Assembly (NCBI GenBank): GCA_019112625.1
Contig: DXIW01000060.1
Coordinates: 1-64,000 of the forward strand
Direction of reading: 5' to 3'
DNA: 64,000 nt
Source of the DNA: Candidatus Acutalibacter stercorigallinarum
GTDB lineage: Bacteria; Bacillota; Clostridia; Oscillospirales; Acutalibacteraceae
A program made the translations under genes and the position numbers. Under the pieces are notes generated by a model that made no database searches, was not told where the DNA came from, and saw only the letters and a list, made by a program, of their open reading frames with translations. Below are positions 1 to 64,000 of this stretch, piece by piece (positions within the stretch are counted from its first letter, which is position 1; every line of letters starts with the position of its first letter).

Positions 1-2
1 TG

Positions 3-305
3 ATGGAGCAGCTCCGCACCATTGATAAAAGGCGGCTGGAAACGTACATCGGACATCTGGAGGAACAGCATATCCGCCGGCTCAACCGCGCCCTGGCTGT
101 CAGCGTGGGATTGATTGAAGAAACGCCGAAAAATTTAATCATGTGCCTTTGTCCGGCCTGTGCCAATAACTTCTACGGCACAGGCTCTTATTATTTGCGT
201 AGGCTCCACCCTGGCCGGGTGGAAAGGGACATCTGCACCTACTGTGGCCAGCGTCCAGGTTTTGATTATGAAGTGATAAAAAGAAAACAGGAGGCTGAAA
301 AATGA
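3..305 (+). CDS. Small Cys-pair protein of the integrative element
   Basis: A 100-residue soluble protein of unknown function. It has two cysteine clusters, CLCPAC near residue 48 and CTYC near residue 78, spaced as in a zinc ribbon, and a basic C-terminus. Proteins of this size and pattern are commonly found just upstream of the excisionase and integrase in Firmicutes conjugative elements. Its stop codon overlaps the start of the next gene by 4 bp (ATGA), so the two are translationally coupled. The start lies 2 bp from the window edge, so its ribosome binding site cannot be checked and a longer N-terminus is possible. Confidence 0.6.
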   Translation: MEQLRTIDKRRLETYIGHLEEQHIRRLNRALAVSVGLIEETPKNLIMCLCPACANNFYGTGSYYLRRLHPGRVERDICTYCGQRPGFDYEVIKRKQEAEK

Positions 306-520
306 CCATAGACAGCGCATATCAGCTTATGTTTTCGGAATATCCCGATATAGTTACGGTTCCCCAAATGTGTAAAATGCTTGGAGGAATCAGCCTAAAG
401 ACCGGATACCGGCTTCTTAAAAAAGGCGAGATCGAGTCGTTCTCTATCGGGCGAATCTACCGTATTCCCAAAATCAGCATTCTCCAATATTTGGGCTTGA
501 ATGAAGAATCCAATGCGTAA
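302..520 (+). CDS. Excisionase-family HTH DNA-binding protein
   Basis: A 72-residue protein with the MerR-like winged-HTH layout of excisionases: a helix around VTVPQMCKMLG, a second helix around TGYRLLKKGEI and a wing ending RIYRIPK. The family binds near the attachment site and steers the integrase towards excision. An AGGAGG site lies 7 bp before the ATG. It overlaps the upstream gene by 4 bp and precedes the integrase by about 100 bp, the usual xis-int arrangement. Function is inferred from family and context. Confidence 0.75.
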   Translation: MTIDSAYQLMFSEYPDIVTVPQMCKMLGGISLKTGYRLLKKGEIESFSIGRIYRIPKISILQYLGLNEESNA

Positions 521-618
521 AACCTCGTCGCACATTTGCCGTGTTTAGAAACTCTTGCTACAATAAAAGGGTCAACGGCAGATGAATTGCGCTGCACCAC
601 CAAAGGAGGTTTTATTTT

Positions 619-1824
619 ATGGTTGCAGGACATCTGCGTGAAAAAAGAGGATACTATCATATCGTCCTCAGTTATACAGACGAAAACGGAAAGCGTCAAA
701 CGCCTTCCAAATCCACAGGGCTGCCCGTCAAGGGCAATAAAAAGCGTGCCGAAGCTATGCTTCAGGAGGCGCGCCGCACGATGGAGGCTGAACTACAGCT
801 CCGTCAGATGGAAAGGGAAAAAGGATACACCGACAACCCTGCGGACATTCTTTTTACCCGGTTCCTGCTGGATTGGCTGGAAATGATGAAGGCCAGCGTG
901 GAAATCACCACTTACGCGGCTTATTCATCCGGTATCAAGAATCGGATTGTCCCTTATTTTGAGGAACACCATCCAGGGCTTCGGCTGAGGCAGGTTACGC
1001 CTAAACAGTTGCAGGACTACTACACTTACGAAATGAAGGAAAATGGAGTGTCGGCCAATACGGTGATCCACCGCCATGCCAACATCCGAAAGGCCCTGCA
1101 ATATGCGTTTAAGACGGGGCTTCTGTCGAGCAATCCGGCGGATCGGATTGAGCGCCCCAAAAAGCAAAAATTTGTAGGCAGTATTTACGATGAGCATGAG
1201 CTGGAAAAGTTATTCCAGATCGTGCGCGGCGATCCGGTTGAACTGGGCGTCATACTGGCGGCTTTCTACGGGTTGCGTCGGAGCGAAGTCGTGGGTTTGA
1301 AATGGGACGCTATTGACTTTAAGAAAAAGACCATCACCATCCGCCATACCGTGACCCAGGTGACGCTCAACGGGAAAAGTACGATCATTGAAAAGGACCG
1401 TACCAAAACCAAGTCCAGCTACCGCACGTTGCCGCTGGTTCCACCCTTTGAGGAATTGCTGCACCGGTTAAAACTCCAACAGGAGCAAAACCGAAAGCTC
1501 TGCGGCAAGTCCTACCACACCGAAGCCGAAGGATATATCTATGTCAACGAAATTGGCGAACTTGTGAAGCCGGGTTATATCACGCAGCATTTTCCGCTGA
1601 TTTTGGAGAAGTATGGCCTGCGAAAAATCCGTTTTCACGATCTCCGTCATAGCTGCGCGAGTTTGCTGTATGCAAACGGAGTCAGCTTGAAAGAAATCCA
1701 GGAATGGCTGGGCCACAGCGATATTTCTACGACCTCTAATATCTATACTCATTTGGATTTCAATTCCAAAGTGGCGTCTGCCAACGCGATTATGGGGGTA
1801 TATCCTACGGTGGTTCATGACTGA
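619..1824 (+). CDS. Tyrosine recombinase / site-specific integrase
   Basis: A 401-residue integrase, normal length for integrative elements. The N-terminus has the AP2-like arm-binding region, followed by a SAM-like core-binding domain near residues 75-165 and the catalytic domain from about 180. The catalytic set is visible: R220 in GLRRSE, H340 and R343 in HDLRH, H366 in WLGHS and the nucleophile Y376 in NIYTHLDF. An AAAGGAGG site lies just upstream of the ATG. It is adjacent to a tRNA-Leu, the presumed target. The reading frame is intact, so the enzyme is probably functional. Confidence 0.95.
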   Translation: MVAGHLREKRGYYHIVLSYTDENGKRQTPSKSTGLPVKGNKKRAEAMLQEARRTMEAELQLRQMEREKGYTDNPADILFTRFLLDWLEMMKASVEITTYAAYSSGIKNRIVPYFEEHHPGLRLRQVTPKQLQDYYTYEMKENGVSANTVIHRHANIRKALQYAFKTGLLSSNPADRIERPKKQKFVGSIYDEHELEKLFQIVRGDPVELGVILAAFYGLRRSEVVGLKWDAIDFKKKTITIRHTVTQVTLNGKSTIIEKDRTKTKSSYRTLPLVPPFEELLHRLKLQQEQNRKLCGKSYHTEAEGYIYVNEIGELVKPGYITQHFPLILEKYGLRKIRFHDLRHSCASLLYANGVSLKEIQEWLGHSDISTTSNIYTHLDFNSKVASANAIMGVYPTVVHD

Positions 1825-1825
1825 A

Positions 1826-1862
1826 ATGGACCTCCAAATATGCCTCAAAACAGGAGGTCCAT
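1826..1862. repeat. Inverted repeat after integrase, possible Int arm sites
   Basis: ATGGACCTCC (1826-1835) and its exact reverse complement GGAGGTCCAT (1853-1862) flank a 17-bp loop directly after the integrase stop. The same 10-mer recurs at 2106-2115. No U-tract follows, so it does not look like a normal terminator. Candidate integrase or excisionase binding sites. Confidence 0.55.
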
Positions 1863-1916
1863 GCCAAAAATAGTCCGATTTTGCTGATGCGCATGGAGAA
1901 GAATCCAATGCGCCAA

Positions 1917-1960
1917 GCAAAAAAGAAAGCCCGCAAACCCTTGATTTTACTGGGTTTGCG
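1917..1960 (-). terminator. Terminator downstream of tRNA-Leu
   Basis: A perfect 9-bp stem (CGCAAACCC at 1932-1940, GGGTTTGCG at 1952-1960) is followed on the minus strand by a U-rich tract. It lies 14 bp beyond the tRNA 3' end and fits a Rho-independent terminator for the tRNA. Confidence 0.75.
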
Positions 1961-1973
1961 AGCCATTGAATTC

Positions 1974-2060
1974 TGGTGCCGGTGGTGGGACTCGAACCCA
2001 CACACCCTTGCGGATAACAGATTTTGAGTCTGTCTCGTCTGCCAATTCCGACACACCGGC
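1974..2060 (-). tRNA. tRNA-Leu (anticodon CAA)
   Basis: Read on the minus strand, the sequence folds as a class II tRNA. The acceptor stem GCCGGTG pairs with CACCGGC, the anticodon loop CTCAAAA gives anticodon CAA on a 5-bp ACAGA/TCTGT stem, there is a long variable arm, the T-loop GGTTCGAGTCC is present, and CCA is encoded at the 3' end (1974-1976). The integrase gene lies on its 3' side. Its 5' half differs from the broken tRNA-Leu at 2208-2251, so it may be carried by the element. Confidence 0.95.
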
Positions 2061-2086
2061 ATTTATATTTTTAAGTCTTACCCCGG

Positions 2087-2115
2087 ATGGAGCCTCTGAG
2101 AAATCGGAGGTCCAT
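2087..2115. repeat. Second imperfect inverted pair of the 10-mer
   Basis: GGAGGTCCAT at 2106-2115 repeats the 10-mer at 1853-1862 exactly. An imperfect inverted partner, ATGGAGCCTC, sits at 2087-2096. The two inverted pairs flank the tRNA-Leu and lie inside the presumed element end. Confidence 0.45.
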
Positions 2116-2207
2116 CGTGGGGGGACATTAAAAATCACTTACATATTGAATTGTCAAATTTCCTTGAAAAATCAAGGGTTCCGGCCAAAGTGGTAACAAT
2201 AGACGAA

Positions 2208-2251
2208 TGGGATTTTGAGTCCACTACGTCTGCCAATTCCATCACACCGGC
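2208..2251 (-). pseudogene. Truncated tRNA-Leu 5' half, probable attachment junction
   Basis: On the minus strand this begins with a tRNA-Leu 5' end (GCCGGTGTGATGGAATTGG), has a D-arm, and runs through the anticodon region GGACTCAAAATCC. It then diverges into AT-rich sequence with no 3' anticodon stem partner, variable arm, T-arm or acceptor stem. The break falls right after a core also present in the intact tRNA-Leu. It looks like a host tRNA split by integration in the anticodon loop. A degenerate duplicate is the alternative. Confidence 0.6.
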
Positions 2252-2381
2252 ATGGAAGTGCAAGGCCTATTATATCCTATCCCCGGGGAAAATGCAAGTT
2301 TTTTTCGCCGCCGACGGGATTTTTCTCAAAGGAAAAAGGGCCGCCCCGCCGGACAGCCCCATAACACATGTTTTCCCCGAT

Positions 2382-3254
2382 TTATCGGGCCGCGGGCGGC
2401 AGCGTGCCCCCTGCCAGTTGGAAGGCCCGGGCCGTGCGGTGCAGGTAGTACAGCTTCAGAATCTCCACCACAATGCCGCCGACGGACGCGGCCAGCATAA
2501 GCAGCAGCCCCACCACCGAGAGGATGAACGCCAGAAACGTGCTCACAATCAGCCCCACCAGCATCCCAATGGTCCACTTCCACAGCTTGCTCCACGTCTC
2601 CGCCAGGCCCGCGTCCACCGCCAGTACCACCTCGCTGTGGGCGGTCATTTCGTGGTATTCCCCTACCAAGTCCAGCACGGATGCCAAAACCGCCACCAGC
2701 AGCGCCATCACCCCCGAGCTGTCCACCTGCGTAAGTAAGACCGCTCCCAGCCCCAGCGCCGCGGCGATGAGCCCGCATACCCCGGCAATCTTGTACCGGT
2801 CGTGCTCCTGGGCCAGCTTCAACAGCAGCAGGGAGTAGGCCAGCATGCACAAAAAGTTCAGCACGTTCCCCGCCAGGTACACGTTGGGGGCCAGGTCCGC
2901 CACCGTGTCCGAGGTCATCACCCCGGCCACAATCCCCGGCACGAACAGCCAGAACAACAGCATCATCCACTTGCCGAAAAACCGCCCCCGCTCCTGGAGC
3001 TGCCGCCTGGCGTTGGCGTCCGACTCCAGCCGCCGCAAAGAGTACCACGGCTCTTGCCCCCGGCCCTTCAGCTTGGCGCAGTAGGAGGCCGCAGTGCAGG
3101 TCTCGCAGCTGCTGTGCCCCTTGCTCCGGCAGCACTGGGCGATGCCGCAGGCCCCCGGCCAGGTCTTGGCCTCCATCCAGGCCCCGCACCCGCCGCAGCC
3201 CATTTTTTCCCGTTCTGTGCAGGTCTCGCAGTCTTTTCCGCAGTAAGACGCCAT
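2382..3254 (-). CDS. Cys-rich (DUF3795-like) membrane protein
   Basis: A 290-residue protein. The first 65 residues hold eleven cysteines in a DUF3795-like pattern (YCGKDCETC, GCGGC, QCC, CETC), likely a metal-binding or redox module. The rest contains about four to five hydrophobic segments (around FWLFVPGIVAGVM, LNFLCMLAYSLLLL, LIAAALGLGAVLL, LVGLIVSTFLAFIL), so the protein is membrane-embedded. The chosen ATG has AGGAGG 8 bp upstream; an ATG two codons earlier and a longer start at 3314 are less well placed. A good promoter lies 41 bp upstream. It appears monocistronic and its function is unknown. Confidence 0.75.
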   Translation of the reverse strand: MASYCGKDCETCTEREKMGCGGCGAWMEAKTWPGACGIAQCCRSKGHSSCETCTAASYCAKLKGRGQEPWYSLRRLESDANARRQLQERGRFFGKWMMLLFWLFVPGIVAGVMTSDTVADLAPNVYLAGNVLNFLCMLAYSLLLLKLAQEHDRYKIAGVCGLIAAALGLGAVLLTQVDSSGVMALLVAVLASVLDLVGEYHEMTAHSEVVLAVDAGLAETWSKLWKWTIGMLVGLIVSTFLAFILSVVGLLLMLAASVGGIVVEILKLYYLHRTARAFQLAGGTLPPAAR

Positions 3255-3294
3255 CCCCATCTCCTCCTCATACAGTCCTATGTGATTTAAGAAT

Positions 3295-3322
3295 AGTATA
3301 CCATACCCCCCCATTTAGTCAA
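3295..3322 (-). promoter_or_regulatory. SigA-type promoter of the Cys-rich membrane protein
   Basis: On the minus strand TTGACT, a 16-bp spacer and TATACT lie upstream of the start at 3254. Both hexamers are one base from consensus. Confidence 0.65.
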
Positions 3323-3336
3323 GAAAAAATAGTCAC

Positions 3337-3480
3337 TTTCACTCCCTTTCACTCCCTACGATTTCCCCCGCTCTCCACCCTATAAAAAATCCCCCCAGCC
3401 ACGCCTTTGCGCAGCCGAGGGAACGCCCTTCTTCACTATTCACTCTTCACTATTCACTGCCCTTTTCGCTGCCCTTTTCT
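3337..3480. repeat. Short tandem repeats around an MFS gene end
   Basis: Three duplicated units lie in this AT-richer gap: a 10-bp unit TTTCACTCCC twice (3337-3356), a 14-bp unit TTCACTATTCACTC twice with one mismatch (3432-3459), and a 12-bp unit CTGCCCTTTTCG twice with one mismatch (3457-3480). The last two run into the 3' end of the MFS gene and create its GSEKGSE tail. No gene is seen in 3323-3449. Confidence 0.7.
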
Positions 3481-4628
3481 CCTCTCGCCAGCCGGAAGGC
3501 CGTCCCGGTCATGCACACCATCAGCGCCGCGAAGGCCGCCACATACAGGGGGAACAGCCCAAAGCTGATGTGGTTCCCCAGCAGCCCGAACAGGGGCGGC
3601 CCAAAGGTGGACCCCACATAGGCGCTGGCCATCTGGATGCCGATGATGGCCGCGGAATTTTCCGGCCCGAAGTTGGCCGGCGTGGCGTGGATGATGCAGG
3701 GGTAGATGGGCGCGCACCCCAGCCCGATGATGACAAGCCCCGCCAGGGGCAGCACCTCCCCGGGTACCGGCAGCACCAGGGCCGCCACCCCGCAGGCCAG
3801 AATCACCGTGCCCAGCACGATCATCTTCCAGTCCCCCAGCTTGTTCATCAAAAAGCCGCCCAAAAACCGCCCCGCCGTAATGCCGATGAAAAACAGCGAG
3901 GCAAACTGGGCCGCCCGCTCCGGGTCGATGTTCCGGGACTCCACCAGGTAGGTGCTGGCCCAGCTCATGGTGGTGGCCTCCGCCGCGCAGTAGGACAGGA
4001 AGCCCAGCAGCAGCGCCGGCACTCCCCGGATCTTCAGGGCGGAAATGAGCCCCTTGGCCTGGGCGCTGGTGTCCTCCTTGGGCGGGTTCACCTTCCACAC
4101 CCCCAGGGTGAGCAGCAGCAGCACGGCGATGCCCAGCTGGATGAGCCCGATGGTGCGGTAGCCCGTGTGCCACGAGGCCGTGGTCAGGGACCAGCTCATC
4201 ACAAAGGGGCTCACAATGGTCCCTACCCCCCAAAAGCAGTGGAGCCAGCTCATGTGCCGGGAGGTGTAGTGCAGGGCCACATAGTTGTTCAGCGCGGCGT
4301 CGATGGCCCCGGCCCCCAGGCCGTAGGGCACCGCCAGCACCAGCAGCATCCAGAACTGGTTGGCGAAGGAGAACCCCAGCAGTGCCACCGCGGTGAGGAA
4401 CACGCTGCCCACCGTCACCACAGGGGTGCCCAGCTTCTTCGTCAGCCGGTAGGAGCACAGGCTGGACACCACTGTCCCGGCGGAGATAATCATGGTCACA
4501 ATGCCCATGTAGGACACCGGCACCTGCAGGTCCCCGTGCATCACCGGCCACCCGGACCCCAGCAGGGAGTCCGGCAGCCCCAGGCTGATAAACGCGATGT
4601 AGATCAGAACAAGCAATAGCGTGTACAT
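3450..4628 (-). CDS. MFS transporter (FucP-like)
   Basis: A 392-residue major facilitator with about twelve membrane segments and a soluble tail. The first helix carries ISLGLPDSLLG and a basic loop YRLTKKLG follows, resembling the motif A region of sugar/fucose-permease-like MFS proteins. Substrate is not predictable from the sequence. AGGAGG lies 6 bp before the ATG. It is the second gene of a two-MFS unit, 25 bp after the 4654-5928 gene. The C-terminal GSEKGSE repeat arises from a DNA tandem duplication and is probably not functional. Confidence 0.85.
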   Translation of the reverse strand: MYTLLLVLIYIAFISLGLPDSLLGSGWPVMHGDLQVPVSYMGIVTMIISAGTVVSSLCSYRLTKKLGTPVVTVGSVFLTAVALLGFSFANQFWMLLVLAVPYGLGAGAIDAALNNYVALHYTSRHMSWLHCFWGVGTIVSPFVMSWSLTTASWHTGYRTIGLIQLGIAVLLLLTLGVWKVNPPKEDTSAQAKGLISALKIRGVPALLLGFLSYCAAEATTMSWASTYLVESRNIDPERAAQFASLFFIGITAGRFLGGFLMNKLGDWKMIVLGTVILACGVAALVLPVPGEVLPLAGLVIIGLGCAPIYPCIIHATPANFGPENSAAIIGIQMASAYVGSTFGPPLFGLLGNHISFGLFPLYVAAFAALMVCMTGTAFRLARGEKGSEKGSE

Positions 4629-4653
4629 AAGTCTCCTCCTCGCCTCTCGTTTC

Positions 4654-5928
4654 TTACGATTTTGACTCTTCCACCTGGGGCTCCTTAATCCGCCCCACCA
4701 CAGCCATGGCCAGCAAGAACAGCAGGATCATAAACCCGAAGGGCAGCCGCCGGTCTATGCTGGAGAGCCACCCCGCCAGATACCCGAAGGGGGAGGACAG
4801 CGCCACCGTGGAGGCCATGATCAGCGCGTTCAAGCGGGCCCGCTCCTGGGGGTCCAGGTTCAGCTGCAGCAGCGCGTCCTTCCGGGGGTTCACCAGCGAG
4901 GCCGCCACCGCCGTGAGGAATACGTTCAGCAGCACAAACCCCAGCCCTCCCACCGGGGAGAGGAGCAGCACCAGGGCCCCCACGGCGTACAGCCCCAGCC
5001 CCGCCCACAGCGGCGCCCGGAATTTCAGGGCGTTCAGCTTGTGCTGGATGCCCACCATGAACACCAGCATCACCCCGGCGTTGAGGATGGGGAACAGCGC
5101 CAGGTAGTTGTCCGAAAGCCCCAGCCGCTGGGTCACATACAGGCTGAAGAAATTGGTGTTCACCACGTTGGCGATGTACAGCAGCACCGCCACCGCCACC
5201 GCCTTCACCACCGCCCGGTTTTTCAGCAACATGGGGATGAGCTGCCGGTACTCCCCCAGCATCCGGAAGGGGGATATCCCCTTGGTCTCCGCCTTGCGCA
5301 CCTGGCCCTGCCGGGTCTCGTGGCAGAATTTATAGGTGATAAAGCACTTGGTCATCATGGTCAGGGCGAACAGGACGTACAGCACCCGCACCACCGGCAC
5401 CACCGAGTTGGCGCTCACCAGCATCCCGGAGATGGGCGCGAAGAAGATGGCCACCAGCCCCCCGATGTTGATCCAGGTGTACAGCCCCACCAGGTCCCGC
5501 TGGTCCGCGTCCTCGATCAACAGGCAGTACCACGCCGTCTGGTTGATCTGCTCAAAGCAGTTCAGCAGCGCCGCCAGCAAAAACAGCCAGAAATTCTGGG
5601 AGGCCGCCCACACCAGGCACGCCAGCCCCCACCCGAAGAAGTCCCCCATCATGGTGGTGGTTTTCCGCCCCAGCTTGTCCGCCAGAATCCCCGCGAAGAA
5701 GGAGAAGCACACCTGCACCACCATGGTGATGGACAAAATCAGCCCGATCTGCACGTCCGTCACCCCCTGGGTGTACATGTACAGCGTGGCGAAGGGGGCA
5801 ATGAGGTTGTAGGGGATGCCCCACAGCGGCTCGATGAGCACCAACGTCCTGGGGTTTCCCTTGTTGCGCCCCAGCACCTGGATCAGCGGGTGGTATTTCA
5901 GCCGTCCCAGTCTTTTTTTGATATTCAT
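4654..5928 (-). CDS. MFS transporter
   Basis: A 424-residue major facilitator with about twelve membrane segments. Motif A-like residues GILADKLGRKT follow helix 2, as expected for a proton-coupled antiporter or symporter. A conserved NCFEQINQTAW segment lies in helix 4-5. The closest general annotation would be a drug or metabolite efflux MFS, but no substrate can be assigned. It lies 25 bp before the second MFS gene on the same strand, which suggests co-transcription and perhaps related substrates. Confidence 0.85.
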   Translation of the reverse strand: MNIKKRLGRLKYHPLIQVLGRNKGNPRTLVLIEPLWGIPYNLIAPFATLYMYTQGVTDVQIGLILSITMVVQVCFSFFAGILADKLGRKTTTMMGDFFGWGLACLVWAASQNFWLFLLAALLNCFEQINQTAWYCLLIEDADQRDLVGLYTWINIGGLVAIFFAPISGMLVSANSVVPVVRVLYVLFALTMMTKCFITYKFCHETRQGQVRKAETKGISPFRMLGEYRQLIPMLLKNRAVVKAVAVAVLLYIANVVNTNFFSLYVTQRLGLSDNYLALFPILNAGVMLVFMVGIQHKLNALKFRAPLWAGLGLYAVGALVLLLSPVGGLGFVLLNVFLTAVAASLVNPRKDALLQLNLDPQERARLNALIMASTVALSSPFGYLAGWLSSIDRRLPFGFMILLFLLAMAVVGRIKEPQVEESKS

Positions 5929-6055
5929 AAAAAGGTCTCCCTCATTTCCGTTTTCCCGCCTATTTTAGCACGATTCCCGCCCCGCGGGAAGGGGGTCTTA
6001 CACTTTTTTCGCCTCCGGCAAAAACATTTTCCCCCGCCCCCTTTTTGGATAGAAG

Positions 6056-6374
6056 CTGTTCCTCTTTTCTCTCCCCGCCGTAAAACGGGGGAGACCACAC
6101 CTGCCCATCGGCGACTGTTCCATCCTCGCCGTGCCCCTCCGGCGCGCTTTCCTTCTCTGCTCCCGTAAAGCGGTTTCCCCATCAGGCCACTTTCCCATCT
6201 CCCACCGCCCCAGAAAATCCGGCCCACACCGCTATCCCATCTTTTTAGAAAGAGACTGTTCCCCCTTTTCTCTCCCCCCCGTAAAACAGGGGAGACCACA
6301 CTGCCCATCGGCGGCTGTTCCATCCCCCGCCCCTCCAGTGTGTGCTTTTCTTCTCTGCTCTATGAAAGCGGTTC
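6056..6374. repeat. Two-copy direct repeat of about 120 bp, intergenic
   Basis: Positions 6056-6176 and 6256-6374 are imperfect direct copies offset by 200 bp. They share blocks such as GTAAAAC, GGGGAGACCACAC, TGCCCATCGGCG, CTGTTCCATCC and CTTCTCTGCTC. The whole gap 5929-6583 has no convincing gene; the ORFs across it are compositional. From about 6493 to 6589 it holds a third kind of repetition, alternating TTTTGGGCC-like and CGGGCC-like blocks. Confidence 0.75.
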
Positions 6375-6583
6375 TCAATCCGGGCGCAAAAAATCCCCGT
6401 CCCTCCCTGGGGAGAGACGGGGACATTTTCTGCCTCGCTGGAAAGGACATACCTTTCCGGCCTGCCGTTCAGACCCACCATGCACCGCCGCGGGCCAAAA
6501 CGGGCGCGAACCGGGCTGTTTTGGGTCGGTTTTGGGCCAAACCGGGTCAGATTTGGGCGAAATCGGGCCGAAAACCACCGGTT

Positions 6584-8428
6584 TTATTCCTCGGGCAGCG
6601 AGCTTTCCACCTGCTCCTCTGCCACCAGGTCCGGCACATCGGTGACCCCCAGCCCCGTGTTGGGCACAAAATGGGAGTACACCGCGTCCGCCAGGAACAC
6701 CAAAAATAGCACAGAGCACACTGTTATCAGGGCTTTTTCGTTCACCTTTTGCAGCAGATTGTCCAATAACGGGGCCACCACATACACAATGGCCATGCCG
6801 CCCAGCCCAAAAACCAGCAGTCCTTCCGCGCAGATGCGCCCGTCCAGGTTCAAAAAGTAGCCGCTGTAGTCCCACCACTTCGTCCCCCCGGTGGAGAGCT
6901 CCATCACCCAGGAGGTCATGTACTCCAAAAACCCGCAGAGCACCACAGCTGCGCCAAATTCCAGCGCTGGCTTCTTCCTGAATTTATACAGCACGACTAA
7001 AATCAGCACCGAACCCGCCCCGTAAATGGGCAGCCACGGCCCGTGGAGCGCCCCCCGGTTGGCCAGCACGCCGTAGGAGACCAGGAACAGCCCCACCTCC
7101 CACAGCCAGCCGAAAAAGGCCAGCCCCAGGAAAATGGCCAACAGCGACCAGATGGAGTAGCTGCGCATGTAGTTGAGGGACTGCACCAGCTTCCGCCGCT
7201 GGTTTTCCGGGATGGGGTAGAGCCGGGTGGGATAGGCCTGGCCCTTGGCGCCGTCCATCAGCTCCTGCACCTGGATGTACTCGGCCTGGTACTTCTCATA
7301 GGCCCGGTCCTCCTCCCGCCGCAGCAGGGAAATGCCGAAGGTGTTCTGCAAAAAGCCCCGCCAGCCGGTGGGCCGCTGCTTCTGGGCCTGGGGGTGCTCC
7401 ATCACCTGGATCACATCGCCGTAACAGGCGGCCAGCTGCTCCGCGGCGGGCTTCTCATAGAGGAAGGTGTCCTTCAGAAGCTCCGCCCCGGGGATGGCCT
7501 TCTCCCTGGCCTCCTGCCGGCGCTGGGCGTAATACTGGGTGAGGGCCGCGGTCTTGTAGGGGTTGGTGAACAGCACGTTGAACAGCCCGAAGGTGCAGAA
7601 CCCCAGCAGCCCCCAGCCCAAAAAGGACAGCTCGAAAAGAAAGCACTCCCACTTGTGGCCGTCCATCATCTCCCGGGAGAGGGTGACGGCCTCGGTGGCC
7701 TTACAGTCCGGGTTCTCGGCCACGATGTAGGGCACCAGGAAGTAGGAGTACCGCTTGACCAGCGCCCCCACGATGGTCAGGGACCACAGGGAGAGGAACA
7801 CCTGCTTCACCAGCATCGCCTTCGAGGCCTTCAGCCAGCGCTTGACCCGCAGCAGGAACGTGAACCGCTGGGCGGTGACTTTCTCGTACAGCATCCCCTC
7901 CAGGAAGATGCGCCGGGACACCACCGGGAACACGTTGGTCACCAGGAACCAGAAGGCAAAGGCCAGCGCCGCCCCTAAAACAATCAGCGCGATGATGCCC
8001 ACGTTTTTCGAGCCGGTGATGGAGGCCACCGCCGCCACCAGAGTCGCCAGAATAGAGCCGGAGCTCAGTTGGTTGAGCACGCTGGCCAGCACGCCCCGGG
8101 TGCGGGTGAGGATGGGGCTGCCCTCCTCGGCCTGGGCAATCTCCTCCTCCTCGATCTGCTGGGCCACGTCCTTGCCCGCCTGGGTGTCCCCCTCGGCGAT
8201 GGCCCGGAGCACAGTCCCCCAGGACACGTCCCCCACGGTGGTCTTTACGGTGTAGGTCCCGTCCCCGTACCAGTCGTTCCGGATCTGCTGGGCGGTGTCC
8301 TCGTAGGTCTGGGCCTCCGAAAAGGTCAGCGAGCCCCCGAACTCCACCCCCAAAAAGGCGGCGATGAGGCAGGCCATCACAAAGATGCCGTAGTGCCGCT
8401 TCAGAGAGGCTTTCCCCAGCTTTTTCAT
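6584..8428 (-). CDS. DUF975 / CmpB-type (PF06541) fusion membrane protein
   Basis: A membrane protein of 614 residues joining two families. Residues 1 to about 330 are DUF975-like: a basic start, a first helix near FVMACLIAAFLG, a soluble region, then helices around VGIIALIVLGAALAF and LSFLGWGLLGF. After a charged stretch comes a PF06541-like domain annotated as a putative ABC-transporter permease, with YGVLANRGALHGPWLPIYG, WWDYSGYFLNLDGRIC and FGLGG. The ATG chosen follows an AGGA site and gives the usual short basic DUF975 start; an ATG at 8452 is possible. No transport substrate is known for either family. Confidence 0.8.
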   Translation of the reverse strand: MKKLGKASLKRHYGIFVMACLIAAFLGVEFGGSLTFSEAQTYEDTAQQIRNDWYGDGTYTVKTTVGDVSWGTVLRAIAEGDTQAGKDVAQQIEEEEIAQAEEGSPILTRTRGVLASVLNQLSSGSILATLVAAVASITGSKNVGIIALIVLGAALAFAFWFLVTNVFPVVSRRIFLEGMLYEKVTAQRFTFLLRVKRWLKASKAMLVKQVFLSLWSLTIVGALVKRYSYFLVPYIVAENPDCKATEAVTLSREMMDGHKWECFLFELSFLGWGLLGFCTFGLFNVLFTNPYKTAALTQYYAQRRQEAREKAIPGAELLKDTFLYEKPAAEQLAACYGDVIQVMEHPQAQKQRPTGWRGFLQNTFGISLLRREEDRAYEKYQAEYIQVQELMDGAKGQAYPTRLYPIPENQRRKLVQSLNYMRSYSIWSLLAIFLGLAFFGWLWEVGLFLVSYGVLANRGALHGPWLPIYGAGSVLILVVLYKFRKKPALEFGAAVVLCGFLEYMTSWVMELSTGGTKWWDYSGYFLNLDGRICAEGLLVFGLGGMAIVYVVAPLLDNLLQKVNEKALITVCSVLFLVFLADAVYSHFVPNTGLGVTDVPDLVAEEQVESSLPEE

Positions 8429-8502
8429 CTGTTTCCTGTCTGTTTTGCACATATTCTCCGGGCAGCAAGGCCGCCCATTCCCTCCTCTCGCAAACTGCTT
8501 CC

Positions 8503-8531
8503 AGTATATAGGAAAATGGGGCGATTTGCAA
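8503..8531 (-). promoter_or_regulatory. Promoter of the DUF975/CmpB fusion gene
   Basis: TTGCAA, a 17-bp spacer and TATACT on the minus strand, 75 bp upstream of the chosen start. Confidence 0.65.
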
Positions 8532-8562
8532 CCATCCGCGCCATCCCGCCTCCCCCCACTGC

Positions 8563-8604
8563 AAAAAAAGACAGACCTTCCGGCCAGCGCCAGACAGGTC
8601 TGTC
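8563..8604 (-). terminator. Terminator after the P-loop kinase gene
   Basis: An 8-bp GACAGACC/GGTCTGTC stem with a 19-nt loop is followed on the minus strand by seven Ts. It lies 26 bp downstream of the kinase stop and just before the promoter of the next gene. Confidence 0.8.
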
Positions 8605-8630
8605 CCTGTTTCCGATGGGGGCGCCGCCCG

Positions 8631-9182
8631 TCACCTGCCGGGCAGCAGGTGGGATCGGGCGCCCAGCTTTGCCTGGAGGAGGGCTGCGGTCTCCTCCGGG
8701 AAGAGGGCGGTGGTGTCCACGGCGTAGGGCTCCCAGGGGCCCAGGTCGGCGAACAGCGGCCACATGGTCTCCACCAGCTCCCGGTTGGCGCTCTCGCCCA
8801 GCTTGGAGCGGCCCAGGGCCCGGGCCAGGGTCACGTCCTTCGCCGCCCGCAGCACGAAGTAGTGGATTTCCGTCCCCGCCCTGGCGGCGGCCAGCCAGGG
8901 GTCCAGGAACCAGGGGCCCACCACCCCGTCCACCAGGGTGTCGTAGCCGCCCTGGGCAAAGCGCACCGCCGCCGCCAGAAAGGCCTCGATCACCACCTGG
9001 TTCTGGTCCCCCGAGCCGGGGAGGTGGGGCGGGACGGCCCCTTTCCGCAGGGCCTCGTAAAAGCTGTCGGTGCGCAGGCAGAGGGACGCCGCCAGCTGGG
9101 AGTCCCGGGCCAGCAGGGCGGCTACCGTGGACTTCCCGGTGCCCGGCGTGCCGCTGATGAGAACAATCCGTCCTGGCGTCAT
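8631..9182 (-). CDS. Small P-loop kinase (AAA/CPT-like)
   Basis: A 183-residue nucleotide-binding protein. A Walker A motif GTPGTGKST lies at residues 10-18. LRTDSFYEAL follows as the substrate-binding region and LARALGRSKL resembles a lid. Size and layout match the AAA-type small-molecule kinases related to chloramphenicol phosphotransferase, shikimate or gluconate kinase. The substrate is unknown. AAAGGAG lies 8 bp before the ATG; a longer start at 9245 would run into the upstream gene. It begins 5 bp after the endonuclease III-like gene ends, so the two form an operon. Confidence 0.75.
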   Translation of the reverse strand: MTPGRIVLISGTPGTGKSTVAALLARDSQLAASLCLRTDSFYEALRKGAVPPHLPGSGDQNQVVIEAFLAAAVRFAQGGYDTLVDGVVGPWFLDPWLAAARAGTEIHYFVLRAAKDVTLARALGRSKLGESANRELVETMWPLFADLGPWEPYAVDTTALFPEETAALLQAKLGARSHLLPGR

Positions 9183-9187
9183 AGGAG

Positions 9188-9829
9188 TCACTCCTTTTTT
9201 ATCGGATAACTGGGACAGACAGCCCCAAAGCAGCACCCCTGGCATTGGGGTGCTTTTTTGCAGTGCTGGATGCCGTGGTCCAAGATCAGCCAGTGGAGAT
9301 GGCCGTAGACTTCCGCATCCCGGGGAAGGCCCCGCTCAAAGGACCTGCGGATAGCGCCGTCGTCGGGGAAGGAATACCCCAGCCGCTGGAGCAGCCGCCG
9401 GGTGTAGGCGTCCACGATAAAGGCCGGCTTGTAAAAGGCGTAGGTGAGGATCACGTCAGCGGTTTCGGGGCCTATGCCCCGCAGGGAGAGGAGCTCCCCG
9501 CGCAGCCGGTCCTGGGGGACGGCCCGGACAGCCGCCTGGTCGAAGCCGTAGCCCTGGTACCACCGGGTGAGGGAGAAAATTGTGTTGGCCTTGGACTTGC
9601 AGAAGCCGCAGGGGCGGATCATCTCCTCCAGCTCCGTGGGGGAGAGGCGGGCCACCTTCTCCGGGGCGATCCGCTCCCCCAGAGCGGCGCAGGTCTTTTC
9701 CACGTTGGCCCAGGCGGTATTCTGTACCAGCACGGCCTGGAACATCACCTGGTAGGGGTCCTCCGACCACCACCGGGGCCGCCCGTAGGCGGCGAGTAAG
9801 GTCTGGTAAATTTCACTGGGAGTGAGCAT
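9188..9829 (-). CDS. Endonuclease III-like HhH-GPD DNA glycosylase
   Basis: A 213-residue base-excision repair protein. The helix-hairpin-helix LRGIGPETADVIL and the catalytic aspartate in VDAYTRRL are present. A C-terminal cysteine set spaced C-X5-C-X2-C-X5-C should hold a [4Fe-4S] cluster. Where endonuclease III has the catalytic lysine (GxGRKTA) this protein has glutamate (GIGPETA), so it is probably a monofunctional glycosylase without lyase activity, as in the 3-methyladenine/uncharacterised branch. It heads a two-gene operon with the P-loop kinase and has its own promoter at 9870-9899. Confidence 0.85.
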   Translation of the reverse strand: MLTPSEIYQTLLAAYGRPRWWSEDPYQVMFQAVLVQNTAWANVEKTCAALGERIAPEKVARLSPTELEEMIRPCGFCKSKANTIFSLTRWYQGYGFDQAAVRAVPQDRLRGELLSLRGIGPETADVILTYAFYKPAFIVDAYTRRLLQRLGYSFPDDGAIRRSFERGLPRDAEVYGHLHWLILDHGIQHCKKAPQCQGCCFGAVCPSYPIKKE

Positions 9830-9869
9830 AAAAAAGTCCTTTTTCGAGGGGTGTGGGGCGATTTTCCCC

Positions 9870-9899
9870 ATTATACCATACGGCCCGAAAAAAGGACAA
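9870..9899 (-). promoter_or_regulatory. Promoter of the HhH-GPD/kinase operon
   Basis: TTGTCC, an 18-bp spacer and a consensus TATAAT on the minus strand, 41 bp upstream of the ATG. It diverges from the promoter of the HTH-GH51 gene. Confidence 0.65.
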
Positions 9900-9937
9900 G
9901 GCCCGCGGACAAGCTGTTTTCGGTTCGGGGCGGCAAC

Positions 9938-9981
9938 TCGACCAATAGTCGATTGTGATACGCCCCGTTTTTTGGTATCCT
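9938..9981 (+). promoter_or_regulatory. Promoter with adjacent palindromic operator, HTH-GH51 gene
   Basis: TTGTGA (9953-9958), a 17-bp spacer and TATCCT (9976-9981) form a promoter. Immediately upstream the palindrome TCGAC-caata-GTCGA (9938-9952) abuts the -35 hexamer. The spacing suits an XRE-type repressor or activator site. The HTH domain of the downstream fusion protein is the obvious candidate ligand, but this is inference. Confidence 0.55.
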
Positions 9982-10013
9982 TAGGGAAAAGACCTCGAAG
10001 GGGAGGAGATCGT

Positions 10014-12098
10014 ATGAACGTAGCACAGACCGGGGAATTGATCGCCAGACTGCGGGCCAGCATGGGGATGACCCAAGCGCAACTGGCCCAGCGGCTGGAT
10101 GTGACCGACAAAGCGGTTTCTAAGTGGGAGAGGGGCAAAAGCCTGCCGGACGTGGGCATCCTGGGCCGCCTTGCCGCCGAATTGCGAGTGAGCGTGGTGG
10201 AGATCCTCAGCGGGGAGACGCGGAACGTGGCCCGCAGCAGCAACCTGGACCAGGCGTCCCCCGGGGAGGGGGAGATCGACCAGGCCGGAGCTTTGACCCT
10301 GCAGCCCGCCGCGCCGGCGGACCTGCTGGTCTCGCCCTATTTGTTCGGCAGCAATTTAGAGCACACCCGCTCCTGCCTGTACACCGGCCTTTCCGCCCAG
10401 ATGCTGCGTAACCGGAAATTCACCGGCAAGCCCACCGCCTGCCAGGGCTGCGCGCTGGAGTGGTACCCCATTGGCGAGAGGGGCATCTTCACCTTTGACG
10501 AGCCCTACACCCGCCACGGGGAGGGCTACCACATGAAGCGCACCATGGAGTGCAACTCCCTGAGCGTCTTTGGCCCTGTGACCGGGGAGACGGTGGGCCT
10601 GGGACAGCACGGGATCGCCATTTCCGAAAACAGGGAGTACCTATTCGCCGCTGTGGTAAAGTCCAGGACTGGGGCGGACCTTTCCGTCTCCCTGACAGAC
10701 CGGTCCGGCCAAGCCGTTTACTGCTGCCAGAAATTCCGGGCGGAGGGGGACGATTGGACCCGCCTTGAGGTGGAGCTGCGCCCCGACTCCTCGGACCCGG
10801 ACGCGGACCTGCGCATCACCTGGGAGGACGGGGGGAGCGTCTGCTTTGGCGCCCTCTCCCTGCTGCCCAAAGACAATTTCCGGGGCATGCGCCGGGACGT
10901 AATCGGGAAGCTGAAGGAGCTGGGGGTCACGGTCCTGCGCTGGCCCGGCGGCAATTTCGCCGGGGAGTTCAACTGGATGGACGGCCTGCTCCCGGTGGAT
11001 ATGCGGGCGCCCTTCCAGTCCTATCTGGGATTGGAGACCCAGCCCCACACTATGGGCTACGATTACAGCGAGATCAACACCGACGACTTTATCGCCCTGT
11101 GCCGGGAGATCGGGGCCGAGCCCTTCCTCACCATCAACCCCTGCTGGAGCACCCCGGAGGAGAACGCCGCCTGGGTGGAGTACTGCAACGGGGACAGCTC
11201 CACGAAGTATGGGCGGCTGAGGAAGGAGCGTGGCTGGGAAGAGCCCTACAACGTGCAATTCTGGTCCCTGGGCAACGAGTTTGGCTACGGCCACATGGAG
11301 GGGGACAACACCCCCGGGGGCTACTGCCAGATCGCTCTGGAGAACGGCAAAAAGATGTTGGAGGCCTCTCCCAATCTGAGTCTGTGTTCCTCGGGACCCT
11401 ATCCCAACAAGGAGTGGGCGGAGCTTTCCGCCAAGCCTCTTGCGGGGATCTCCCAGATGATCTCCCAGCACTATTACGGCTATGCTCCCCATTACACCGA
11501 CCTTGCTACCGTCGAGGAAGAGTATAACCGGTGCTTGGCCTCCGTTCCCCGGATGCGGGAGCTGATTCACCAGTCCCGCCAATGGCTGGAACCCCATACG
11601 CGTATTTCCATGGACGAGTGGAACGTGTGGTACGCCTGGTACCGGCCTTCCAGCGTGACGGACGGCATCTACGCCGCCCTGGCCATGCACCTGCTGATGG
11701 AAGAGGCGGAGAAAAGCGGGATTGCCATCGCGTGCCATTTCCAGGCAATCAACGAGGGGATGATCCGGGTGGAGGCGGACAGCGCTTCCCTGACGGCCCA
11801 GGGGCAGATCTTCTCCCTGATGAAGTGCCACAAAGGTAACCGGCTGTGCTCCGCCTCTCAGGAGGCGGTAGTCACCCTGGACCGGGAGGGGAAAACGGTG
11901 GCCACCGTGGTGAACGCCTCCTACCGGAACCGGAAGTCCGTGGACTTTGCCCAGTACGGCCCCTGCAGCCAGGCGGTGCTCTACTCCAGCGACACGGTGC
12001 TGCCGCCCTCTGTGTTTACGGAGACAGACGTGCTGGACCAGGCCCGGGGCGGGACCTTCGACATGCCGCCCCACAGCGTGCTGTTCCTGGTCTTTTAA
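10014..12098 (+). CDS. XRE-type HTH fused to GH51-like alpha-L-arabinofuranosidase
   Basis: A 694-residue protein in one uninterrupted frame. Residues 1-65 are a classic XRE/HTH_3 domain (MTQAQLAQRLDVTDKAVSKW, then GKSLPDVGILGRLAAEL). A polar linker leads from about residue 106 into a GH51-like glycoside hydrolase. The acid/base glutamate is E422 in SLGNEFG and the nucleophile E535 in SMDEWNVWY; the family signature WPGGNFAGEFNW is also present. There is no signal peptide, so it acts in the cytoplasm, presumably on arabinosides. GGAGGAG precedes the ATG. A DNA-binding domain joined to a catalytically complete glycosidase is unusual: it may be a substrate-sensing regulator, an enzyme that represses its own gene, or both. 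Confidence 0.9.
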   Translation: MNVAQTGELIARLRASMGMTQAQLAQRLDVTDKAVSKWERGKSLPDVGILGRLAAELRVSVVEILSGETRNVARSSNLDQASPGEGEIDQAGALTLQPAAPADLLVSPYLFGSNLEHTRSCLYTGLSAQMLRNRKFTGKPTACQGCALEWYPIGERGIFTFDEPYTRHGEGYHMKRTMECNSLSVFGPVTGETVGLGQHGIAISENREYLFAAVVKSRTGADLSVSLTDRSGQAVYCCQKFRAEGDDWTRLEVELRPDSSDPDADLRITWEDGGSVCFGALSLLPKDNFRGMRRDVIGKLKELGVTVLRWPGGNFAGEFNWMDGLLPVDMRAPFQSYLGLETQPHTMGYDYSEINTDDFIALCREIGAEPFLTINPCWSTPEENAAWVEYCNGDSSTKYGRLRKERGWEEPYNVQFWSLGNEFGYGHMEGDNTPGGYCQIALENGKKMLEASPNLSLCSSGPYPNKEWAELSAKPLAGISQMISQHYYGYAPHYTDLATVEEEYNRCLASVPRMRELIHQSRQWLEPHTRISMDEWNVWYAWYRPSSVTDGIYAALAMHLLMEEAEKSGIAIACHFQAINEGMIRVEADSASLTAQGQIFSLMKCHKGNRLCSASQEAVVTLDREGKTVATVVNASYRNRKSVDFAQYGPCSQAVLYSSDTVLPPSVFTETDVLDQARGGTFDMPPHSVLFLVF

Positions 12099-12130
12099 GC
12101 CAGGGCCGGCCCGCGGGCGGCACAGGACCG

Positions 12131-12178
12131 AAAAAAAGCAGCCGTGCCGCCCGCGAAGGGTGACACGGCTGTCTTTCT
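12131..12178. terminator. Bidirectional terminator between convergent genes
   Basis: The stem CAGCCGTG/CACGGCTG is flanked by seven As on the left and CTTTCT on the right. It can terminate the HTH-GH51 gene and, more strongly, the converging oxidoreductase gene. Confidence 0.7.
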
Positions 12179-12202
12179 CCTGGAGCGGCCGGGGAGCGGT
12201 GA

Positions 12203-13360
12203 TTATCCGAACACCGGCACCTGCTTTACCACGCCGCCCTCCATGGCGGACTGGTGGGCGCAGATGCCCACGCCGGTCCAGTAGGCGCCGTCGATGTCGC
12301 TGGGGACCGGGTCCCGGTCCTCCAGGATGCTGCGGACGAACTCGTGGACCAGGTGGGGGTGGGAGCCCCCGTGGCCGCCGCCCTGGAGGAAGGCCAGGTG
12401 GGGGTTGCTGGCGTCGTACACCGTTTGCCGGGTAAAGCGCCCGATCTCCTCCGGTAGGCGGTCCGCGTAGTCGGGCACGTCGATGCGCTCCTCCGTCACC
12501 AGGCCGCCCCGGCCGTAGTCGTTCATCACGTGCTCCGTGTTGGGGTCGAAGGCCATGGAGAACAGCACCGGCTTCTCCGACTCCAGCTGCTGCCACTCAA
12601 AGCTCTTCCGCTCGCCGTAGACGTGAAAGCTCTCGGTGTAGCCCCGGGCCACGTGGTAGAGGAACCGGGCCATCTCGATGCTCACGTCGCTGTCCTTCAG
12701 GGAGATGAGGGCTGACTCGAAGGCGAAGGGGCAGCCGTAGGGCTCTTCCACCTCCTTGCGCACCTTGCCGGAGCCCTTGCAGTACACGGTCTCCGGCCGC
12801 TTGCCCAGCAGCATCAGGCAGGGGGCCACCGCGTGGGTGGGGTGCATCAGGGGCGGGAAGCCCAGCCAGTACTCCGGCCAGCCCTCCATGTCCTGGTAGT
12901 GGGCGCAGCGCATGAACTGCACCCGGCCCAGCTCGCCCTTTTCGTAGAGGTCCTTCACGTACAGGAACTCCCGGCCGTAGACGGAGGTCTCCATGAACAT
13001 GTAGTGCTTGCCGCTCCTCTTCCGGGCCTCGATGACCTGGTAGAGCTCGTCGATGCTCATGCCCATGGGGATGGTGCAGGCGCAGTGTTTGCCCGCGTTC
13101 AGCGCCTTTACAGACAGGGGGGCGTGGGTGGCCGGGGGCGTCACCAGGTGGACCGCGTCGATGGTCTCGTCCGCCAGCATGGCGTCGAAGTCCGTCAGGC
13201 GCTCCTCCAGCAGGAATTTGTCGCCGATCTTGTCCAGCTGGGCCCGGTCGCTGTCCACCAGCACCAGGGAGTCCACGTCCGGATGCTTTAGGTAGATGGG
13301 TACGAATTCGGCGCCGAAGGACACGCCTACCAGCGCCACTCTGAGCTTGCCGTTTTTCAT
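12203..13360 (-). CDS. Gfo/Idh/MocA-family oxidoreductase
   Basis: A 385-residue NAD(P)-dependent oxidoreductase. The N-terminal Rossmann fold starts LRVALVGVSFGAEF, a variant of the glycine-rich loop. VHLVTPPATHAPLSVKAL and GKHCACTIPMGMS correspond to the family's cofactor and EKP-like region, although the usual EKP lysine is replaced (IPMG), which may alter catalysis. The C-terminal half is the substrate-binding beta-sheet domain. The likely substrate is a sugar or inositol derivative. The start has AAGGAGG 9 bp upstream. It diverges from the AraC-type regulator, the likely controller. Confidence 0.8.
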   Translation of the reverse strand: MKNGKLRVALVGVSFGAEFVPIYLKHPDVDSLVLVDSDRAQLDKIGDKFLLEERLTDFDAMLADETIDAVHLVTPPATHAPLSVKALNAGKHCACTIPMGMSIDELYQVIEARKRSGKHYMFMETSVYGREFLYVKDLYEKGELGRVQFMRCAHYQDMEGWPEYWLGFPPLMHPTHAVAPCLMLLGKRPETVYCKGSGKVRKEVEEPYGCPFAFESALISLKDSDVSIEMARFLYHVARGYTESFHVYGERKSFEWQQLESEKPVLFSMAFDPNTEHVMNDYGRGGLVTEERIDVPDYADRLPEEIGRFTRQTVYDASNPHLAFLQGGGHGGSHPHLVHEFVRSILEDRDPVPSDIDGAYWTGVGICAHQSAMEGGVVKQVPVFG

Positions 13361-13523
13361 TAGCAGATCCCTCCTTGGGTTGTTTGCGCCATCATACCGC
13401 GGCGGCGGGGAAAAGTCTATGGAGGGAAGGAAAGAGGTATGGAAGAAATGGACGTTTTTGTGAGGCCCTTGCCAAGGCCGGCCCAGTATGGGGAAATGGA
13501 ACGGGAAAGGAGCGTGTGGGAAC

Positions 13524-14375
13524 ATGGAGCTTGAACAGGGCGTCGCGGCCTCCCGCTGGTTCCGGCTGGCGGGGGAGATCCGGGTGGAGATCGTGGACAA
13601 ATTCAGCGGCGGCAACGTCCACCCCGACCGGGTGATGAACCAGTGGGTGCTGGTGCTGATGACCAGCGGGGAGCGGACCTTCCGCATCTATGGGGAGGAC
13701 CACGCTGTGCACGGCGGGGAGTTTTTCCTGCTCCCGCCCCACGTGCGGCACAGCGGCATTCGGTTCGACCAGCACGAGGCGTACTTCGCCCATTTCCAGG
13801 GGGAGGGGGCGCCCATCCCGCCCCCCACGGAGCTGGACCCCGGGCACATCCTGCTGCCCCTGTGGGGGCGGGTCCCCCTGGAGCTCCCCTGCTTCGACCT
13901 GATGGAATACGCGGCCAGCCACCGGGCGCCGCCCTTTTTCGACCAGCGGTTCCTCTCCTCCCAAATACAGGCGATTTTGTACCAGTTCAGCCTGGCCATG
14001 CAGAAAAAGCGGCTGTGGTCCAACCAGGAAAACGGCCTGGCCGGCCGCATCCTGCGGTTCATCGACGACAACAAGGGCGAACAGATGAAAAACCAGGACT
14101 ACACCGCGGCCTTCGGGAAGTCCTACAGCCGGCTCAACGCCGTGTTCCAGGCGGTGTACGGCGTGACCATCAAGCAGATGCAGGGCATCCTGCGCATCGA
14201 CCAGGCCAAGCGCATGCTCAGCTCCGGCTACACCATCTCCGAGACCAGCGCCGCCTGCGGGTTTGAGGACTACTTCTACTTTTTGAAGGTGTTCAAAAAG
14301 AAAACCGGCATGACGCCCTCGCGCTACCAGGACCTGTACCAGGGCGGCGCCTCTCCCGGCCCGAACGGGGTTTGA
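13524..14375 (+). CDS. AraC-family transcriptional regulator
   Basis: A 283-residue regulator. The N-terminal cupin-like effector domain includes RTFRIYGEDHAVHGGEFFLLP. The C-terminal pair of HTH motifs includes FGKSYSRLNAVFQAVYG and the family signature ISETSAACGFEDYFYFLKVF followed by KKTGMTPSRYQ. Such proteins usually sense a sugar and activate a neighbouring operon. It is divergent from the Gfo/Idh/MocA gene, with 163 bp between starts. AAGGAG lies about 11 bp upstream of the ATG; the upstream in-frame ATG at 13488 lacks a site. Confidence 0.88.
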   Translation: MELEQGVAASRWFRLAGEIRVEIVDKFSGGNVHPDRVMNQWVLVLMTSGERTFRIYGEDHAVHGGEFFLLPPHVRHSGIRFDQHEAYFAHFQGEGAPIPPPTELDPGHILLPLWGRVPLELPCFDLMEYAASHRAPPFFDQRFLSSQIQAILYQFSLAMQKKRLWSNQENGLAGRILRFIDDNKGEQMKNQDYTAAFGKSYSRLNAVFQAVYGVTIKQMQGILRIDQAKRMLSSGYTISETSAACGFEDYFYFLKVFKKKTGMTPSRYQDLYQGGASPGPNGV

Positions 14376-14437
14376 TGGTGGGAAAGGATGCAGAGGGACC
14401 ATGTGCTGCCAGCGGAACGATGCCCGGGGCTTTTTTG

Positions 14438-14466
14438 TTGACTTTCCGCCCCCGATGGGGTAGGAT
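14438..14466 (+). promoter_or_regulatory. Promoter of the GGADGP-motif protein gene
   Basis: TTGACT, a 17-bp spacer and TAGGAT lie 20 bp upstream of the ATG at 14487. Confidence 0.55.
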
Positions 14467-14486
14467 GGGGGAAAGGGGGAGATGCC

Positions 14487-15536
14487 ATGAAAGAGCGGGA
14501 AGAGGCGTGGAAAGTCACCAGCCATGCCAGCTTTTGGGACGAACACAGCCGGGAACGGCCGGGCGTGCCGCTGCCCTTTTCCGGGGAGTTTTGCTGGGCC
14601 GGCTCCCACTGGGTGGTGCCGGGGGTGTACTCCACCGGCAAGGCACTGGTGGTGGATTTCTGCCGCCAGGTGGACCCGGAGGCCATGAAGCGCTTCCTCA
14701 GGCAGTGGGGGTGGACCGAGGAAGCCGGGGTGGACCAGTCCCGGGACTTCACCCCGGAGGAGGCCGCCCGCATCGAGGCGGAGAGCCCCATGTCCTTCGA
14801 GTTCCGGGCCGAGGCCCTGGTGAACGGGAAGGCCTTCCCCCTGCGGCGCAGTTCTGCCGTGGGGTACCTGCCCTTCCCCTATAGCGGGGACGAGATGGGC
14901 CGCCGGGCGGCGGAGCACTACGGCCTGGACCTTTCCCAGGGCTGGCACATCTTCCGCTGCGGGTTTCCCTGGCCCCGCAGGCGGCAGGTGGATTCCCTGT
15001 CCCTGGTGCTGAAAGGCCGGAAGAAGCAACTGCCCGGCCAGCCCTTTTCCGTGAAGGCCGGGGAACGGGTGGAGCTCCCCGACCCGGCAACGGGGGACAG
15101 GGTGTGCCTCACCGCCCTGGCGCTGGAGCGGCTCGGCCTGGACACCCCCGCCCTGGAGGGCTGGGAGCTGCCCCCTTACGTGTGGCGGCTCACCTATGCC
15201 CTGGAGCCGGAGCGGCCAGGCCTCACCTTGCGGGACATGGCCCCCGGCGACCCTCCCCGGCCGCGGCCCCCGGCGGGAAGTAGTTGTGCGACTATCGGCG
15301 GGGCGGACGGCCCTGCGGCCACTTTCGCCGCGGCAGGGCCGGGGGCGGCTTCCATCGGCATCATCGGCGGGGCAGATGGCCCCACCGCCATCCTGGTGCG
15401 GGAGGACCCCCGGCCCCAGGGGCACAGCGCATTGTCCGCCCCCCGCTTCGCACCGGCGGAGACCGTCACCTGGCTGCCGGTGTTTCCCCAGCCCGGGGCG
15501 GCAGACCTCACCGTGGAGCTGCGGAGAACAGAGTGA
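14487..15536 (+). CDS. Hypothetical protein with two GGADGP motifs
   Basis: A 349-residue protein without signal peptide or clear membrane helices; the family is not recognised. Near the C-terminus two related motifs occur: TIGGADGPAATF (residues 269-280) and SIGIIGGADGPTAILV (289-304). The second closely matches a conserved segment of the beta subunit of sodium-pumping decarboxylases (OadB family), but the rest of this protein has no resemblance to that membrane protein. The N-terminal part contains YLPFPYSGDEMG and a WELPPYVWRLTY stretch. It has its own promoter and a GGGGGAG site. Role unknown. Confidence 0.7.
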   Translation: MKEREEAWKVTSHASFWDEHSRERPGVPLPFSGEFCWAGSHWVVPGVYSTGKALVVDFCRQVDPEAMKRFLRQWGWTEEAGVDQSRDFTPEEAARIEAESPMSFEFRAEALVNGKAFPLRRSSAVGYLPFPYSGDEMGRRAAEHYGLDLSQGWHIFRCGFPWPRRRQVDSLSLVLKGRKKQLPGQPFSVKAGERVELPDPATGDRVCLTALALERLGLDTPALEGWELPPYVWRLTYALEPERPGLTLRDMAPGDPPRPRPPAGSSCATIGGADGPAATFAAAGPGAASIGIIGGADGPTAILVREDPRPQGHSALSAPRFAPAETVTWLPVFPQPGAADLTVELRRTE

Positions 15537-15853
15537 CCCCCGGGTTGAGACAAGCTAAAAATCACGGGGTGGGAGCCAGCAGTAAAAAACCTTCCGACCC
15601 GGCGCTGCTGTTTCCTATCTCACCTGTCATCCCGGCCGTTGGGTGACACCCCGCCGGGCCGAAATGCCCTTTCCCTCAAGAGGCTAGGCCGACTGTGAGT
15701 GCGAAAGTGGTTGCCTTTCTCCAACTTGAAAGGAAGAAGGCTGTTACGAGGCGACATCTTGCCTCTCGCACACGACCCCGATCGCTGCCAATGAAAAGTT
15801 CTCTGCTTCTCTCTTTCAAGAGAGAAGAGAACGCCCGGCAGGGCGAAAGGAAA

Positions 15854-15886
15854 GAGCCACCCGTTTGGGTGGCTCCTTTTCTTTTG
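15854..15886. terminator. Bidirectional terminator
   Basis: A perfect 9-bp stem GAGCCACCC/GGGTGGCTC with loop GTTT, followed on the plus strand by CTTTTCTTTTG and on the minus strand by TTTCCTTT. It lies 9 bp beyond the stop of the epimerase gene. The gap 15537-15853 has no convincing gene; it holds a short hairpin in CTCTTTCAAGAGAG and otherwise nothing clear. Confidence 0.75.
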
Positions 15887-15894
15887 TCTTGTCT

Positions 15895-16782
15895 TTACTT
15901 GATGTTGGCCTTCAGCCAGGCGCAGTCCTCTTTCAGGCAGGTGTCGTGGTCGGTATAGAAATTCTCCCGCTCCACCACCCAGAAGGCCTCGAAGTCCTGC
16001 TCGTCCAGGGCGTTCTTGATCTCCTGGTAGTCCAGGTTGGACTCGGGCGCCCCCAGCTTGCACTGCACCTCAAAGCGCTTTTTGCCCTCGGGGCTGCTGC
16101 TCATGGCGTTGAAGTTGTCCAAAATCTTCTGGCGCTCCTCCAGGGGCAGCTCCTTCACATGGGCGAAGGGTCCCGCGTCGTCTTTCACCTCTTTGGCGGA
16201 GGCGGGCTTGGGCCCGGGGCCCTGCACCCGGCAGTTCTCCTTTACGTGGATGGCCAGAATCCGGTTTTTATACTTGCGGATGAAGGAGGGCGGGTAGGTG
16301 CCGGCGTTCATGGCCCAGCCGCAGTCCAGCTGCAGGTAGCACTTGCTGGAATTCTCCATCACGTGGGCCAAAAGGGGCAGGCCCTGGTCCATGTAAAACT
16401 CCTTGCTGTGGTTGTGGTACCCCACCTTGATGCCGTAGGGCTCGGCCATGGCGGCCATCTCGTCCAGCTCCTTGGCCAGGGCGATGGCCTCCTCTTTGTC
16501 GCAGAATTCCGTGCCTGCCCAGATGACGGCCTTGCCCCCCAGGGCGGCCATCTTCCTCACGATGTCCTCGGTGGGCTTGGCGTGGATGGAGACGATCTCC
16601 AGGCCGGTCTCCGCCGCCCATTTCTTGATGTCCTCCACGTCGTTGTCCAGGTCTACGGGCAGCAGCTCCACCCCGTCGTAGCCCAGGGACTTGATGGTCT
16701 GGAATTTCTCCAGCAGGGTGGGCCCCAGGCCCAGATAGCTGGCGATGCCGCCGAAGGAATAGGTGCCGATGTTCACTTTCAT
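15895..16782 (-). CDS. Sugar phosphate isomerase/epimerase (xylose isomerase-like TIM barrel)
   Basis: A 295-residue AP-endonuclease-2/xylose-isomerase-like TIM barrel. Metal-ligand positions are visible in GVELLPVD, VGYHNHSKEF, LQLDCGWAMN and AIHVKEN, ending with FWVVERENF. Members isomerise or epimerise sugars and inosose-type ketoses and often accompany Gfo/Idh/MocA oxidoreductases, as one does 2.5 kb away. AGGAGG lies 7 bp upstream of the ATG. A strong promoter with an embedded palindrome lies 36 bp upstream. Substrate unknown. Confidence 0.85.
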   Translation of the reverse strand: MKVNIGTYSFGGIASYLGLGPTLLEKFQTIKSLGYDGVELLPVDLDNDVEDIKKWAAETGLEIVSIHAKPTEDIVRKMAALGGKAVIWAGTEFCDKEEAIALAKELDEMAAMAEPYGIKVGYHNHSKEFYMDQGLPLLAHVMENSSKCYLQLDCGWAMNAGTYPPSFIRKYKNRILAIHVKENCRVQGPGPKPASAKEVKDDAGPFAHVKELPLEERQKILDNFNAMSSSPEGKKRFEVQCKLGAPESNLDYQEIKNALDEQDFEAFWVVERENFYTDHDTCLKEDCAWLKANIK

Positions 16783-16817
16783 ACGCGGTCCTCCTAGCAA
16801 GATGGGTTTCTACAAAA

Positions 16818-16846
16818 ACGATACCATACCAGCGGCCTGGTGTCAA
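16818..16846 (-). promoter_or_regulatory. Promoter with palindrome inside the spacer
   Basis: TTGACA (consensus), a 17-bp spacer and TATCGT on the minus strand. The spacer holds a palindrome ACCAG-n4-CTGGT (16828-16841) that touches the -35 box. A protein bound there would block RNA polymerase, so repression is likely. The repressor is not identifiable. Confidence 0.7.
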
Positions 16847-16977
16847 TTCATAAAAAATACGTAATTCAACTTTATCTATTGTGATTTTTGCCCGCCAAGC
16901 GTCTTTTCCCGGCGAAAATGGCATAAACGGCTTCCAGGCAGCCACACTAGCGTTACAGCGTGGAGGGAGGCATCGTC

Positions 16978-18213
16978 ATGGAGGAAAAACAGGTGCTCCT
17001 CGTCACCACCACCGGGGACTTCCTCTTGAAATTCCAGCGGGAAGAGGTGAAGCTTCTGCAGCGCATGGGGTACCTGGTCCACTACGCCGCCAACTTTCAC
17101 GAGCCCCCCTACGTCCAGGACCGGGCGGCCATCGAGGCCCTGGGGGTGAAAACCCACCAGATCCCCATCGCCCGGTCGCCCTTTTTGTTTCGGGACAACC
17201 TCCGGGCCCTGGAGGGGCTTCTGGACCTGCTGGACCGGTACCCCATCGGGGCGCTGCACTGCCACACCCCGGTGGGGGGCGTGCTGGGGCGGCTGGCGGG
17301 CAGGCTGTACCAGAAGCGGAAGGTGGTGGTGCTCTACACCGCCCACGGGTTCCACTTCTACCGGGGGGCACCGCTGAAAAACTGGCTGGCCTACTACCCC
17401 GTGGAGCGCTGGCTGGCCCGCTATACCGACCTGCTGGCCGTCATCAACCAGGAGGACTACCGGGCCGCCCGGCACTTCCGGCTGAAGCCCGGGGGCAGCC
17501 TGTGGCGGCTGCCCGGGGTGGGCCTGGACCGGGGGAAATTCCATCCCCCCAGCCCGGAAAAGCGGCGGAAACTCCGCCGGGAGCTGGGCATCGGGGAGGA
17601 GGAGTTTTTCCTGGTGTCCGCCGGGGAGCTCAACGAGAACAAGAATCATCAGGTGATTTTGAAGGCCATGGCCCTGCTGCGGGACCGAGACCCATCCCGG
17701 CCCCTGCCCCGGTACGCCATCTGCGGGGAGGGTTTTGCCCGGCCCCGGCTGGAGGAGGCCATCCGCCGGCTGGGGCTGGAGGGCCGGGCGGAGCTGTGGG
17801 GCCACCGCCGGGACATGCCCCGGCTGCTGGCCTGCGCCGACGCCACCGCCTTCCCCTCCCGGCGGGAGGGGCTGGGCATGGCGGGGGTGGAGTCCCTGGC
17901 CATGGGGGTGCCGGTGTTGGCCGCGGACAACCGGGGCACCCGGGAGTACATGGAGCAGGGGGTCAACGGCTTCCTCTGCCCCTGGGACGATCCGGAGGCC
18001 TTCGCCGCGGGCATGGCGGCCCTGCGGGGGCTGGGCCCGGGGGAGCGGGAGGCCATGGCCCGGCGGTGCGTGGACGCCGCCCGGCCCTTCGACAAGAAGT
18101 ACGCTGCCGCGGTGATGGCCCGGGCCTACCGGGAGATGGACCGGAAAGTGAGGGAGAGGCGCTATGGACAACCAAGTTCGGATCAGCGTGGCCATGGGGG
18201 TGTACCGGCCTAG
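16978..18213 (+). CDS. GT4-family glycosyltransferase
   Basis: A 411-residue GT-B glycosyltransferase, first gene of the surface-polysaccharide operon. The N-terminal acceptor domain contains ALHCHTPVGGVLGRL and LYTAHGFHFYRG, typical of GT4 enzymes of the EpsD/capsular type. The C-terminal donor domain contains VSAGELNENKNHQ and the sugar-nucleotide E-X7-E motif in SRREGLGMAGVESLAMG. It probably adds an early sugar to a lipid-linked intermediate at the inner membrane face. GGAGG lies 8 bp before the ATG. Its 3' end overlaps the next gene by 50 bp. Confidence 0.9.
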   Translation: MEEKQVLLVTTTGDFLLKFQREEVKLLQRMGYLVHYAANFHEPPYVQDRAAIEALGVKTHQIPIARSPFLFRDNLRALEGLLDLLDRYPIGALHCHTPVGGVLGRLAGRLYQKRKVVVLYTAHGFHFYRGAPLKNWLAYYPVERWLARYTDLLAVINQEDYRAARHFRLKPGGSLWRLPGVGLDRGKFHPPSPEKRRKLRRELGIGEEEFFLVSAGELNENKNHQVILKAMALLRDRDPSRPLPRYAICGEGFARPRLEEAIRRLGLEGRAELWGHRRDMPRLLACADATAFPSRREGLGMAGVESLAMGVPVLAADNRGTREYMEQGVNGFLCPWDDPEAFAAGMAALRGLGPGEREAMARRCVDAARPFDKKYAAAVMARAYREMDRKVRERRYGQPSSDQRGHGGVPA

Positions 18214-18985
18214 GGACTTTTCCCGGCTGTACCAGGCGGTGGAATCCCTCATGGCCCAGACCTTCCCCCACTGGGAGCTGCTCCTCTACGACGACGGCTC
18301 CCCCTCGCCCTACAGCGGGGCCATCCGCCGGGCCGCGGGGCTGGACCCCCGCGTCCGGTACCTCCGGGGGGAGGAGAACCGGGGCCTGGCCTTCGCCCTC
18401 AACCAGTGCCTGGCCCACAGCCAGGGGGAGTACCTGGCCCGGCTGGATGACGACGACGCCTGCGCCCCCCGGCGGCTGGAAAAGCAGCTGGCCTTCCTGG
18501 AGGCCCACCCCCAGTACCAGTGGGTGGGCTCCAACGCGGAGCTGATGGACGCCGGGGGCGTGTGGGGCTTGCAGAAGATGCCGGAGATCCCCGAAAAGCG
18601 GGATTTCCTGTTCAACTCCCCCTACCTGCACCCCACGGTGCTCTTCCGCCGGGAGGCCCTGGCCCAAGCCGGGGGGTACGACCCCAGCCCCCGGTACCGG
18701 CTGTGCGAGGACTACGAGCTGTTTTTCCGGCTGCACCAGCGGGGAATGCGGGGGTATAACCTCCAGGAGCCCCTGCTGCGGTACTGGGAGGACTACGGCT
18801 CCCAGCGCAGGCGCACCTACCGCCGCCGCCTGCGGGAGCTGCGGCTGCGGTACCGGGGCTTCCGCCAGCTGGGCATCCTGGGCCCGGGGACGTTCTGCTA
18901 TGTGCTCAAACCCCTGGCGGTGGGGGCGGTGCCGGCCCCGGTGCACCACACGGTGCGCCGGTGGCAGAAGGGAGGCCTGCTATGA
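18164..18985 (+). CDS. GT2-family glycosyltransferase
   Basis: A 273-residue GT-A glycosyltransferase. ISVAMGVYRP opens the nucleotide-binding fold, YDDGSPSP gives the first aspartates, and ARLDDDDACAPRRL carries the DXD metal site. NSPYLHPTVLFRREAL and LCEDYELFFRL are the acceptor-side motifs of the family. The C-terminus is basic without an obvious membrane helix. It overlaps the GT4 gene by 50 bp and the next gene by 4 bp, indicating coupled translation in the operon. Donor and acceptor are unknown. Confidence 0.9.
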   Translation: MDNQVRISVAMGVYRPRDFSRLYQAVESLMAQTFPHWELLLYDDGSPSPYSGAIRRAAGLDPRVRYLRGEENRGLAFALNQCLAHSQGEYLARLDDDDACAPRRLEKQLAFLEAHPQYQWVGSNAELMDAGGVWGLQKMPEIPEKRDFLFNSPYLHPTVLFRREALAQAGGYDPSPRYRLCEDYELFFRLHQRGMRGYNLQEPLLRYWEDYGSQRRRTYRRRLRELRLRYRGFRQLGILGPGTFCYVLKPLAVGAVPAPVHHTVRRWQKGGLL

Positions 18986-20328
18986 CGCGGCCCTACGGGG
19001 AACGCCTGGCCCAGTACCGCTCCTTGCTGGGGGAGGACCCGGCGCTGGCCCCCCTTTCGCCCAGCCTGGCCCCCGGCGACCCTGCCGGGGCGGTGGCCGG
19101 CCTGGTGCTGGCCCCGGCCCTGGGCGGGTTCACCCAGTGGCTGCTGGCCTGGGCAAAGGGGAGGGGCATCAAGCGCCTCTACTTCCTGGCCCGGGACGGG
19201 TATTGCTTTCTCCGGGCGGCCAGGTCCCTCTCCGACGCCTTGGGCCTGGGGCTGGACTGCCGGTACCTCTGCTGCTCCCGCCAGGCCCTGCGGCTGCCCC
19301 TGTTCCACCTGGACCCCCAGCAGGGGCTGGACGCCCTCTGCCGCAACAGCATGGACCTTACCCTGGATAGGCTCCTGGCCCGGGCGGGCCTGGCCCCAGG
19401 GGAGCGGCAGGCGTGGGGGAAAGCCCTGGCCCTGCCCTTCGGCCTTGGGGAGCGCCTGCCCCGCACCGCCCTGCCCCAGGTGCGCCGGGCCCTGGAACGC
19501 ACCCCCGCCCTCCTCCGCCTGCTGGAAGAGCGCTCAAAAGCGGCGCTGCCCGGCCTGGCCGGGTATCTGAGGCAGGAGGGCCTGCTGGAGGACGTGCCCT
19601 GCGCCCTGGTGGACAGCGGCTGGCTGGGCTCCCTGCAGCAGGGGCTCCAGACGGCCCTGTCCCTGCTGGGCCGCCCCGTCCCTCTGGAGGGCTGCTACTT
19701 CGGGCTGTACCAGGTGCCAAAGGAGATGGACCGGGCCCGCTATCACAGCTACCTCTTCGCCCCGGAGGGTCCCCTGGGGGCCAAGGTCCGCTTCAACAAC
19801 TGCGTATTCGAGGCGGTGTTCACCGCCCCCCACGGCATGACCTTGGGCTACCGCCGGGCCGGGGACCGCTGGCTCCCGGTGCTGGGGGAGGGCGGGGGCC
19901 ATCCCCTGCTGGGGAAGCTGCTGCCCTTCTTCGACCAGTACCTGGCCGGATTGGCCGCCCTCTGCCGGGAACAGGGCCTGGCGGCGGGGCTTACCCAGCG
20001 CCGGGAGGCGGTAAAGAAGCTGCTGGGGGCCTTTTTCACCGCACCCTGGCCCCAGGAGGCGGAGCTCTTCGGCAGCCTGCCCTTTTCCGATGAGGCCGCG
20101 GAAGAAAAGCCCACCCCCCTGGCGGCGCCCCTCACCGACCGGGAGCTGGCGCGCAGCCACGGCCCCGCCCGGCTGCTGGCCCAGGCCGGGCTGTGCCGCC
20201 CCTGCCGGGAGAGCGCCTGGCCCCAGGCCAGCGCCGTGCTGTACAGCGCCCATCCCCGGCGGCGGCTGGGGGAGCAGGCCCTGTACCAGATTCTGCGCTG
20301 CGTAAAACAACAGGCGCACCACACCTGA
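18982..20328 (+). CDS. Stand-alone RDG/VDxGWxGS-domain protein (COG5610 C-half-like)
   Basis: A 448-residue soluble protein without an assigned function. It shares two motifs and their spacing with the C-terminal half of the HAD protein encoded 3 kb downstream: LYFLARDGYCFLR (RDG at 71-73) against LLFLSRDGAVLLR, and VDSGWLGS (210-217) against VDIGWAGS. It lacks the N-terminal HAD phosphatase domain. The acidic and glycine residues in the motifs suggest an enzyme active site. GGGAGG lies 6 bp before the ATG, and the start overlaps the previous stop by 4 bp. A role in polysaccharide assembly is inferred from the operon only. Confidence 0.75.
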   Translation: MTRPYGERLAQYRSLLGEDPALAPLSPSLAPGDPAGAVAGLVLAPALGGFTQWLLAWAKGRGIKRLYFLARDGYCFLRAARSLSDALGLGLDCRYLCCSRQALRLPLFHLDPQQGLDALCRNSMDLTLDRLLARAGLAPGERQAWGKALALPFGLGERLPRTALPQVRRALERTPALLRLLEERSKAALPGLAGYLRQEGLLEDVPCALVDSGWLGSLQQGLQTALSLLGRPVPLEGCYFGLYQVPKEMDRARYHSYLFAPEGPLGAKVRFNNCVFEAVFTAPHGMTLGYRRAGDRWLPVLGEGGGHPLLGKLLPFFDQYLAGLAALCREQGLAAGLTQRREAVKKLLGAFFTAPWPQEAELFGSLPFSDEAAEEKPTPLAAPLTDRELARSHGPARLLAQAGLCRPCRESAWPQASAVLYSAHPRRRLGEQALYQILRCVKQQAHHT

Positions 20329-20345
20329 GAGAGGAGGAGACCACC

Positions 20346-21122
20346 ATGGAGGAGAGACGCCAGCGGCTGCGGCAGCGGCTGTTCCTGCTGGGGCAGCTCA
20401 CCGGGCGGGAGCTGAAGCGGAAATACGCCCGCTCCCTGCTGGGGGTGCTGTGGAGCGTATTGAACCCCCTGCTGTCCATGGCGGTGCTGTCCCTCATCTT
20501 CTCCCGGATGTTTATGCGCAGCATTGAGAACTACCCCATCTACTACCTCACCGGCACCCTGCTGTGGCAGGCCTTTGCCGGGGCCACCACCGCCTCGGTG
20601 ACCACCCTGGCGGACAACCGCCCCCTGCTGCTGAAGGTGAAATTCCCCATGGAGCTGTTCCTCCTCACCCGGGGATGCGCGGCCCTCATCAACCTGGGGT
20701 ATTCCCTCATCGCCTACGGGGTGCTGCTGGCGGTGTTCCGCGTCCCCCTGGGGTGGGCGGTGCTCACCATTTTCCCGGTGGTGCTGTTCTTATTCCTGTT
20801 CTCCCTGGGGGTGTCCTTCCTGCTGGCGGCGGCCTACGTGTTTTTCGGGGATGTGAAGCACCTCTACTCCGTGGCCCTCACCCTGTGGATGTACTGCTCC
20901 GCCATCTTCTACCCGGTGGAGCAGCTCTCCGGCCCCATGCGCCGGGTGGTGGAGGCAAACCCCCTCTACCTGTTCATCGCCTGCCTGCGGGGGGCGGTGC
21001 TGGAGCAGCGCTTCCCCAGCCCTGCTGCCCTCTTGGCCATGGCGGCCTGGGGGGTGGGCATGTACGCCCTGGGGGCATGGGTGTTCCGGGCCCTGCGGGA
21101 AAAAATCTACCAACGGCTGTAA
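20346..21122 (+). CDS. ABC-2 polysaccharide exporter permease (Wzm/TagG-like)
   Basis: A 258-residue integral membrane protein with six predicted helices. The amphipathic N-terminus REIKxKYxxSLLG is represented by GRELKRKYARSLLGVLWSVLNPL, the hallmark of polysaccharide and teichoic-acid ABC-2 permeases. YFYPVE-like AIFYPVEQL and NPLYLFIACLR near the C-terminus also match the family. With the adjacent ATPase it should flip or export the lipid-linked polymer. AGGAGGAG lies upstream of the ATG, and the ATPase gene starts 13 bp downstream. Confidence 0.9.
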   Translation: MEERRQRLRQRLFLLGQLTGRELKRKYARSLLGVLWSVLNPLLSMAVLSLIFSRMFMRSIENYPIYYLTGTLLWQAFAGATTASVTTLADNRPLLLKVKFPMELFLLTRGCAALINLGYSLIAYGVLLAVFRVPLGWAVLTIFPVVLFLFLFSLGVSFLLAAAYVFFGDVKHLYSVALTLWMYCSAIFYPVEQLSGPMRRVVEANPLYLFIACLRGAVLEQRFPSPAALLAMAAWGVGMYALGAWVFRALREKIYQRL

Positions 21123-21135
21123 AGGAGGCGGCGCT

Positions 21136-21906
21136 ATGGGCGGCGAGACAGGCATCCGGGTGGAGGAGGTGACCATGGAATTCCGCCGGGCCGGGGAGGA
21201 GCCGGGGAGTTTGAAGGAACTGCTGGTCTCCGGCTGGAGAAAGCGGCGGCCCCAGACCTTCCGGGCCCTGAACCAGGTGAGCTTCACCGTGGAGCCCGGG
21301 GAGGTGATGGGCATCGTGGGGGCCAACGGCTCGGGGAAGAGCACCCTTCTAAAGCTCATCGCCGGGGTGCTGGCCCCCACAGCGGGCCGGGTGGTGGTGG
21401 ACCACAGCCGGGTGCAGCTCCTCACCCTGGGCACCGGGTTCGACCCGGAGCTCACCGGCCGGGAAAACCTGTACCTGGGCGGGGCGATTTTAGGCTACAC
21501 CAAGGAGCACATCGACAGGAAATACCGGGAGATCGTGGCCTTCGCGGAGCTGGAGGGCTTTCTGGAGGAAAAGGTGCGCAGCTATTCCTCGGGCATGGTG
21601 TCCCGGCTGGGGTTTGCCCTGGCCACCGCCCGGGACGCCCCGGAAATTCTGATTTTGGACGAGGTCCTCAGCGTGGGGGACATGTTCTTCCGGGAGAAGA
21701 GCGAGGCCCGCATCCAAGAGATGATCCACGGGGGCTCCACGGTGCTGCTGGTGTCCCACGCCCCGGGGGTCATCCGGAAAAACTGCACCCGGGCCCTGTG
21801 GCTGGACCGGGGACGGCTGCGAAAACTGGGCAGCCCGGAGGAGGTGTGCGCCGCCTATGAACAGCAAGGCCGCGGAAAAAGTAAAGACCTGGCTCCTGGG
21901 CGGTGA
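21136..21906 (+). CDS. ABC polysaccharide exporter ATPase (Wzt/TagH-like)
   Basis: A 256-residue ATP-binding subunit. Walker A is GANGSGKST near residues 67-75, the signature motif is the degenerate SYSSGMVSRLGFA seen in TagH/Wzt proteins, Walker B is ILILDEVLSVGD, and the switch histidine is in LLVSHAPG. The N-terminal stretch VEEVTMEFRRAGE is family-typical. It lacks the C-terminal carbohydrate-binding domain found in some Wzt proteins, so export is probably not coupled to end-capping. It overlaps the next gene by 50 bp. Confidence 0.9.
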   Translation: MGGETGIRVEEVTMEFRRAGEEPGSLKELLVSGWRKRRPQTFRALNQVSFTVEPGEVMGIVGANGSGKSTLLKLIAGVLAPTAGRVVVDHSRVQLLTLGTGFDPELTGRENLYLGGAILGYTKEHIDRKYREIVAFAELEGFLEEKVRSYSSGMVSRLGFALATARDAPEILILDEVLSVGDMFFREKSEARIQEMIHGGSTVLLVSHAPGVIRKNCTRALWLDRGRLRKLGSPEEVCAAYEQQGRGKSKDLAPGR

Positions 21907-23821
21907 CCCCGCCGCAAAGGAGGAGTACCTGGCCTTCCGGGCCCGGGGCGGGGGCAAACTGGCGGGAGGCTGCCGCCTGCTGGGGCGAAAGCTCCAGGGC
22001 CGGCCGCCCCAGGAAAAACTCTTGTACAGCGGCGGGCCGGAGTCCTCCCTCTCCCGGCGGGAGAGCCCGGAGCAGCTGGCGGCGCGGCTGGCCGCCTACG
22101 ACGTGGTGACCTTCGACGTGTTCGACACCCTGCTGCTGCGGCCCCTGGCCCGGCCGGAGGACGCCTTCTACCTGCTGGGGGCCAGGCTGGGATACCCCGA
22201 TTTTCGGCGGCTGCGCATCCAGGCGGAAGAGGAGGCCCGCCGCCGGAAGGAGCTGGCCACTGGCAGCCGGGAGGTCACTTTAGAGGAGATCTGGGCTGTC
22301 CTGGCCCCGGAGACCGGCCTGTCCCCGGAGGAGGGCATGGCTGCGGAGCGTAAGCTGGAGTCTGACCTGTGCCGGGCGAACCCCTACTTCCTCCCGGTGG
22401 TGGCGGCCCTGCGACGGCAGGGCAAGACCCTGGCCGTCCTCTCGGACATGTACCTGGAGGAGGAGACCGTGGCGGCCTTGCTGGACCGCTGCGGTTTCGG
22501 GACCTTTGCCGCCTGCCTCGTCTCCGGAGAGCGGGGCTGCTCCAAAAGCGGGGGCGGCCTTTACCGCCTGGCCCGGAAGCTCCTGGGGCCGGGCCGCGCC
22601 TGCGCCCACGTAGGGGACGACCCCTGGGCGGACCAGCGCCAGACCGAGGCCGCAGGCTGGGCGGCCTTCCCTTATAAAAACGTCCACCGGGCCGGGGCGC
22701 CTTACCGGGCGGAGGACATGTCCCCCATCGTGGGCAGCCTGTACCGGGGGCTGGTGAATACGCGGCTGCACAACGGGACAGAGCTCCACTCCTGGGCCTG
22801 GGAGTACGGCTATGTCTACGGCGGGCTGTTCGCCGTGGGGTACTGCCGGTTCGTGGAGGGCCTCCGCCGGGAGCTGGGGGCGGACCGGCTGCTGTTCCTC
22901 TCCCGGGACGGGGCGGTGCTGCTGCGGGTCTACCAAAGGCTGTACCCCACAGAGAGGGAGCGGGCGGTGTACGCCCGCTGGTCCCGGCTGGCGGCGGCCA
23001 AAATCACGGCGGACCGGTTCCGGGGGGAGTACTTCCGGCGGTTCCTCACCCACAAGGCGGGGCAGGGCTTCTCCCTCCGGCAGGTGCTGGAGAGCATGGA
23101 GCTCGCCCCCCTGCTGCCGGGGCTGTGCGGCGCTTTGGGGGCGGGGCCCGGTGGGGAATTAACGCATAAAAATGCCCCTCTGGTCAAAAGCTATCTGGTA
23201 GAGCACTGGGACCAGGTGCTGGCCTGCTATGAAGGCCACCGCCAGGCGGGCGGCGCGTACTACCGGGCCCTGCTGGCGGGCTGCCAAAAGGCCCTGGCCG
23301 TGGACATCGGCTGGGCGGGCAGCGGCGCTGTGATGCTGGACTGGGCGGTAAACCGCCTGTGGGGGCTGGGGTGCCCGGTGTTCGGGGCGGTGGCCGGGGC
23401 CAACAGCCGCCACAGCCCGGAGTGGGACGCCATGGAGCCCTTCTGGCTCACCGGCCGGGTGCAAAGTTACCTGTACTCCTCCGGGGAGAACCGGGACCTG
23501 TGGCAATCCCACGACCCCGGGGCGGGGCACAACCTGTTTTGGGAGCTGCTTTTGGGCGCACCGGAAGGGAATCTCACCGGTTTTGGCCCAAAAGGACCCA
23601 TTTTGGGCCCGCCTCCGCCCCATTCGGAGACCATCCGGGCCATCCACCGGGGCATTTTGGACTTTACCGGCGACTTTCTGGCCCTGGAGGCCCGGCTGGG
23701 CCTGACCCTGCCCATCTCCGGCCGGGACGCCTACGCGCCCATGGCCCTGGTGTGCAGCGGGAACAACAAGGAATTTCGGAGAGGATGGGAGGAGTTTCTG
23801 GATGGAGCCCACATCGGGTGA
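21857..23821 (+). CDS. HAD-superfamily two-domain protein (COG5610-like)
   Basis: A 654-residue two-domain protein. Residues 80-290 are a HAD hydrolase: motif I FDVFDTLL (86-93), motif II LAVLSDMYLE, the lysine in GCSKSGG and motif IV VGDDPWADQ. The second aspartate of motif I is kept, so phosphatase activity is plausible. Residues 300-560 are the RDG/VDxGWxGS domain also found alone at 18982-20328. COG5610-type proteins recur in capsule clusters, but their reaction is unknown. GGAGGAGG lies about 12 bp upstream of the chosen ATG; overlap with the ABC ATPase gene is 50 bp. Confidence 0.8.
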   Translation: MNSKAAEKVKTWLLGGDPAAKEEYLAFRARGGGKLAGGCRLLGRKLQGRPPQEKLLYSGGPESSLSRRESPEQLAARLAAYDVVTFDVFDTLLLRPLARPEDAFYLLGARLGYPDFRRLRIQAEEEARRRKELATGSREVTLEEIWAVLAPETGLSPEEGMAAERKLESDLCRANPYFLPVVAALRRQGKTLAVLSDMYLEEETVAALLDRCGFGTFAACLVSGERGCSKSGGGLYRLARKLLGPGRACAHVGDDPWADQRQTEAAGWAAFPYKNVHRAGAPYRAEDMSPIVGSLYRGLVNTRLHNGTELHSWAWEYGYVYGGLFAVGYCRFVEGLRRELGADRLLFLSRDGAVLLRVYQRLYPTERERAVYARWSRLAAAKITADRFRGEYFRRFLTHKAGQGFSLRQVLESMELAPLLPGLCGALGAGPGGELTHKNAPLVKSYLVEHWDQVLACYEGHRQAGGAYYRALLAGCQKALAVDIGWAGSGAVMLDWAVNRLWGLGCPVFGAVAGANSRHSPEWDAMEPFWLTGRVQSYLYSSGENRDLWQSHDPGAGHNLFWELLLGAPEGNLTGFGPKGPILGPPPPHSETIRAIHRGILDFTGDFLALEARLGLTLPISGRDAYAPMALVCSGNNKEFRRGWEEFLDGAHIG

Positions 23822-24773
23822 AAAGAGACGGGTGCTGTACCACGCGGTGAGCTCCTACCAGCTGCTGGAGGCGGTGCTCCACCGGCTGCGGTTCCACCCC
23901 CATGACCCGGCGGTGCTGCTGCTGCCGGACTTCATCGCGGAGAAGTACCCCAAATACCGGCGGCTGGCGGAGCGGGGCTTCTTCCAGGAGGTGCGGCTGT
24001 TCCCCTACCTGCGGGTGCCCCACCGCAGCGAGGAGGAGGTCTTTGCCGAGGCCGCCCAGGCCTGCCGGAAGGCGCTGCCCTGCCCCTTGGGGGACTTCTC
24101 CCGGGTCTATGTGGCGGGGGCCCACTTCTACTTTACGTTGTGCCTCATCCAGGCGGGCATCCCCTTTACCTTTTTCGAGGACGCGGCGGGGATGCTCACC
24201 CGGGCGGGGGAGCTGGAGGAGAACCTGGCGCGGCGCTACCCCCTCCACGCGGCCATCGCGGCGAAGTACGGCCTGTTCGACGGCAACTGCCCCCTGGCCC
24301 GGGAGATCGTCTGCCTGAAAAGCGCCCAGCGGGGGCCGCTGCCCCCGCACTGCACCGACTTCTCCGTGGAGCGGGCCTTGGAGGGCCTTTCCCCCCGGCT
24401 GCGGAAAAAGCTGGTGCGGCTGTTTTTGCCCCATCCCCTGTGCTCCCGGGCGGAGGCCATCCTGCTCACCCAGCATCTGGCCAATTTGGGGGCTGCCACC
24501 TGGGAGGGCCAGCGCCGGCTGTACCAGCGCCTGGCCCAGGGGCCCCTCAAAGGGGTGCGGCTGCTCGTCAAGCCCCACCCTGACGACGGCATGGACTACC
24601 GGGAGATCTTCCCCAAAGCCCGGGTGCTGCGGCAGGTGTTCCCGGCGGAGCTGCTGCCCTACGCCTTCTTGGTGGGGCCCCGGGTGGTGTACACCCTGGA
24701 TTCCACCAGCTGCGAAAACCTGAAGCGCCATTTCATCATCATCCAACTGGGGAGGGACCTCCATGGCCCATAA
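23802..24773 (+). CDS. Sialyltransferase-like GT-B glycosyltransferase
   Basis: A 323-residue protein resembling GT52/polysialyltransferase-type enzymes. An N-terminal SYQLLEAV start is followed by the acidic motif FFEDAAG (E126, D127), the CMP-binding HP motif in LVKPHPDD (H259, P260) and a later serine/threonine motif YTLDSTS. These three motif types mark bacterial enzymes that use CMP-activated acidic sugars. No signal or membrane helix is seen. GGAGG lies 9 bp before the ATG. It overlaps its neighbours by 20 and 11 bp. The exact sugar is unknown; the KdsB-like enzyme downstream is the likely donor source. Confidence 0.75.
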   Translation: MEPTSGEKRRVLYHAVSSYQLLEAVLHRLRFHPHDPAVLLLPDFIAEKYPKYRRLAERGFFQEVRLFPYLRVPHRSEEEVFAEAAQACRKALPCPLGDFSRVYVAGAHFYFTLCLIQAGIPFTFFEDAAGMLTRAGELEENLARRYPLHAAIAAKYGLFDGNCPLAREIVCLKSAQRGPLPPHCTDFSVERALEGLSPRLRKKLVRLFLPHPLCSRAEAILLTQHLANLGAATWEGQRRLYQRLAQGPLKGVRLLVKPHPDDGMDYREIFPKARVLRQVFPAELLPYAFLVGPRVVYTLDSTSCENLKRHFIIIQLGRDLHGP

Positions 24774-25869
24774 CGCATTGTTCCTTGTGAATTCCGTGTA
24801 CCAGCTGCTGACGGCGGTGCACTTAAAGCGCACCCTGCTGCGGGACCGGGAGGCGGACCTGCTCCTCACCGACGTGACCCCGGCCCTGCCCCGGCTGCGG
24901 GGGCGGCTGGAGGAGACAGGGCTCTTTGCCCGGGTGATTCTGGCCAAGGGGGCCGAGCTCCAGGGCCGGTGCCACCTGAACCGCCCGGCGGAGCTGGACG
25001 CGTGCTTCCAGAACCAGGAGGCCCTGCTGCGGGGTGCCCTCTCCGGGGAGCTGGGGGAGTACGGGGAGATCTACTTTGCCAACTTCGACGTGCTGGCCCG
25101 GCTGCTGGCCTGCCGGTACGACCACCTGCCCTGCCGGTTCTACTGGTACGAGGACGGGTTCTCCTCCTATGTCATCGACTACCTGCGGCCGGACCGGGCC
25201 GCGGCCAACCGCCACCCCCTGGCGGGGAAGATCGCCCACAAGGTGGAGGCCGCGTTGCTGTACCAGCCTCAGCTGGCCCTGCGGGGGGACGGTATCCCCA
25301 ACCTGGCCCTGCCCAAGCTCCCCCGGGGGGACGGGGCGCTGCTGGAGGTGCTGGACTTCCTCTTTGACTATCGACCCCTCCGGGACCCGGCGGACGTGCT
25401 CTTTCTGGAGCAGAGCTTCCGGGCGGAGAACATCCCCGGCAACGACCTGGAGCTGATGGAGCGCTGCCGGGCGGCGGTGGGGCCGGGGCGGTTTCTGGTA
25501 AAGCCCCACCCCCGCAACCCCCAGAACATCGCCCTGGAGCGGGGCCTCTCCCGGCCCTGGCACGGGGACGCCCCCTGGGAGCTGTACCTGCTCCACGGGG
25601 ACCTGGAGGGGAAGACCGTGGTCACGGTGTGCTCCAACGGGGCCCTCGCCGGCCGGCTGGCCCTGGCCCCGCCCAGCGGGGAGCGGGTGGTGCTGCTGTA
25701 CCGGCTGTTCACCGGGAAGGTGCTGTGGAAGGAGAACGATGTGCTGCGCCGGTATCTGGACCGGTTCTGCCGGGAACAGGAGGGAGGAGGCGTCTTTGCC
25801 CCCGGCACCGTGTACCAGCTGGAACACTTACTGCGCTATTTGGGAGGCGGCTATGGAGAAAAGACCTGA
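24763..25869 (+). CDS. Second sialyltransferase-like GT-B glycosyltransferase
   Basis: A 368-residue protein distantly related to its upstream neighbour. It begins ALFLVNSVYQLLTAV, the usual opening of polysialyltransferase/GT52-like proteins. It carries the catalytic acidic motif YEDG (E130, D131, G132), the HP motif in VKPHPRN (H249, P250) and VCSNGALAG towards the end. A CMP-sugar donor is therefore likely. Two such enzymes in a row could build a disaccharide repeat or polymer. It overlaps the flanking genes by 11 and 17 bp. Confidence 0.75.
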   Translation: MAHNALFLVNSVYQLLTAVHLKRTLLRDREADLLLTDVTPALPRLRGRLEETGLFARVILAKGAELQGRCHLNRPAELDACFQNQEALLRGALSGELGEYGEIYFANFDVLARLLACRYDHLPCRFYWYEDGFSSYVIDYLRPDRAAANRHPLAGKIAHKVEAALLYQPQLALRGDGIPNLALPKLPRGDGALLEVLDFLFDYRPLRDPADVLFLEQSFRAENIPGNDLELMERCRAAVGPGRFLVKPHPRNPQNIALERGLSRPWHGDAPWELYLLHGDLEGKTVVTVCSNGALAGRLALAPPSGERVVLLYRLFTGKVLWKENDVLRRYLDRFCREQEGGGVFAPGTVYQLEHLLRYLGGGYGEKT

Positions 25870-27574
25870 GGTCTCGGTGATTGTGCCGGTGTACCAGGTG
25901 GAGAGCTACCTGGAGCGGGCGGTGGAGTCCCTGCTGGCCCAGACGCTGGAGGAGCTGGAGATCATATTGGTGGACGACGGCAGCACCGACCAGTCGCCCC
26001 AAATCTGCGATGAGTACGCCAGGCGTTTTCCGGAGAAGGTGCGGGTGCTCCACCAGGAGAACCAGGGCCTGGGCCTGGCCCGCAACGCCGGGCTGGACCT
26101 GGCCCGGGGGGAGTACGTGGCCTTTGTGGACTCGGACGACACGGTGGAGCCGGACATGTACCGGGCCATGGCGGAGAAGGCCCGGGCCGGGGACTACGAC
26201 ATGGTGTTCTGCGACGTGCGCATTTTGTATGTGGACGAGGGGCGGGAGAGTATCTCCCAGACCTACCCGGAGGAGAGCATCGACCTGGGGGACTACCTGG
26301 TGCGGGGGAACAACATCACCTACAGCGTGAACAAGCTGTACCGCCGCAGCCTGTGGGAGGGCCTGCGGTACGAGAAGATGCTCTTCGAGGACATCGCCCT
26401 CATCCCCGCCCTGGTGACCCGCACGGCCCGCGTCGGCTATGTGCGGGAGCCCTTTTACAACTACTACCGGCGCTCCGGTACCCTGTCCACCTCCCAGGTG
26501 GGGGCCATGGGGGACGTGGTGACGGCCTTCCGGCTGTTCCTCACCCGGTGCGGGGAGCGGTACCGGGAGGAGGCGGTGTACTGCGCGGCCAAACAGCTCT
26601 GCTGGAACATGACCCAGTCCCGCACCGTGTTTTTGCCGGACTTTATCGGGCTGCTCCGGGACTTCCGAAAGGACTTCGCCCTGAACCCCTACCTGGCCAA
26701 GGACCCCCAGGCGGGGAAGATCCTGGACTACCTGGACCGGCCGGTGATCCCCCGGCGGCTGGTGTGCGCCCACTGCGGGCGACCCCTCCCGGAGGAGTGG
26801 CAGCAGGCGGTGGAGCGGGACTTCCCCCAGGGGGAGGTGGTGGAGCTCACCGAGGCGAACCTGCCGGAGGACCTGCCCCCGGCGGTAGCCCGGGCTATAA
26901 AGGTGGGCCGCTGGGACTTTGTGGAGGAGTACCTGGCCCTGGGGGAGGTGTACGAAAAGGGCGGCATCGCCCTGGCCCCGGAGTGCCGGACCCAGCTGGG
27001 CCTGAACCGGCTGCGGCTGGGGCAGGTGTTCTTCGGTTTTGAGGACGGGGAGGCCCTGACTGCCGGGTGCTTTGGGGCGGTGGCGGGCCACTATGTGCTG
27101 GAGGCCCTGCTGGACACCTACCGGGAAGAGAACCTCTACAACGCCGCCCTGCTGCCCCTGAAAGAGCGGCTGCGGGACTTCCTCCTGCTGCGCATGGGGC
27201 TGCAGGCCAACGGCAAGAAGCAGCTCTTGCGGGGGGAGGTGCAGGTCTATCCCCCGGACGTGCTGGCCTTCGACATGCGCAACGGGGAGAACTGCTGCAA
27301 GTATCAGCCCTGCCCGGCGCCCGAGGGCTTCGAGGTGGTGCGGGCCTCCCTGCTGGAGCGGTGGTCGAAAGAGCGGATGGAGAATTGGAACCTGTACAAA
27401 CGGGAGCGGGACCGGAAAGGGGGCGGGGCTCCCCCGGCGGCTGCTCCGGCCGAGGCGGTGACCCGGGGCCAGCTGGAGGAGGAGCTGCGGCGGCTGGCGG
27501 AGACCTATGAGAGCTCCACCAGCTGGAAGGTGACCCGGCCCCTGCGGGCCGTGGCAAAACTTTGGAAACGGTAA
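25853..27574 (+). CDS. GT2 glycosyltransferase fused to degenerate GT32-like domain
   Basis: A 573-residue protein. Residues 1-230 are GT2: SVIVPVYQVESYLERAV, LVDDGSTDQS and the DXD site FVDSDDTVEP (93-96). From residue 300 a GT32-like region follows. VCAHCGRPLPEEWQ and WDFVEEYLALGEVYEKGGIAL align with the GT32 start and the stretch before its DXD, but the DXD itself is replaced by APE (GGIALAPEC). The second domain has therefore probably lost catalysis and may bind the acceptor. The tail SSTSWKVTRPLR resembles motifs at the ends of other capsule GTs. The ATG at 25853 has GGGAGG upstream. Confidence 0.85.
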   Translation: MEKRPEVSVIVPVYQVESYLERAVESLLAQTLEELEIILVDDGSTDQSPQICDEYARRFPEKVRVLHQENQGLGLARNAGLDLARGEYVAFVDSDDTVEPDMYRAMAEKARAGDYDMVFCDVRILYVDEGRESISQTYPEESIDLGDYLVRGNNITYSVNKLYRRSLWEGLRYEKMLFEDIALIPALVTRTARVGYVREPFYNYYRRSGTLSTSQVGAMGDVVTAFRLFLTRCGERYREEAVYCAAKQLCWNMTQSRTVFLPDFIGLLRDFRKDFALNPYLAKDPQAGKILDYLDRPVIPRRLVCAHCGRPLPEEWQQAVERDFPQGEVVELTEANLPEDLPPAVARAIKVGRWDFVEEYLALGEVYEKGGIALAPECRTQLGLNRLRLGQVFFGFEDGEALTAGCFGAVAGHYVLEALLDTYREENLYNAALLPLKERLRDFLLLRMGLQANGKKQLLRGEVQVYPPDVLAFDMRNGENCCKYQPCPAPEGFEVVRASLLERWSKERMENWNLYKRERDRKGGGAPPAAAPAEAVTRGQLEEELRRLAETYESSTSWKVTRPLRAVAKLWKR

Positions 27575-27587
27575 GGAGGAATACAGG

Positions 27588-28334
27588 ATGCGGGCAGTGG
27601 CGATCATCCCGGCGCGGTACGGCTCCAGCCGGCTGCAGGGCAAGCCTTTGATGGAGATCTGCGGCAGGCCCATGCTCTGGTGGGTGTACCAGCAGGTGAA
27701 GAAGTCGGAAAAAATACAGGAGGTGTGGGTGGCCACCGACAGCCCGGACATCCAGCGGATGTGCCGGGAGCGCCACATGCTGTGCCGGATGACTCCGGCG
27801 GACTGTCCCACCAGCACCCAGCGGCTGTGGGAGGCGGCCCAGACCATCCCCGCGGACGTGTATGTGTGCGTCAACGGGGACGAGCCCCTCATCGACCCCC
27901 AGGTGGTGGAGCAGGTGCTCCCCCAGGGCCTGGAGGGCTTTTTCGCCGCCAATCTCATGGCACCCATCCGCTCCCCGGCGGAGGCGGTGGACGAGAGCAA
28001 CATCAAGGTGGTGGCCGACAGGCAGGGCAACGCCCTGTACTTCTCCCGCAGCCCCATCCCCCACCCCAAGGGGAGTCTTGACTTCCTCTACTACAAGCAC
28101 CTGGGGGTGCTGGCCTACACCAAAGAGGCGCTGGAGTTTTTCGCCCACACCCCCAAAGGCCCTCTGGAGCAGGTGGAGGACGTAAACGAGCTGCGGTTCG
28201 TGGAGCACGGCAAGCCCCTGCGGATGATCCCGGTGGAGAGCCGTAGCCTTTCGGTGGACACGGAGAAGGACCTGGCCCACGTGCGCAGGCTGGTGGAGGA
28301 AAAATTGCGGCAAGGAAAGCTGGTGATCACATGA
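27588..28334 (+). CDS. KdsB-like CMP-sugar (acidic keto-sugar) cytidylyltransferase
   Basis: A 248-residue nucleotidyltransferase of the 3-deoxy-manno-octulosonate cytidylyltransferase family. The nucleotide loop IPARYGSSRLQGKPL, the CMP-contacting ATDSPDI, VNGDEPLIDP and the late NELRFVEHGKPL and SVDTEKDL motifs are all present, at family length. It should activate an acidic keto sugar with CTP. There are no kdsA, kdsC, neuB or neuC genes nearby, and a Gram-positive cell does not make Kdo-lipid A, so the sugar is probably not Kdo. The stop overlaps the aldolase gene start by 4 bp, tying the two in one pathway. Confidence 0.85.
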   Translation: MRAVAIIPARYGSSRLQGKPLMEICGRPMLWWVYQQVKKSEKIQEVWVATDSPDIQRMCRERHMLCRMTPADCPTSTQRLWEAAQTIPADVYVCVNGDEPLIDPQVVEQVLPQGLEGFFAANLMAPIRSPAEAVDESNIKVVADRQGNALYFSRSPIPHPKGSLDFLYYKHLGVLAYTKEALEFFAHTPKGPLEQVEDVNELRFVEHGKPLRMIPVESRSLSVDTEKDLAHVRRLVEEKLRQGKLVIT

Positions 28335-29917
28335 GCATGGAAATACTGGACTGCACCCTGCGGGACGGGGGCTATATCAACAACTGGCGGTTCGGCCGGG
28401 AGACCATCGCCGCCATTTTGGAAAAGCTGGACCAGGCGGGCATCGACATCATCGAGTGCGGGTTCCTCACCCGGGAGGGCGGGGACCGGGACTGCTCCCT
28501 GTTCTCCTCCCTGGAGGCAGTGGAGGCGGTGCTGCCCCGGCAGCGTCGGGCCCGGTACGTGGCCATGATCGCCCTGGGGGAGAAGGAGCTGGAGCCCAGC
28601 GCCCTGCCGGACAACGGCGGCGGGGTGCTCCAGGGAATCCGGCTCACCTTCCACAAGGCGGAGGCGGACAAGGCCTTCCGCTGGGCCAAGGAGCTGATGG
28701 CCAAGGGCTACCCGGTGTATCTCCAGCCCGTGGGCACCGTGTCCTACAGCGACCTGGAGCTTCTCCACCTGGTGGAGAAGGTGAACGTGCTGGAGCCCTA
28801 CGCCTTCTATATCGTGGACACCCTGGGCAGCATGTACCGCAACCAGGTGACCCGTCGCTTCCACCTGCTGGACGAGAACATGGCCCCGGGCATCCGGCTG
28901 GGGTTCCACGGCCACAACAATTTGCAGCTGGCCTTTTCCAACGCCCAGGTCCTGGGGCAGATCCAGACGAAGCGGCAGCTGCTTTTGGACTCCTCGGTGT
29001 ACGGCATGGGCCGGGGGGCGGGGAACCTGCCCACCGAGCTCATCGCCCGGTATATCGACCAGAACATCGCCTCCCGGTACGACGTATCCTTGGTGATGGA
29101 CGTGTACGACCAGCACATCGCGGACATCCGCAGAAAGCACCAGTGGGGCTACTCCATGGCCTACCACATCGCCGCGGTGCACGTGTGCCACCCCAACTAC
29201 GCCTCCTTCCTGCTGGAGAAGCGGGACCTGCCGGTCAAGGACATGGAGGCGGTGCTCCAGTCCATCCCGGAAAACCGCCGGGCCATCTACGACCCGGACC
29301 TGATCCGCCGGCTGTACCACCAGTTCCAGGAGCGGCAGATTGACGACAGCCAGACCGTGGAGCGGCTGGCCCGGGTGCTGCGCCAGCGGCGGCTCCTCCT
29401 TTTGGGCGGCGGGGAGAGCCTGGCGGAAAAGCGCCGGGAGATCGGGGACTTCATCCAGAAGGAGCAGCCCTTTGTGGTGTCGGTGAATTTCTGGGACAAC
29501 GCCTTTCCCACCGACGCCTGCTTTGTCAGCAGCCGCCGCTGCCGGGAGGCCATCCGGCGGCAGCTGGCGGGGGCCCCCGGGGCGCCCCAGGCCATCCTCA
29601 CCTCCAACCTGCCGGAGGAGGAAGGGGCCCTGTTCGTGGACTACGCCAGCTGCCTAAACGGCGACGCCGCCGTGGCCGACGCCCCGGGGCTGATGCTCCT
29701 GCGGCTGCTGAAGCGCTGCGGGGCCAGCCAGGTCTATCTGGCGGGCTTCGACGGGGTGCGGGCCGGGACGGGCTGCCCCCTGGGCTTCGCCTGCGGCCTG
29801 GAAGGGGAGCGGGAGGACCTGCGGGACCGGCAGCGGCGCATCCGCAAGCAGCTGGGGCGGCTGGGGCTGCAGATCATCTTTTTAACGCCCTCGGCCTATG
29901 AGGACGAGGAGGAATAA
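28331..29917 (+). CDS. HMGL-like aldolase fused to a DUF115-like domain
   Basis: A 528-residue protein. Residues 1-260 are a DRE-TIM aldolase of the HMG-CoA-lyase/4-hydroxy-2-oxovalerate aldolase type: LDCTLRDGGYINNW provides the metal aspartate and catalytic arginine, and LGFHGHNNLQLA the metal histidines. From about residue 350 a second domain begins LLLLGGGESLAEKRREI, resembling DUF115/MptE-like phosphotransferase folds. A C-C bond-forming aldolase next to a CMP-transferase suggests synthesis of a 2-keto-acid sugar, but no such reaction has been shown here. It overlaps the KdsB-like gene by 4 bp. Confidence 0.75.
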   Translation: MSMEILDCTLRDGGYINNWRFGRETIAAILEKLDQAGIDIIECGFLTREGGDRDCSLFSSLEAVEAVLPRQRRARYVAMIALGEKELEPSALPDNGGGVLQGIRLTFHKAEADKAFRWAKELMAKGYPVYLQPVGTVSYSDLELLHLVEKVNVLEPYAFYIVDTLGSMYRNQVTRRFHLLDENMAPGIRLGFHGHNNLQLAFSNAQVLGQIQTKRQLLLDSSVYGMGRGAGNLPTELIARYIDQNIASRYDVSLVMDVYDQHIADIRRKHQWGYSMAYHIAAVHVCHPNYASFLLEKRDLPVKDMEAVLQSIPENRRAIYDPDLIRRLYHQFQERQIDDSQTVERLARVLRQRRLLLLGGGESLAEKRREIGDFIQKEQPFVVSVNFWDNAFPTDACFVSSRRCREAIRRQLAGAPGAPQAILTSNLPEEEGALFVDYASCLNGDAAVADAPGLMLLRLLKRCGASQVYLAGFDGVRAGTGCPLGFACGLEGEREDLRDRQRRIRKQLGRLGLQIIFLTPSAYEDEEE

Positions 29918-29949
29918 GCCCAAAAGCAAAGCGGAAGGAGGCGGACGCC

Positions 29950-31221
29950 ATGGGGACAGGAAGAAAGCTGACCCGGGGCCAGAAGGCAGCCTGGGCCTTG
30001 GCCGCCGGGGCCGCGGCCCTGGTTCTGGCCGCGGTGGGGGCGGTGGCCTACTATGGAAACATCCTCCACGGGGCGGTGGAGCAGGCCACGGCCCGGGAAC
30101 CGGACCGGGCGGTGGTGGGGGTGTATGTGGAGGCCGGCGACCCGGCCCAGTCCCTGGAGGACACGGCGGGCTACGCCTACGGCGCGGCGGCGGGGGAGCC
30201 CCACGGGGAACAGGCCCAGGCGGCGCTCCGGCAGCGGCTGGGGGAGGTGGAGATCGCATCCAGCCCCACAGCCTTCGCCCTGGCGGACCGCCTGAAGGCG
30301 GGGGAGGTCCGGGCCATTTTGCTGGGGGACGCCTACGCCCAGGCCCTCTCGGAGGCCCCGGGCTACCAGTGGACCGCCCGGCGCCTGCGGCAGGTGGGCA
30401 GCCTGGAGCTGGAGCTGGAGGACACCCCGGAGCCCCTGGCTGTGCCCGAGGACCTGCCCCGGCGCTTTCTGGTGTACCTCAGCGGGACGGACACTTTCGG
30501 CAGCGCGGCCACCCGGGCCCGCAGCGACGTGAACATCCTGGCGGCGGTGGACACCCAGGAGAAAAAGCTGCTGCTGGTGGCCACGCCCCGGGACTTTTAC
30601 GTCACCTTCCCGGAGACGGGGGGCGCGGGGGACAAGCTGGCCCACGCGGGTATCTACGGGGTGGAGGCCTCGGCGGCGGCCCTGGAGGGCCTGTACGGCG
30701 TGGCGGTGAACTACTGGGTGAAGCTGAACTTCACCGGCTTTGTGGAGCTCATCGACGCCCTGGGCGGGGTGGAGGTCTACTCGGACCAGGCGTTTACCGT
30801 GGAGCCCATCAGGACCTACCAACAGGGGTACAACCAGCTCACCGGGCTGGAGGCCCTGGCCTTTGCCCGGGAGCGGTACAGCTTCCCCGACGGGGACTAC
30901 CAGCGGGCCAAAAACCAGATGGAGGTCATCCGGGCGGTGGTGGAGAAGTGCAGCTCCTTCGCCCTGGTCCAGAATTTCCGGCCGGTGCTGGAGGCGGCGG
31001 GGGAGCACCTGGAGACCAACATGCCCAAGGAGCACCTCTACGGCCTGGCGGCGCAGCAGCTGGGGGACCCCGGCCCCTGGACCGTGGAGACCTACACCGC
31101 CCAGGGGGAGAGCGCCTACCGGGAGACCTATTCTATGCCCGGGCAGGAGCTGTACGTGATCCTCCCCGGGGAGGATTCGGTACAGGAGGCAAAGGAAAAG
31201 CTGGCCGCGGTGCTGGGGTAG
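29950..31221 (+). CDS. LytR-CpsA-Psr (LCP) family glycopolymer transferase
   Basis: A 423-residue membrane-anchored protein. A basic N-terminus and one helix (residues 15-36) place the rest outside the cell. After an extracellular accessory region the LCP domain shows SGTDTFG, the arginine-rich RARSDVNIL, VATPRDFYV, VNYWVKLNFTGFVELIDALGGVEVY and ALAFARERY. LCP enzymes transfer lipid-linked glycopolymers to peptidoglycan. Being last in the operon, it probably attaches the polymer made by the upstream genes to the wall. GGAGG precedes the ATG, with 32 bp from the aldolase gene. Confidence 0.9.
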   Translation: MGTGRKLTRGQKAAWALAAGAAALVLAAVGAVAYYGNILHGAVEQATAREPDRAVVGVYVEAGDPAQSLEDTAGYAYGAAAGEPHGEQAQAALRQRLGEVEIASSPTAFALADRLKAGEVRAILLGDAYAQALSEAPGYQWTARRLRQVGSLELELEDTPEPLAVPEDLPRRFLVYLSGTDTFGSAATRARSDVNILAAVDTQEKKLLLVATPRDFYVTFPETGGAGDKLAHAGIYGVEASAAALEGLYGVAVNYWVKLNFTGFVELIDALGGVEVYSDQAFTVEPIRTYQQGYNQLTGLEALAFARERYSFPDGDYQRAKNQMEVIRAVVEKCSSFALVQNFRPVLEAAGEHLETNMPKEHLYGLAAQQLGDPGPWTVETYTAQGESAYRETYSMPGQELYVILPGEDSVQEAKEKLAAVLG

Positions 31222-31298
31222 GCAAAAGCGGGGGGACTGGCAGTTTTTCCCCGGGTCTCTCATAGAGATAGGGGAGACTGAGAAAAGGGAGTGGCAGC

Positions 31299-31991
31299 AT
31301 GTTCCTCTTCGCGCAGCTTTTGGACCTGTTTTCCGGGCTATGGGCCTTTTTCCTCCACGTCACCGGGGGCGGCAGCTTCCCCAAGGCGCTGCCCGCCGCC
31401 CAGGAGCGCAAGTACCTGGAGGAGCTGTCCCGGGGCAGCCCCACCGCCCGCCAGGCCCTCATCGAGCACAATTTGCGGCTGGTGGCCCACATCGTAAAAA
31501 AATATTACGCCGGGCAGAACGACCAGGAGGACCTGATCTCCATCGGCACCATCGGGCTCATCAAGGCGGTGGACAGCTTCGACCCGAAGAAGGGCATCAA
31601 GCTGTCCAGCTACGCCTCCCGGTGCATCGAGAACGAGATCCTCATGTTTTTCCGCAGCGGGAAAAAATCCGCCCAGGACGTGTCCCTCAACGAGCCCATC
31701 GACACGGACAAGGACGGCAACGCCCTGACGATTTTGGACACCATGGCCGTGGAGGACACCATCGCCGACGACCTGGACACGCGGATGAAGAGCGAGAAGC
31801 TCTATGGGTTCCTCCAGCGGGCCCTCACCCCCCGGGAGCGGACCATTGTGGTGCTGCGCTACGGCCTGTTCGGCTGCCGGCCCCAGCCCCAGCGGGAGGT
31901 GGCCCAGCGGCTGGGCATCAGCCGCAGCTACATCTCCCGCATCGAGAAAAAAGCCCTGGAAAAGCTGCGCCGGGAGTTTGGGCCGGACTGA
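31299..31991 (+). CDS. sigK: RNA polymerase sporulation sigma factor SigK
   Basis: A 230-residue sigma-70-family protein matching SigK in length and order. A hydrophobic pro-sequence of about 20-25 residues (FAQLLDLFSGLWAFFLHV) precedes region 2 (HNLRLVAHIVKKYY, DLISIGTIGLIKAVDSFD, KLSSYASRCIENEIL). Region 4 has TPRERTIVVLRYGL and the HTH REVAQRLGISRSYISRIEKKAL. In endospore formers SigK directs late mother-cell transcription after pro-sequence removal. The gene is uninterrupted, with no skin-type element. GGGAG precedes the ATG. It implies a spore-forming lineage. Confidence 0.93.
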   Translation: MFLFAQLLDLFSGLWAFFLHVTGGGSFPKALPAAQERKYLEELSRGSPTARQALIEHNLRLVAHIVKKYYAGQNDQEDLISIGTIGLIKAVDSFDPKKGIKLSSYASRCIENEILMFFRSGKKSAQDVSLNEPIDTDKDGNALTILDTMAVEDTIADDLDTRMKSEKLYGFLQRALTPRERTIVVLRYGLFGCRPQPQREVAQRLGISRSYISRIEKKALEKLRREFGPD

Positions 31992-32000
31992 GGCCGGGCC

Positions 32001-32029
32001 TTTACATTTTCCCCCTTCCCCGGTACAAT
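32001..32029 (+). promoter_or_regulatory. Promoter of trmO
   Basis: TTTACA, a 17-bp spacer and TACAAT, 28 bp upstream of the trmO start and just after the sigK stop. Confidence 0.65.
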
Positions 32030-32057
32030 AGGGACAGAAAGGAAAGGGGGAGCGGCT

Positions 32058-32744
32058 ATGGAGGAGTGGACCCTGCGTCCCATCGCCCGCATACAAAGTG
32101 ATTTTTCCGAGAAATTCGGCATCCCGCGGCAGAGCGGCCTGGTGGAGGCCCTGCGGGCCCGGGTGGTGTTCGCGCCGGAGTACCGGGTGCGGGAGGCCTT
32201 CCGGGGCCTGGAGGGCTTTACCCACATCTGGCTGGTGTGGGGGTTCTCCCAGAACGTGGGGGCAGGTTGGTCCCCCACGGTGCGGCCGCCCCGGCTGGGG
32301 GGCAACGTGCGCATGGGGGTGTTCGCCACCCGCTCCCCCTTCCGGCCCAACCCCATCGGCCTCTCCTGCGTGGAGCTGCTGGCAATCGACTATGACGCCC
32401 CCGACGGCCCCGCCCTGGTGGTGGGGGGCGCCGACCTGCTGGACGGCACGCCCATCTTCGACGTAAAGCCCTATGTGCCCCACGCCGACTGCCGCCCCCA
32501 GGCCCGGGGCGGGTTTTCCGACGCCCACCGGGAGGACCGGCTGGCGGTGGACTTCCCCCCGCAGCTGGAGGCCCTGGTGCCCCCGGACAAGCGGGAGGCC
32601 CTGCGGGGCGTGCTGGCCGGCGACCCCAGGCCCTCCTACCAGCGCGACCCCCAGCGCCTGTACGGCCTGGGCTTCGCCGGGCTGCAGGTGCGCTTTACCG
32701 TGGAGGACGGCGTCCTCCACGTGCGCCAGGTGGAAAAAGACTGA
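32058..32744 (+). CDS. trmO: tRNA (t6A37-N6)-methyltransferase TrmO
   Basis: A 228-residue protein of the TsaA/TrmO family, normal length. LRPIARIQSDFSEKFGIPRQ is the family start, FTHIWLVWGF follows, and RMGVFATRSPFRPNPIGLS is the SAM-binding signature. GADLLDGTPIFDVKPYVPHAD completes the core. The enzyme N6-methylates threonylcarbamoyladenosine at position 37 of certain tRNAs. It has its own promoter and a terminator directly after the stop, so it is a single-gene unit between sigK and glgB. Confidence 0.93.
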   Translation: MEEWTLRPIARIQSDFSEKFGIPRQSGLVEALRARVVFAPEYRVREAFRGLEGFTHIWLVWGFSQNVGAGWSPTVRPPRLGGNVRMGVFATRSPFRPNPIGLSCVELLAIDYDAPDGPALVVGGADLLDGTPIFDVKPYVPHADCRPQARGGFSDAHREDRLAVDFPPQLEALVPPDKREALRGVLAGDPRPSYQRDPQRLYGLGFAGLQVRFTVEDGVLHVRQVEKD

Positions 32745-32749
32745 GACGC

Positions 32750-32787
32750 GCCCACCCTCCGGGAGCCCGGGGGGTGGGCATCTTTTA
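32750..32787 (+). terminator. Terminator after trmO
   Basis: The stem GCCCACCC/GGGTGGGC with a GC-rich loop is followed by TCTTTTAC. It starts 6 bp after the stop codon. Confidence 0.8.
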
Positions 32788-32959
32788 CGAGAAAAATCCC
32801 CTCCCAGAAAGTCCGGCAAGGTTTTTGGCGGGGGTGGGTTACAATGGCTGGAAGGGGGCAACTGGGTGCTTGACCAGAAAACTGCGCTGAGGTTTGTGCA
32901 TTAGAAATAAAGATTAAGTAATTTTTATTACAAGTTTGCCTTAAATAGCTAAAAACCAC

Positions 32960-32987
32960 TTGATTTTTTTTACAGGTATGGTATGAT
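32960..32987 (+). promoter_or_regulatory. Promoter of the glg operon
   Basis: TTGATT, a 16-bp T-rich spacer and TATGAT, 46 bp upstream of the glgB start. The surrounding 32870-32990 stretch is AT-rich compared with its neighbours. Confidence 0.65.
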
Positions 32988-33033
32988 AGCTCTAAAGGAA
33001 TCCGGAACCTCCGGAAAAAGGAGCGTGTGCGCT

Positions 33034-35052
33034 ATGGATCGCGAGAAAAAGCTATCGAAAGCCAGCGCGGAAAAGAAGCCGGAAAATGTCCCGCTCTATC
33101 TGTTCCGCAGCGGAAAAAACCGCCGGGCTTATGAGTATATGGGCCTGCACAAGACCGTGAAGGACGGCAAGGAGTGCATGGTGGCCCGGGTGTGGGCCCC
33201 CAGGGCCAAGGAAGTTTCCCTGGTGGGCAATTTCTGCAACTGGGACAAGGCCAAGTACCCCCTGGAGAAAATCGACGACCAGGTGTGGGAGGGCTACACA
33301 GACTTTGTGTTCCAGCCCTACGAGCTGTACAAATTCTACATCAAGACCGCCAAGGGGGAGGACACCTACAAGTCGGACCCCTACGCCCGCCACACCGAGA
33401 CCCGGCCCGGCACCGCCTCCCGCTGGTACGAGCTGGAGGGCTACCAGTGGCAAGACCAGGCCTGGCAGGACCACAAAAAGCAGCACCCCCACTACGACCA
33501 GCCGGTGAACATCTACGAGGTCCACGCCGGCTCCTGGCGGAAATACCAGGACGGCAGCGTGTTCTCCTACGACAAGCTGGGGGATGAGCTCATCCCCTAC
33601 GTGAAAGACATGGGCTTTACCCACATCGAGTTCATGCCCCTGACCGAGTATCCTTTCGACGCCTCCTGGGGCTACCAGGTGACGGGCTACTTCGCCCCCA
33701 CCTCCCGCTATGGGGAGCCCAAGGATTTTATGCGCTTCGTCGACCGGTGCCACCAGGCGGGCATCGGGGTCATCATGGACTGGGTGCCCGCCCACTTCCC
33801 CCGGGACGCGGCGGGGCTGGCCAAATTCGACGGCACCCCCTGCTACGAGTATGAGGACCCCCGCAAGGGGGAGCACAAGGAGTGGGGCACCCTGGTGTTC
33901 GACTTCGGCCGGCCCGAGGTGATCAGCTTCCTCATGTCCAGCGCCGTGTTCTGGCTGAAGGAGTACCACGTGGACGGCCTGCGGGTGGACGCGGTGGCCT
34001 CTATGCTGTACCTGGACTACAACCGCCGGGACGGGGAGTGGATCGCCAACAAGGACGGGGGCAAGGAGAACCTGGAGGCCGTGGCCTTCCTGCAGGCTTT
34101 GAACGAGGCCGCCTTCGCCGAGGTCCCCGAGGTGATGATGATCGCCGAGGAGTCCACCTCCTGGCCCATGGTGTCGAAGCCCACCTTTATGGGGGGCCTG
34201 GGCTTCAACTACAAGTGGAACATGGGCTGGATGAACGATATGCTCCGGTACATGTCCATGGACCCCCTGTTCCGCAGCGGGAACCACAACGCCCTGACCT
34301 TCTCCTTCTTCTACGCCTTTTCCGAGAACTTCATCCTGCCCATCTCCCACGATGAGGTGGTGTACGGGAAGAGCTCCCTCATCAATAAAATGCCGGGGGA
34401 CGACAAGATGAAGGCCGACCAGATGCGGGCTTTCGTCAGCTTTATGATGGCCCACCCGGGCAAGAAGCTGTTCTTTATGGGCACGGAGTTTGCCCAGAAG
34501 AACGAGTGGAATTTCGAGAAAGAGCTGGAGTGGGGGCTTTTGCAGTACCCCGAGCACCAGAACGCCCAGGCCTTCTTCAAGGCGGTGAACCACTTCTACC
34601 TCCAGCGGCCCGAGCTGTGGGAGATCGACTTCTCCTGGGAGGGCTTCGAGTGGATCTCCAACGACGACTACCAGCAGAGCGTCATCGCCTTCCGCCGGAA
34701 GTCCCGAGAGGGCAAAGAGCTGGTGTGCGTGTGCAACTTCGTGCCCGTCCAGCGGGAGAACTACTGCATCGGCGTGCCCATCCGGGGCACCTGGGCCGAG
34801 GTGTTCTCCTCTGACGACAAAGCCTTCGGCGGCCAGGGCGTCACCAACGGCAAGGCCATCAAGACCCAGGACGTGCCCATGCACGGCTGCGAGCAGAGCG
34901 TGAGCCTCACTCTGCCGGGCAACTCGGTGTTCTTCCTGGAGTGCGTGAGGAAGACCCCCAAGCGGGCCGCGAGGACCACCGCCAAAAAGGCGGAGAAGCC
35001 CGTCCCGAAAAAGCCCGCCAAGAAGACGGCGGCGAAGGGGAAAGCACAGTAA
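33034..35052 (+). CDS. glgB: 1,4-alpha-glucan branching enzyme GlgB
   Basis: A 672-residue GH13 enzyme that makes alpha-1,6 branches in glycogen. A CBM48 domain (VARVWAPRAKEVSLVGNFCNW) precedes the barrel. EVHAGSWR, GVIMDWVPAHFP, the nucleophile region GLRVDAVASMLYLDY, MIAEEST and LPISHDEVVYGK show the catalytic aspartates and glutamate. The last 35 residues are a Lys/Ala/Pro-rich tail (KRAARTTAKK, KPAKKTAAKG), which is not usual for GlgB. The ATG at 33034 has AAAAAGGAG upstream. It is first in a glgB-C-D-A operon. Confidence 0.95.
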   Translation: MDREKKLSKASAEKKPENVPLYLFRSGKNRRAYEYMGLHKTVKDGKECMVARVWAPRAKEVSLVGNFCNWDKAKYPLEKIDDQVWEGYTDFVFQPYELYKFYIKTAKGEDTYKSDPYARHTETRPGTASRWYELEGYQWQDQAWQDHKKQHPHYDQPVNIYEVHAGSWRKYQDGSVFSYDKLGDELIPYVKDMGFTHIEFMPLTEYPFDASWGYQVTGYFAPTSRYGEPKDFMRFVDRCHQAGIGVIMDWVPAHFPRDAAGLAKFDGTPCYEYEDPRKGEHKEWGTLVFDFGRPEVISFLMSSAVFWLKEYHVDGLRVDAVASMLYLDYNRRDGEWIANKDGGKENLEAVAFLQALNEAAFAEVPEVMMIAEESTSWPMVSKPTFMGGLGFNYKWNMGWMNDMLRYMSMDPLFRSGNHNALTFSFFYAFSENFILPISHDEVVYGKSSLINKMPGDDKMKADQMRAFVSFMMAHPGKKLFFMGTEFAQKNEWNFEKELEWGLLQYPEHQNAQAFFKAVNHFYLQRPELWEIDFSWEGFEWISNDDYQQSVIAFRRKSREGKELVCVCNFVPVQRENYCIGVPIRGTWAEVFSSDDKAFGGQGVTNGKAIKTQDVPMHGCEQSVSLTLPGNSVFFLECVRKTPKRAARTTAKKAEKPVPKKPAKKTAAKGKAQ

Positions 35053-35144
35053 AAAAGCGGCGCCCTCCCGGGTGGGAGAGAGGGAAAGCCCCCTGGAGGG
35101 GCGCGGCTTTGGAATAGACCGATCATATTAAGGAGGACGATACA

Positions 35145-36356
35145 ATGTTACCCAAACAAGAGGTCGTGGCAATGCTGTTGGCCGGCGGCCAGGGCAGCCG
35201 CCTGGGCGTGCTCACCAGGAACCTGGCAAAGCCTGCCGTACCCTTTGGGGGGAAGTACCGCATCATTGACTTCCCCCTGTCCAACTGCGTGAATTCCGGC
35301 ATCGAGACCGTGGGCGTGCTCACCCAGTACCAGCCCCTGGAGCTCAACGACTACATCGGCAACGGCCAGCCCTGGGACCTGGACAGCAACACCGCCGGTG
35401 TGCACATCCTTCCCCCTTACCAGAAGAAGCGGGGCACCGACTGGTACAAGGGCACCGCCAACGCCATCTATCAGAACATCCCCTTTATCGAGCGGTATAA
35501 CCCCGACTATGTGGTGGTGCTCTCCGGCGACCACATCTACAAGATGGATTACTCGAAGATGCTGGCCTTCCACAAGGAGAAGGACGCCGCCTGCACCATC
35601 GCCGTGTACGAGGTGCCCATGGCCGAGGCCTCCCGCTTCGGTATCCTGAACACCAACGAGGACGGCTCCATCTACGAGTTTGACGAGAAGCCCAAGGTGC
35701 CCAAGAGCAACAAGGCCTCCATGGGGATCTACGTGTTCACCTGGGAGAAGCTGCGCAAGTACCTGGAGGAGGACGAGGAGAACCCCAAGAGCCAGAACGA
35801 CTTCGGCAAGAACGTGCTGCCCGCCATGCTGAACGCCGGCGAGAAGATGTTCGCCTACCGGTTCGAGGGCTACTGGAAGGACGTGGGCACCATCGAGAGC
35901 CTGTGGGAGTCCAACATGGACCTCCTCAATCCCAACGTGCCCCTGGACCTGAGCGACGACCAGTGGCGCATCTACGCCCGCAACCCGGTGATGCCCCCCC
36001 ACTACGTGGCCAAGGACGCCCACGTGCAGAACTCCCTGGTGGCCGAGGGCTGCAACGTCTACGGTGAGATCGACTTCGCCGTGCTGTTCGCCGGGGTGTA
36101 CGTTGCCCCCGGGGCTGTGGTGAAGGATTCCATCGTCATGCCCGGGGCCCGCATCGAAGAGGGAGCCCGGGTGCAGTACGCCATCGTGGCGGAGAACTCT
36201 GTGGTAGGCGCCGGCGCCGTGGTGGGCGAGCGGCCCGAGGATATGGAGAACAAAGACGACTGGGGCGTGGCCGTCATCGGCCCCGGGTGCAATATCGCCC
36301 CCGGCACCGTGGTGCCCCCCAAGGCCATGATCGACGCTGAGGAGGAAAATAAGTGA
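35145..36356 (+). CDS. glgC: Glucose-1-phosphate adenylyltransferase GlgC
   Basis: A 403-residue ADP-glucose pyrophosphorylase, the committed step of glycogen synthesis. The nucleotide loop [13 protein letters not shown], the substrate region [29 protein letters not shown] and [10 protein letters not shown] are intact. A C-terminal left-handed beta-helix carries hexapeptide repeats. AAGGAGG lies upstream of the ATG. A possible weak attenuator hairpin lies in the 92-bp gap after glgB. It overlaps glgD by 4 bp; the two usually form a heteromer in Firmicutes. Confidence 0.95.
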
Positions 36357-37468
36357 TGCGTGGTAATGATGTGATCGGCATCCTCTTTGCCTATGTGCAC
36401 GAGGAGCGCGTGAGAGAATTGACAGAGCACCGGGTGATGGCCTCCATCCCCTACGGCGGGCGCTACCGCCTGGTGGACTTCCCCCTTTCCAACATGGTGA
36501 ATTCCGGCATCAATAAGGTGGGCGTCATCACCGAGCAGAACTATCAGTCTTTGATGGACCACCTGGGCTCTGGCAAGGCCTGGGACCTGTCCCGGAAGCG
36601 GGAGGGCCTGTACCTGCTGCCCCCCTTCGGGGCCGAGACCACCCGCACCGAGGGGAAGATCGCCTCCCTGTCCAGTATCCACCGGTTTTTGAAGAACTCC
36701 CACGAGGAGTATGTGTTCCTCTCCGACTGCGACGTGGTGGCCAATGTGGACTATAAGGAAGTGTTCCAATTCCACAGCGACAAGCAGGCGGACGTGACTG
36801 TGCTTTACCGCCACGGGACCTCTCCGGATACGGACCGGAACGTGGTGTTCACCGTAGACCCGGAAGGCGTAGTGCGGGATATGCTCATCAAGCGGGGCAG
36901 CGACGCCGACTGCAACTACGGCATGGGCAAGTACCTCATCAGCCGCGAGCTGTTGATGGATTTGGTGGAGGAGTGCATGAGCCGCAACCTCTACGACTTT
37001 GACCGGGACCTGCTCCAGCGCCGTCTGAAGGAGCTGCGGGTGTACGGCTTCGAGTTTACCGGCGCCGCCTATCCCATCACCTCCTTCGGCAGCTACTTCA
37101 GCGCCAACATGGCGCTGATGGACCCCAAGGTGCGGTCCCAGCTGTTCCAGCCCGACCACCCCATCTACACCAAGGTGCGGGACGACATGCCCGCCCGGTA
37201 CGGCCTGGGCTCGGTGGTGTCCAACTCCATCGTGGCCGACGGCTGCGTCATCGACGGCGAAGTGGAGAACTGCGTGCTCTTCCGCGGCGTAAAGGTGAAG
37301 AAGGGCGCCCGCCTGCGCAACTGTGTCATCATGCAGGACAGCATCATCGGCGAGAACGCCCGGCTGGATTATGTGGTGGCCGACAAGGACGTGGTGTTCG
37401 ACAACAACCGGGTGCTCACCGGGCACCAGACCTACCCCGTGTACGTAGCCAAGGGCAGCAAGGTATAA
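36353..37468 (+). CDS. glgD: ADP-glucose pyrophosphorylase regulatory subunit GlgD
   Basis: A 371-residue paralogue of GlgC. The N-terminal motif is changed ([15 protein letters not shown] in place of the GGQGSRL loop), as in GlgD proteins, which are catalytically weak but stimulate Glg[26 protein letters not shown] and [14 protein letters not shown] are conserved, and the C-terminal beta-helix is present. The ATGA overlap with glgC ensures coupled production. Confidence 0.93.
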
Positions 37469-37538
37469 GCCCCGGCAGATCAGCAGCCAGGAAATAGCCT
37501 GCGGCGCCGTTGGGCGGCCGCAAGAAAGGAAGTTACTT

Positions 37539-38966
37539 ATGAAAGTATTGTTTTGCGCCAGTGAAGCGCTGCCCTTTTCCGCCACAGGCGGCCTTGCGGA
37601 TGTAGCGGGCTCGCTGCCCCAGGCCCTCCGTTCCCGGCTCATCGGCTGCCGGGTGGTGGTGCCCCTGTACGACAGCACCCCCCAGGAGCTGCGGGACCAG
37701 ATGAAATTCATCACCAGCATCAGCGTGCCGGTGGCCTGGCGCCGCCAGTACTGCGGCATTTTCGAGGCCAAGGTAGGCAGCGTCATCTACTACCTCATCG
37801 ACAACCAGTACTACTTCAAGCGCCACGGGCTCTACGGCCATTTCGACGACGCCGAGCGCTTCGCCTTCTTCTCCCGGGCCATTCTGGAGATGCTGCCTTA
37901 CATCGACTTCAAGCCGGACGTTATCCATACCAACGACTGGCAGACCGCCCTGGTGCCTGTGTACTACCGGCTGTTCTACGCCAATAACGAGTGGTACTCC
38001 GGCATCAAGACATTGTTCACCATCCACAACATCCAGTACCAGGGCCAGTACGGCAAGGAGATCCTGGAGGACGTGTTCGGCATCCCCAATTACGAGGCAC
38101 CCCTGCTGGAGTACGACAACTGCGTGAACCTGATGAAGGGCGCCATCGAGTGCGCCAACTGGGTCTCTACCGTAAGCCCCACCTACGCCCAGGAGATTCT
38201 GGACCCCTGGTTCTCCCACAAGCTGGACCCCATCCTGCGGGAGCGCAGCTGGAAGCTCTCCGGTATCCTCAACGGCATCGATGTGGTGAATTACGACCCG
38301 GAGCACGACCCCAACCTCTACGCCAACTACAGCCGGGAGGACATGGCGGGCAAAGCGGTGAACAAGCAGAAGCTCCAAGAGCGGCTGTGCATCGAGCAGA
38401 ACCCCGACCTGCCCATGATCGGCATGGTCACCCGGCTGGTGTCCCACAAGGGCCTGGACCTGGTGAAGGACGCGGTGGACAACGTGATGACCTACACCAA
38501 CGCCCAGTTCGTGGTGCTGGGCAGCGGCGACCTGGAGTACGAGAATTACTTTAAGTGGATGCAGGAGAAGTACCCCGGCCGGTTCGTGCTGTGCCTGGGC
38601 TTCGTGCCGGAGCTGTCCCGGAAGATCTACGCCGGGTCCGACATTTTCCTAATGCCCAGCAAGAGCGAGCCCTGCGGCCTGTCCCAGATGATCGCGCTGC
38701 GGTACGGCTCCATCCCTGTGGTGCGTGAGACCGGAGGCCTGAAGGACTCCATCACCGACAGCGGCGACGGCCAGGGCAACGGCTTCACCTTCCAGACCTA
38801 CAACGCTGGGGATATGCTCAACTCCCTGCACCGTGCCATTTACGCCTACAACTCCGACAAGGAGGGCTGGGGCATTCTGGTGGACCGGGCCATGGGCTGC
38901 GACAACAGCTGGGGCAAGTCCGCCAACGAGTATATCAGGCTCTACAAGCAGCTGTGCAAGGACTAA
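37539..38966 (+). CDS. glgA: Glycogen synthase GlgA
   Basis: A 475-residue GT5 enzyme that adds glucose from ADP-glucose to glycogen. The ADP-glucose site FSATGGLADVAGSLP replaces the usual KVGGL with a variant. HTNDWQTALVP, TIHNIQYQGQYG, ILNGIDVVNYDPE and MPSKSEPCGLSQMIALRYG are conserved, and the family tail motif is WGKSANEYIRLY. It starts 70 bp after glgD with AAAGGAAG upstream and is followed by a strong terminator, closing the operon. Confidence 0.95.
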   Translation: MKVLFCASEALPFSATGGLADVAGSLPQALRSRLIGCRVVVPLYDSTPQELRDQMKFITSISVPVAWRRQYCGIFEAKVGSVIYYLIDNQYYFKRHGLYGHFDDAERFAFFSRAILEMLPYIDFKPDVIHTNDWQTALVPVYYRLFYANNEWYSGIKTLFTIHNIQYQGQYGKEILEDVFGIPNYEAPLLEYDNCVNLMKGAIECANWVSTVSPTYAQEILDPWFSHKLDPILRERSWKLSGILNGIDVVNYDPEHDPNLYANYSREDMAGKAVNKQKLQERLCIEQNPDLPMIGMVTRLVSHKGLDLVKDAVDNVMTYTNAQFVVLGSGDLEYENYFKWMQEKYPGRFVLCLGFVPELSRKIYAGSDIFLMPSKSEPCGLSQMIALRYGSIPVVRETGGLKDSITDSGDGQGNGFTFQTYNAGDMLNSLHRAIYAYNSDKEGWGILVDRAMGCDNSWGKSANEYIRLYKQLCKD

Positions 38967-38980
38967 AACGAAACACAAAG

Positions 38981-39010
38981 CGGCCGGGGCGCGCCCCGGC
39001 CGTTTTTCTT
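38981..39010 (+). terminator. Strong terminator after glgA
   Basis: A perfect palindrome with 10-11 bp per arm centred on GGGGCGCGCCCC, followed by TTTTTCTTTT. It lies 15 bp after the glgA stop. Confidence 0.9.
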
Positions 39011-39059
39011 TTGCAAAAAGAAAAAGAGCGGGCCCATGGCCCGCTCCTTTGTGTTTCGG

Positions 39060-40187
39060 CTATGCGGCGCCGCCCAGGGCCAGGAACAGCCCGAACAGCA
39101 ACGCCAGGAACACCACGTTCCCCAGGGTGAACCACCCGAAGTACCGCCCCCGCAGCTGGGGGTACTCCTTTGCCACCAGCTTGTAGGAGATGAGGCTTGC
39201 CATGGAGGCGATGAGGGTCCCCAGACCGCCCAGGTTGCAGCCCACGATGAGCCCCTGCCAGTGGCTGGTAAAGCCGGAGAGCAGCAGCGCCGCGGGCACG
39301 TTGCTGATGACCTGGCTGGTGAGGATGGACACCAGCTCCACCCGGCCCTCCAGGATGGAGGCCAGGAAGTTTTGCACCGCGGCCAGCTGGGAGATGTTCC
39401 CCACAAAGAGGAAGAAGGCCACAAAGGTGCCCAGCAGGGAGTAGTCAATGGCGGCCAGCACCTGCCTGTCGTAAAACAGGAGGAACAGGGCGGCGATGAG
39501 GGCGATCACCGGGGCGGGCAGCACCTTGAACACCCCCAGCAGGCAAAGGCCGAACCCCGCGCCGTAGCAGAGCAGGTCCCGGGGTTTGCCCAGCCCGGCG
39601 GACAGGTCCACCGCGGCGATGGGCGCGGGCTTCAGCAGCAGGATGGACACCGCCAGCAGCAGGGCCGATGCCAGCACATAGGGGAGCAGCAGCCCGCAGA
39701 AGGGGCCGAACCCCAGGCCGGACTGGTTATAAAGGTACAGGTTTTGGGGGTTGCCCATGGGGGTGAGCATGCTGCCCAGGTTGGCGGCGATGGTCTGCAG
39801 CACCACCTGGGGAACCAGCAGCCGCTCCTGCCCGGCCATGCGGAGAATGGTGATGCCGAAGGGCACAAAGGCGATGAGGGACACGTCGTTGGTGATGACC
39901 ATGCTGCACACAAAGGGCAAAAACACCAGCAGGAACACCAGGGTGCGGGTGGAGCGGATGCGTCCCAGCAGCAGGCTTGCCAGGTAGACGAAGAAATTTG
40001 CCTTCTGCAGGCCCTGCATCACCGCCATAAGGCCGAAGAGCAGGGCCAGGGTGTTCCAGTCGATATAGGTGAGGTAGGCGGCGCTGGGGGGCGACAAAAA
40101 GCAGGACGCCGCCGCCAGCAGGGCGGCGACGCACAGCACCACCTCTTTTTTGAAAAACGATAGGCATTTTCTGCACAGCGCCGCCAT
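39060..40187 (-). CDS. SLC13/ArsB-type anion permease
   Basis: A 375-residue membrane protein of the ion-transporter superfamily (CitMHS/ArsB/NhaD-like) with about ten helices. Two half-repeats are visible: MVITNDVSLIAFVPFG with LTPMGNPQNLYLY, and LTSQVISNVPAALLLSGF with VGCNLGGLGTLIASMASLIS. The re-entrant NPQN and SNVPA elements mark the substrate site. The substrate could be a dicarboxylate, arsenite or sodium/proton, not decidable here. The ATG at 40187 was chosen because it gives a short basic start; the ribosome site is weak (GAGAGAGGGG), so the start is uncertain. Confidence 0.85.
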   Translation of the reverse strand: MAALCRKCLSFFKKEVVLCVAALLAAASCFLSPPSAAYLTYIDWNTLALLFGLMAVMQGLQKANFFVYLASLLLGRIRSTRTLVFLLVFLPFVCSMVITNDVSLIAFVPFGITILRMAGQERLLVPQVVLQTIAANLGSMLTPMGNPQNLYLYNQSGLGFGPFCGLLLPYVLASALLLAVSILLLKPAPIAAVDLSAGLGKPRDLLCYGAGFGLCLLGVFKVLPAPVIALIAALFLLFYDRQVLAAIDYSLLGTFVAFFLFVGNISQLAAVQNFLASILEGRVELVSILTSQVISNVPAALLLSGFTSHWQGLIVGCNLGGLGTLIASMASLISYKLVAKEYPQLRGRYFGWFTLGNVVFLALLFGLFLALGGAA

Positions 40188-40415
40188 CCCGCAGCCCCTC
40201 TCTCTGTAAGTGTGATGGGAAACCTTAGCTATTGTAGCGGGGAACGGCCCGGCTGTCAATAGGCGGGGGGCTTTCCGCGAAAACCGGCCCGGTTTTAGGG
40301 GAAAAGAGGCTGTTCCGCCGGGGAAAACCGTGGTATAATGCAGGTAAGCCCCGGCCGGGCGGGAAAGCGGTCCTTCCGCCAGGGGCCGGGCAACAGAGAA
40401 GTGAGGGGAAAGAAC

Positions 40416-41930
40416 ATGAGCGGTAGAAAGAGAGCAAAAGACAGCGAGCTTGGAAAGGAGATCGGCGCACAGATCGGGAAAAGCCTTCTGATGCTGGTGG
40501 GCCTGGCGGTGGCGGCCTGGCTGGTGAAGTGGCAGTATGGAAACATTTTAGAGGGGGTCTACGTCCCCATCCTCGCCCCCATCATCGGCAGCGCGGTACT
40601 GTTGGGCATCGCGATCGTGATGATCGCCCGTTCCCCCAACCAACTCCTCAGTGCCGTTACCTGCTTTGGGTTTTCCGCGGGCTCTATTTTCCTGCTGTAC
40701 GCCTGCTTTACCCACGACGCCCCTTGGGAGACTTTGGGCGCCATCTGGCTGGGCGGCGCAGGGTGGGGCTGCATCTTCCAGCCCACGCTGAATGACCGCT
40801 TTTTCCTGCGGCTGGTGGCGACGGTGTCCATGCTGGCCACCTACGTGGTGTTTTTCGGGGCGTGGCTGCTGCTGATCCCCAACATCATCACCGGCTGGCA
40901 GGCGGATATGGGGGACGGCGGCCTGGCCAACATCTTTGGCGCCGTGGTGTATGCTGCCATCAAAGTCGTGGCCCTTGGGGTAGGCGGCGTGGTCATTTTC
41001 TTTTGGTCACGGTTTTTCAGCATGTTCATAGTCTGTTACTTGCACACGGGTCTTGGCCCCCGGATCAAGGTGGGGAACCGGTCTTACCGGGTGCCCCGGA
41101 CCATGCGCTGGGCCTACACCGCCGCCCAGACCTACGACTACTTGGCGGGCAAGCGCACAGGCAAGGTGTACGAAAGCGTCCTCTATACCCGCTGCGCGGA
41201 CCTGGCCTACGAGGAATTTCAGAATCGGAGCAAGGTGGAAAGAGACAGCGGGAAATATTTTATCGCGGAGAAGCAGCCCTTGGATTGTTTCAAGGTGGCT
41301 CTCTTTTTCGAGGCAGCCAGCAGCCTTTACGCAAAGAAAGGTGACATCTCCCGGGCCAGGGATTATGCGGAGATGAGGCTGGAAATCTTTAAGAATGGGT
41401 ACGTCTCCCGTTCTGCCTATGACCTCTGCCAGGCTATGGAGAGCCGGCAGAAGTACCAGGACGGCAGAAAGGTGGACCCGGCGGCCGAGGCGAAGCTCAT
41501 GGCTCAGTGGGAGGAGTGGAAGAAAGAGGAAGCCCAGGACCATGCGGAGTATGAACGGGAGCTCCGGGAGGAGAAGCTCCGCCGGCAGGCGATGCACGAG
41601 GAGAGCCTGCGGGAGGTCGCTGCGCAACGATACGAGGAGGATGACGATGACGACGAGGAGGAGGTTTACACCTGGAACGGCTCCTCGAAGGACAGCTCTT
41701 CCCAGGACAGCTCTTCCAGCGACCCATGGGCCGGGCACAAGGCCGAACACGACCTGACCCGGATGCCCAATATCATCTACGACAGCTCCAACAACCGGTG
41801 GCAAAAGAGCTGGGGCAGCGGGGACCATGTGACCTACCACAACGACCAGGGCCAGGAGGTCACCATCTACTCCGGCCAGGTGTCGGGCTCCAGCGCCCAG
41901 ACCTCTGCCGGGCATTTCCACTGGTATTGA
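40416..41930 (+). CDS. Unknown membrane protein with acidic/serine-rich tail
   Basis: A 504-residue protein of unrecognised family. The first 220 residues have about six or seven membrane helices (LLMLVGLAVAAWLV, LAPIIGSAVLLGIAIVMI, LVATVSMLATYVVFFGAW, KVVALGVGGVVIFFW). A soluble region follows with helical, TPR-like stretches (FEAASSLYAKKGDISRARDYAEM). Then come a charged coiled-coil (QDHAEYERELREEKLRRQ), an acidic run of about ten Asp/Glu, a Ser-rich segment and a glycine/tyrosine-containing tail. A TATAAT at 40334-40339 is the likely -10 region. GAGGGGAA lies before the ATG. Monocistronic. Confidence 0.8.
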   Translation: MSGRKRAKDSELGKEIGAQIGKSLLMLVGLAVAAWLVKWQYGNILEGVYVPILAPIIGSAVLLGIAIVMIARSPNQLLSAVTCFGFSAGSIFLLYACFTHDAPWETLGAIWLGGAGWGCIFQPTLNDRFFLRLVATVSMLATYVVFFGAWLLLIPNIITGWQADMGDGGLANIFGAVVYAAIKVVALGVGGVVIFFWSRFFSMFIVCYLHTGLGPRIKVGNRSYRVPRTMRWAYTAAQTYDYLAGKRTGKVYESVLYTRCADLAYEEFQNRSKVERDSGKYFIAEKQPLDCFKVALFFEAASSLYAKKGDISRARDYAEMRLEIFKNGYVSRSAYDLCQAMESRQKYQDGRKVDPAAEAKLMAQWEEWKKEEAQDHAEYERELREEKLRRQAMHEESLREVAAQRYEEDDDDDEEEVYTWNGSSKDSSSQDSSSSDPWAGHKAEHDLTRMPNIIYDSSNNRWQKSWGSGDHVTYHNDQGQEVTIYSGQVSGSSAQTSAGHFHWY

Positions 41931-41970
41931 GTGGGCGGGCTATCACAAGATCGCAAAAAATATGGGAAAA

Positions 41971-42012
41971 GGCCGGGGGCGCTGCGGGCGCTCCCGGCCC
42001 TTCTGTTTTCTC
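41971..42012. terminator. Bidirectional terminator between convergent genes
   Basis: GGCCGGGGGCGC pairs with GCGCTCCCGGCC (one bulge), followed by CTTCTGTTTT on the plus strand and preceded by CCCATATTTTTT-complement As on the left. It serves the unknown membrane protein gene and the converging peptidase gene. Confidence 0.75.
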
Positions 42013-42017
42013 TGGCT

Positions 42018-43091
42018 TCAGCCAATGACCTGCCAGTGCTTGTCCACCTGGTTGAGCACCTCGCAGCCCTCTTTGGTGACCAGCACCAGGTCCTCCACCC
42101 GTACCCCCATCTCCCCGGGCAGGTAGACGCCGGGCTCGATGGAGAACACCATGCCCTCCTGGGCCAGGGCGGTGGCGGCGCTGCTCACGTCGCCCTGCTC
42201 GTGGTCCGTCCGGCCGATGAAGTGCCCCAGCCGGTGGGTGAAGTACTCCCCGTACCCCGCCTGGGCGATCACGTCCCGGGCGGCCTTGTCCAGCTCGCAC
42301 AGGGGCACCCCGGGGCGGACCAGGGCCTCGGCGGTCTCGTTGGCCTGGCGCACAATGTCGTGGATGGCCGCGTGCTTCTCCGAGACCTGCTTGCAGAAAT
42401 AGGTGCGGGTCATGTCGGAGCAGTAGCCCTCTTTCCTGCCGCCGATGTCCAGCACAATGCAGTCCCCGGCCTGCAGCACCGTGTCGTCGGGCATGTGGTG
42501 GGGGTCGGCGGCGTTGGCCCCAAAGGACACGATGGGCGGGAAGGACTGCGCCTCACAGCCCAGGTCCTGGTACTGGGCCCGCAGGTAGTCGGCCACCTGG
42601 CGCTCGGTCATGCCCTCCCGGATGTAGGCCGCGGCCCGGCGCATGGCCTCGTCGTTTAAGCGGGAGTTCATCCGCATCAGCTCCTGCTCCTTCTCGTCCT
42701 TGCGGGCCCGCACGCTGTCCACGCAGTCGCTGGCGAGCACGCAAGGGGTGCCGGGCAGGCGCTCCATCAGGGGCAGCAGGAACCGGGCGGTCCACTCCTT
42801 GTCGATGCCCAGGGGCTCCCCGGCCTGGACCCGCTGGGCGATGAGGCCCACGGCGTCGTCGGTGTCGGTGAACCACACCTGCTCGATGGGGGTCTCCGGC
42901 ACGGTGAAGAGCTTGTTCAAAAAGAAAATGTGGTGGCCGTCGGCCTGCAGGTACAGGGCGAACAGCCGCTCCATAGGCTCTACGTACACCCCGGTCAGAT
43001 AGTCGATGCTCTGGGGGTCGCAGACGATTATCTGGGTAAGGCCCCGGTCCTGCATGGCCTGCAGCACCCGGCCGATCCGTTCCATTTCCAT
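42018..43091 (-). CDS. M24-family Xaa-Pro peptidase
   Basis: A 357-residue creatinase/prolidase-fold metallopeptidase. The N-terminal domain (VCDPQSIDYLTGVYVEPMERL) precedes the pita-bread domain. The metal ligands are visible: D in VLDIGG, D in YCSDMTRTYF, H in THRLGHFIG, E in SIEPGVYLP and E in VRVEDLVLV. It should remove N-terminal residues ahead of proline from short peptides in the cytoplasm. Single gene, converging on the upstream unknown membrane protein gene. Confidence 0.93.
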   Translation of the reverse strand: MEMERIGRVLQAMQDRGLTQIIVCDPQSIDYLTGVYVEPMERLFALYLQADGHHIFFLNKLFTVPETPIEQVWFTDTDDAVGLIAQRVQAGEPLGIDKEWTARFLLPLMERLPGTPCVLASDCVDSVRARKDEKEQELMRMNSRLNDEAMRRAAAYIREGMTERQVADYLRAQYQDLGCEAQSFPPIVSFGANAADPHHMPDDTVLQAGDCIVLDIGGRKEGYCSDMTRTYFCKQVSEKHAAIHDIVRQANETAEALVRPGVPLCELDKAARDVIAQAGYGEYFTHRLGHFIGRTDHEQGDVSSAATALAQEGMVFSIEPGVYLPGEMGVRVEDLVLVTKEGCEVLNQVDKHWQVIG

Positions 43092-43191
43092 GGCGTTTTC
43101 CTCCCAACAGGCGATTTTTTCACCTCAAATTTTAGCACGCTGCCAGGGTGCTTTGCAAGTGGTTTGTGCAGGGCACGTGGCCGCCTGCGCA

Positions 43192-43222
43192 AAACCGGCG
43201 TGGCAGAACACCACGCCGGTTT
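43192..43222 (-). terminator. Hairpin terminator after the Ord-like gene
   Basis: A perfect 12-bp stem AAACCGGCGTGG/CCACGCCGGTTT with a 7-nt loop, 32 bp past the stop of the dehydrogenase gene. The U-tract is short (TTTTG). Confidence 0.7.
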
Positions 43223-43254
43223 CGCGAAGGGACTTTCTCAGTGGGAAAAGTGGA

Positions 43255-44280
43255 TCACAGATGGTACTCCATGGGGTAGGTCAGGTAGCAGTGGGGCTCC
43301 AGCTGGTCGCAGGTGACGTAGCCGGCGGGGGCGTTCAGCAGGCTGGGGATGCGGTTGACGATGGTGGCGCAGGTGTGCTCCACGGTGGCGGGCTTCACCA
43401 CGTGGAACTCGGTGTTGGGCTCGCCGGTGATCCACCAGTCGCACTGGTCGCCGTCGTCAGGGCCGTAGACCTTGCCGATGGTCTCCTCCTCGATGGTGAT
43501 GCCCTGCATGGTCTCGATGGTGACCACGGCGCTCATGCCGATGCAGTTGCCGGCCTTGATGGTCTTGCCCAGGGTGGAGCTCTCCACGTCGTGGTCTACG
43601 ATAGTGGGCACGTGCTTCTGGGTGATGGACTTGATGGTGAGGCCCAGCTTGCTGCAGATGGCCTCGCTGGCGTTCCAGGCGTAAGAGGGCTCAAACTCCG
43701 CGGGATGGGCGATCTTCTGCTCGAATTCCTCGGGGGTCAGGTCGCAGCCGTGGGCCTGGGCCAGGGCCAGACCGTAATCCTCCACGTTGTAGCTGTAGGC
43801 GCCCTTGATCTTCTCGATCTTGTTGCAGCCGCTGGCCACCATGGCCACCATGTTGATCCAGAAGATGTCCTGCATGCCGGAGCCGGTGATGGTGCAGTTG
43901 TTCTCCTTGGCCAGGGCGTCCAGCTTGTTGATCTGGGCGGCGGAGGTGGTCCAGGGGTAGATGGCCTCTTCGCAGGTGGTGATGACGTTGATGCCCCGGG
44001 AGACGCACTTCTCCACATGGTCGTAGATGTCGCCGATGAAGCTGAACAGGGTGACGATGGCCACGTCGGCGTCGCACTCGTCCAGGACCTTGTCGGCGTC
44101 GTTGGAGATGATAACGCCAGTCTTGAGGCCCAAGCCGGCGTAGTCGCCTACGTCCATGCCCACCACGTCGGGGTTCACGTCGATGGCGCCCACGATCTGG
44201 GCGCCGTGCTCGTAGAGATAGCGCAGGGTGTACTTGGCCATTTTGCCGCATCCGTACTGGACGACTCTGATTTTTTCCAT
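43255..44280 (-). CDS. NAD(P)-dependent amine dehydrogenase, 2,4-diaminopentanoate dehydrogenase-like
   Basis: A 341-residue protein of the Ord/DapB-like family. The Rossmann loop [13 protein letters not shown] is followed by [44 protein letters not shown] and [12 protein letters not shown], all strongly like 2,4-diaminopentanoate dehydrogenase of ornithine-fermenting clostridia. That enzyme oxidatively deaminates 2,4-diaminopentanoate. The partner ornithine aminomutase genes are not in the window, so a different diamine substrate is possible. The ATG at 44280 has AAGGAGG 9 bp upstream. A MerR-family gene lies immediately upstream on the same strand. Confidence 0.85.
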
Positions 44281-44418
44281 AACATACATCCTCCTTACAG
44301 GGAATAGAGTGGGAAGGGCAGCGCCAAAGGGCAAAGCCCTTGTTAGTTCTGTCCCCAGTGTAAACCCTCATGCGGCGGGAGGGTCAAGAGGAATTGTGAA
44401 ATTTTTGGCAAAAAGTTT

Positions 44419-45270
44419 TCAGGAGCCCTTCTGAAAGGTCACCGGCACCTGCAGGCGCATGAACATGGCCCGGGGGTCGTTGTCGAACACGTGGAAGCCG
44501 GTGAGCACCTCGCAGATGTAGTCCCCGGCGATGTGGTAGTTGTTTTTCCGGCAGTAGTCCCGCAGCTGCCTGGCGTAGTGCACCTCCTCGTCGTAGTTGT
44601 CCAGGTAGACGCAGGCGTACATGCCGCTCTCCACCACCTGGTAGGCCGCGGCGTCGTCCTGGTCCCGGCGGCTGGTGAAGATGAAGATGCGGCCGGCCAC
44701 GAACCGCTCTTCCTCAAAATCCCCCTGGGCGATGGAGGTGCCGATGTTGTAGGAGTGAATCTGTTGGAAGCCCTTGTCCTCCAGCCGCAGGCGCAGGTCC
44801 CGCAAGAGCCGCTCGTAGCTGTGGATGTCGTCGCTGTAGAAGTTGTCGGCGCAGGGCACGCCCCACACGTACCGCCGGTCGATGTATTCCAGGGAGAAGG
44901 TGCCCGTCACCGGGGATTTGCGGTACCGCTCGATGGAGAGGATGGCCCGCTCCACCGCGTCGTGCTGGGCTTTCAGGTCCCGCATCTGTTGGTGGATCTG
45001 CTCGTTTTTCTGGCTTAAAATCTCCTCGATGAGGGACATGTCCTCCTGCTCCAGGGCGTCCCGGATCTGGGAGAGGCTCATGCCCAGCTCCTTCATGTAG
45101 ACGATCATGTCCAGCCGGGCATTCTGGTCGATGTGGTAATAGCGGTAGCCGGTCTGGGGGTCGGTGTACCGGGGTTTTAACAGGCCCTTCTCGTCGTACA
45201 GCCGCAGGGTGGAGATGGAGACCCGGTTGAGGGCCGCCATCTTCCCGATGGGGAGCAGTTCTTCTTGCAC
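44419..45270 (-). CDS. MerR-family regulator with GyrI-like effector domain
   Basis: A 283-residue BmrR-type regulator. The N-terminal winged HTH reads IGKMAALNRVSISTLRLYDEKGLLKP and DPQTGYRYYHIDQ. A coiled-coil dimer helix follows (residues 85-120), then a GyrI-like effector-binding domain. The start is GTG at 45270 with AGGAGG 6 bp upstream. A dyad directly in front of the ribosome site suggests autoregulation. The downstream dehydrogenase gene, 138 bp away, may be a target. The ligand is unknown, but the family often senses aromatic or cationic compounds. Confidence 0.88.
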   Translation of the reverse strand: MQEELLPIGKMAALNRVSISTLRLYDEKGLLKPRYTDPQTGYRYYHIDQNARLDMIVYMKELGMSLSQIRDALEQEDMSLIEEILSQKNEQIHQQMRDLKAQHDAVERAILSIERYRKSPVTGTFSLEYIDRRYVWGVPCADNFYSDDIHSYERLLRDLRLRLEDKGFQQIHSYNIGTSIAQGDFEEERFVAGRIFIFTSRRDQDDAAAYQVVESGMYACVYLDNYDEEVHYARQLRDYCRKNNYHIAGDYICEVLTGFHVFDNDPRAMFMRLQVPVTFQKGS

Positions 45271-45282
45271 AGGTATCCCTCC

Positions 45283-45332
45283 TAAACTCTCTTCTTGGTT
45301 TAGAGTTTACAGGAGTTTTTGGAAAATGGCAA
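45283..45332 (-). promoter_or_regulatory. Promoter and dyad operator of the merR gene
   Basis: TTGCCA (45327-45332), a 17-bp spacer and TAAACT (45304-45309) on the minus strand. The dyad TAAACTCT-n11-AGAGTTTA (45283-45309) overlaps the -10 box and ends at the ribosome binding site. It is a likely MerR-protein operator used for autoregulation. Confidence 0.6.
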
Positions 45333-45392
45333 GGGGGAGGGGGACGGTTTTTCAAAGTGAGGCGTGGCCGCTCCAATCCCGCAAAAATTTCT

Positions 45393-45421
45393 TAGACTTT
45401 AAGCAAGAAATATGTTATACT
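45393..45421 (+). promoter_or_regulatory. Promoter of the XRE-regulator gene
   Basis: TAGACT, a 17-bp spacer and TATACT, 33 bp upstream of the ATG at 45455. Confidence 0.55.
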
Positions 45422-45454
45422 GGAAAGCGGATTTTAGAGGAAGGCGGTGAGCAG

Positions 45455-45676
45455 ATGGCGGGCAAAAGCAAGTACACTTTTGAAAGCAAAATCCATGTGT
45501 ACAGGGCAACCAAGCGGATGACACAGCAGGAACTTGCCGATTTAGTCGGTGTGTCCCGCCAGACCATCATGCAGCTTGAAAGGAATCGTTACAATCCTTC
45601 TATGCTCTTGGCATTTAGCATAGCGAAGGTCTTTGATGTAACGATTGAAGATTTGTTTGATTTCCGGGAGGCATAG
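45455..45676 (+). CDS. Small XRE-family HTH regulator
   Basis: A 73-residue protein that is nearly all HTH: MTQQELADLVGVSRQTIMQLERNRYNPS, then AFSIAKVFDVTIEDLF. Such minimal regulators are usually paired with a small membrane protein, as here (next gene starts 3 bp after the stop). AGGAAGG lies upstream of the ATG. The gene and its two downstream neighbours are clearly AT-richer than the flanking chromosome, suggesting horizontal acquisition. Confidence 0.88.
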   Translation: MAGKSKYTFESKIHVYRATKRMTQQELADLVGVSRQTIMQLERNRYNPSMLLAFSIAKVFDVTIEDLFDFREA

Positions 45677-45679
45677 AAA

Positions 45680-46030
45680 ATGGAGGGCTTATTCTATTTC
45701 CTGTTGTCTGATCGTCAGGTAACTTTTGTTAACATGGTTATTGGTGTGTTGCTGTTCATAGTGCTTTTGTTTCTTTTCTTTTGTAAGAGCAGCCGGGATG
45801 AACGGGGTCGGAAAATCATCGGAAAAGCAAGTATTGTGGCACTGATCTGCTTTGGAATTTGCGCTACGCTATTCAGCCACTATATGCAGCACATTGCTAC
45901 ACAGCAAACACCTGCTGGAGAGGCTCTTGTACTGGACGCATTTTTAGCTGTAAACGCTGTTCAGCTTATCTTCAATATTACCGTGGTTGTCGAGATAGTA
46001 GGAATCCTTATTTTAAGACGCAGAGAGTGA
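45680..46030 (+). CDS. Small membrane protein (DUF2178-like)
   Basis: A 116-residue protein with three predicted helices (VIGVLLFIVLLFLFF, ASIVALICFGICATLF, LIFNITVVVEIVGILIL). Between helices 1 and 2, SSRDERGRKIIGKA resembles the DERxxxIxxKA pattern of DUF2178-type partners of small XRE regulators. It starts 3 bp after the regulator's stop and is followed by a terminator, so the two form one transcription unit. The regulator may respond through this protein, but no mechanism is known. Confidence 0.7.
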   Translation: MEGLFYFLLSDRQVTFVNMVIGVLLFIVLLFLFFCKSSRDERGRKIIGKASIVALICFGICATLFSHYMQHIATQQTPAGEALVLDAFLAVNAVQLIFNITVVVEIVGILILRRRE

Positions 46031-46052
46031 TCCGTCGTATTGTCAATATAGG

Positions 46053-46079
46053 TAGCCGCCTTTGGCGGCTATTTATTTT
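46053..46079 (+). terminator. Terminator after the XRE/membrane-protein pair
   Basis: A perfect 8-bp stem TAGCCGCC/GGCGGCTA with a TTT loop, followed by TTTATTTT. Confidence 0.85.
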
Positions 46080-46099
46080 CGCTTAAATGCAAGAAATAC

Positions 46100-46128
46100 T
46101 TGACATTAAGAACGGAATACTATATACT
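46100..46128 (+). promoter_or_regulatory. Promoter of the DUF3267 gene
   Basis: Consensus TTGACA, a 17-bp spacer and TATACT, 40 bp upstream of the ATG. Confidence 0.75.
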
Positions 46129-46168
46129 GTATGCGTGGAGATAAACGCTCTAAACCGGAGGTGTCATT

Positions 46169-46762
46169 ATGAAACCAAAAAAAGAAAACGAAGATTTTAA
46201 CAGGTTACAAGCCGGCTTAAAGGCAAGTGGATACAGAGAAAGAGATGTTACCATCTCGTCTGGCAAAGCTATGATTTTAGGGGTCGTTTGCGCCCTTCCG
46301 TTCATCATAATTTTGGGCTTACTATATCGCTTCCTACTGATTGAAAGAGCGCATTTATCAGAAGTCGGTGGGCTTTCATTTTACATCATGTTTATCGCCA
46401 TCATTGTTATATCAGTCGTGATCCATGAACTCCTGCACGGTGTCGGCTGGGCGATTTCAAGCGGTCAAGGCTGGAAGGTTGTTCGGTTTAATATCAACGC
46501 AATGATGCCAAGTTGCGCTTGTAAAGTGGCCTTAGAAAAGAAGTCGTACTTGATTGGAGTTTTGGCACCCTTTGTAGTATTAGGGTGCGGCAGCATACTG
46601 TTTGTTTTCGTATATCCTGGCACGGTATCTCTGCTGACCATGATGGTTAATTTTGTTGCCGCGGGAGCGGATCTGCTTATTGCCTTTCATGTATTAAAAG
46701 AAGGCAACTGCTTAATTGCCGACCATCCAACAGCGGCCGGTTATATAGCGTATTACAAGTAA
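46169..46762 (+). CDS. DUF3267 putative membrane metalloprotease
   Basis: A 197-residue membrane protein. A charged N-terminus precedes four predicted helices. The second helix contains VIHELLHGVGW, an HExxH zinc-protease motif typical of DUF3267. NCLIADHPTAAGYI at the C-terminus is also family-like. Substrates of the family are unknown. AAACCGGAGG lies before the ATG. It has its own promoter and belongs to the AT-richer island with the XRE regulator pair. Confidence 0.82.
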   Translation: MKPKKENEDFNRLQAGLKASGYRERDVTISSGKAMILGVVCALPFIIILGLLYRFLLIERAHLSEVGGLSFYIMFIAIIVISVVIHELLHGVGWAISSGQGWKVVRFNINAMMPSCACKVALEKKSYLIGVLAPFVVLGCGSILFVFVYPGTVSLLTMMVNFVAAGADLLIAFHVLKEGNCLIADHPTAAGYIAYYK

Positions 46763-46854
46763 TGTGTTAGAAAATAACAAAAGCCAGCCGAGCCGGCCGG
46801 CGGTTGAGCGGAACGGCGCATACGCGCTGCCCGTCTTTGCTGATAGGGGAAAGG

Positions 46855-47236
46855 GGAACAGGCAGGGCATCGAGCCCTGCCTGTTCCTGGTTGCAGGAGG
46901 GCGGGAGTTGCCCCGAGGGCAGCTCTCGATTTGAACCTACGGTCTCGCCTGCCGCCTTGGGTGCTGCTCCCCAGCGGGGAGCGCCCAGCACCGACCGAGG
47001 CGGGAGCCGAGACCGGCGCCTGGACGGTCGCCACTGGCGACCAGGCCCCTTCGGGTTATGAGGGGTGGTTAGTCATGACATACAGCCCTGTTAGACCCTA
47101 TGTGGGGGTGTTGGCTGGCGGTTGCGGCGGGGGTTGCCCCGCATAGGGGTGGCTGTTCCACTGGCTGGTGCACGGTTTTGGGTCAGGGTATGGGTCAGAG
47201 ATTGGGTCAACTCCCGCGGCGCAAAAATTGCGCCGC
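46855..47236. other. Hairpin-rich non-coding region, possible element remnant
   Basis: Several strong hairpins lie in sequence with no convincing gene. A perfect 14-bp stem runs 46855-46868/46874-46887. GCTCCCC/GGGGAGC and GGTCGCC/GGCGACC follow. CCCTATGTGGGG (47096-47107) pairs with CCCCGCATAGGG (47137-47148), one mismatch. A perfect 9-bp GCGGCGCAA/TTGCGCCGC stem ends the region (47216-47236). The last one and its flank resemble a segment at 62016-62050 in the right-hand mobile element, so this looks like debris of a related element. Confidence 0.5.
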
Positions 47237-47369
47237 TAAACGAAGAAAAGGGAGGAGAGAAAATGCGCCCTCTCTCTTTGCGAACATGGGGGAGAATCCT
47301 TACGGAAAATGGAGAGATCGTCCCCTTTTTGAACAAACAACCATGTATATCTGTGATCTTTATTCCGAA

Positions 47370-47400
47370 AAACAGCTTTCCGAATCGGAAGGCTGTTTTT
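47370..47400. terminator. Bidirectional terminator-like hairpin
   Basis: AAACAGC-TTTCCGA pairs with CGGAA-GGCTGTTT, with A- and T-runs on either side. It follows a region where no supported gene is seen (46763-47725), so its parent transcript is unknown. Confidence 0.65.
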
Positions 47401-47725
47401 GTATCTGCGCTCGAGAAACCTGATATTATTGACTTTCCGTTTTTTTGCCGCCTTTCTACCTCAGCCCCCTGATAGAACCAGGAGAAAAAGCCTCGGCCAA
47501 AAGCGTTGTGAAAAATGTGTGCAGCAAAAAGGAAATAGAATCGCTTGTTTCGCAAAGTATCCCGAGGCTTCTATGCGCTGCGCTGTATTTGCCGAAATGG
47601 ACTGGGAAGCGAAACAAACTGGTTTACCAGTAGCGACGCCTCTTCCAGGGGGCCAGCGGGCACTGACCTCTCTGGAGTCTGAGCAGACCACTGGTTCACT
47701 AGTGGTTTTATATATTCAAGTTATT

Positions 47726-47759
47726 GACCCCGATGCTATCCGGCATTGGGGTCTTTTTA
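47726..47759 (+). terminator. Terminator-like hairpin
   Basis: GACCCCGATGC pairs with GCATTGGGGTC (one mismatch), followed by TTTTTAT. It lies between the non-coding region and the converging kinase-like gene. The gap 47401-47725 holds no supported gene. Confidence 0.7.
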
Positions 47760-47835
47760 TGTCCACTGTGCCCCTTCCTATGGTCATATCGAGTGAGGGA
47801 GCGGCGGACGGCATACATTGTTCGGAATAGATTCC

Positions 47836-48669
47836 TCAAAAAGCGATAGAATGGACGGCTTCCCGCCATGCGTGCCAAAACGAGATCAGATCCGCATATC
47901 GTTCCTCCCTTTGGGGAGAGATCGCTTTTTTCGCGCATTCCCAAGCGCTTTGCGAGAGGGGCCAGTCTGAAAATGCCCGCCCCGCAGGAGCGAAGAGTTC
48001 AAACGCCAACGCCCCCATGGTGTACACCATGGTCCGCTCATCGATGGCCGCCCCCTTTTGGAACTCCTCCGGGGCCATGAACCGGGTGGAACCCCACATT
48101 CTTCCCACTGGGTTCGCAAAGGGCATTTTGTGGTAGGCGTCCACATCGCAGAGAAGCGTGCGGCCCGTGTCCTCCTCATACAGCACGCAGCCGTCGTAAA
48201 AATCCACAGACACATATCCACGCTTGGCCGCGTGGATGTGAAACTCCAGCACTTCCCGGAAAATACCCAGCCTCCGCTCCAGGGGCAGGGCCAGAAATCG
48301 TTCTCGGGTGGGGTACTGCTTGCCCATGCAGAGCGCCTCCGTCCAGGGGGACAGCACTGCGTAGCCCCCCGCCACGGGGCCTGCCCACAGCAGGGGCAGC
48401 AAAACGGGGTGGGCCAGGTCACGGTAGACTTGGGCGGACCGTTCCAGCCAGCGGACGGCGTCTGCCGGCTCCCCCGGATAGCGGACCGTTCTGGCCCCGG
48501 CGAATTTCAGGAAATACCGCCGCCCCTCCCGCTCCAGGCCAAAGCACAGGTTGCCGGAATCCTGCTGGTCGAATACGCGAAAGACCCTTCCCCACCGTCG
48601 GAGGAAGGAGAGGTCAAATGCCTCCTGCAGTACGCAGGGCACCCCATCGGGAAACAGCGTGACAGCCAT
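47836..48669 (-). CDS. Protein-kinase-like protein in the PhnF operon
   Basis: A 277-residue protein with the order of a eukaryotic-type kinase fold. YFLKFAG supplies the ATP-binding lysine. GYVSVDFYDGCVLYEEDTG stands where the HRD catalytic loop should be, LLCDVDAYHK where DFG should be, and WGSTRFMAPEEF matches the activation-loop APE motif. The HRD and DFG motifs are altered, so it may be an atypical kinase or pseudokinase. It starts 13 bp after the GntR/PhnF gene and must be co-transcribed with it. No published phn role is known to me. A link to phosphonate sensing is inference. Confidence 0.7.
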   Translation of the reverse strand: MAVTLFPDGVPCVLQEAFDLSFLRRWGRVFRVFDQQDSGNLCFGLEREGRRYFLKFAGARTVRYPGEPADAVRWLERSAQVYRDLAHPVLLPLLWAGPVAGGYAVLSPWTEALCMGKQYPTRERFLALPLERRLGIFREVLEFHIHAAKRGYVSVDFYDGCVLYEEDTGRTLLCDVDAYHKMPFANPVGRMWGSTRFMAPEEFQKGAAIDERTMVYTMGALAFELFAPAGRAFSDWPLSQSAWECAKKAISPQREERYADLISFWHAWREAVHSIAF

Positions 48670-48681
48670 GGCGGCCCCCTT

Positions 48682-49392
48682 TTAGGAATAGACAAAGATG
48701 AACCGGTCCGCCCGGTACACCGTGCGGTACACCTCCAGCACAGCCCCGTCTGGGTCCCGGACGGTCTTGCTGCTGAACACCAGTCCCGTGGAGGCCGCGG
48801 GCAGCTCCAGCACCTCCTGCTCCAGCCGGGTGAGCAGCCCCACGGTCATCTGGGAGTTCTCCCCGTGAAACTGTGTGCAGCCGTTTTGCAGCAGATGCTG
48901 GTGGAAGGAGAGGATGCCGCCCGCTTCCCGGGGAAGCCGGGGGAAGTATTTCTCCGGCAGGTAGCGGGTGTACACCGCGGCGGGAGCGCCGTCCACAATG
49001 CGGAGCAAAGCCACCTTCCAGACAGGCTCGTCCTTGGAAAGCCCCAGGCTTTCATAGATGGGTTGGCGGTAGGAAATGCGCTTTGCCTGGATATTCCGGG
49101 ACTCGTGGGGGATGCCCAGCTCTTCCATCTTTTGGGTAAAGCTGGTGCTCCCCACCATGGCCAGGGGGATTTTCTCCTTCTTCCCGGCAAAAAAGCTGCC
49201 GTACCCCTGCAGGGAATAGACATATCCCAGCTCCTTCAAGCGGCTGTAGGCCTTGCGCACCTCCGCCCGGGACACCTGCAGCTCCCCGGCCAGCTTGTTC
49301 TCGCTGGGGAGCTTCTCCCCAGAGGTGTATTTTCCCTTTTGCAGGTCGCGGATCAACTGCTCGGCGATTTCCTCCCAAGTCATCTGTGCCAT
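48682..49392 (-). CDS. phnF: GntR-family regulator, PhnF-like (UTRA domain)
   Basis: A 236-residue HutC/PhnF-type GntR repressor. The winged HTH reads LPSENKLAGELQVSRAEVRKAYSRLKELGYVYSLQG, and a UTRA effector domain follows (residues 75-230). It is divergent from phnD with 184 bp between starts, the usual position of PhnF. It probably represses the phn operon until a phosphonate or low phosphate relieves it. The ATG at 49392 has AAAGGGGG upstream. It is co-transcribed with the kinase-like gene. Confidence 0.8.
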   Translation of the reverse strand: MAQMTWEEIAEQLIRDLQKGKYTSGEKLPSENKLAGELQVSRAEVRKAYSRLKELGYVYSLQGYGSFFAGKKEKIPLAMVGSTSFTQKMEELGIPHESRNIQAKRISYRQPIYESLGLSKDEPVWKVALLRIVDGAPAAVYTRYLPEKYFPRLPREAGGILSFHQHLLQNGCTQFHGENSQMTVGLLTRLEQEVLELPAASTGLVFSSKTVRDPDGAVLEVYRTVYRADRFIFVYS

Positions 49393-49417
49393 GGCGCGGC
49401 CCCCTTTCTGATGAATA

Positions 49418-49445
49418 ATTATACCACGGTCAGCGGGACTTGCAA
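49418..49445 (-). promoter_or_regulatory. Promoter of the phnF/kinase-like operon
   Basis: TTGCAA, a 16-bp spacer and consensus TATAAT on the minus strand, 26 bp upstream of the phnF start. Confidence 0.65.
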
Positions 49446-49460
49446 GGCCCAGGGAAAACT

Positions 49461-49477
49461 TTAACTGCCTTTTAACA
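49461..49477 (+). promoter_or_regulatory. Partial Pho-box-like direct repeat
   Basis: TTAACT and TTAACA are repeated with an 11-bp period, the spacing of PhoP-type TT(A/C/T)ACA repeats in Firmicutes. Only two of the usual repeats are clear. It lies about 100 bp upstream of phnD. Confidence 0.35.
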
Positions 49478-49576
49478 CGCATACCTTGGCGCCTTTACAG
49501 GAGGTTTTTATCATGTGGGCGTTGCCAAGAAAATGAGAGGGAACGAATAAACCCCCAAACGCAAGGAGGAAAACAC

Positions 49577-50527
49577 ATGAAAGCAAGAAAGATCGCCGCC
49601 CTGCTCTTAAGCGCCGCCCTGGCCGTGACCGCTGTTACCGGCTGCACGTCCGCCGCCGGGTCCGGCGGGTCCGGGGCCCAGGCCGAGGCCACTGCCGAGA
49701 ACGGCTACGGCCTGGAGGAATTCGTCATGGTGATGATCCCCGGCGAGGACACGGAAAAGTCCGTGCAGCTGCGGGACACCATGGCGGAGAAGATGAGCGA
49801 GACCATCGGTGTGCCCGTCACCACCTACCGGGCTACCGACTACAGCGCCGCGGTGGAGGCCATGCGCACGGGCAACGCCCAGCTGGCCTACCTGGGGCCC
49901 TTCTCCTACGTCACCGCCCGTGACCGCGCCGGGGCCGAGTGCCTGGTGGTCCAGGGTGAGGTGGGCACGAAAGGCGGCTACCAGTCCTACATCGTGGTCC
50001 AGGCGGACAGCGACATCCAGTCCCTGGAGGACCTCCAGGGCAAGACCTTCGCCTTTGTGGACCCCGAATCCACCTCTGGAAACGTGATTCCCACCGACGA
50101 GATCCTCTCGGCCTTCCCCGACCTGGGCCTGACCTTTGACGACCTGCACACCGACGGAAAATTCTTCTCCTCCGCCATGTTTGCCGGTTCCCACCAGGGC
50201 TCCCTCCAGGCGGTGGTCCAGGGGAATGTGGACGCGGCGGCGGTAGCCTCTTCCACCTATGAAAGCCAGATTGAGGAGGGCCTTGTCAACGAGGAAGACC
50301 TGCGCATCATCCACGAATCCCCCGACATCCCCGGCTCCCCTATTGCCATCCAGAAAGACCTGCCCCAGGAGCTGAAGGACAAGGTCAAGGAATTCCTCCT
50401 CAGCTATGACGATCCCGAATATTTCGGCGACGAGGAGGGCAAGGAGCCCCAGCGCTTTGTGGAGATCTCCGACAGCGACTACGACTACCTGGCGGACCTG
50501 AAAGAGACCTACAATCTTTCCGACTGA
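49577..50527 (+). CDS. phnD: Phosphonate ABC transporter substrate-binding lipoprotein PhnD
   Basis: A 316-residue lipoprotein. A signal peptide ends in lipobox VTGC with the acylated cysteine at residue 23, so it is anchored outside the membrane. The PhnD ligand region shows TYRATDYSAAVEAMRTGNAQLAYLG and the phosphonate-binding DPESTSGN loop. It captures phosphonates (possibly phosphite or phosphate esters) for PhnC/PhnE. AAGGAGG precedes the ATG. First gene of a long phn operon, divergent from phnF. Confidence 0.93.
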   Translation: MKARKIAALLLSAALAVTAVTGCTSAAGSGGSGAQAEATAENGYGLEEFVMVMIPGEDTEKSVQLRDTMAEKMSETIGVPVTTYRATDYSAAVEAMRTGNAQLAYLGPFSYVTARDRAGAECLVVQGEVGTKGGYQSYIVVQADSDIQSLEDLQGKTFAFVDPESTSGNVIPTDEILSAFPDLGLTFDDLHTDGKFFSSAMFAGSHQGSLQAVVQGNVDAAAVASSTYESQIEEGLVNEEDLRIIHESPDIPGSPIAIQKDLPQELKDKVKEFLLSYDDPEYFGDEEGKEPQRFVEISDSDYDYLADLKETYNLSD

Positions 50528-50538
50528 GGAGCGTTGGC

Positions 50539-51327
50539 ATGGAAAACGTGTTGGAACTGACCCATCTGAAAAAATATTATGGCCAGACCCGGGCCGTGGA
50601 GGACGTGAGCTTCTCCGTCAAGCCCGGGGAGGTGGTGGTCATCATCGGGCCCAGCGGCGCGGGGAAATCCACGGTGCTGCGGTGCATCAACCGGATGATC
50701 GACCCCACCGAGGGCAGCATCCTCTTCGAGGGCACCGACATGGCCCAGGTCCGGCGGGAGCGCGACTTAAAAGCCATCCGCCGCCGCATCGGCATGATCT
50801 TCCAGTCCTTCAACCTGGTGTACCGGCTCTCCGTGTTCCAAAACGTGCTCCACGGCCGGCTGGGGTACATGTCCACCCCCAGCGCCGTGTTGGGCCGCTA
50901 CTCGGAGGAGGACAAGGAAAAGGCCCTGGACATCCTGCGGATGATCGGCCTGGAGGACATGCTCTATAAAAAAGCCGGGGAGCTCTCCGGCGGCCAGAAG
51001 CAGCGGGTGGGCATCGCCCGGGCCCTGATGCAGGACCCCGCCCTGCTGCTGTGCGACGAGCCCATCGCCTCCCTGGACCCCAGCTCCTCCAAGATCATCA
51101 TGGACCAGATCCGGGACATGGCCCGTACCCGGAACATCGGCTGCATTGTCAACCTCCACCAGGTGGACGTGGCCAAGACCTACGCCGACCGAATCGTGGG
51201 CATCCACCAGGGCCGGGTGGTTTTTGACGGCCCGCCCCAGGAGCTGACCAACGCCATGATCGAGACTATCTACGACGCCCCCATCGAAGAGCTCACCGTG
51301 GGGCTGGAGGAGGCCGCCAATGGATAA
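50539..51327 (+). CDS. phnC: Phosphonate ABC transporter ATPase PhnC
   Basis: A 262-residue ATPase. Walker A GPSGAGKST, Q-loop in MIFQSFNLV, signature LSGGQKQRV, Walker B LLLCDEPIASLD and the switch histidine in VNLHQVD are intact. It powers phosphonate import with PhnD and the two PhnE permeases. It starts 11 bp after phnD and overlaps the first phnE by 8 bp. Confidence 0.95.
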   Translation: MENVLELTHLKKYYGQTRAVEDVSFSVKPGEVVVIIGPSGAGKSTVLRCINRMIDPTEGSILFEGTDMAQVRRERDLKAIRRRIGMIFQSFNLVYRLSVFQNVLHGRLGYMSTPSAVLGRYSEEDKEKALDILRMIGLEDMLYKKAGELSGGQKQRVGIARALMQDPALLLCDEPIASLDPSSSKIIMDQIRDMARTRNIGCIVNLHQVDVAKTYADRIVGIHQGRVVFDGPPQELTNAMIETIYDAPIEELTVGLEEAANG

Positions 51328-52117
51328 GCAGCAGCGCATCCCCCTCACCCCCAAAAAGCAGAAGCGGGCCGCCACCCTGACCTTCCTTCTCATCGCGGCG
51401 CTGTTTCTCGTGGCCAGCCTGCAGACCCAGTACACGCCTGTGGAGTTTTTGCTCAACATGGAGAATTTCTGGAGCTTCATCTTTGTGGACCTGCTCCCTC
51501 CAAAAATCGCAGACTGGGAGACTATCGGCATGGGTGTGCTGCAGACCATCGCCATGGCCATGGTCGCCAGCCTTGTGTCGGCAGTAATCTCCCTGGTGCT
51601 GGCCTTTCTGGGCTCCAACACCACAGCGCCCTGGAAACCGCTGAAAAAGATCATCCGGGCTTTTGCCTCGCTGCAGCGGAATATCCCCAGCATGATCTGG
51701 ACCTTCCTGCTCATCATGTCCTTCGGCATCGGCACCGTGGTGGGGACCCTGGCCCTGCTGATCACCACCTGCGGCTTTCTCATCCGCTCCTTCATCGAGA
51801 CCATCGACGAGGTGGGCGGCGAAAGCCTGGAGGCCCTCCAGGCCGTGGGGGCCGGGCGCCTGTCCATCATCACCCAGGTGATCCTCCCGGCCTCGCTGCC
51901 CGGGTTTCTCTCCTGGCTGCTGTATTCCCTGGAGGTGAACATCCGCTCCTCCACCCTGGTGGGAGCTGTGGGCGGGGGCGGCATCGGCCTCATTATGATG
52001 GGCTATATCAAGCAGTTCCGGTACCACTCCGCCATGGGGGTCATCCTGCTGGTGGCCGTCATCGTCATCCTGGTGGACCTGCTGACCAATTTCCTGCGAA
52101 AGAAGGTGCTGGCATGA
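51320..52117 (+). CDS. phnE: Phosphonate ABC transporter permease PhnE (first)
   Basis: A 265-residue inner-membrane permease with about five to six helices and the family EAA-type loop near ESLEALQAVGAGRLSIITQVILP. RNIPSMIWTF and RSSTLVGAVGGGGIG are typical PhnE signatures. It pairs with the second PhnE as a heterodimer. Overlaps phnC by 8 bp and the second phnE by 4 bp (ATGA). Confidence 0.93.
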   Translation: MDKQQRIPLTPKKQKRAATLTFLLIAALFLVASLQTQYTPVEFLLNMENFWSFIFVDLLPPKIADWETIGMGVLQTIAMAMVASLVSAVISLVLAFLGSNTTAPWKPLKKIIRAFASLQRNIPSMIWTFLLIMSFGIGTVVGTLALLITTCGFLIRSFIETIDEVGGESLEALQAVGAGRLSIITQVILPASLPGFLSWLLYSLEVNIRSSTLVGAVGGGGIGLIMMGYIKQFRYHSAMGVILLVAVIVILVDLLTNFLRKKVLA

Positions 52118-52992
52118 CCGATTTTACAGAGTTCTACCCCGCTTCCGCCCCTGCCGTGGAAGAGCCGGCCGGAAAACCCGGCCTGCTCCTGCGGGACCGG
52201 AGGGGCCGCATCCGGGTAAAAGACCCCGCCCGCGACCGGGCGCTGAAGTGGTTCTTGTCCCTGTTCGTTATTTTGGGCGTGGCCGCCCTGTTCTTTCTGA
52301 ATCTGGACTGGGCCCAGGTGTGGGAGGGCGTCCTCCGCATCCCAGAGGCCATCGGCAAGCTGTGCAAAGTGGACTTCAGCCAGATCGATGTCACCTTTAC
52401 CTCCCTGTTTGAGTCCATCGCCGTGGCCATCCTGTCCACGGTGTACAGCCTCATCGGCGGCATGGTGCTGGCGGTGTTCCTGGCCAAGAACCTGACCCCC
52501 TTCAAGGGGATGGCCGCCGCGCTCTCCGCGGTGCTCACCTTCCTGCGGGCGATCCCCTCCATCATCTGGGTCCTGCTGATCCTGGTGTGCGTGGGATTTG
52601 GCCCCTCCGCGGGGATCATCGGCATCTGCATCTTCAGCACCTCCTTCTTCGCCCGCAGCTTTGCCCAATGCTACGAGGAAGTCCCCCAGGAGACCCTGGA
52701 GGCCCTGCGGGCCATGGGGGCCGGCCGGGTAAAGGTGTTCTTCAGCGCTGTGCTCCCCTCCGCGTTTACCGGCATGCTGGCCTGGACCTCCATCAGCTTT
52801 GAGAGCAACTTCGAGGCCTCTGCCGTGCTGGGCACAGTGGGCGCCGGGGGCATCGGCTATGTGATCTCCAACTGCATGACCCGCTACGCCTACGGCCAGG
52901 CCATCGTGGCCATCGCCCTGGTGCTGGCCTTCACCTACGCTATGGAGCTGGGGTTCACCGCCATCAAAGAGAGAAATGGGAAAATCGGATAG
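52114..52992 (+). CDS. phnE: Phosphonate ABC transporter permease PhnE (second)
   Basis: A 292-residue permease with a longer cytoplasmic N-terminus than its partner. LRAIPSIIWVLLI, the EAA-like loop ETLEALRAMGAGRVKVFFSAVLP and SAVLGTVGAGGIGYVI are conserved. It completes the PhnC2-PhnE-PhnE' importer. It is followed by phnG after 8 bp, so uptake and C-P cleavage genes share a transcript. Confidence 0.93.
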   Translation: MTDFTEFYPASAPAVEEPAGKPGLLLRDRRGRIRVKDPARDRALKWFLSLFVILGVAALFFLNLDWAQVWEGVLRIPEAIGKLCKVDFSQIDVTFTSLFESIAVAILSTVYSLIGGMVLAVFLAKNLTPFKGMAAALSAVLTFLRAIPSIIWVLLILVCVGFGPSAGIIGICIFSTSFFARSFAQCYEEVPQETLEALRAMGAGRVKVFFSAVLPSAFTGMLAWTSISFESNFEASAVLGTVGAGGIGYVISNCMTRYAYGQAIVAIALVLAFTYAMELGFTAIKERNGKIG

Positions 52993-53000
52993 GAGGAGCT

Positions 53001-53429
53001 ATGGAACCGAGGAGATTCTCTAAAATTATAGAAAAATGCCTGGCAGAGCGGGTAAAGGAGCTGGCCCGCCCCATCGTGGAGCAGCACCAGGTCACCGTCA
53101 TCCGCAAGCCCGCCAAGACCCTGGTGATGGTGCGCATGCGGGAGACCGTGGCCAAGGCGGAGTTCTATCTGGGGGAGCTGCTGGCCGCCGAGGCCATGGT
53201 GGAGCTGGAGGGCGCCAAGGGCTTCTCCCTGTTGATGGGAGACGACCTGGACAAGGCTTTCTCCGCCGCTGTGCTGGACGCCCTGCGCCGGTCACAGCTC
53301 CCCCAGTGGGAGACAGTGCGCCTGGCCCTGGAGCGGGAGGAGGAACGCCAGCGCCAGGAGGAGCGCCGGGAGATCTGCCGGCACAACGCCTCCCGGGTGC
53401 AGTTCAACACCCTGGACGTGGAATATTGA
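53001..53429 (+). CDS. phnG: C-P lyase core subunit PhnG
   Basis: A 142-residue subunit of the C-P lyase core complex. KTLVMVRMRETVAKAEFYLGELL and AAVLDALRRSQLPQW are family hallmarks, and the length is normal. With PhnH, PhnI and PhnL it forms ribose-1-phosphonate 5-triphosphate from ATP and phosphonate. AGGAGG precedes the ATG. Followed by phnH after 22 bp. Confidence 0.9.
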   Translation: MEPRRFSKIIEKCLAERVKELARPIVEQHQVTVIRKPAKTLVMVRMRETVAKAEFYLGELLAAEAMVELEGAKGFSLLMGDDLDKAFSAAVLDALRRSQLPQWETVRLALEREEERQRQEERREICRHNASRVQFNTLDVEY

Positions 53430-53451
53430 GGAAACTGGGAGGACAAACGAT

Positions 53452-54033
53452 ATGAGGACAGAAAACCGGTTTGACCCGGTATTTGACTGCCAGCAGGTGT
53501 TCAAGGCCCTGATGAATGCCCTGGCCCAGCCCGGCAAGGTGTTCTCCATCCAGGAGAACATAAGGCGGCTGGGGGGAGACGACGCCCCCTTCCAGGCGGT
53601 GGCTCTGACCCTGCTGGACAACTGGCGCTCCTTTTATGTAGAGGACGCCCCCGCCCTGGCGGAGAACCTGCGGGAGCTGACCTATGGCGTGCCCGCCCCT
53701 CTGGAAGAGGCCGATTACCTGTTCTTCCCCCGTATGGGGGAACCGGGCCCTGTGATGGAAAAGGCCAAGCCCGGCACCCTTCCGGAGCCCCACAAAAGCG
53801 CGACGATTTTCCTGCTGGCCGACTCCCTTATGGGAGGCGAGGCGTTTTCCCTCACCGGCCCCGGTATAGAGGGGACGGTCACCGTCACCCTGCCCGCCCC
53901 CTGCCGGGCCTGGCTGGAGACCCGGCAGGCCCAGGCCTTCGAGTTCCCCTGCGGGGTGGACCTGTACTTCCTCACCCCCCAGGGCCAGGTCATGGGGGTT
54001 CCCCGGAAGGTGAAGATAGGAGGTGAGGGCTGA
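53452..54033 (+). CDS. phnH: C-P lyase core subunit PhnH
   Basis: A 193-residue PLP-transferase-fold subunit of the core complex. FDPVFDCQQVFKALMNALAQPGK at the start and FPCGVDLYFL near the end are typical; it has lost the PLP lysine as in other PhnH proteins. The stop overlaps the phnI start by one base (TGATG), which couples translation. Confidence 0.92.
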   Translation: MRTENRFDPVFDCQQVFKALMNALAQPGKVFSIQENIRRLGGDDAPFQAVALTLLDNWRSFYVEDAPALAENLRELTYGVPAPLEEADYLFFPRMGEPGPVMEKAKPGTLPEPHKSATIFLLADSLMGGEAFSLTGPGIEGTVTVTLPAPCRAWLETRQAQAFEFPCGVDLYFLTPQGQVMGVPRKVKIGGEG

Positions 54034-55118
54034 TGGGCTACGTCGCGGTTACCGGCGGACAGGAAGCCATCCAGGCTTCCATCCAGCTGCTGAAGGAGTA
54101 CCGCTCCAAAGGGGAGCGCCCTGTAGGCCTCCAGGTCCTGCGGGACCGGATGGGCCTGCTCATCGACCGTATCATGTCCGAGGCGGGCCTGTACGCCCCA
54201 GACTACGCCGCCCTGGCCCTCAAGCAGTGCGAGGGCAGCCCGGAGGAAGCCGTGTTCCTGCTGCGGGCCTACCGCAGCACCCTGCCCCGCAACTACACCT
54301 CCCGCACCGTCTCCGGGGACCAGATGCACATCCGGCGGCGGATCAGCTCCGCCTTTAAGGACATCCCCGGCGGACAGATCCTGGGCCCCACCTATGACTA
54401 TGTCCACCGGCTGCTGGATTTCGGCCTGCTGGAAGAGACCGAGGGAGAGCTTCGCCAGTGGCGGCAGGAGTTTGAGGCCGGGCTCCCCGCCTCTCCGGAG
54501 GGAGAGCTCCCGGACACAGCCCCCCGGGTGCTGGACCTGCTCCGGGCCGAGGGCCTGATCGAGCAGGTGGAGGAAGATCATTCCCAACCCTGCGATGTCA
54601 CCATGGAAAAGCTGCCCCTGCCCGCCCCCCGCAGCGCCATCCTGCAAACGCTTACCCGGGCGGACACCGGGTTTGTCTCGGGCCTGGCCTACAGCGACAT
54701 CCGGGGCTTCGGCATGTCCCACCCCACCATCGGGGAGCTGCGCTACGGCAGCCTGGAGATCGAGGTGGACTATCCCCTGGATGAGGACGCCGCCTGGTAT
54801 GTGGGGGACATCTTCGTCACCGAGGTAGAGGGCCTGATGGGCACCCGTGCCGGCGGCGAGGGCATCGGCGTGGGCTACGGCTGCGTCATCGGCCGCAACG
54901 ACACTAAGGCCATCGCCATGTCCGTGCTGGACCACGCCCTGACCCTGCAGATTGACAGCCCCACCAGCGACATGGAGTTCGTGCTGCTCCACGGGGACTG
55001 CCTGGAGATGAACGGCTTTATCTCCCACTTGAAGCTGCCCCACTATGTGACCTTCCAGTCCAAGCTGGACAGCCTGCGGAAACGGAAAAGGAGGCTCGAA
55101 GATGAGCAAGGAAACTAA
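54033..55118 (+). CDS. phnI: C-P lyase core subunit PhnI
   Basis: A 361-residue nucleosidase-type subunit that displaces adenine from ATP with the phosphonate. GYVAVTGGQEAIQAS is the family start. EAGLYAPDYAALALKQCEGS, RISSAFKDIPGGQILGPT and SDIRGFGMSHPTIGELRYG are strongly conserved. Full length. Overlaps phnJ by 17 bp. Confidence 0.95.
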   Translation: MGYVAVTGGQEAIQASIQLLKEYRSKGERPVGLQVLRDRMGLLIDRIMSEAGLYAPDYAALALKQCEGSPEEAVFLLRAYRSTLPRNYTSRTVSGDQMHIRRRISSAFKDIPGGQILGPTYDYVHRLLDFGLLEETEGELRQWRQEFEAGLPASPEGELPDTAPRVLDLLRAEGLIEQVEEDHSQPCDVTMEKLPLPAPRSAILQTLTRADTGFVSGLAYSDIRGFGMSHPTIGELRYGSLEIEVDYPLDEDAAWYVGDIFVTEVEGLMGTRAGGEGIGVGYGCVIGRNDTKAIAMSVLDHALTLQIDSPTSDMEFVLLHGDCLEMNGFISHLKLPHYVTFQSKLDSLRKRKRRLEDEQGN

Positions 55119-55986
55119 GCGGGGCGACTACAACTTCGCCTTTCTGGACGAGGGCTCCAAGCGGGAGATCCGCCGGGCGGTGCTCCACGCTATTGCTGTG
55201 CCGGGGTACCAGGTGCCCTTCGGCTCCCGGGAGCTGCCCATCGGCCGGGGCTGGGGCACCGGCGGCATCCAGCTGACCATGTCCCTCATCGGCCCCGACG
55301 ACACCTTAAAGGTCATCGACCAGGGCAACGACGACAGCGTCAACGCGGTGAGCATCAAACGGCTCATCTGCGATACCACCGGGGTGGAGACCACCACCGA
55401 TACCGCCCGGGCGGACATCATCCAGTCCCGCCACCGTATCCCCGAAGAGCCCCTGCGGGAGGACCAGGTGCTGGTGCTCCAGGTGCCCACGCCCGAGCCC
55501 CTGCGCAGCGTGGACCCCCACGAGGAGATCACCCGCCAGCTCCATGCCGACGGGGAATATACCGGCATCTGGGTCAACCTGTTCGAGCAGCTGCTCACCC
55601 GGGGCTCCCCCTTCCGGGGGGCGGACCATCCGGTGCTGGTGGATGGCCGCTATGTGATGAACCCCAGCCCCATCCCCCGCTACGACAACCCCAAGCTGCA
55701 CCAGTCCCAGTGCCTGTACCTGTTCGGCGCCGGCCGGGAAAAGAAGATCTACGCCGTGCCACCCCACACCGATGTGGTCTCCCTGGCCTTCGAGGACTAT
55801 CCCTTCCAGCAGGAGGACCTCTCTGGCCGGAAGTGCCGCCTGTGCGGGGCGGAGAACGTCTACTTCGACGAGATTTTCGACGCCGGAACCGGCGAGCGCT
55901 ACTACCAGTGCTCCGACACAGGCTACTGCCTGAAGCGCCGCAGCGCGCAAGCATCCCAGGAAAAGGGGGAAGGAACCTATGAATGA
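55102..55986 (+). CDS. phnJ: C-P lyase catalytic subunit PhnJ
   Basis: A 294-residue radical-SAM-like subunit that cleaves the carbon-phosphorus bond. The diagnostic cysteine set is complete: CRLC, then CSDTGYC after 21 residues, giving C-X2-C-X21-C-X5-C for the [4Fe-4S] cluster and the catalytic cysteine. YNFAFLDEGSKREIRR and GRGWGTGGIQLT are conserved. The product is ribose 1,2-cyclic phosphate 5-phosphate plus the alkane. Overlaps phnK by 8 bp. Oxygen-sensitive chemistry fits an anaerobe. Confidence 0.97.
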   Translation: MSKETKRGDYNFAFLDEGSKREIRRAVLHAIAVPGYQVPFGSRELPIGRGWGTGGIQLTMSLIGPDDTLKVIDQGNDDSVNAVSIKRLICDTTGVETTTDTARADIIQSRHRIPEEPLREDQVLVLQVPTPEPLRSVDPHEEITRQLHADGEYTGIWVNLFEQLLTRGSPFRGADHPVLVDGRYVMNPSPIPRYDNPKLHQSQCLYLFGAGREKKIYAVPPHTDVVSLAFEDYPFQQEDLSGRKCRLCGAENVYFDEIFDAGTGERYYQCSDTGYCLKRRSAQASQEKGEGTYE

Positions 55987-56815
55987 GAGAACGCCCGTAA
56001 TGGAGGGCAGGCACATTACCGTGCGCTTTGGCCCCGGCTGCCCCTACTGCCAGGAGCACACCGACCTGGAAAAGGGCCGCTGCCCCGTGTGCCACACCAT
56101 TTGGGGTGTGCGGGACGTGAGCTTCCAGCTGTACCCCGGGGAGATCCTGGGCATCGTAGGGGAATCCGGCTCCGGCAAGAGCACCCTGTTAAAGACACTT
56201 TATTTCGACCAGCCCGCCACCAGCGGAGAGGCCACCCTCACCATGTACCAGAATGGGAAGGCCAACATCCTGGAGGCCAGCTCCCAGCAGCGGCGCTACC
56301 TGCGCAACCACCTGATGGGCATGGTCTATCAGAACCCCATGCTGGGTCTGCGGATGAACATTTCCTCTGGGGCAAATATCGCGGAAAAGCTCATCGCCGC
56401 GGGCAGCCGCAACGCCGGCCGGATGATCGACCGCAGCTCCCGGCTTCTGGAGCATGTAGAGATCCCCGTGGAACGTCTGCGGGACCAGCCCCGGGTCTTT
56501 TCCGGCGGCATGCAGCAGCGGGTGCAGATCAGCAAAGCCATCGCCAACAACCCGCCTATCCTGCTGCTGGATGAGGTCACCACCGGCCTGGACCTGAGCG
56601 TGCAGGCCAAGGTGCTGGACCTGATCCGCACCATCCAGCAGGAGCTGGGTATCGCCATGATGATCGTCAGCCACGACCTCTCCGTCATCCGCATGATGTC
56701 CGACCGCACCATGGTCATGCTGGGGGGGCGCGTGGTGGAGGAGGGCCTCACCGACCAGATCTTGGAGGACCCCCTCCACGCCTACACCCAGACCTTGGTC
56801 AGCTCGCTGTTGTAA
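55979..56815 (+). CDS. phnK: C-P lyase ABC-type subunit PhnK with Cys-ribbon insertion
   Basis: A 278-residue ATPase subunit that docks on the PhnJ side of the complex. Walker A GESGSGKST, signature FSGGMQQRVQ, Walker B LLLDEVTTGLD and switch VSHDLS are intact. Before Walker A, where short PhnK proteins have a plain strand, it carries GCPYC and RCPVC, a C-X2-C-X10-C-X2-C zinc-ribbon-like insertion (residues 20-37). Its role is unknown. It overlaps phnJ by 8 bp and precedes phnM by 10 bp. Confidence 0.93.
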   Translation: MNERTPVMEGRHITVRFGPGCPYCQEHTDLEKGRCPVCHTIWGVRDVSFQLYPGEILGIVGESGSGKSTLLKTLYFDQPATSGEATLTMYQNGKANILEASSQQRRYLRNHLMGMVYQNPMLGLRMNISSGANIAEKLIAAGSRNAGRMIDRSSRLLEHVEIPVERLRDQPRVFSGGMQQRVQISKAIANNPPILLLDEVTTGLDLSVQAKVLDLIRTIQQELGIAMMIVSHDLSVIRMMSDRTMVMLGGRVVEEGLTDQILEDPLHAYTQTLVSSLL

Positions 56816-56825
56816 GGAGGAACCC

Positions 56826-58058
56826 ATGGGAGAGCTTGTCATTCAAAATGTAAATGTGGTGCTGCCGGACCGGGTCCTGGAAAACGGCTCGGTGCGGCTG
56901 CAGGATCAGCTGATCCAGGAGGTTTCCGAGAACCCCTGGCTGGCGCCGGAAGACCCCGACGGCCGCATCGTGGATGGCCAGGACGCCTATCTGCTGCCGG
57001 GCTTTATCGACATCCACTCAGACAACATTGAAACGGTCATCCAGCCCCGCCCCCAAAGCATGATCGACTTCGAGCTGGCCATGCGGGAGCAGGAAAAGCA
57101 GCTGGTGTGCCAGGGCATCACCACCATGTACCACTCCCTCACCATTATGGACACCAATTTCGGCGGGGAGCGGGTGGCCCAGAAGCAGCAGCTGCGCAGC
57201 CCGGAAAACCTGGCCAGGCTCATCGGGCTCATCCGCAATTTTCACGAGGGGGACCATCTCATCCGCCACCGGTTCCACTGCCGGTACGAGATCACCAACA
57301 CCCGGGGCTACTCCATGCTGCTGGGGTTCATCCGCAACCGGGACATGCAGCTGCTGTCCTTTATGGACCACACCCCCGGCCAGGGCCAGTATAGGAATCT
57401 GGAATTCTTCAAAAACCATGTGATGTCCCAAAGCCAGACCGAGGAGGAGAAAAACCGGATTCTGACCGACCGCATGAACCGCACCAAGCTCACGGCGGAA
57501 CAGCTGGCACTGGCTGCGGACATGGCGGTTCAGGCCGGCATCCCCATCGCCTCCCACGACGACGACAGCCTGGAAAAGCTGGACTACGTCACCCAGAGCC
57601 TCCACGCCCGCATCTGCGAGTTTCCCGTGGAGCTCTCCGTGGCTAAGGAGGCCCGCCGCCGGGGCATGTCCGTGGTGGTGGGGGCCACCAATGTGCTTAT
57701 GGGGCGGTCCCATTCCAACAACCTCTCCGCCCGGGAGGCCATCGAAAACGGCTGCGCCGACATTCTCGTCTCCGACTATTTCCCCGCGGCCATCCTCCAC
57801 GGCGTGTTCAAGCTGTGGGAGGACGGCCTGCTGTCCCTGCCCCAGGCGGTGAACATGGCCACCCTGAACCCCGCCAAGGCTGTACGGGTCGCGGAGCACC
57901 TGGGCTCCATCGAGCCGGGCAAGTGCGCCGACCTGATCCTGGTGAGCAAAAAGGGGGACATCCCCGTGGTGCTTTCCACCTTTATCAATGGGGAAGAGGT
58001 GACTCGCCTCCACTACCGCAACGATTTTGTGGGGAAGGACGGGGCCCGCTATGACTGA
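56826..58058 (+). CDS. phnM: RPnTP diphosphatase PhnM
   Basis: A 410-residue amidohydrolase-superfamily enzyme that removes pyrophosphate from ribose-1-phosphonate 5-triphosphate. The metal site FIDIHSDNIE, the QGITTMYHSL stretch, ASHDDDSLEKL, VVGATNVLMGRSHS and LVSDYFPAAILHG are conserved, and the C-terminal beta domain (PGKCADLILV) is present. AAGGAGG precedes the ATG. It overlaps the phosphatase gene by 8 bp. Confidence 0.95.
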   Translation: MGELVIQNVNVVLPDRVLENGSVRLQDQLIQEVSENPWLAPEDPDGRIVDGQDAYLLPGFIDIHSDNIETVIQPRPQSMIDFELAMREQEKQLVCQGITTMYHSLTIMDTNFGGERVAQKQQLRSPENLARLIGLIRNFHEGDHLIRHRFHCRYEITNTRGYSMLLGFIRNRDMQLLSFMDHTPGQGQYRNLEFFKNHVMSQSQTEEEKNRILTDRMNRTKLTAEQLALAADMAVQAGIPIASHDDDSLEKLDYVTQSLHARICEFPVELSVAKEARRRGMSVVVGATNVLMGRSHSNNLSAREAIENGCADILVSDYFPAAILHGVFKLWEDGLLSLPQAVNMATLNPAKAVRVAEHLGSIEPGKCADLILVSKKGDIPVVLSTFINGEEVTRLHYRNDFVGKDGARYD

Positions 58059-58860
58059 GGAGCTACTGCCCCTGGCGGACTTCGCCCGCAGCCTGGTGGT
58101 ATCCTGCGGGGCTCGCCTGGAGGAGCGGCGGCGTGGTCTCTCTCCCGCGATGCGGGAAAAGGGGAGCTACCGGGACATCGTCACCGACCACGACCTCTGG
58201 GTGCAGGAATACCTCCTTTCCCAGCTGCTGGCCCGCTGGCCGGACCACGGGGTGCTGGGGGAGGAGGGCGCCCGCCGGCAGGGAACTTCTCCCTGGACCT
58301 GGGTGCTGGACCCCATTGACGGCACCACCAATTATTACCAGGCCGGCCGCGGCTGCGCCATCTCCCTGGGGCTGCTGTACCGGGGGGAACCCGTGTGGGG
58401 CCTGGTGCTGGACATAAGCTCTGGCAAAGCCCGGGAGGGCTCCATCCCCTACGGGCCCGAGCGGCCTGGCTCCCTGGCCCCGCACCAGGCGGTGCTCCAC
58501 TTGGGGGTCAGGACCATGGAGTTCCTTGCGGCCCTGGGTGGAGACGCCTACCACTTTGCCCGCCAGTTTCAGGGGGTGCGCTATTTCGGCTGCGCCTCAC
58601 TGGAGCTGTGCTCTGTGGCGGAGGAACGCGGCGGCGTGTATGTAAACAGCCATCTCAAGCTGTGGGACTTTGCCGCTGCCTGGGCGATTTTAAGATCCCA
58701 GGGCTGCTCCATCGCCGCGGCTCCCATGGAGGGGGAGGACTGGTTCGTCTGTGCGGCCACCAGCCGGGAGCTGTACCAGGCCTGCCTGGCCCTCCTTCCC
58801 CCTTCCATCCGAACAAAATTGGAGAAAACAGGAGGAATTCTTTCCTATGCTGAACATTGA
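58051..58860 (+). CDS. Inositol-monophosphatase-family phosphatase in the phn operon
   Basis: A 269-residue metal-dependent phosphatase. The IMPase signatures are present: GEEGARR (metal-binding EE), WVLDPIDGTTNYY and the C-terminal WDFAAAWAIL. Its substrate is unknown. Located inside the phn operon, overlapping phnM by 8 bp and preceding phnL, it most likely acts on a phosphorylated ribose intermediate or another phosphate ester released by C-P lyase metabolism. It is not a standard phn gene, so this role is inference. The short ATG start at 58051 was preferred; 58027 is also possible. Confidence 0.85.
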   Translation: MTEELLPLADFARSLVVSCGARLEERRRGLSPAMREKGSYRDIVTDHDLWVQEYLLSQLLARWPDHGVLGEEGARRQGTSPWTWVLDPIDGTTNYYQAGRGCAISLGLLYRGEPVWGLVLDISSGKAREGSIPYGPERPGSLAPHQAVLHLGVRTMEFLAALGGDAYHFARQFQGVRYFGCASLELCSVAEERGGVYVNSHLKLWDFAAAWAILRSQGCSIAAAPMEGEDWFVCAATSRELYQACLALLPPSIRTKLEKTGGILSYAEH

Positions 58861-59587
58861 CTCTCTTTCCAAAGAATTTATCATGCACATCCGGGGGGAC
58901 GCCCAGATTGACGGCTTCCAGGACATCAGCTTTTCCGTGGAGCCCGGCACGCTGGTAGCTATCACCGGCCCCAGCGGCTCGGGGAAATCCTCCCTGCTCA
59001 AATGCGTGTACCGCACCTACACCCCCACCGGGGGGCACGCCTGGTACACCCGGGAGGACGGCTCCGTCATCGACCTGGCCACCGCCGAGCCCTGGAGGAT
59101 CATTCAGCTGCGGGAGCGGGAGATCGGCTATGTGTCCCAGTTTTTCAGTGTGATCCCTCGGGTCTCCGCCCTGGACATCCTCACCCACACCCAGACCGCC
59201 CGGGGCGTGGAGGAGCCCCTGGCCCGCAAGCGCGCCGCCCAGTACCTGGAGCGGGTGGGCATCTCCCCCCAGCTGTGGGACATGTACCCCGCCACCTTCT
59301 CCGGTGGGGAAAAGCAGCGGCTGAACATCGCCAATGCCCTGATCACCAAACCCCGGCTGCTGCTGCTGGACGAGCCCACCGCCTCCCTGGACGCCAACAG
59401 CAAGAGCTGGGTCATGGAGATGATCCTGGACTTAAAACGCCAAGGTACCGCCATGGTGGGCGTGTTCCACGACGAGATCGCCATCCACACCCTGGCGGAC
59501 TGGCGGTATGAGATCCGGGAAAAGCAGATGGTCCCTATGGATTATAAGATGGACTACGCCATGGAAGAGCTGGCGGCCTTCGCATGA
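58847..59587 (+). CDS. phnL: C-P lyase ABC-type subunit PhnL
   Basis: A 246-residue ATPase needed with PhnGHI for attachment of the phosphonate to ribose. Walker A GPSGSGKSS, QFFSVIPRVSALD, signature FSGGEKQRLN, Walker B LLLDEPTASLD and switch VFHDEI are intact. The ATG at 58847 has AGGAGG 11 bp upstream; upstream in-frame starts would overlap the phosphatase gene by more than 100 bp. It overlaps the PHP gene by 4 bp (ATGA). Confidence 0.93.
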   Translation: MLNIDSLSKEFIMHIRGDAQIDGFQDISFSVEPGTLVAITGPSGSGKSSLLKCVYRTYTPTGGHAWYTREDGSVIDLATAEPWRIIQLREREIGYVSQFFSVIPRVSALDILTHTQTARGVEEPLARKRAAQYLERVGISPQLWDMYPATFSGGEKQRLNIANALITKPRLLLLDEPTASLDANSKSWVMEMILDLKRQGTAMVGVFHDEIAIHTLADWRYEIREKQMVPMDYKMDYAMEELAAFA

Positions 59588-60405
59588 GCGCCCTGCTGGA
59601 CCTGCACGTCCACTCCCACTGGTCCGACGGGGACCGCTCTCCCTGGGAGCTGGTTTCCATGGCAAAGGCCCTGGGCCTCGCTGGCCTGGGCCTTACCGAC
59701 CACGATACCCTGGCCGGCGGGGAAGAGCTGGCCGCGGCCGGGGCGGCCCTGGGCCTGCCCGTGTACCTGGGAGTGGAGATCAGCTGCAAGGAAGCGGGCG
59801 GCCGCCAGCTCCACCTGCTGGGCTATGCCATTCCCGAGGAGGGGAGGGCGGCGGTGGAAACCTTCTGCCGCCCCATCCGGGAGGGCCGGGACCAGGCTGT
59901 CCTGCGGGCCGCAAGGGCCCTGGCGCAGGCGGGCTATCCTGTCTCCGAGCAGCGGCTGCTGGCCCAGGCGGGGCCCCAAGGCCAGCTGTGCAAGCAGTAC
60001 CTCATGGCACAGCTGCTGGAGACCGGGCTCTGCCAGGAGCTTTACGGCCCCCTGTATAAGCGGCTGTTCAAAACCGGGGAGGAGGGGCAAGCTCCCATCG
60101 CCGCCCTGGACTTCCCTGTGGCGGACCCGGAAGAGGCCGTCCGCTGTGTCACAGAGGCCGGGGGAAGAGCGGTGCTGGCCCATCCCGGCCAGTACGGCAA
60201 TTACGAGACGCTCCCCCGGCTGGTGGAGGCCGGCCTGTGGGGCATCGAGGCCCACCACCCCAAGCACAGCCCCGGGGATGTGGACCGCTGTCTGCAGCTG
60301 GCCCGGCAGTATGGGCTGGCGGTCACCGGCGGCTCGGACTTTCACGGCCGCTGGGGGGAGGGGGAGACCCTGGGAGAGACCGGCGTTCCCCGCCCACCCT
60401 TTTAA
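59584..60405 (+). CDS. PHP-family phosphoesterase, PhnPP-like
   Basis: A 273-residue PHP-domain hydrolase. Metal ligands appear in LDLHVHSHWSDG, GLTDHDTLAG, GVEISC, VLAHPGQY and GGSDFHG. A PHP enzyme encoded in an Eggerthella phn operon converts the cyclic ribose 1,2-phosphate 5-phosphate made by PhnJ to ribose 5-phosphate and phosphate. This gene sits in the same context, and phnP and phnN are absent from the operon, so the same job is likely. Overlaps phnL by 4 bp. A terminator-like hairpin follows. Confidence 0.85.
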   Translation: MSALLDLHVHSHWSDGDRSPWELVSMAKALGLAGLGLTDHDTLAGGEELAAAGAALGLPVYLGVEISCKEAGGRQLHLLGYAIPEEGRAAVETFCRPIREGRDQAVLRAARALAQAGYPVSEQRLLAQAGPQGQLCKQYLMAQLLETGLCQELYGPLYKRLFKTGEEGQAPIAALDFPVADPEEAVRCVTEAGGRAVLAHPGQYGNYETLPRLVEAGLWGIEAHHPKHSPGDVDRCLQLARQYGLAVTGGSDFHGRWGEGETLGETGVPRPPF

Positions 60406-60432
60406 CCGGGGGAAAAATATGCTAAGATAAAA

Positions 60433-60455
60433 GCAGGACAGCTGTCCCGCTTTTT
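60433..60455 (+). terminator. Terminator or attenuator after the PHP gene
   Basis: The palindrome GGACAG/CTGTCC, extended by GC pairs, is followed by TTTTT. It separates the phn genes from the GNAT gene, whose transcription would then need read-through or a separate promoter. Confidence 0.7.
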
Positions 60456-60476
60456 CACTTTCAGGAGGGGATTCTA

Positions 60477-60917
60477 ATGGAAATACGCCCAATGCGCATC
60501 GATGACTACGAGGCCCTTTACCAACTGTGGCTTAGCTGCCCGGGCATGGGCTTAAACGACCTGGACGACTCCCGGGAGGGCATCGCGGCCTTCCTGGAGC
60601 GCAACCCCGCCACCTGCTTTGTGGCGGCAGAAGGGGAAACCATCGCCGGCTGCATTTTAGTGGGCACCGATGGCCGCCGGGCCTATGTCTACCACACCGC
60701 CGTCCACCCGGGGCTTCAGCGCCAGGGCCTGGGCAGGCAGTTGGTGGAACGGGCCCTCCAGGCCGTCAGGGAACTGGGTATCCACAAGGCGGCGCTGGTG
60801 GTATTCGCCCGCAACCAGCAGGGCAACGCGTTCTGGGAAAAGCTGGGCTTCACCCTTCGCACCGACATCCTCTACCGCAACCACGCCCTGGCAGAGATGA
60901 CCAGGATCGATACTTGA
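60477..60917 (+). CDS. GNAT-family N-acetyltransferase
   Basis: A 146-residue acetyltransferase. The acetyl-CoA loop VHPGLQRQGLGRQLV and the later GNAFWEKLGF are typical. Some phn operons contain an unrelated-position GNAT (PhnO) that acetylates aminoalkylphosphonates, so this gene at the operon end could have that role, but its substrate cannot be read from the sequence. AGGAGGGG lies before the ATG. It lies 71 bp after the PHP gene with a hairpin in between. Confidence 0.8.
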   Translation: MEIRPMRIDDYEALYQLWLSCPGMGLNDLDDSREGIAAFLERNPATCFVAAEGETIAGCILVGTDGRRAYVYHTAVHPGLQRQGLGRQLVERALQAVRELGIHKAALVVFARNQQGNAFWEKLGFTLRTDILYRNHALAEMTRIDT

Positions 60918-60936
60918 TCCGAACCCAGAATCCCAA

Positions 60937-61024
60937 GCGGTCCGCATTGAAAAGAAAAAGCGTAAAAAGCCATATACTAAAGTGACAGGGTTCGGCATAC
61001 CACTCACTTTTCAATGCGTACCGC
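60937..61024. repeat. 18-bp near-perfect inverted repeat, long loop
   Basis: GCGGTCCGCATTGAAAAG (60937-60954) and CTTTTCAATGCGTACCGC (61007-61024) are inverted copies with one mismatch, 52 bp apart. It lies just past the last phn-linked gene and before the right-hand mobile element, where composition becomes AT-rich. It could mark an element end or an extended stem of an RNA. No gene is seen between 60918 and 61334. Confidence 0.6.
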
Positions 61025-61275
61025 GTCAAGTTGTTTTCTAGCTCCGTGTAGGTAATCGTCGGAAACTGTGTTCTTGGAAAATAGCGTAATTATCAAGAAT
61101 TTACCTGTTGACATATTTCTCAAATTTACGAGTATGTTTATGTGAGGTACAAAGAGGTGGCATAGCTGTTCCTCATTTCATCCTCTCCAAGCGTTCCCTA
61201 AGATGAACAAACTGTAAATTTTTCCCCACGCCCGAAAAATGGCTTTCTAGTGCCCCTGTCACCATGACACCCTCC

Positions 61276-61305
61276 TTGACATAGCCAAAAACATGGCGGT
61301 ACAAT
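61276..61305 (+). promoter_or_regulatory. Promoter of the element's first HTH gene
   Basis: Consensus TTGACA, an 18-bp spacer and TACAAT, 29 bp upstream of the TTG start at 61335. Confidence 0.7.
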
Positions 61306-61334
61306 TATGGTAAACGAAACCTAGGAGGTGTGTT

Positions 61335-61544
61335 TTGAAAGAGTCCGCTTACAAATCCTATGAAGACCTCCCGCTGTTTCTGAACGCGGAGCTGGTGGCT
61401 CAGGTGCTGGGGATCTCCCAGGCCGGGGCGTACGACTTGCTCCACAGCGAGGGCTTTCCTGTCCTGAAAATCGGCACCCGCATGGTGGTTCCGAAAGAGA
61501 AATTCCGCCAGTGGGTGGAAAGAAACACGAGGCCGGAAAGCTGA
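61335..61544 (+). CDS. Excisionase-family HTH protein (TTG start)
   Basis: A 69-residue MerR/excisionase-like HTH protein: LNAELVAQVLGISQAGAYDLLHSEGFPVLKIGTRMVVPKEKF. The start is a TTG with AGGAGG 6 bp upstream and no better ATG nearby. Such proteins control excision or replication in mobilizable elements. It overlaps the next gene by about 34 bp if the GTG at 61511 is used. Confidence 0.82.
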   Translation: MKESAYKSYEDLPLFLNAELVAQVLGISQAGAYDLLHSEGFPVLKIGTRMVVPKEKFRQWVERNTRPES

Positions 61545-61927
61545 AAACGTGGGGGACATTCCCGGGGCGTGACGTGAAGAAACGGTATTTCACCCTCCCC
61601 AACGAAATCTTTACGCTGGGGCTTGACCAAGGGGAAATCGCGGTGTACGCTTACCTCCTATTCTGCGAGGACCGGGAGACGTATCAATGCTGGCCCAGCT
61701 TTAAGCGAATCGGCCAATGCACAGGGATGAGCCCCAACACGGTGCGGAAGTATGTGCACCGGTTGGAGGAGAAGAGACTCATCGACACAGAGAAGACCAC
61801 CGTCCAAGGGAGAGACGGCAAAGTAAAAAACGGTGTGCTCCTGTACACGATACGGCCCATCCACGAAGCCGTGGCGTACAGATTGGAGCAAGGCATGGCA
61901 GGGCGAACCGTCCCCGCCAAAGATTGA
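61511..61927 (+). CDS. Winged-HTH protein of the mobilizable element
   Basis: A 138-residue protein with a winged-HTH core: RYFTLPNEIFTLGLDQGEIAVYAYLLFCEDRE, then CWPSFKRIGQCTGMSPNTVRKYVHRLEEKRLI. It resembles the RepA-N/DnaD-like helix-turn-helix proteins placed before relaxase genes in Clostridia elements. Start uncertain: the GTG at 61511 overlaps the HTH gene, and an internal GTG at 61574 (VKKRYF) would match the usual family start. A hairpin terminator follows. Confidence 0.75.
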   Translation: MGGKKHEAGKLKTWGTFPGRDVKKRYFTLPNEIFTLGLDQGEIAVYAYLLFCEDRETYQCWPSFKRIGQCTGMSPNTVRKYVHRLEEKRLIDTEKTTVQGRDGKVKNGVLLYTIRPIHEAVAYRLEQGMAGRTVPAKD

Positions 61928-61938
61928 GGTGATATTTA

Positions 61939-61974
61939 GAACCCGGCCCAGGACAGGCCGGGTTCGCTGTTTGT
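61939..61974 (+). terminator. Terminator after the winged-HTH gene
   Basis: A perfect 10-bp stem GAACCCGGCC/GGCCGGGTTC with a 7-nt loop, followed by GCTGTTTGTG. Confidence 0.7.
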
Positions 61975-62220
61975 GTGCGAAAATACCGTGGAGCTTATGT
62001 TCTGGAGCCCGCCTCTGGCAGCGCAAAATCTGCGCCGCATAAACAAAGAAAAGGCCTTCACCCCACTGGGTTTGAAGAAACGCTTGCATGGGATGACGGA
62101 CTTAACTGGTTCCATTTCAGAAAAGTGGGGCAGAGGTATTTTTTTCTTCTGCCTGAGTTCTTATACGGGATTGCCGAAAGGGAGGGTGATCCTCCTGAGA
62201 AGCGCCAGCAAGCAGGCACA

Positions 62221-62528
62221 AAAACCAAACTCGGCCCTGTGTGGCGATTTGTGGCCGGTCAGGTGACTGGGTAGGAGAACGACACCAGCGAAGCAGCAAA
62301 GCCGCCCTGTTGAGCCAGCGTAACCCAGTTTTGAACGAACAGAGCCGACCCGACCAACCCAAGAAAGACGATACCCAGCCCCTCCCCCTTTAGGGGGAGG
62401 GGTAAGCTCGTTCTGGAGAGAAAACCAAAACTCGGCCCTGTGAGAGCCTGTGTGCGACTTTGGGGGACAGGTAGGGGAACGACACCAGCGAAGCCACAGA
62501 CCAGCCCTGTTGAAGCCGTGTGAGACCC
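62221..62528. repeat. Two-copy direct repeat upstream of mobC
   Basis: Positions 62221-62325 and 62421-62528 are imperfect direct copies exactly 200 bp apart. They share AAAACCAAA-CTCGGCCCTGTG, GTAGG-GAACGACACCAGCG and GCCCTGTTGA. A perfect 10-bp hairpin CCCCTCCCCC/GGGGGAGGGG with loop TTTA (62379-62402) lies between them. The whole stretch 61975-62835 has no convincing gene and has several hairpins, including CCTGCC/GGCAGG at 62696-62711. An oriT or regulatory RNA could lie here. Confidence 0.7.
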
Positions 62529-62835
62529 CCGTGGAGGTTTGGACGGCGGCGGTAAAAACCACCGGAGGAAAGTCTTGAAAGGATGAAAAGCTGAAAAATA
62601 AAGACCTAGTAACCTAAGAGCATCGTCACAAAAATGTAAGAATAAAAAGCTAGACATATAGAGGTCAGTAGCGGTAGTGTAAAAAGCAGAAAATACCTGC
62701 CTTTAGGCAGGGCAAGCATAGCGTCCGGCTATACGCCGCACGCACTCGCCGGGTGCAGCCCGGCCCCCCCTGGCCCCCTAAAGGGGAGGAAGGTCAAGGA
62801 CGTTATGCAGAAAAAAGGACAGAGAGGAGAATCGC

Positions 62836-63147
62836 ATGAAAAAGAAAACAGCCATCCTCACCGCACGGCTGACCCCAGCTGAAAAAGCCGCCATTGAACG
62901 CAGGGCGAAGCAGGCGAACATGACCGTCACGGACTACATTGTGAAGTCCGCCCTGGGCAAAAATGTACGACAGACCGATGAGCTGGCCCCCATTCTATCC
63001 GAGCTGAAAGCCCAGGGGCGCAACCTTAACCAACTGACGAAACTGGCCAACATGGGCCGCATCGACCTGGTGGACGCCGAAAATTTCACCGAGGCTTACA
63101 AAAACCTCTACGGCCTCATCGAAGAAATTTACTGGGAGGAGGAGTGA
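62836..63147 (+). CDS. mobC: Relaxosome accessory protein MobC
   Basis: A 103-residue DNA-binding mobilization protein. AILTARLTPAEKAAIERRAKQANMTVTDYIVKSALG is a ribbon-helix-helix-like N-terminus, and GRNLNQLTKLANMG is the MobC signature. It helps the relaxase open oriT, which is expected just upstream. AGAGGAG precedes the ATG. The relaxase starts 2 bp after its stop. Confidence 0.9.
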   Translation: MKKKTAILTARLTPAEKAAIERRAKQANMTVTDYIVKSALGKNVRQTDELAPILSELKAQGRNLNQLTKLANMGRIDLVDAENFTEAYKNLYGLIEEIYWEEE

Positions 63148-63149
63148 CC

Positions 63150-64000
63150 GTGGCGACTTTCGTAGCGATTCGTAACGCAAAGCAGACCCGTGGATCAATG
63201 GCGGGAGCCATAGGCTATATCGCCAAAGATGAGAAAACGTTATGGAAAGGGATCTCTCTGGTGGCGGGTCATAACTGTGTCCCTCAGTCTTCCTATATCG
63301 AATTCCTCACCACGAAAAAGAGATTTCACAAGATGGAGGGCCGCCAGTTTTACCACTTCGTCCAATCCTTTGCGGAGGGGGATAGGCTCTCCCCACAGAT
63401 GGCAAACGCTATTGGAGTGGAGCTTGCAGAGAAAGAGTTCCCGGATTTTGAAGTATTGGTGGCAACGCACATCGACACCGGCCACCTGCATAACCACCTG
63501 ATCGTGAATTCGGTGAGCTGCGTAGACGGCAGGAAGCTCCATCAAAACACGGCGGACTTGCAGCACCACCGGGACGTAAACGACCAGATCTGCATGAAGT
63601 ACCACCTGAGCGTGCTCCCGAAATCGAAGAAGCATAGTCGGAAAAAGCGCATGGAGCCTGGAGAATATCAGGCGGGGCTTCGCGGGGAGAGCTGGAAGCT
63701 GGAACTGGTTTTCGTGCTCAACCAAGCCTTGCGGGAGGCGGAGGATAAGGAAAGCTTCATCGAATGGCTGGAGCGGGAGGGCTACCAAGTGAGGTGGTCT
63801 GACAACCGCAAGCACATCACTTTCGTCACGCCAGAGGGCTTCCGCTGCCGGGATACCAGCTTGCATGACGAAACATTTTTGAAGGACAACCTGGAATACC
63901 TGTTCCTCTACCGCCAGCTGACGAACTTCGAACCCGGCAGGGAGGAACCCTCCTGTGGCTGGCTTTACGGCGTGACCTACAATGCAGAAGCCCTGACCCG
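63150..64000 (+). CDS. MobA/VirD2-type relaxase, N-terminal part (runs off the window)
   Basis: An open frame starting at GTG 63150 with AGGAGGAG upstream and no stop before the window end (at least 283 residues). It begins ATFVAIRNAKQTRGSMAGAIGYI, carries the active-site tyrosine candidates near GAIGYIAK, and the three-histidine metal motif ATHIDTGHLHNHLIVNS. This is the HUH nickase that initiates transfer of the element at oriT. It lies 2 bp after mobC. Being cut by the window edge, its C-terminal part is unseen. Confidence 0.9.
   Translation, partial: MATFVAIRNAKQTRGSMAGAIGYIAKDEKTLWKGISLVAGHNCVPQSSYIEFLTTKKRFHKMEGRQFYHFVQSFAEGDRLSPQMANAIGVELAEKEFPDFEVLVATHIDTGHLHNHLIVNSVSCVDGRKLHQNTADLQHHRDVNDQICMKYHLSVLPKSKKHSRKKRMEPGEYQAGLRGESWKLELVFVLNQALREAEDKESFIEWLEREGYQVRWSDNRKHITFVTPEGFRCRDTSLHDETFLKDNLEYLFLYRQLTNFEPGREEPSCGWLYGVTYNAEALT

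Follow-up and report, generated by a model that had tools for sequence, protein, structure and literature searches.

An operon of Candidatus Acutalibacter stercorigallinarum probably directs the synthesis of a surface glycopolymer for which an HMGL-type aldolase, in place of KdsA plus KdsD, builds a 3-deoxy-2-ulosonic acid that is then CMP-activated. Known routes to Kdo and to sialic-type ulosonic acids draw their carbon skeleton from PEP-dependent synthases. Comparison across genomes shows that the aldolase gene is linked and in places fused to CMP-sugar synthetase genes, that it and KdsA/KdsD are mutually exclusive, and that its catalytic residues are intact. The use of pyruvate as donor, the identity of the acceptor and of the product (Kdo or an analogue), the direction of the reaction, and linkage of the polymer to the wall are predictions, the last of them resting on the LCP gene.

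Operon Organization and Proposed Pathway

Within the window (the whole 64,000-nucleotide stretch analyzed, from a MAG whose assembly is 86% complete), an ABC-exporter/LCP operon occupies 16960-31221 on the + strand and includes two polysialyltransferase-like glycosyltransferases (GTa and GTb), a KdsB-like gene, and a 528-aa HMGL-type aldolase. We compared it across 113 loci, comprising the window, 32 family loci, and 80 loci kept of 109 from a contig scan; the window protein was the query throughout, some are near copies, the two sets may share species, and L004 stands outside the counts. The operon genes are as follows:

16960..18213, + strand: GT4-type glycosyltransferase, first operon gene (Pfam Glycos_transf_1, 105.7 bits)
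18164..18985, + strand: GT2 glycosyltransferase (Pfam Glycos_transf_2, 93.4 bits)
18961..20328, + strand: 455-aa protein, no Pfam/NCBIfam match (tblastn matches in 15/113 comparison loci)
20193..21122, + strand: ABC-2 exporter permease (Pfam ABC2_membrane, 57.9 bits)
21136..21906, + strand: ABC exporter ATPase (Pfam ABC_tran, 83.8 bits)
21857..23821, + strand: 654-aa protein with HAD-like N-terminal domain (Pfam Hydrolase, 35.4 bits, residues 81-259)
23802..24773, + strand: GTa, polysialyltransferase/GT52-like, putative CMP-sugar transferase (family profiles, fold)
24763..25869, + strand: GTb, a homologue of GTa and likewise polysialyltransferase-like (family profile)
25853..27574, + strand: GT2 glycosyltransferase with C-terminal extension, between GTb and kdsB (Pfam Glycos_transf_2, 138.3 bits)
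27588..28334, + strand: KdsB-like CMP-ulosonate cytidylyltransferase (NF003952, PF02348)
28331..29323, + strand: aldolase, DmpG-like (HMGL) domain (HMGL-like profile, fold, invariant residues)
29342..29917, + strand: C-terminal domain of the aldolase protein, distant relative of MptE-like (PF01973) proteins (hhalign)
29950..31221, + strand: LCP family (LytR-CpsA-Psr) glycopolymer transferase (TIGR00350, 95.7 bits, cut-off 62.3; PF03816, 118.2 bits)

GTa, GTb, the KdsB-like gene, and the aldolase gene (4/4) are open + strand reading frames where a preliminary description had placed them. The real start of the ABC-2 permease is probably downstream of 20193, and for the second GT2 gene, whose reading frame opens at 25739, a start at 25853 appears likelier. 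The 455-aa protein is kept in the operons of relatives. LCP matches occur at 9/113 comparison loci, many of which are cut by contig ends.

In the proposed pathway, the HMGL-type enzyme would join a pyruvate enolate to an aldose or aldose phosphate and yield the ulosonic acid directly; if the acceptor is phosphorylated, a phosphatase, of which the window operon has none, would remove the phosphate. The KdsB-like enzyme would then form the CMP-sugar, one or both polysialyltransferase-like enzymes would transfer the activated sugar, the ABC pair would export the polymer, and the LCP protein would link it to peptidoglycan. The HAD domain encoded at 21857-23821 is a weak candidate for the missing phosphatase, as it carries the motif FDVFDT, which we take not to be a classical DxD phosphatase motif.

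Catalytic Features of the Aldolase and Its KdsB-like Partner

The aldolase matches the HMGL-like profile at 73.6 bits (cut-off 29), and its start overlaps the kdsB stop in an ATGA (aldolase frame 28331..29917), upholding the earlier assignment of an HMGL-type aldolase coupled to kdsB. Against the DmpG equivalog TIGR03217 it scores 92.8 bits, below the cut-off of 286. Its model (pLDDT 92) has 4-hydroxy-2-oxovalerate aldolases as its named best structural matches, and the metal site and RDG motif (R11, D12, H193, and H195) are invariant in 68 sequences. Tyr15 occupies the place of the DmpG catalytic His (H21). With hhalign, the C-terminal domain aligns to MptE-like proteins at 96.4% (E 1e-9), compared with 0.1-0.3% for three control profiles; a Pfam PF01973 search of the window protein gave no match, placing the similarity at the profile-profile level only. 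In one relative an MptE-like protein adjoins a complete kds operon (MptE-like-kdsB-kdsA-kdsD-kdsC). Viral and phage collections yielded partial, distant matches only, and of the 180 plasmid records matched, one covers at least 80% of the query, at 25% identity.

The KdsB-like protein scores 245 bits against subfamily NF003952 (cut-off 193) and 137.4 bits against equivalog TIGR00466 (cut-off 155.2), above the first threshold and below the second. No other PF02348 match turned up in the assembly. The catalytic Lys and the two metal Asp are present (K19, D98, and D224; roles after PMC3149649).

Putative CMP-sugar Transferases

Assignment of GTa and GTb to the polysialyltransferase/GT52 group is marginal from the window proteins themselves and is clearer from their homologues. 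GTa falls below the Pfam cut-offs for polyST (15.5 bits vs. 23.3; E 0.013) and GT52 (13.4 bits vs. 26.1; E 0.045), and GTb alone has no polyST/GT52 match in Pfam. At E ≤ 0.05, polyST is matched by 27/33 GTa homologues and 16/17 GTb homologues, and GT52 by 15/33 GTa homologues. The two enzymes are homologous to each other (98.5%). Among PDB folds GTa comes closest to polysialyltransferase 5wc6, though the TM-scores are modest (0.53/0.47), and a profile search with GTa found no relevant match among PDB sequences. Because of the invariant columns in GTa (E126, G130, H259, and P260) and GTb (E130-D131-G132, H249-P250, and S291-N292), the motif set acidic-EDG/HP/ST that had been read from the two proteins is broadly right, except that the third motif of GTb is SN.

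Co-occurrence with KdsB and Exclusion of KdsA and KdsD

KdsB-like and aldolase genes occur together in 16/200 genomes of the family and are adjacent in all 16, the association that the preliminary description had proposed to look for. KdsB is over the cut-off in 25/200 genomes and the aldolase family (E ≤ 1e-70) is present in 27/200, with KdsB in 16/27 aldolase genomes versus 9/173 others (Fisher 9e-11, indicative only because the genomes are related). None of the 16 genomes with both has KdsA or KdsD over the cut-off; for one of them, G068, the SIS match stays below it (135 bits vs. 203.7). KdsA and KdsD are over the cut-off together in 4/200 genomes, none of which has a strong aldolase match. 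That KdsB without KdsA always signifies the aldolase was rejected, as 5/25 KdsB genomes have neither; four odd KdsBs are of this kind.

The preliminary description gave kdsA, kdsC, neuB, and neuC as absent. In the 86% complete assembly we found no KdsA, the one match being a DAHP synthase (112 bits vs. the KdsA cut-off of 314), which we rejected as KdsA at 487 bits for DAHP synthase. Likewise, the assembly yielded no KdsD (best 27.8 bits vs. 203.7), no KdsC (best 24.1 bits vs. 106.95), and no true NeuB: the single match of 31.7 bits (Pfam cut-off 22.1) is the DAHP synthase, and clear NeuB matches of other genomes score 144-350 bits. The claim therefore holds in this assembly for kdsA, kdsC, and true neuB; that neuC is absent is not strictly shown, since another contig encodes an Epimerase_2 protein (417 bits).

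A kds or neu pathway elsewhere, which would speak against the proposed route, was found neither in the assembled 86% nor, as judged by KdsA and true NeuB, in seven isolate genomes of relatives, where both are missing (L073, L074, L075, L078, L093, L099, and L100). Across the 29 aldolase genomes searched, KdsA is also present in 2 and true NeuB in 11. The incomplete assembly and the Epimerase_2 gene would accommodate a sugar supplied by kds/neu genes in the unassembled 14%, or by the environment, with a catabolic aldolase. We regard this as very improbable given the seven isolates, the other 15 aldolase and KdsB genomes of the family without KdsA/KdsD over the cut-off, and an aldolase gene that shares bases with kdsB here and forms a fusion with it in other genomes.

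Partners and Fusions at Aldolase Loci

CMP-sugar synthetases accompany most full-length aldolases, lying within 3 kb or fused at 79/96 full-length loci (2/17 short loci) and forming a separate gene within 300 bp at 73/96. In a domain-level count the 79 comprise 53 with KdsB-like, 33 with NeuA-like, and 7 with both kinds, the latter two figures excluding three fused KdsB domains that cross-match the NeuA profile (raw counts 36 and 10). Aldolase and KdsB share one open frame at three loci (Psychromonas, a Sulfurimonas MAG, and a Verrucomicrobia MAG), and aldolase and HAD phosphatase do so at one (a Lachnospiraceae MAG). The Psychromonas fusion has a HAD gene 17 bases downstream; the Sulfurimonas fusion sits, by eye, directly after a NeuB-like gene. 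Phosphatases are beside or fused to the aldolase at 56/96 full-length loci, and one neighboring type is of the KdsC family (122 bits, cut-off 107). A downstream HAD gene is present at 10/17 closest loci and missing from the window operon; homologues of the relatives' HAD in the window genome are on other contigs, with at most 34% identity. On the aldolase tree, where KdsB was given priority at loci with both partners, labels change at least 13 times for KdsB and at least 15 times for NeuA (starred branches). The pairing of aldolase and CMP-sugar synthetase is also found outside Gram-positives.

At 17 of the 96 full-length loci a CMP-sugar synthetase is missing, and 11 of these carry a TPP enzyme instead, so part of the aldolase family does something else. 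Those 11 loci, and a plasmid relative adjoining rfbH and transketolase genes, would suit an aldolase whose product is a non-sugar hydroxy-keto acid or some other group with no link to CMP activation. We consider such a product unlikely in view of the KdsA exclusion and of the synthetases at 79/96 loci, fused in three, one of them (L120) also near a TPP enzyme, the single such case.

These patterns raise a broader reading, quite conceivable if short of probable, of a widespread and hitherto undescribed biosynthetic ulosonate aldolase family in Bacillota, Melainabacteria, Spirochaetota, Campylobacterota, Pseudomonadota, and others. Pyruvate-dependent C-C joining would replace PEP-dependent KdsA with no need for KdsD, and the aldolases would pair interchangeably with CMP-sugar synthetases of two kinds, only distantly related to each other, and sometimes be fused to one. 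The MptE-like domain may hold the nucleotide sugar or the acceptor, and the gene may encode a Kdo-aldolase-like activity run synthetically.

Identity of the Sugar

The KdsB phylogeny, built without the KdsBs fused to aldolase, bears on which ulosonic acid is made. A 47-row group (support 100/99), set apart from four PDB references, holds 42 aldolase-linked, 4 KdsA-linked, and 1 unlinked KdsBs. Since the KdsA-linked KdsBs nest among aldolase-linked ones, Kdo is a leading candidate. One possibility, a narrower form of the main reading that we hold tentatively, is thus that the aldolase joins pyruvate to D-arabinose, giving ordinary Kdo, or to D-arabinose-5-P, giving Kdo-8-P. Consistent with this, a KdsA-linked KdsB of a relative also misses the TIGR00466 cut-off by a similar margin (133.1 bits vs. 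155.2) and has the changes N96, N122, K161, and S222 in common with the window KdsB, and some aldolases are directly followed by a KdsC-family phosphatase. Against it, the KdsA-linked branch is long (1.01) with local placement of 92/86, its KdsB departs from that of the window clade at positions 171, 175, and 199-202, and KdsD, which makes arabinose-5-P, is over the cut-off in 0/16 aldolase and KdsB genomes.

The lack of KdsD also suits a different ulosonic acid, of other chain length or stereochemistry, fixed by the aldehyde acceptor. Changes between KdsB-like and NeuA-like partners suggest that products may vary among loci, and Tyr15 at the DmpG His position points the same way; the nesting of KdsA-linked KdsBs argues against it, and we regard this product, too, as possible rather than established. 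The preliminary description's view of the sugar as an unknown one is not supported in that form, the KdsB phylogeny leaving Kdo about as likely. Its prediction of an aldolase-made keto-acid sugar that is CMP-activated and transferred is strengthened by linkage, fusions, KdsA/KdsD exclusion, and neighboring phosphatases and polyST-type glycosyltransferases.

Relation to Known Systems

In the open-licence literature, judged by titles and abstract openings, we found no HMGL-type aldolase with a CMP-sugar synthetase. If true, the proposed route would be a second chemical solution to ulosonic acids, present both in Gram-positives and in several further phyla. It would account for KdsB genes that occur where KdsA is missing, give an orphan aldolase activity a candidate sequence, and lead one to expect acidic keto-sugars on organisms that are not known to carry them.

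That activity is Kdo aldolase (EC 4.1.2.23), whose conversion of Kdo to D-arabinose and pyruvate, a known reaction that also favors Kdo as the product here, is the same chemistry in reverse; PMC4412817 describes it as Kdo breakdown. A 2007 table of orphan activities without sequence includes it (PMC1940265). The closest structural relatives, 4-hydroxy-2-oxovalerate aldolases (PDB 1nvm, 4lrs, and 8ih7) and the putative aldolase 3dxi, share the fold, the RDG motif, and the metal-site D/H/H, but the window aldolase is 18-23% identical to them in structural alignments and has the extra MptE-like C-terminal domain. It and 3dxi both have Tyr where DmpG has His.

The canonical KdsD-KdsA-KdsC-KdsB pathway likewise uses KdsB-type CMP activation, and relatives of the window locus often have a KdsC-family or other HAD phosphatase; an MptE-like gene is also common to the true kds operon of a relative. 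The window genome, in contrast, has an HMGL-type aldolase in place of KdsA and KdsD. The Kdo island of Bacillus coahuilensis (PMC4744853) similarly places Kdo genes including kdsB in a Firmicute, but follows the standard route with kdsA, kdsC, kdsD, and kpsC. With GT38 polysialyltransferases and GT52, the GTa and GTb families share matches to polyST profiles, and GTa the fold, whereas both are distant in sequence and their CMP-sugar donor is putative; the structure of Kdo transferase GT140 also resembles GT38 (PMC12887879). Finally, the teichulosonic acid of Streptomyces coelicolor (PMC7831098) is a wall polymer of a Gram-positive that contains an ulosonic acid, in this case Kdn; the comparison made here is with the polymer itself.

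An Aldolase Gene Overlaps a CMP-Sugar Synthetase Gene in a Cell-Surface Operon

A forward-strand operon spans 16960-31221, with a GT4 gene at its start and an LCP gene at its end, and contains two glycosyltransferases, a 455-aa protein with no Pfam or NCBIfam hit, an ABC-2 exporter, a HAD-domain protein, a GT2 and the following genes:

23802-24773, +, GTa, polysialyltransferase (polyST)-like putative CMP-sugar transferase
24763-25869, +, GTb, second polyST-like enzyme
27588-28334, +, kdsB, KdsB-like cytidylyltransferase
28331-29917, +, HMGL-type aldolase (528 aa)

Open reading frames, profile matches and the ATGA overlap between kdsB and the aldolase gene bear out the gene set reported in the preliminary description. 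GTa and GTb are homologous to each other and group with polyST at the family level in a profile comparison of families. Just downstream, 32983-38966 carries a glycogen branching enzyme, then GlgC/GlgD- and glycogen synthase-like ORFs (the latter by eye).

The KdsB-like protein scores 245 bits against NF003952 (cut-off 193), has intact catalytic residues in its sequence and falls under the cut-off of equivalog TIGR00466; no other protein of the assembly matches PF02348. The N-terminal part of the aldolase matches HMGL-like, and its best named-enzyme match, 4-hydroxy-2-oxovalerate aldolase, is well under the cut-off for named enzymes. R11, D12, E42, H193, H195 and W272-G273 are conserved in a 68-sequence alignment. 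An AlphaFold model (mean pLDDT 92.4, pTM 0.77) matches DmpG-type aldolases and 3dxi, with Tyr at the place of the catalytic His of DmpG. Residues 338-528 resemble MptE-like proteins (profile comparison, 96.4%, E 1e-9; three control profiles, 0.1-0.3%).

A kds or neu pathway elsewhere in the genome could also supply the sugar, as had been allowed for. The assembly (2.19 Mb, 70 contigs, 86% complete; window on contig C54) yielded no KdsA, KdsC, KdsD or true NeuB: KdsD (best 27.8 vs. 203.7 bits) and KdsC (24.1 vs. 106.95 bits) had no match over cut-off, the best KdsA match (112 vs. 314 bits) was rejected as a DAHP synthase, and the sole NeuB match, also rejected, is at that same DAHP synthase (31.7 bits, above the model's low cut-off of 22.1). 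Epimerase_2 matches one gene, on contig C24.

The Aldolase Often Accompanies KdsB in Family Genomes Without KdsA

Among 200 family genomes, all searched for the same four proteins, 27 have the aldolase at E ≤ 1e-70 (49 at E ≤ 1e-3, the extra ones short or partial), 25 have KdsB over cut-off, and the same 4 have both KdsA and KdsD over cut-off. The proposed co-occurrence is found in 16/25 KdsB genomes, where the aldolase adjoins kdsB in every case (16/16); none of these 16 has KdsA or KdsD over cut-off. Of the four KdsA-KdsD genomes, G024 and G107 show no aldolase-type matches beyond weak, short ones, and the other two show none at all; five KdsB genomes lack aldolase and KdsA/KdsD alike. Because the genomes are related, Fisher's exact tests are indicative only (aldolase with KdsB, P = 9e-11; aldolase vs. 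KdsA among KdsB genomes, P = 0.01). KdsA scores are well separated (396.8-414.8 bits for full KdsA vs. ≤137.5 for other proteins), and the gene order in one KdsA genome, G105, is MptE-like, kdsB, kdsA, kdsD, kdsC.

Four loci (L192-L195, in G133, G187, G148 and G145) have KdsB at 301-306 bits with neither KdsA nor aldolase; at L192, the one read by eye, a BNR-like and a FAD-oxidoreductase-like gene replace glycosyltransferases. The trait is variable inside the genus: G125, the one other same-genus genome searched, gave neither an aldolase match nor a KdsB above its cut-off.

Aldolase-Synthetase Pairing Is Widespread

We assigned neighbors and fused domains by profile at 113 loci (the window, 32 family loci and 80 loci from a wider contig scan). 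A CMP-sugar synthetase lies within 3 kb of, or is fused to, 79/96 full-length aldolases (53 KdsB-like, 33 NeuA-like, 7 both) and 2/17 short ones; the pairing is widespread rather than special to one operon. A separate synthetase gene lies ≤300 bp away in 73/96, a phosphatase is fused or no more than 4 kb distant in 56/96, and a polyST-like glycosyltransferase lies within 6 kb in 36/96. Aldolase, MptE-like domain and KdsB share a single open frame of ~770 codons in Psychromonas (L143; HAD gene 17 bases after), a Sulfurimonas MAG (L121; preceded by a NeuB-like gene, by eye) and a Verrucomicrobia MAG (L120), and one locus (L137) has an aldolase-HAD fusion. On the aldolase-domain tree, starred branches require at least 13 changes of the KdsB label and at least 15 of the NeuA label; the kind of cytidylyltransferase was therefore swapped repeatedly while CMP activation was kept.

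Whole genomes were searched for 29 of the 80 contig loci; at each of the 29 a synthetase lies no more than 3 kb from the aldolase. Of these genomes, 2 have KdsA over cut-off, 11 have NeuB at ≥144 bits (other PF03102 matches, ≤45.4 bits), and 17, including 7 isolates, have neither.

Seventeen full-length aldolases have no synthetase, and 11 of these have a TPP (acetolactate-synthase-like) enzyme (L056-L060, L105, L109, L110, L113, L116, L122); L110 is the one aldolase locus with KdsA within the fetched stretch. A twelfth TPP locus, L120, carries the fused KdsB. An aldolase relative on a Desulfobaculum plasmid (L210) adjoins rfbH and transketolase halves; it and the TPP-type loci possibly serve another sugar pathway. 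At three aldolase loci (L134 and L119, Helicobacter; L112, Treponema), the CMP-sugar synthetase homologues number ~4 to 7 per locus, which suggests more than one CMP-sugar. A 2-keto-3-deoxygluconate-kinase-like gene beside the aldolase at five loci (L054, L056, L057, L116, L123) is consistent with a 2-keto-3-deoxy acid as the product.

Kdo Is a Possible Product

These comparisons support a putative route in which the aldolase would make a keto-acid sugar (3-deoxy-2-ulosonic acid) that KdsB would then CMP-activate, as the preliminary description proposed; its designation of the sugar as unknown is weakened, since the KdsB tree makes Kdo possible. In that tree (65 rows: 51 aldolase-linked, 4 KdsA-linked, 6 other, 4 PDB references), KdsA-linked KdsBs form one group within a 47-row set (support 100/99) whose remaining rows are all but one aldolase-linked; the PDB references fall outside this set, as do four odd KdsBs from the family. 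The window's aldolase-linked KdsB and KdsA-linked KdsBs have common changes at 96, 122, 161 and 222 but differ at 171, 175 and 199-202, so that, judged from sequence, Kdo and an analogue are about equally probable.

Absence of KdsD argues against an acceptor of arabinose-5-P made by the usual route. In a set of 17 loci made up of the window and its closest relatives, a HAD gene directly follows the aldolase at 10, and none does in the window or the six others; in the window operon, either the acceptor carries no phosphate or dephosphorylation falls to a distant HAD.

Kdo genes are already published in a Firmicute, Bacillus coahuilensis, where they follow the standard kdsA route (PMC4744853), and a Kdn wall polymer has been described (PMC7831098). 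GT38 is structurally like a Kdo transferase (PMC12887879). Our literature searches did not find the pairing of an aldolase with a CMP-sugar synthetase; Kdo aldolase is known as a catabolic activity (PMC4412817) and appears in a 2007 table of orphan activities (PMC1940265).
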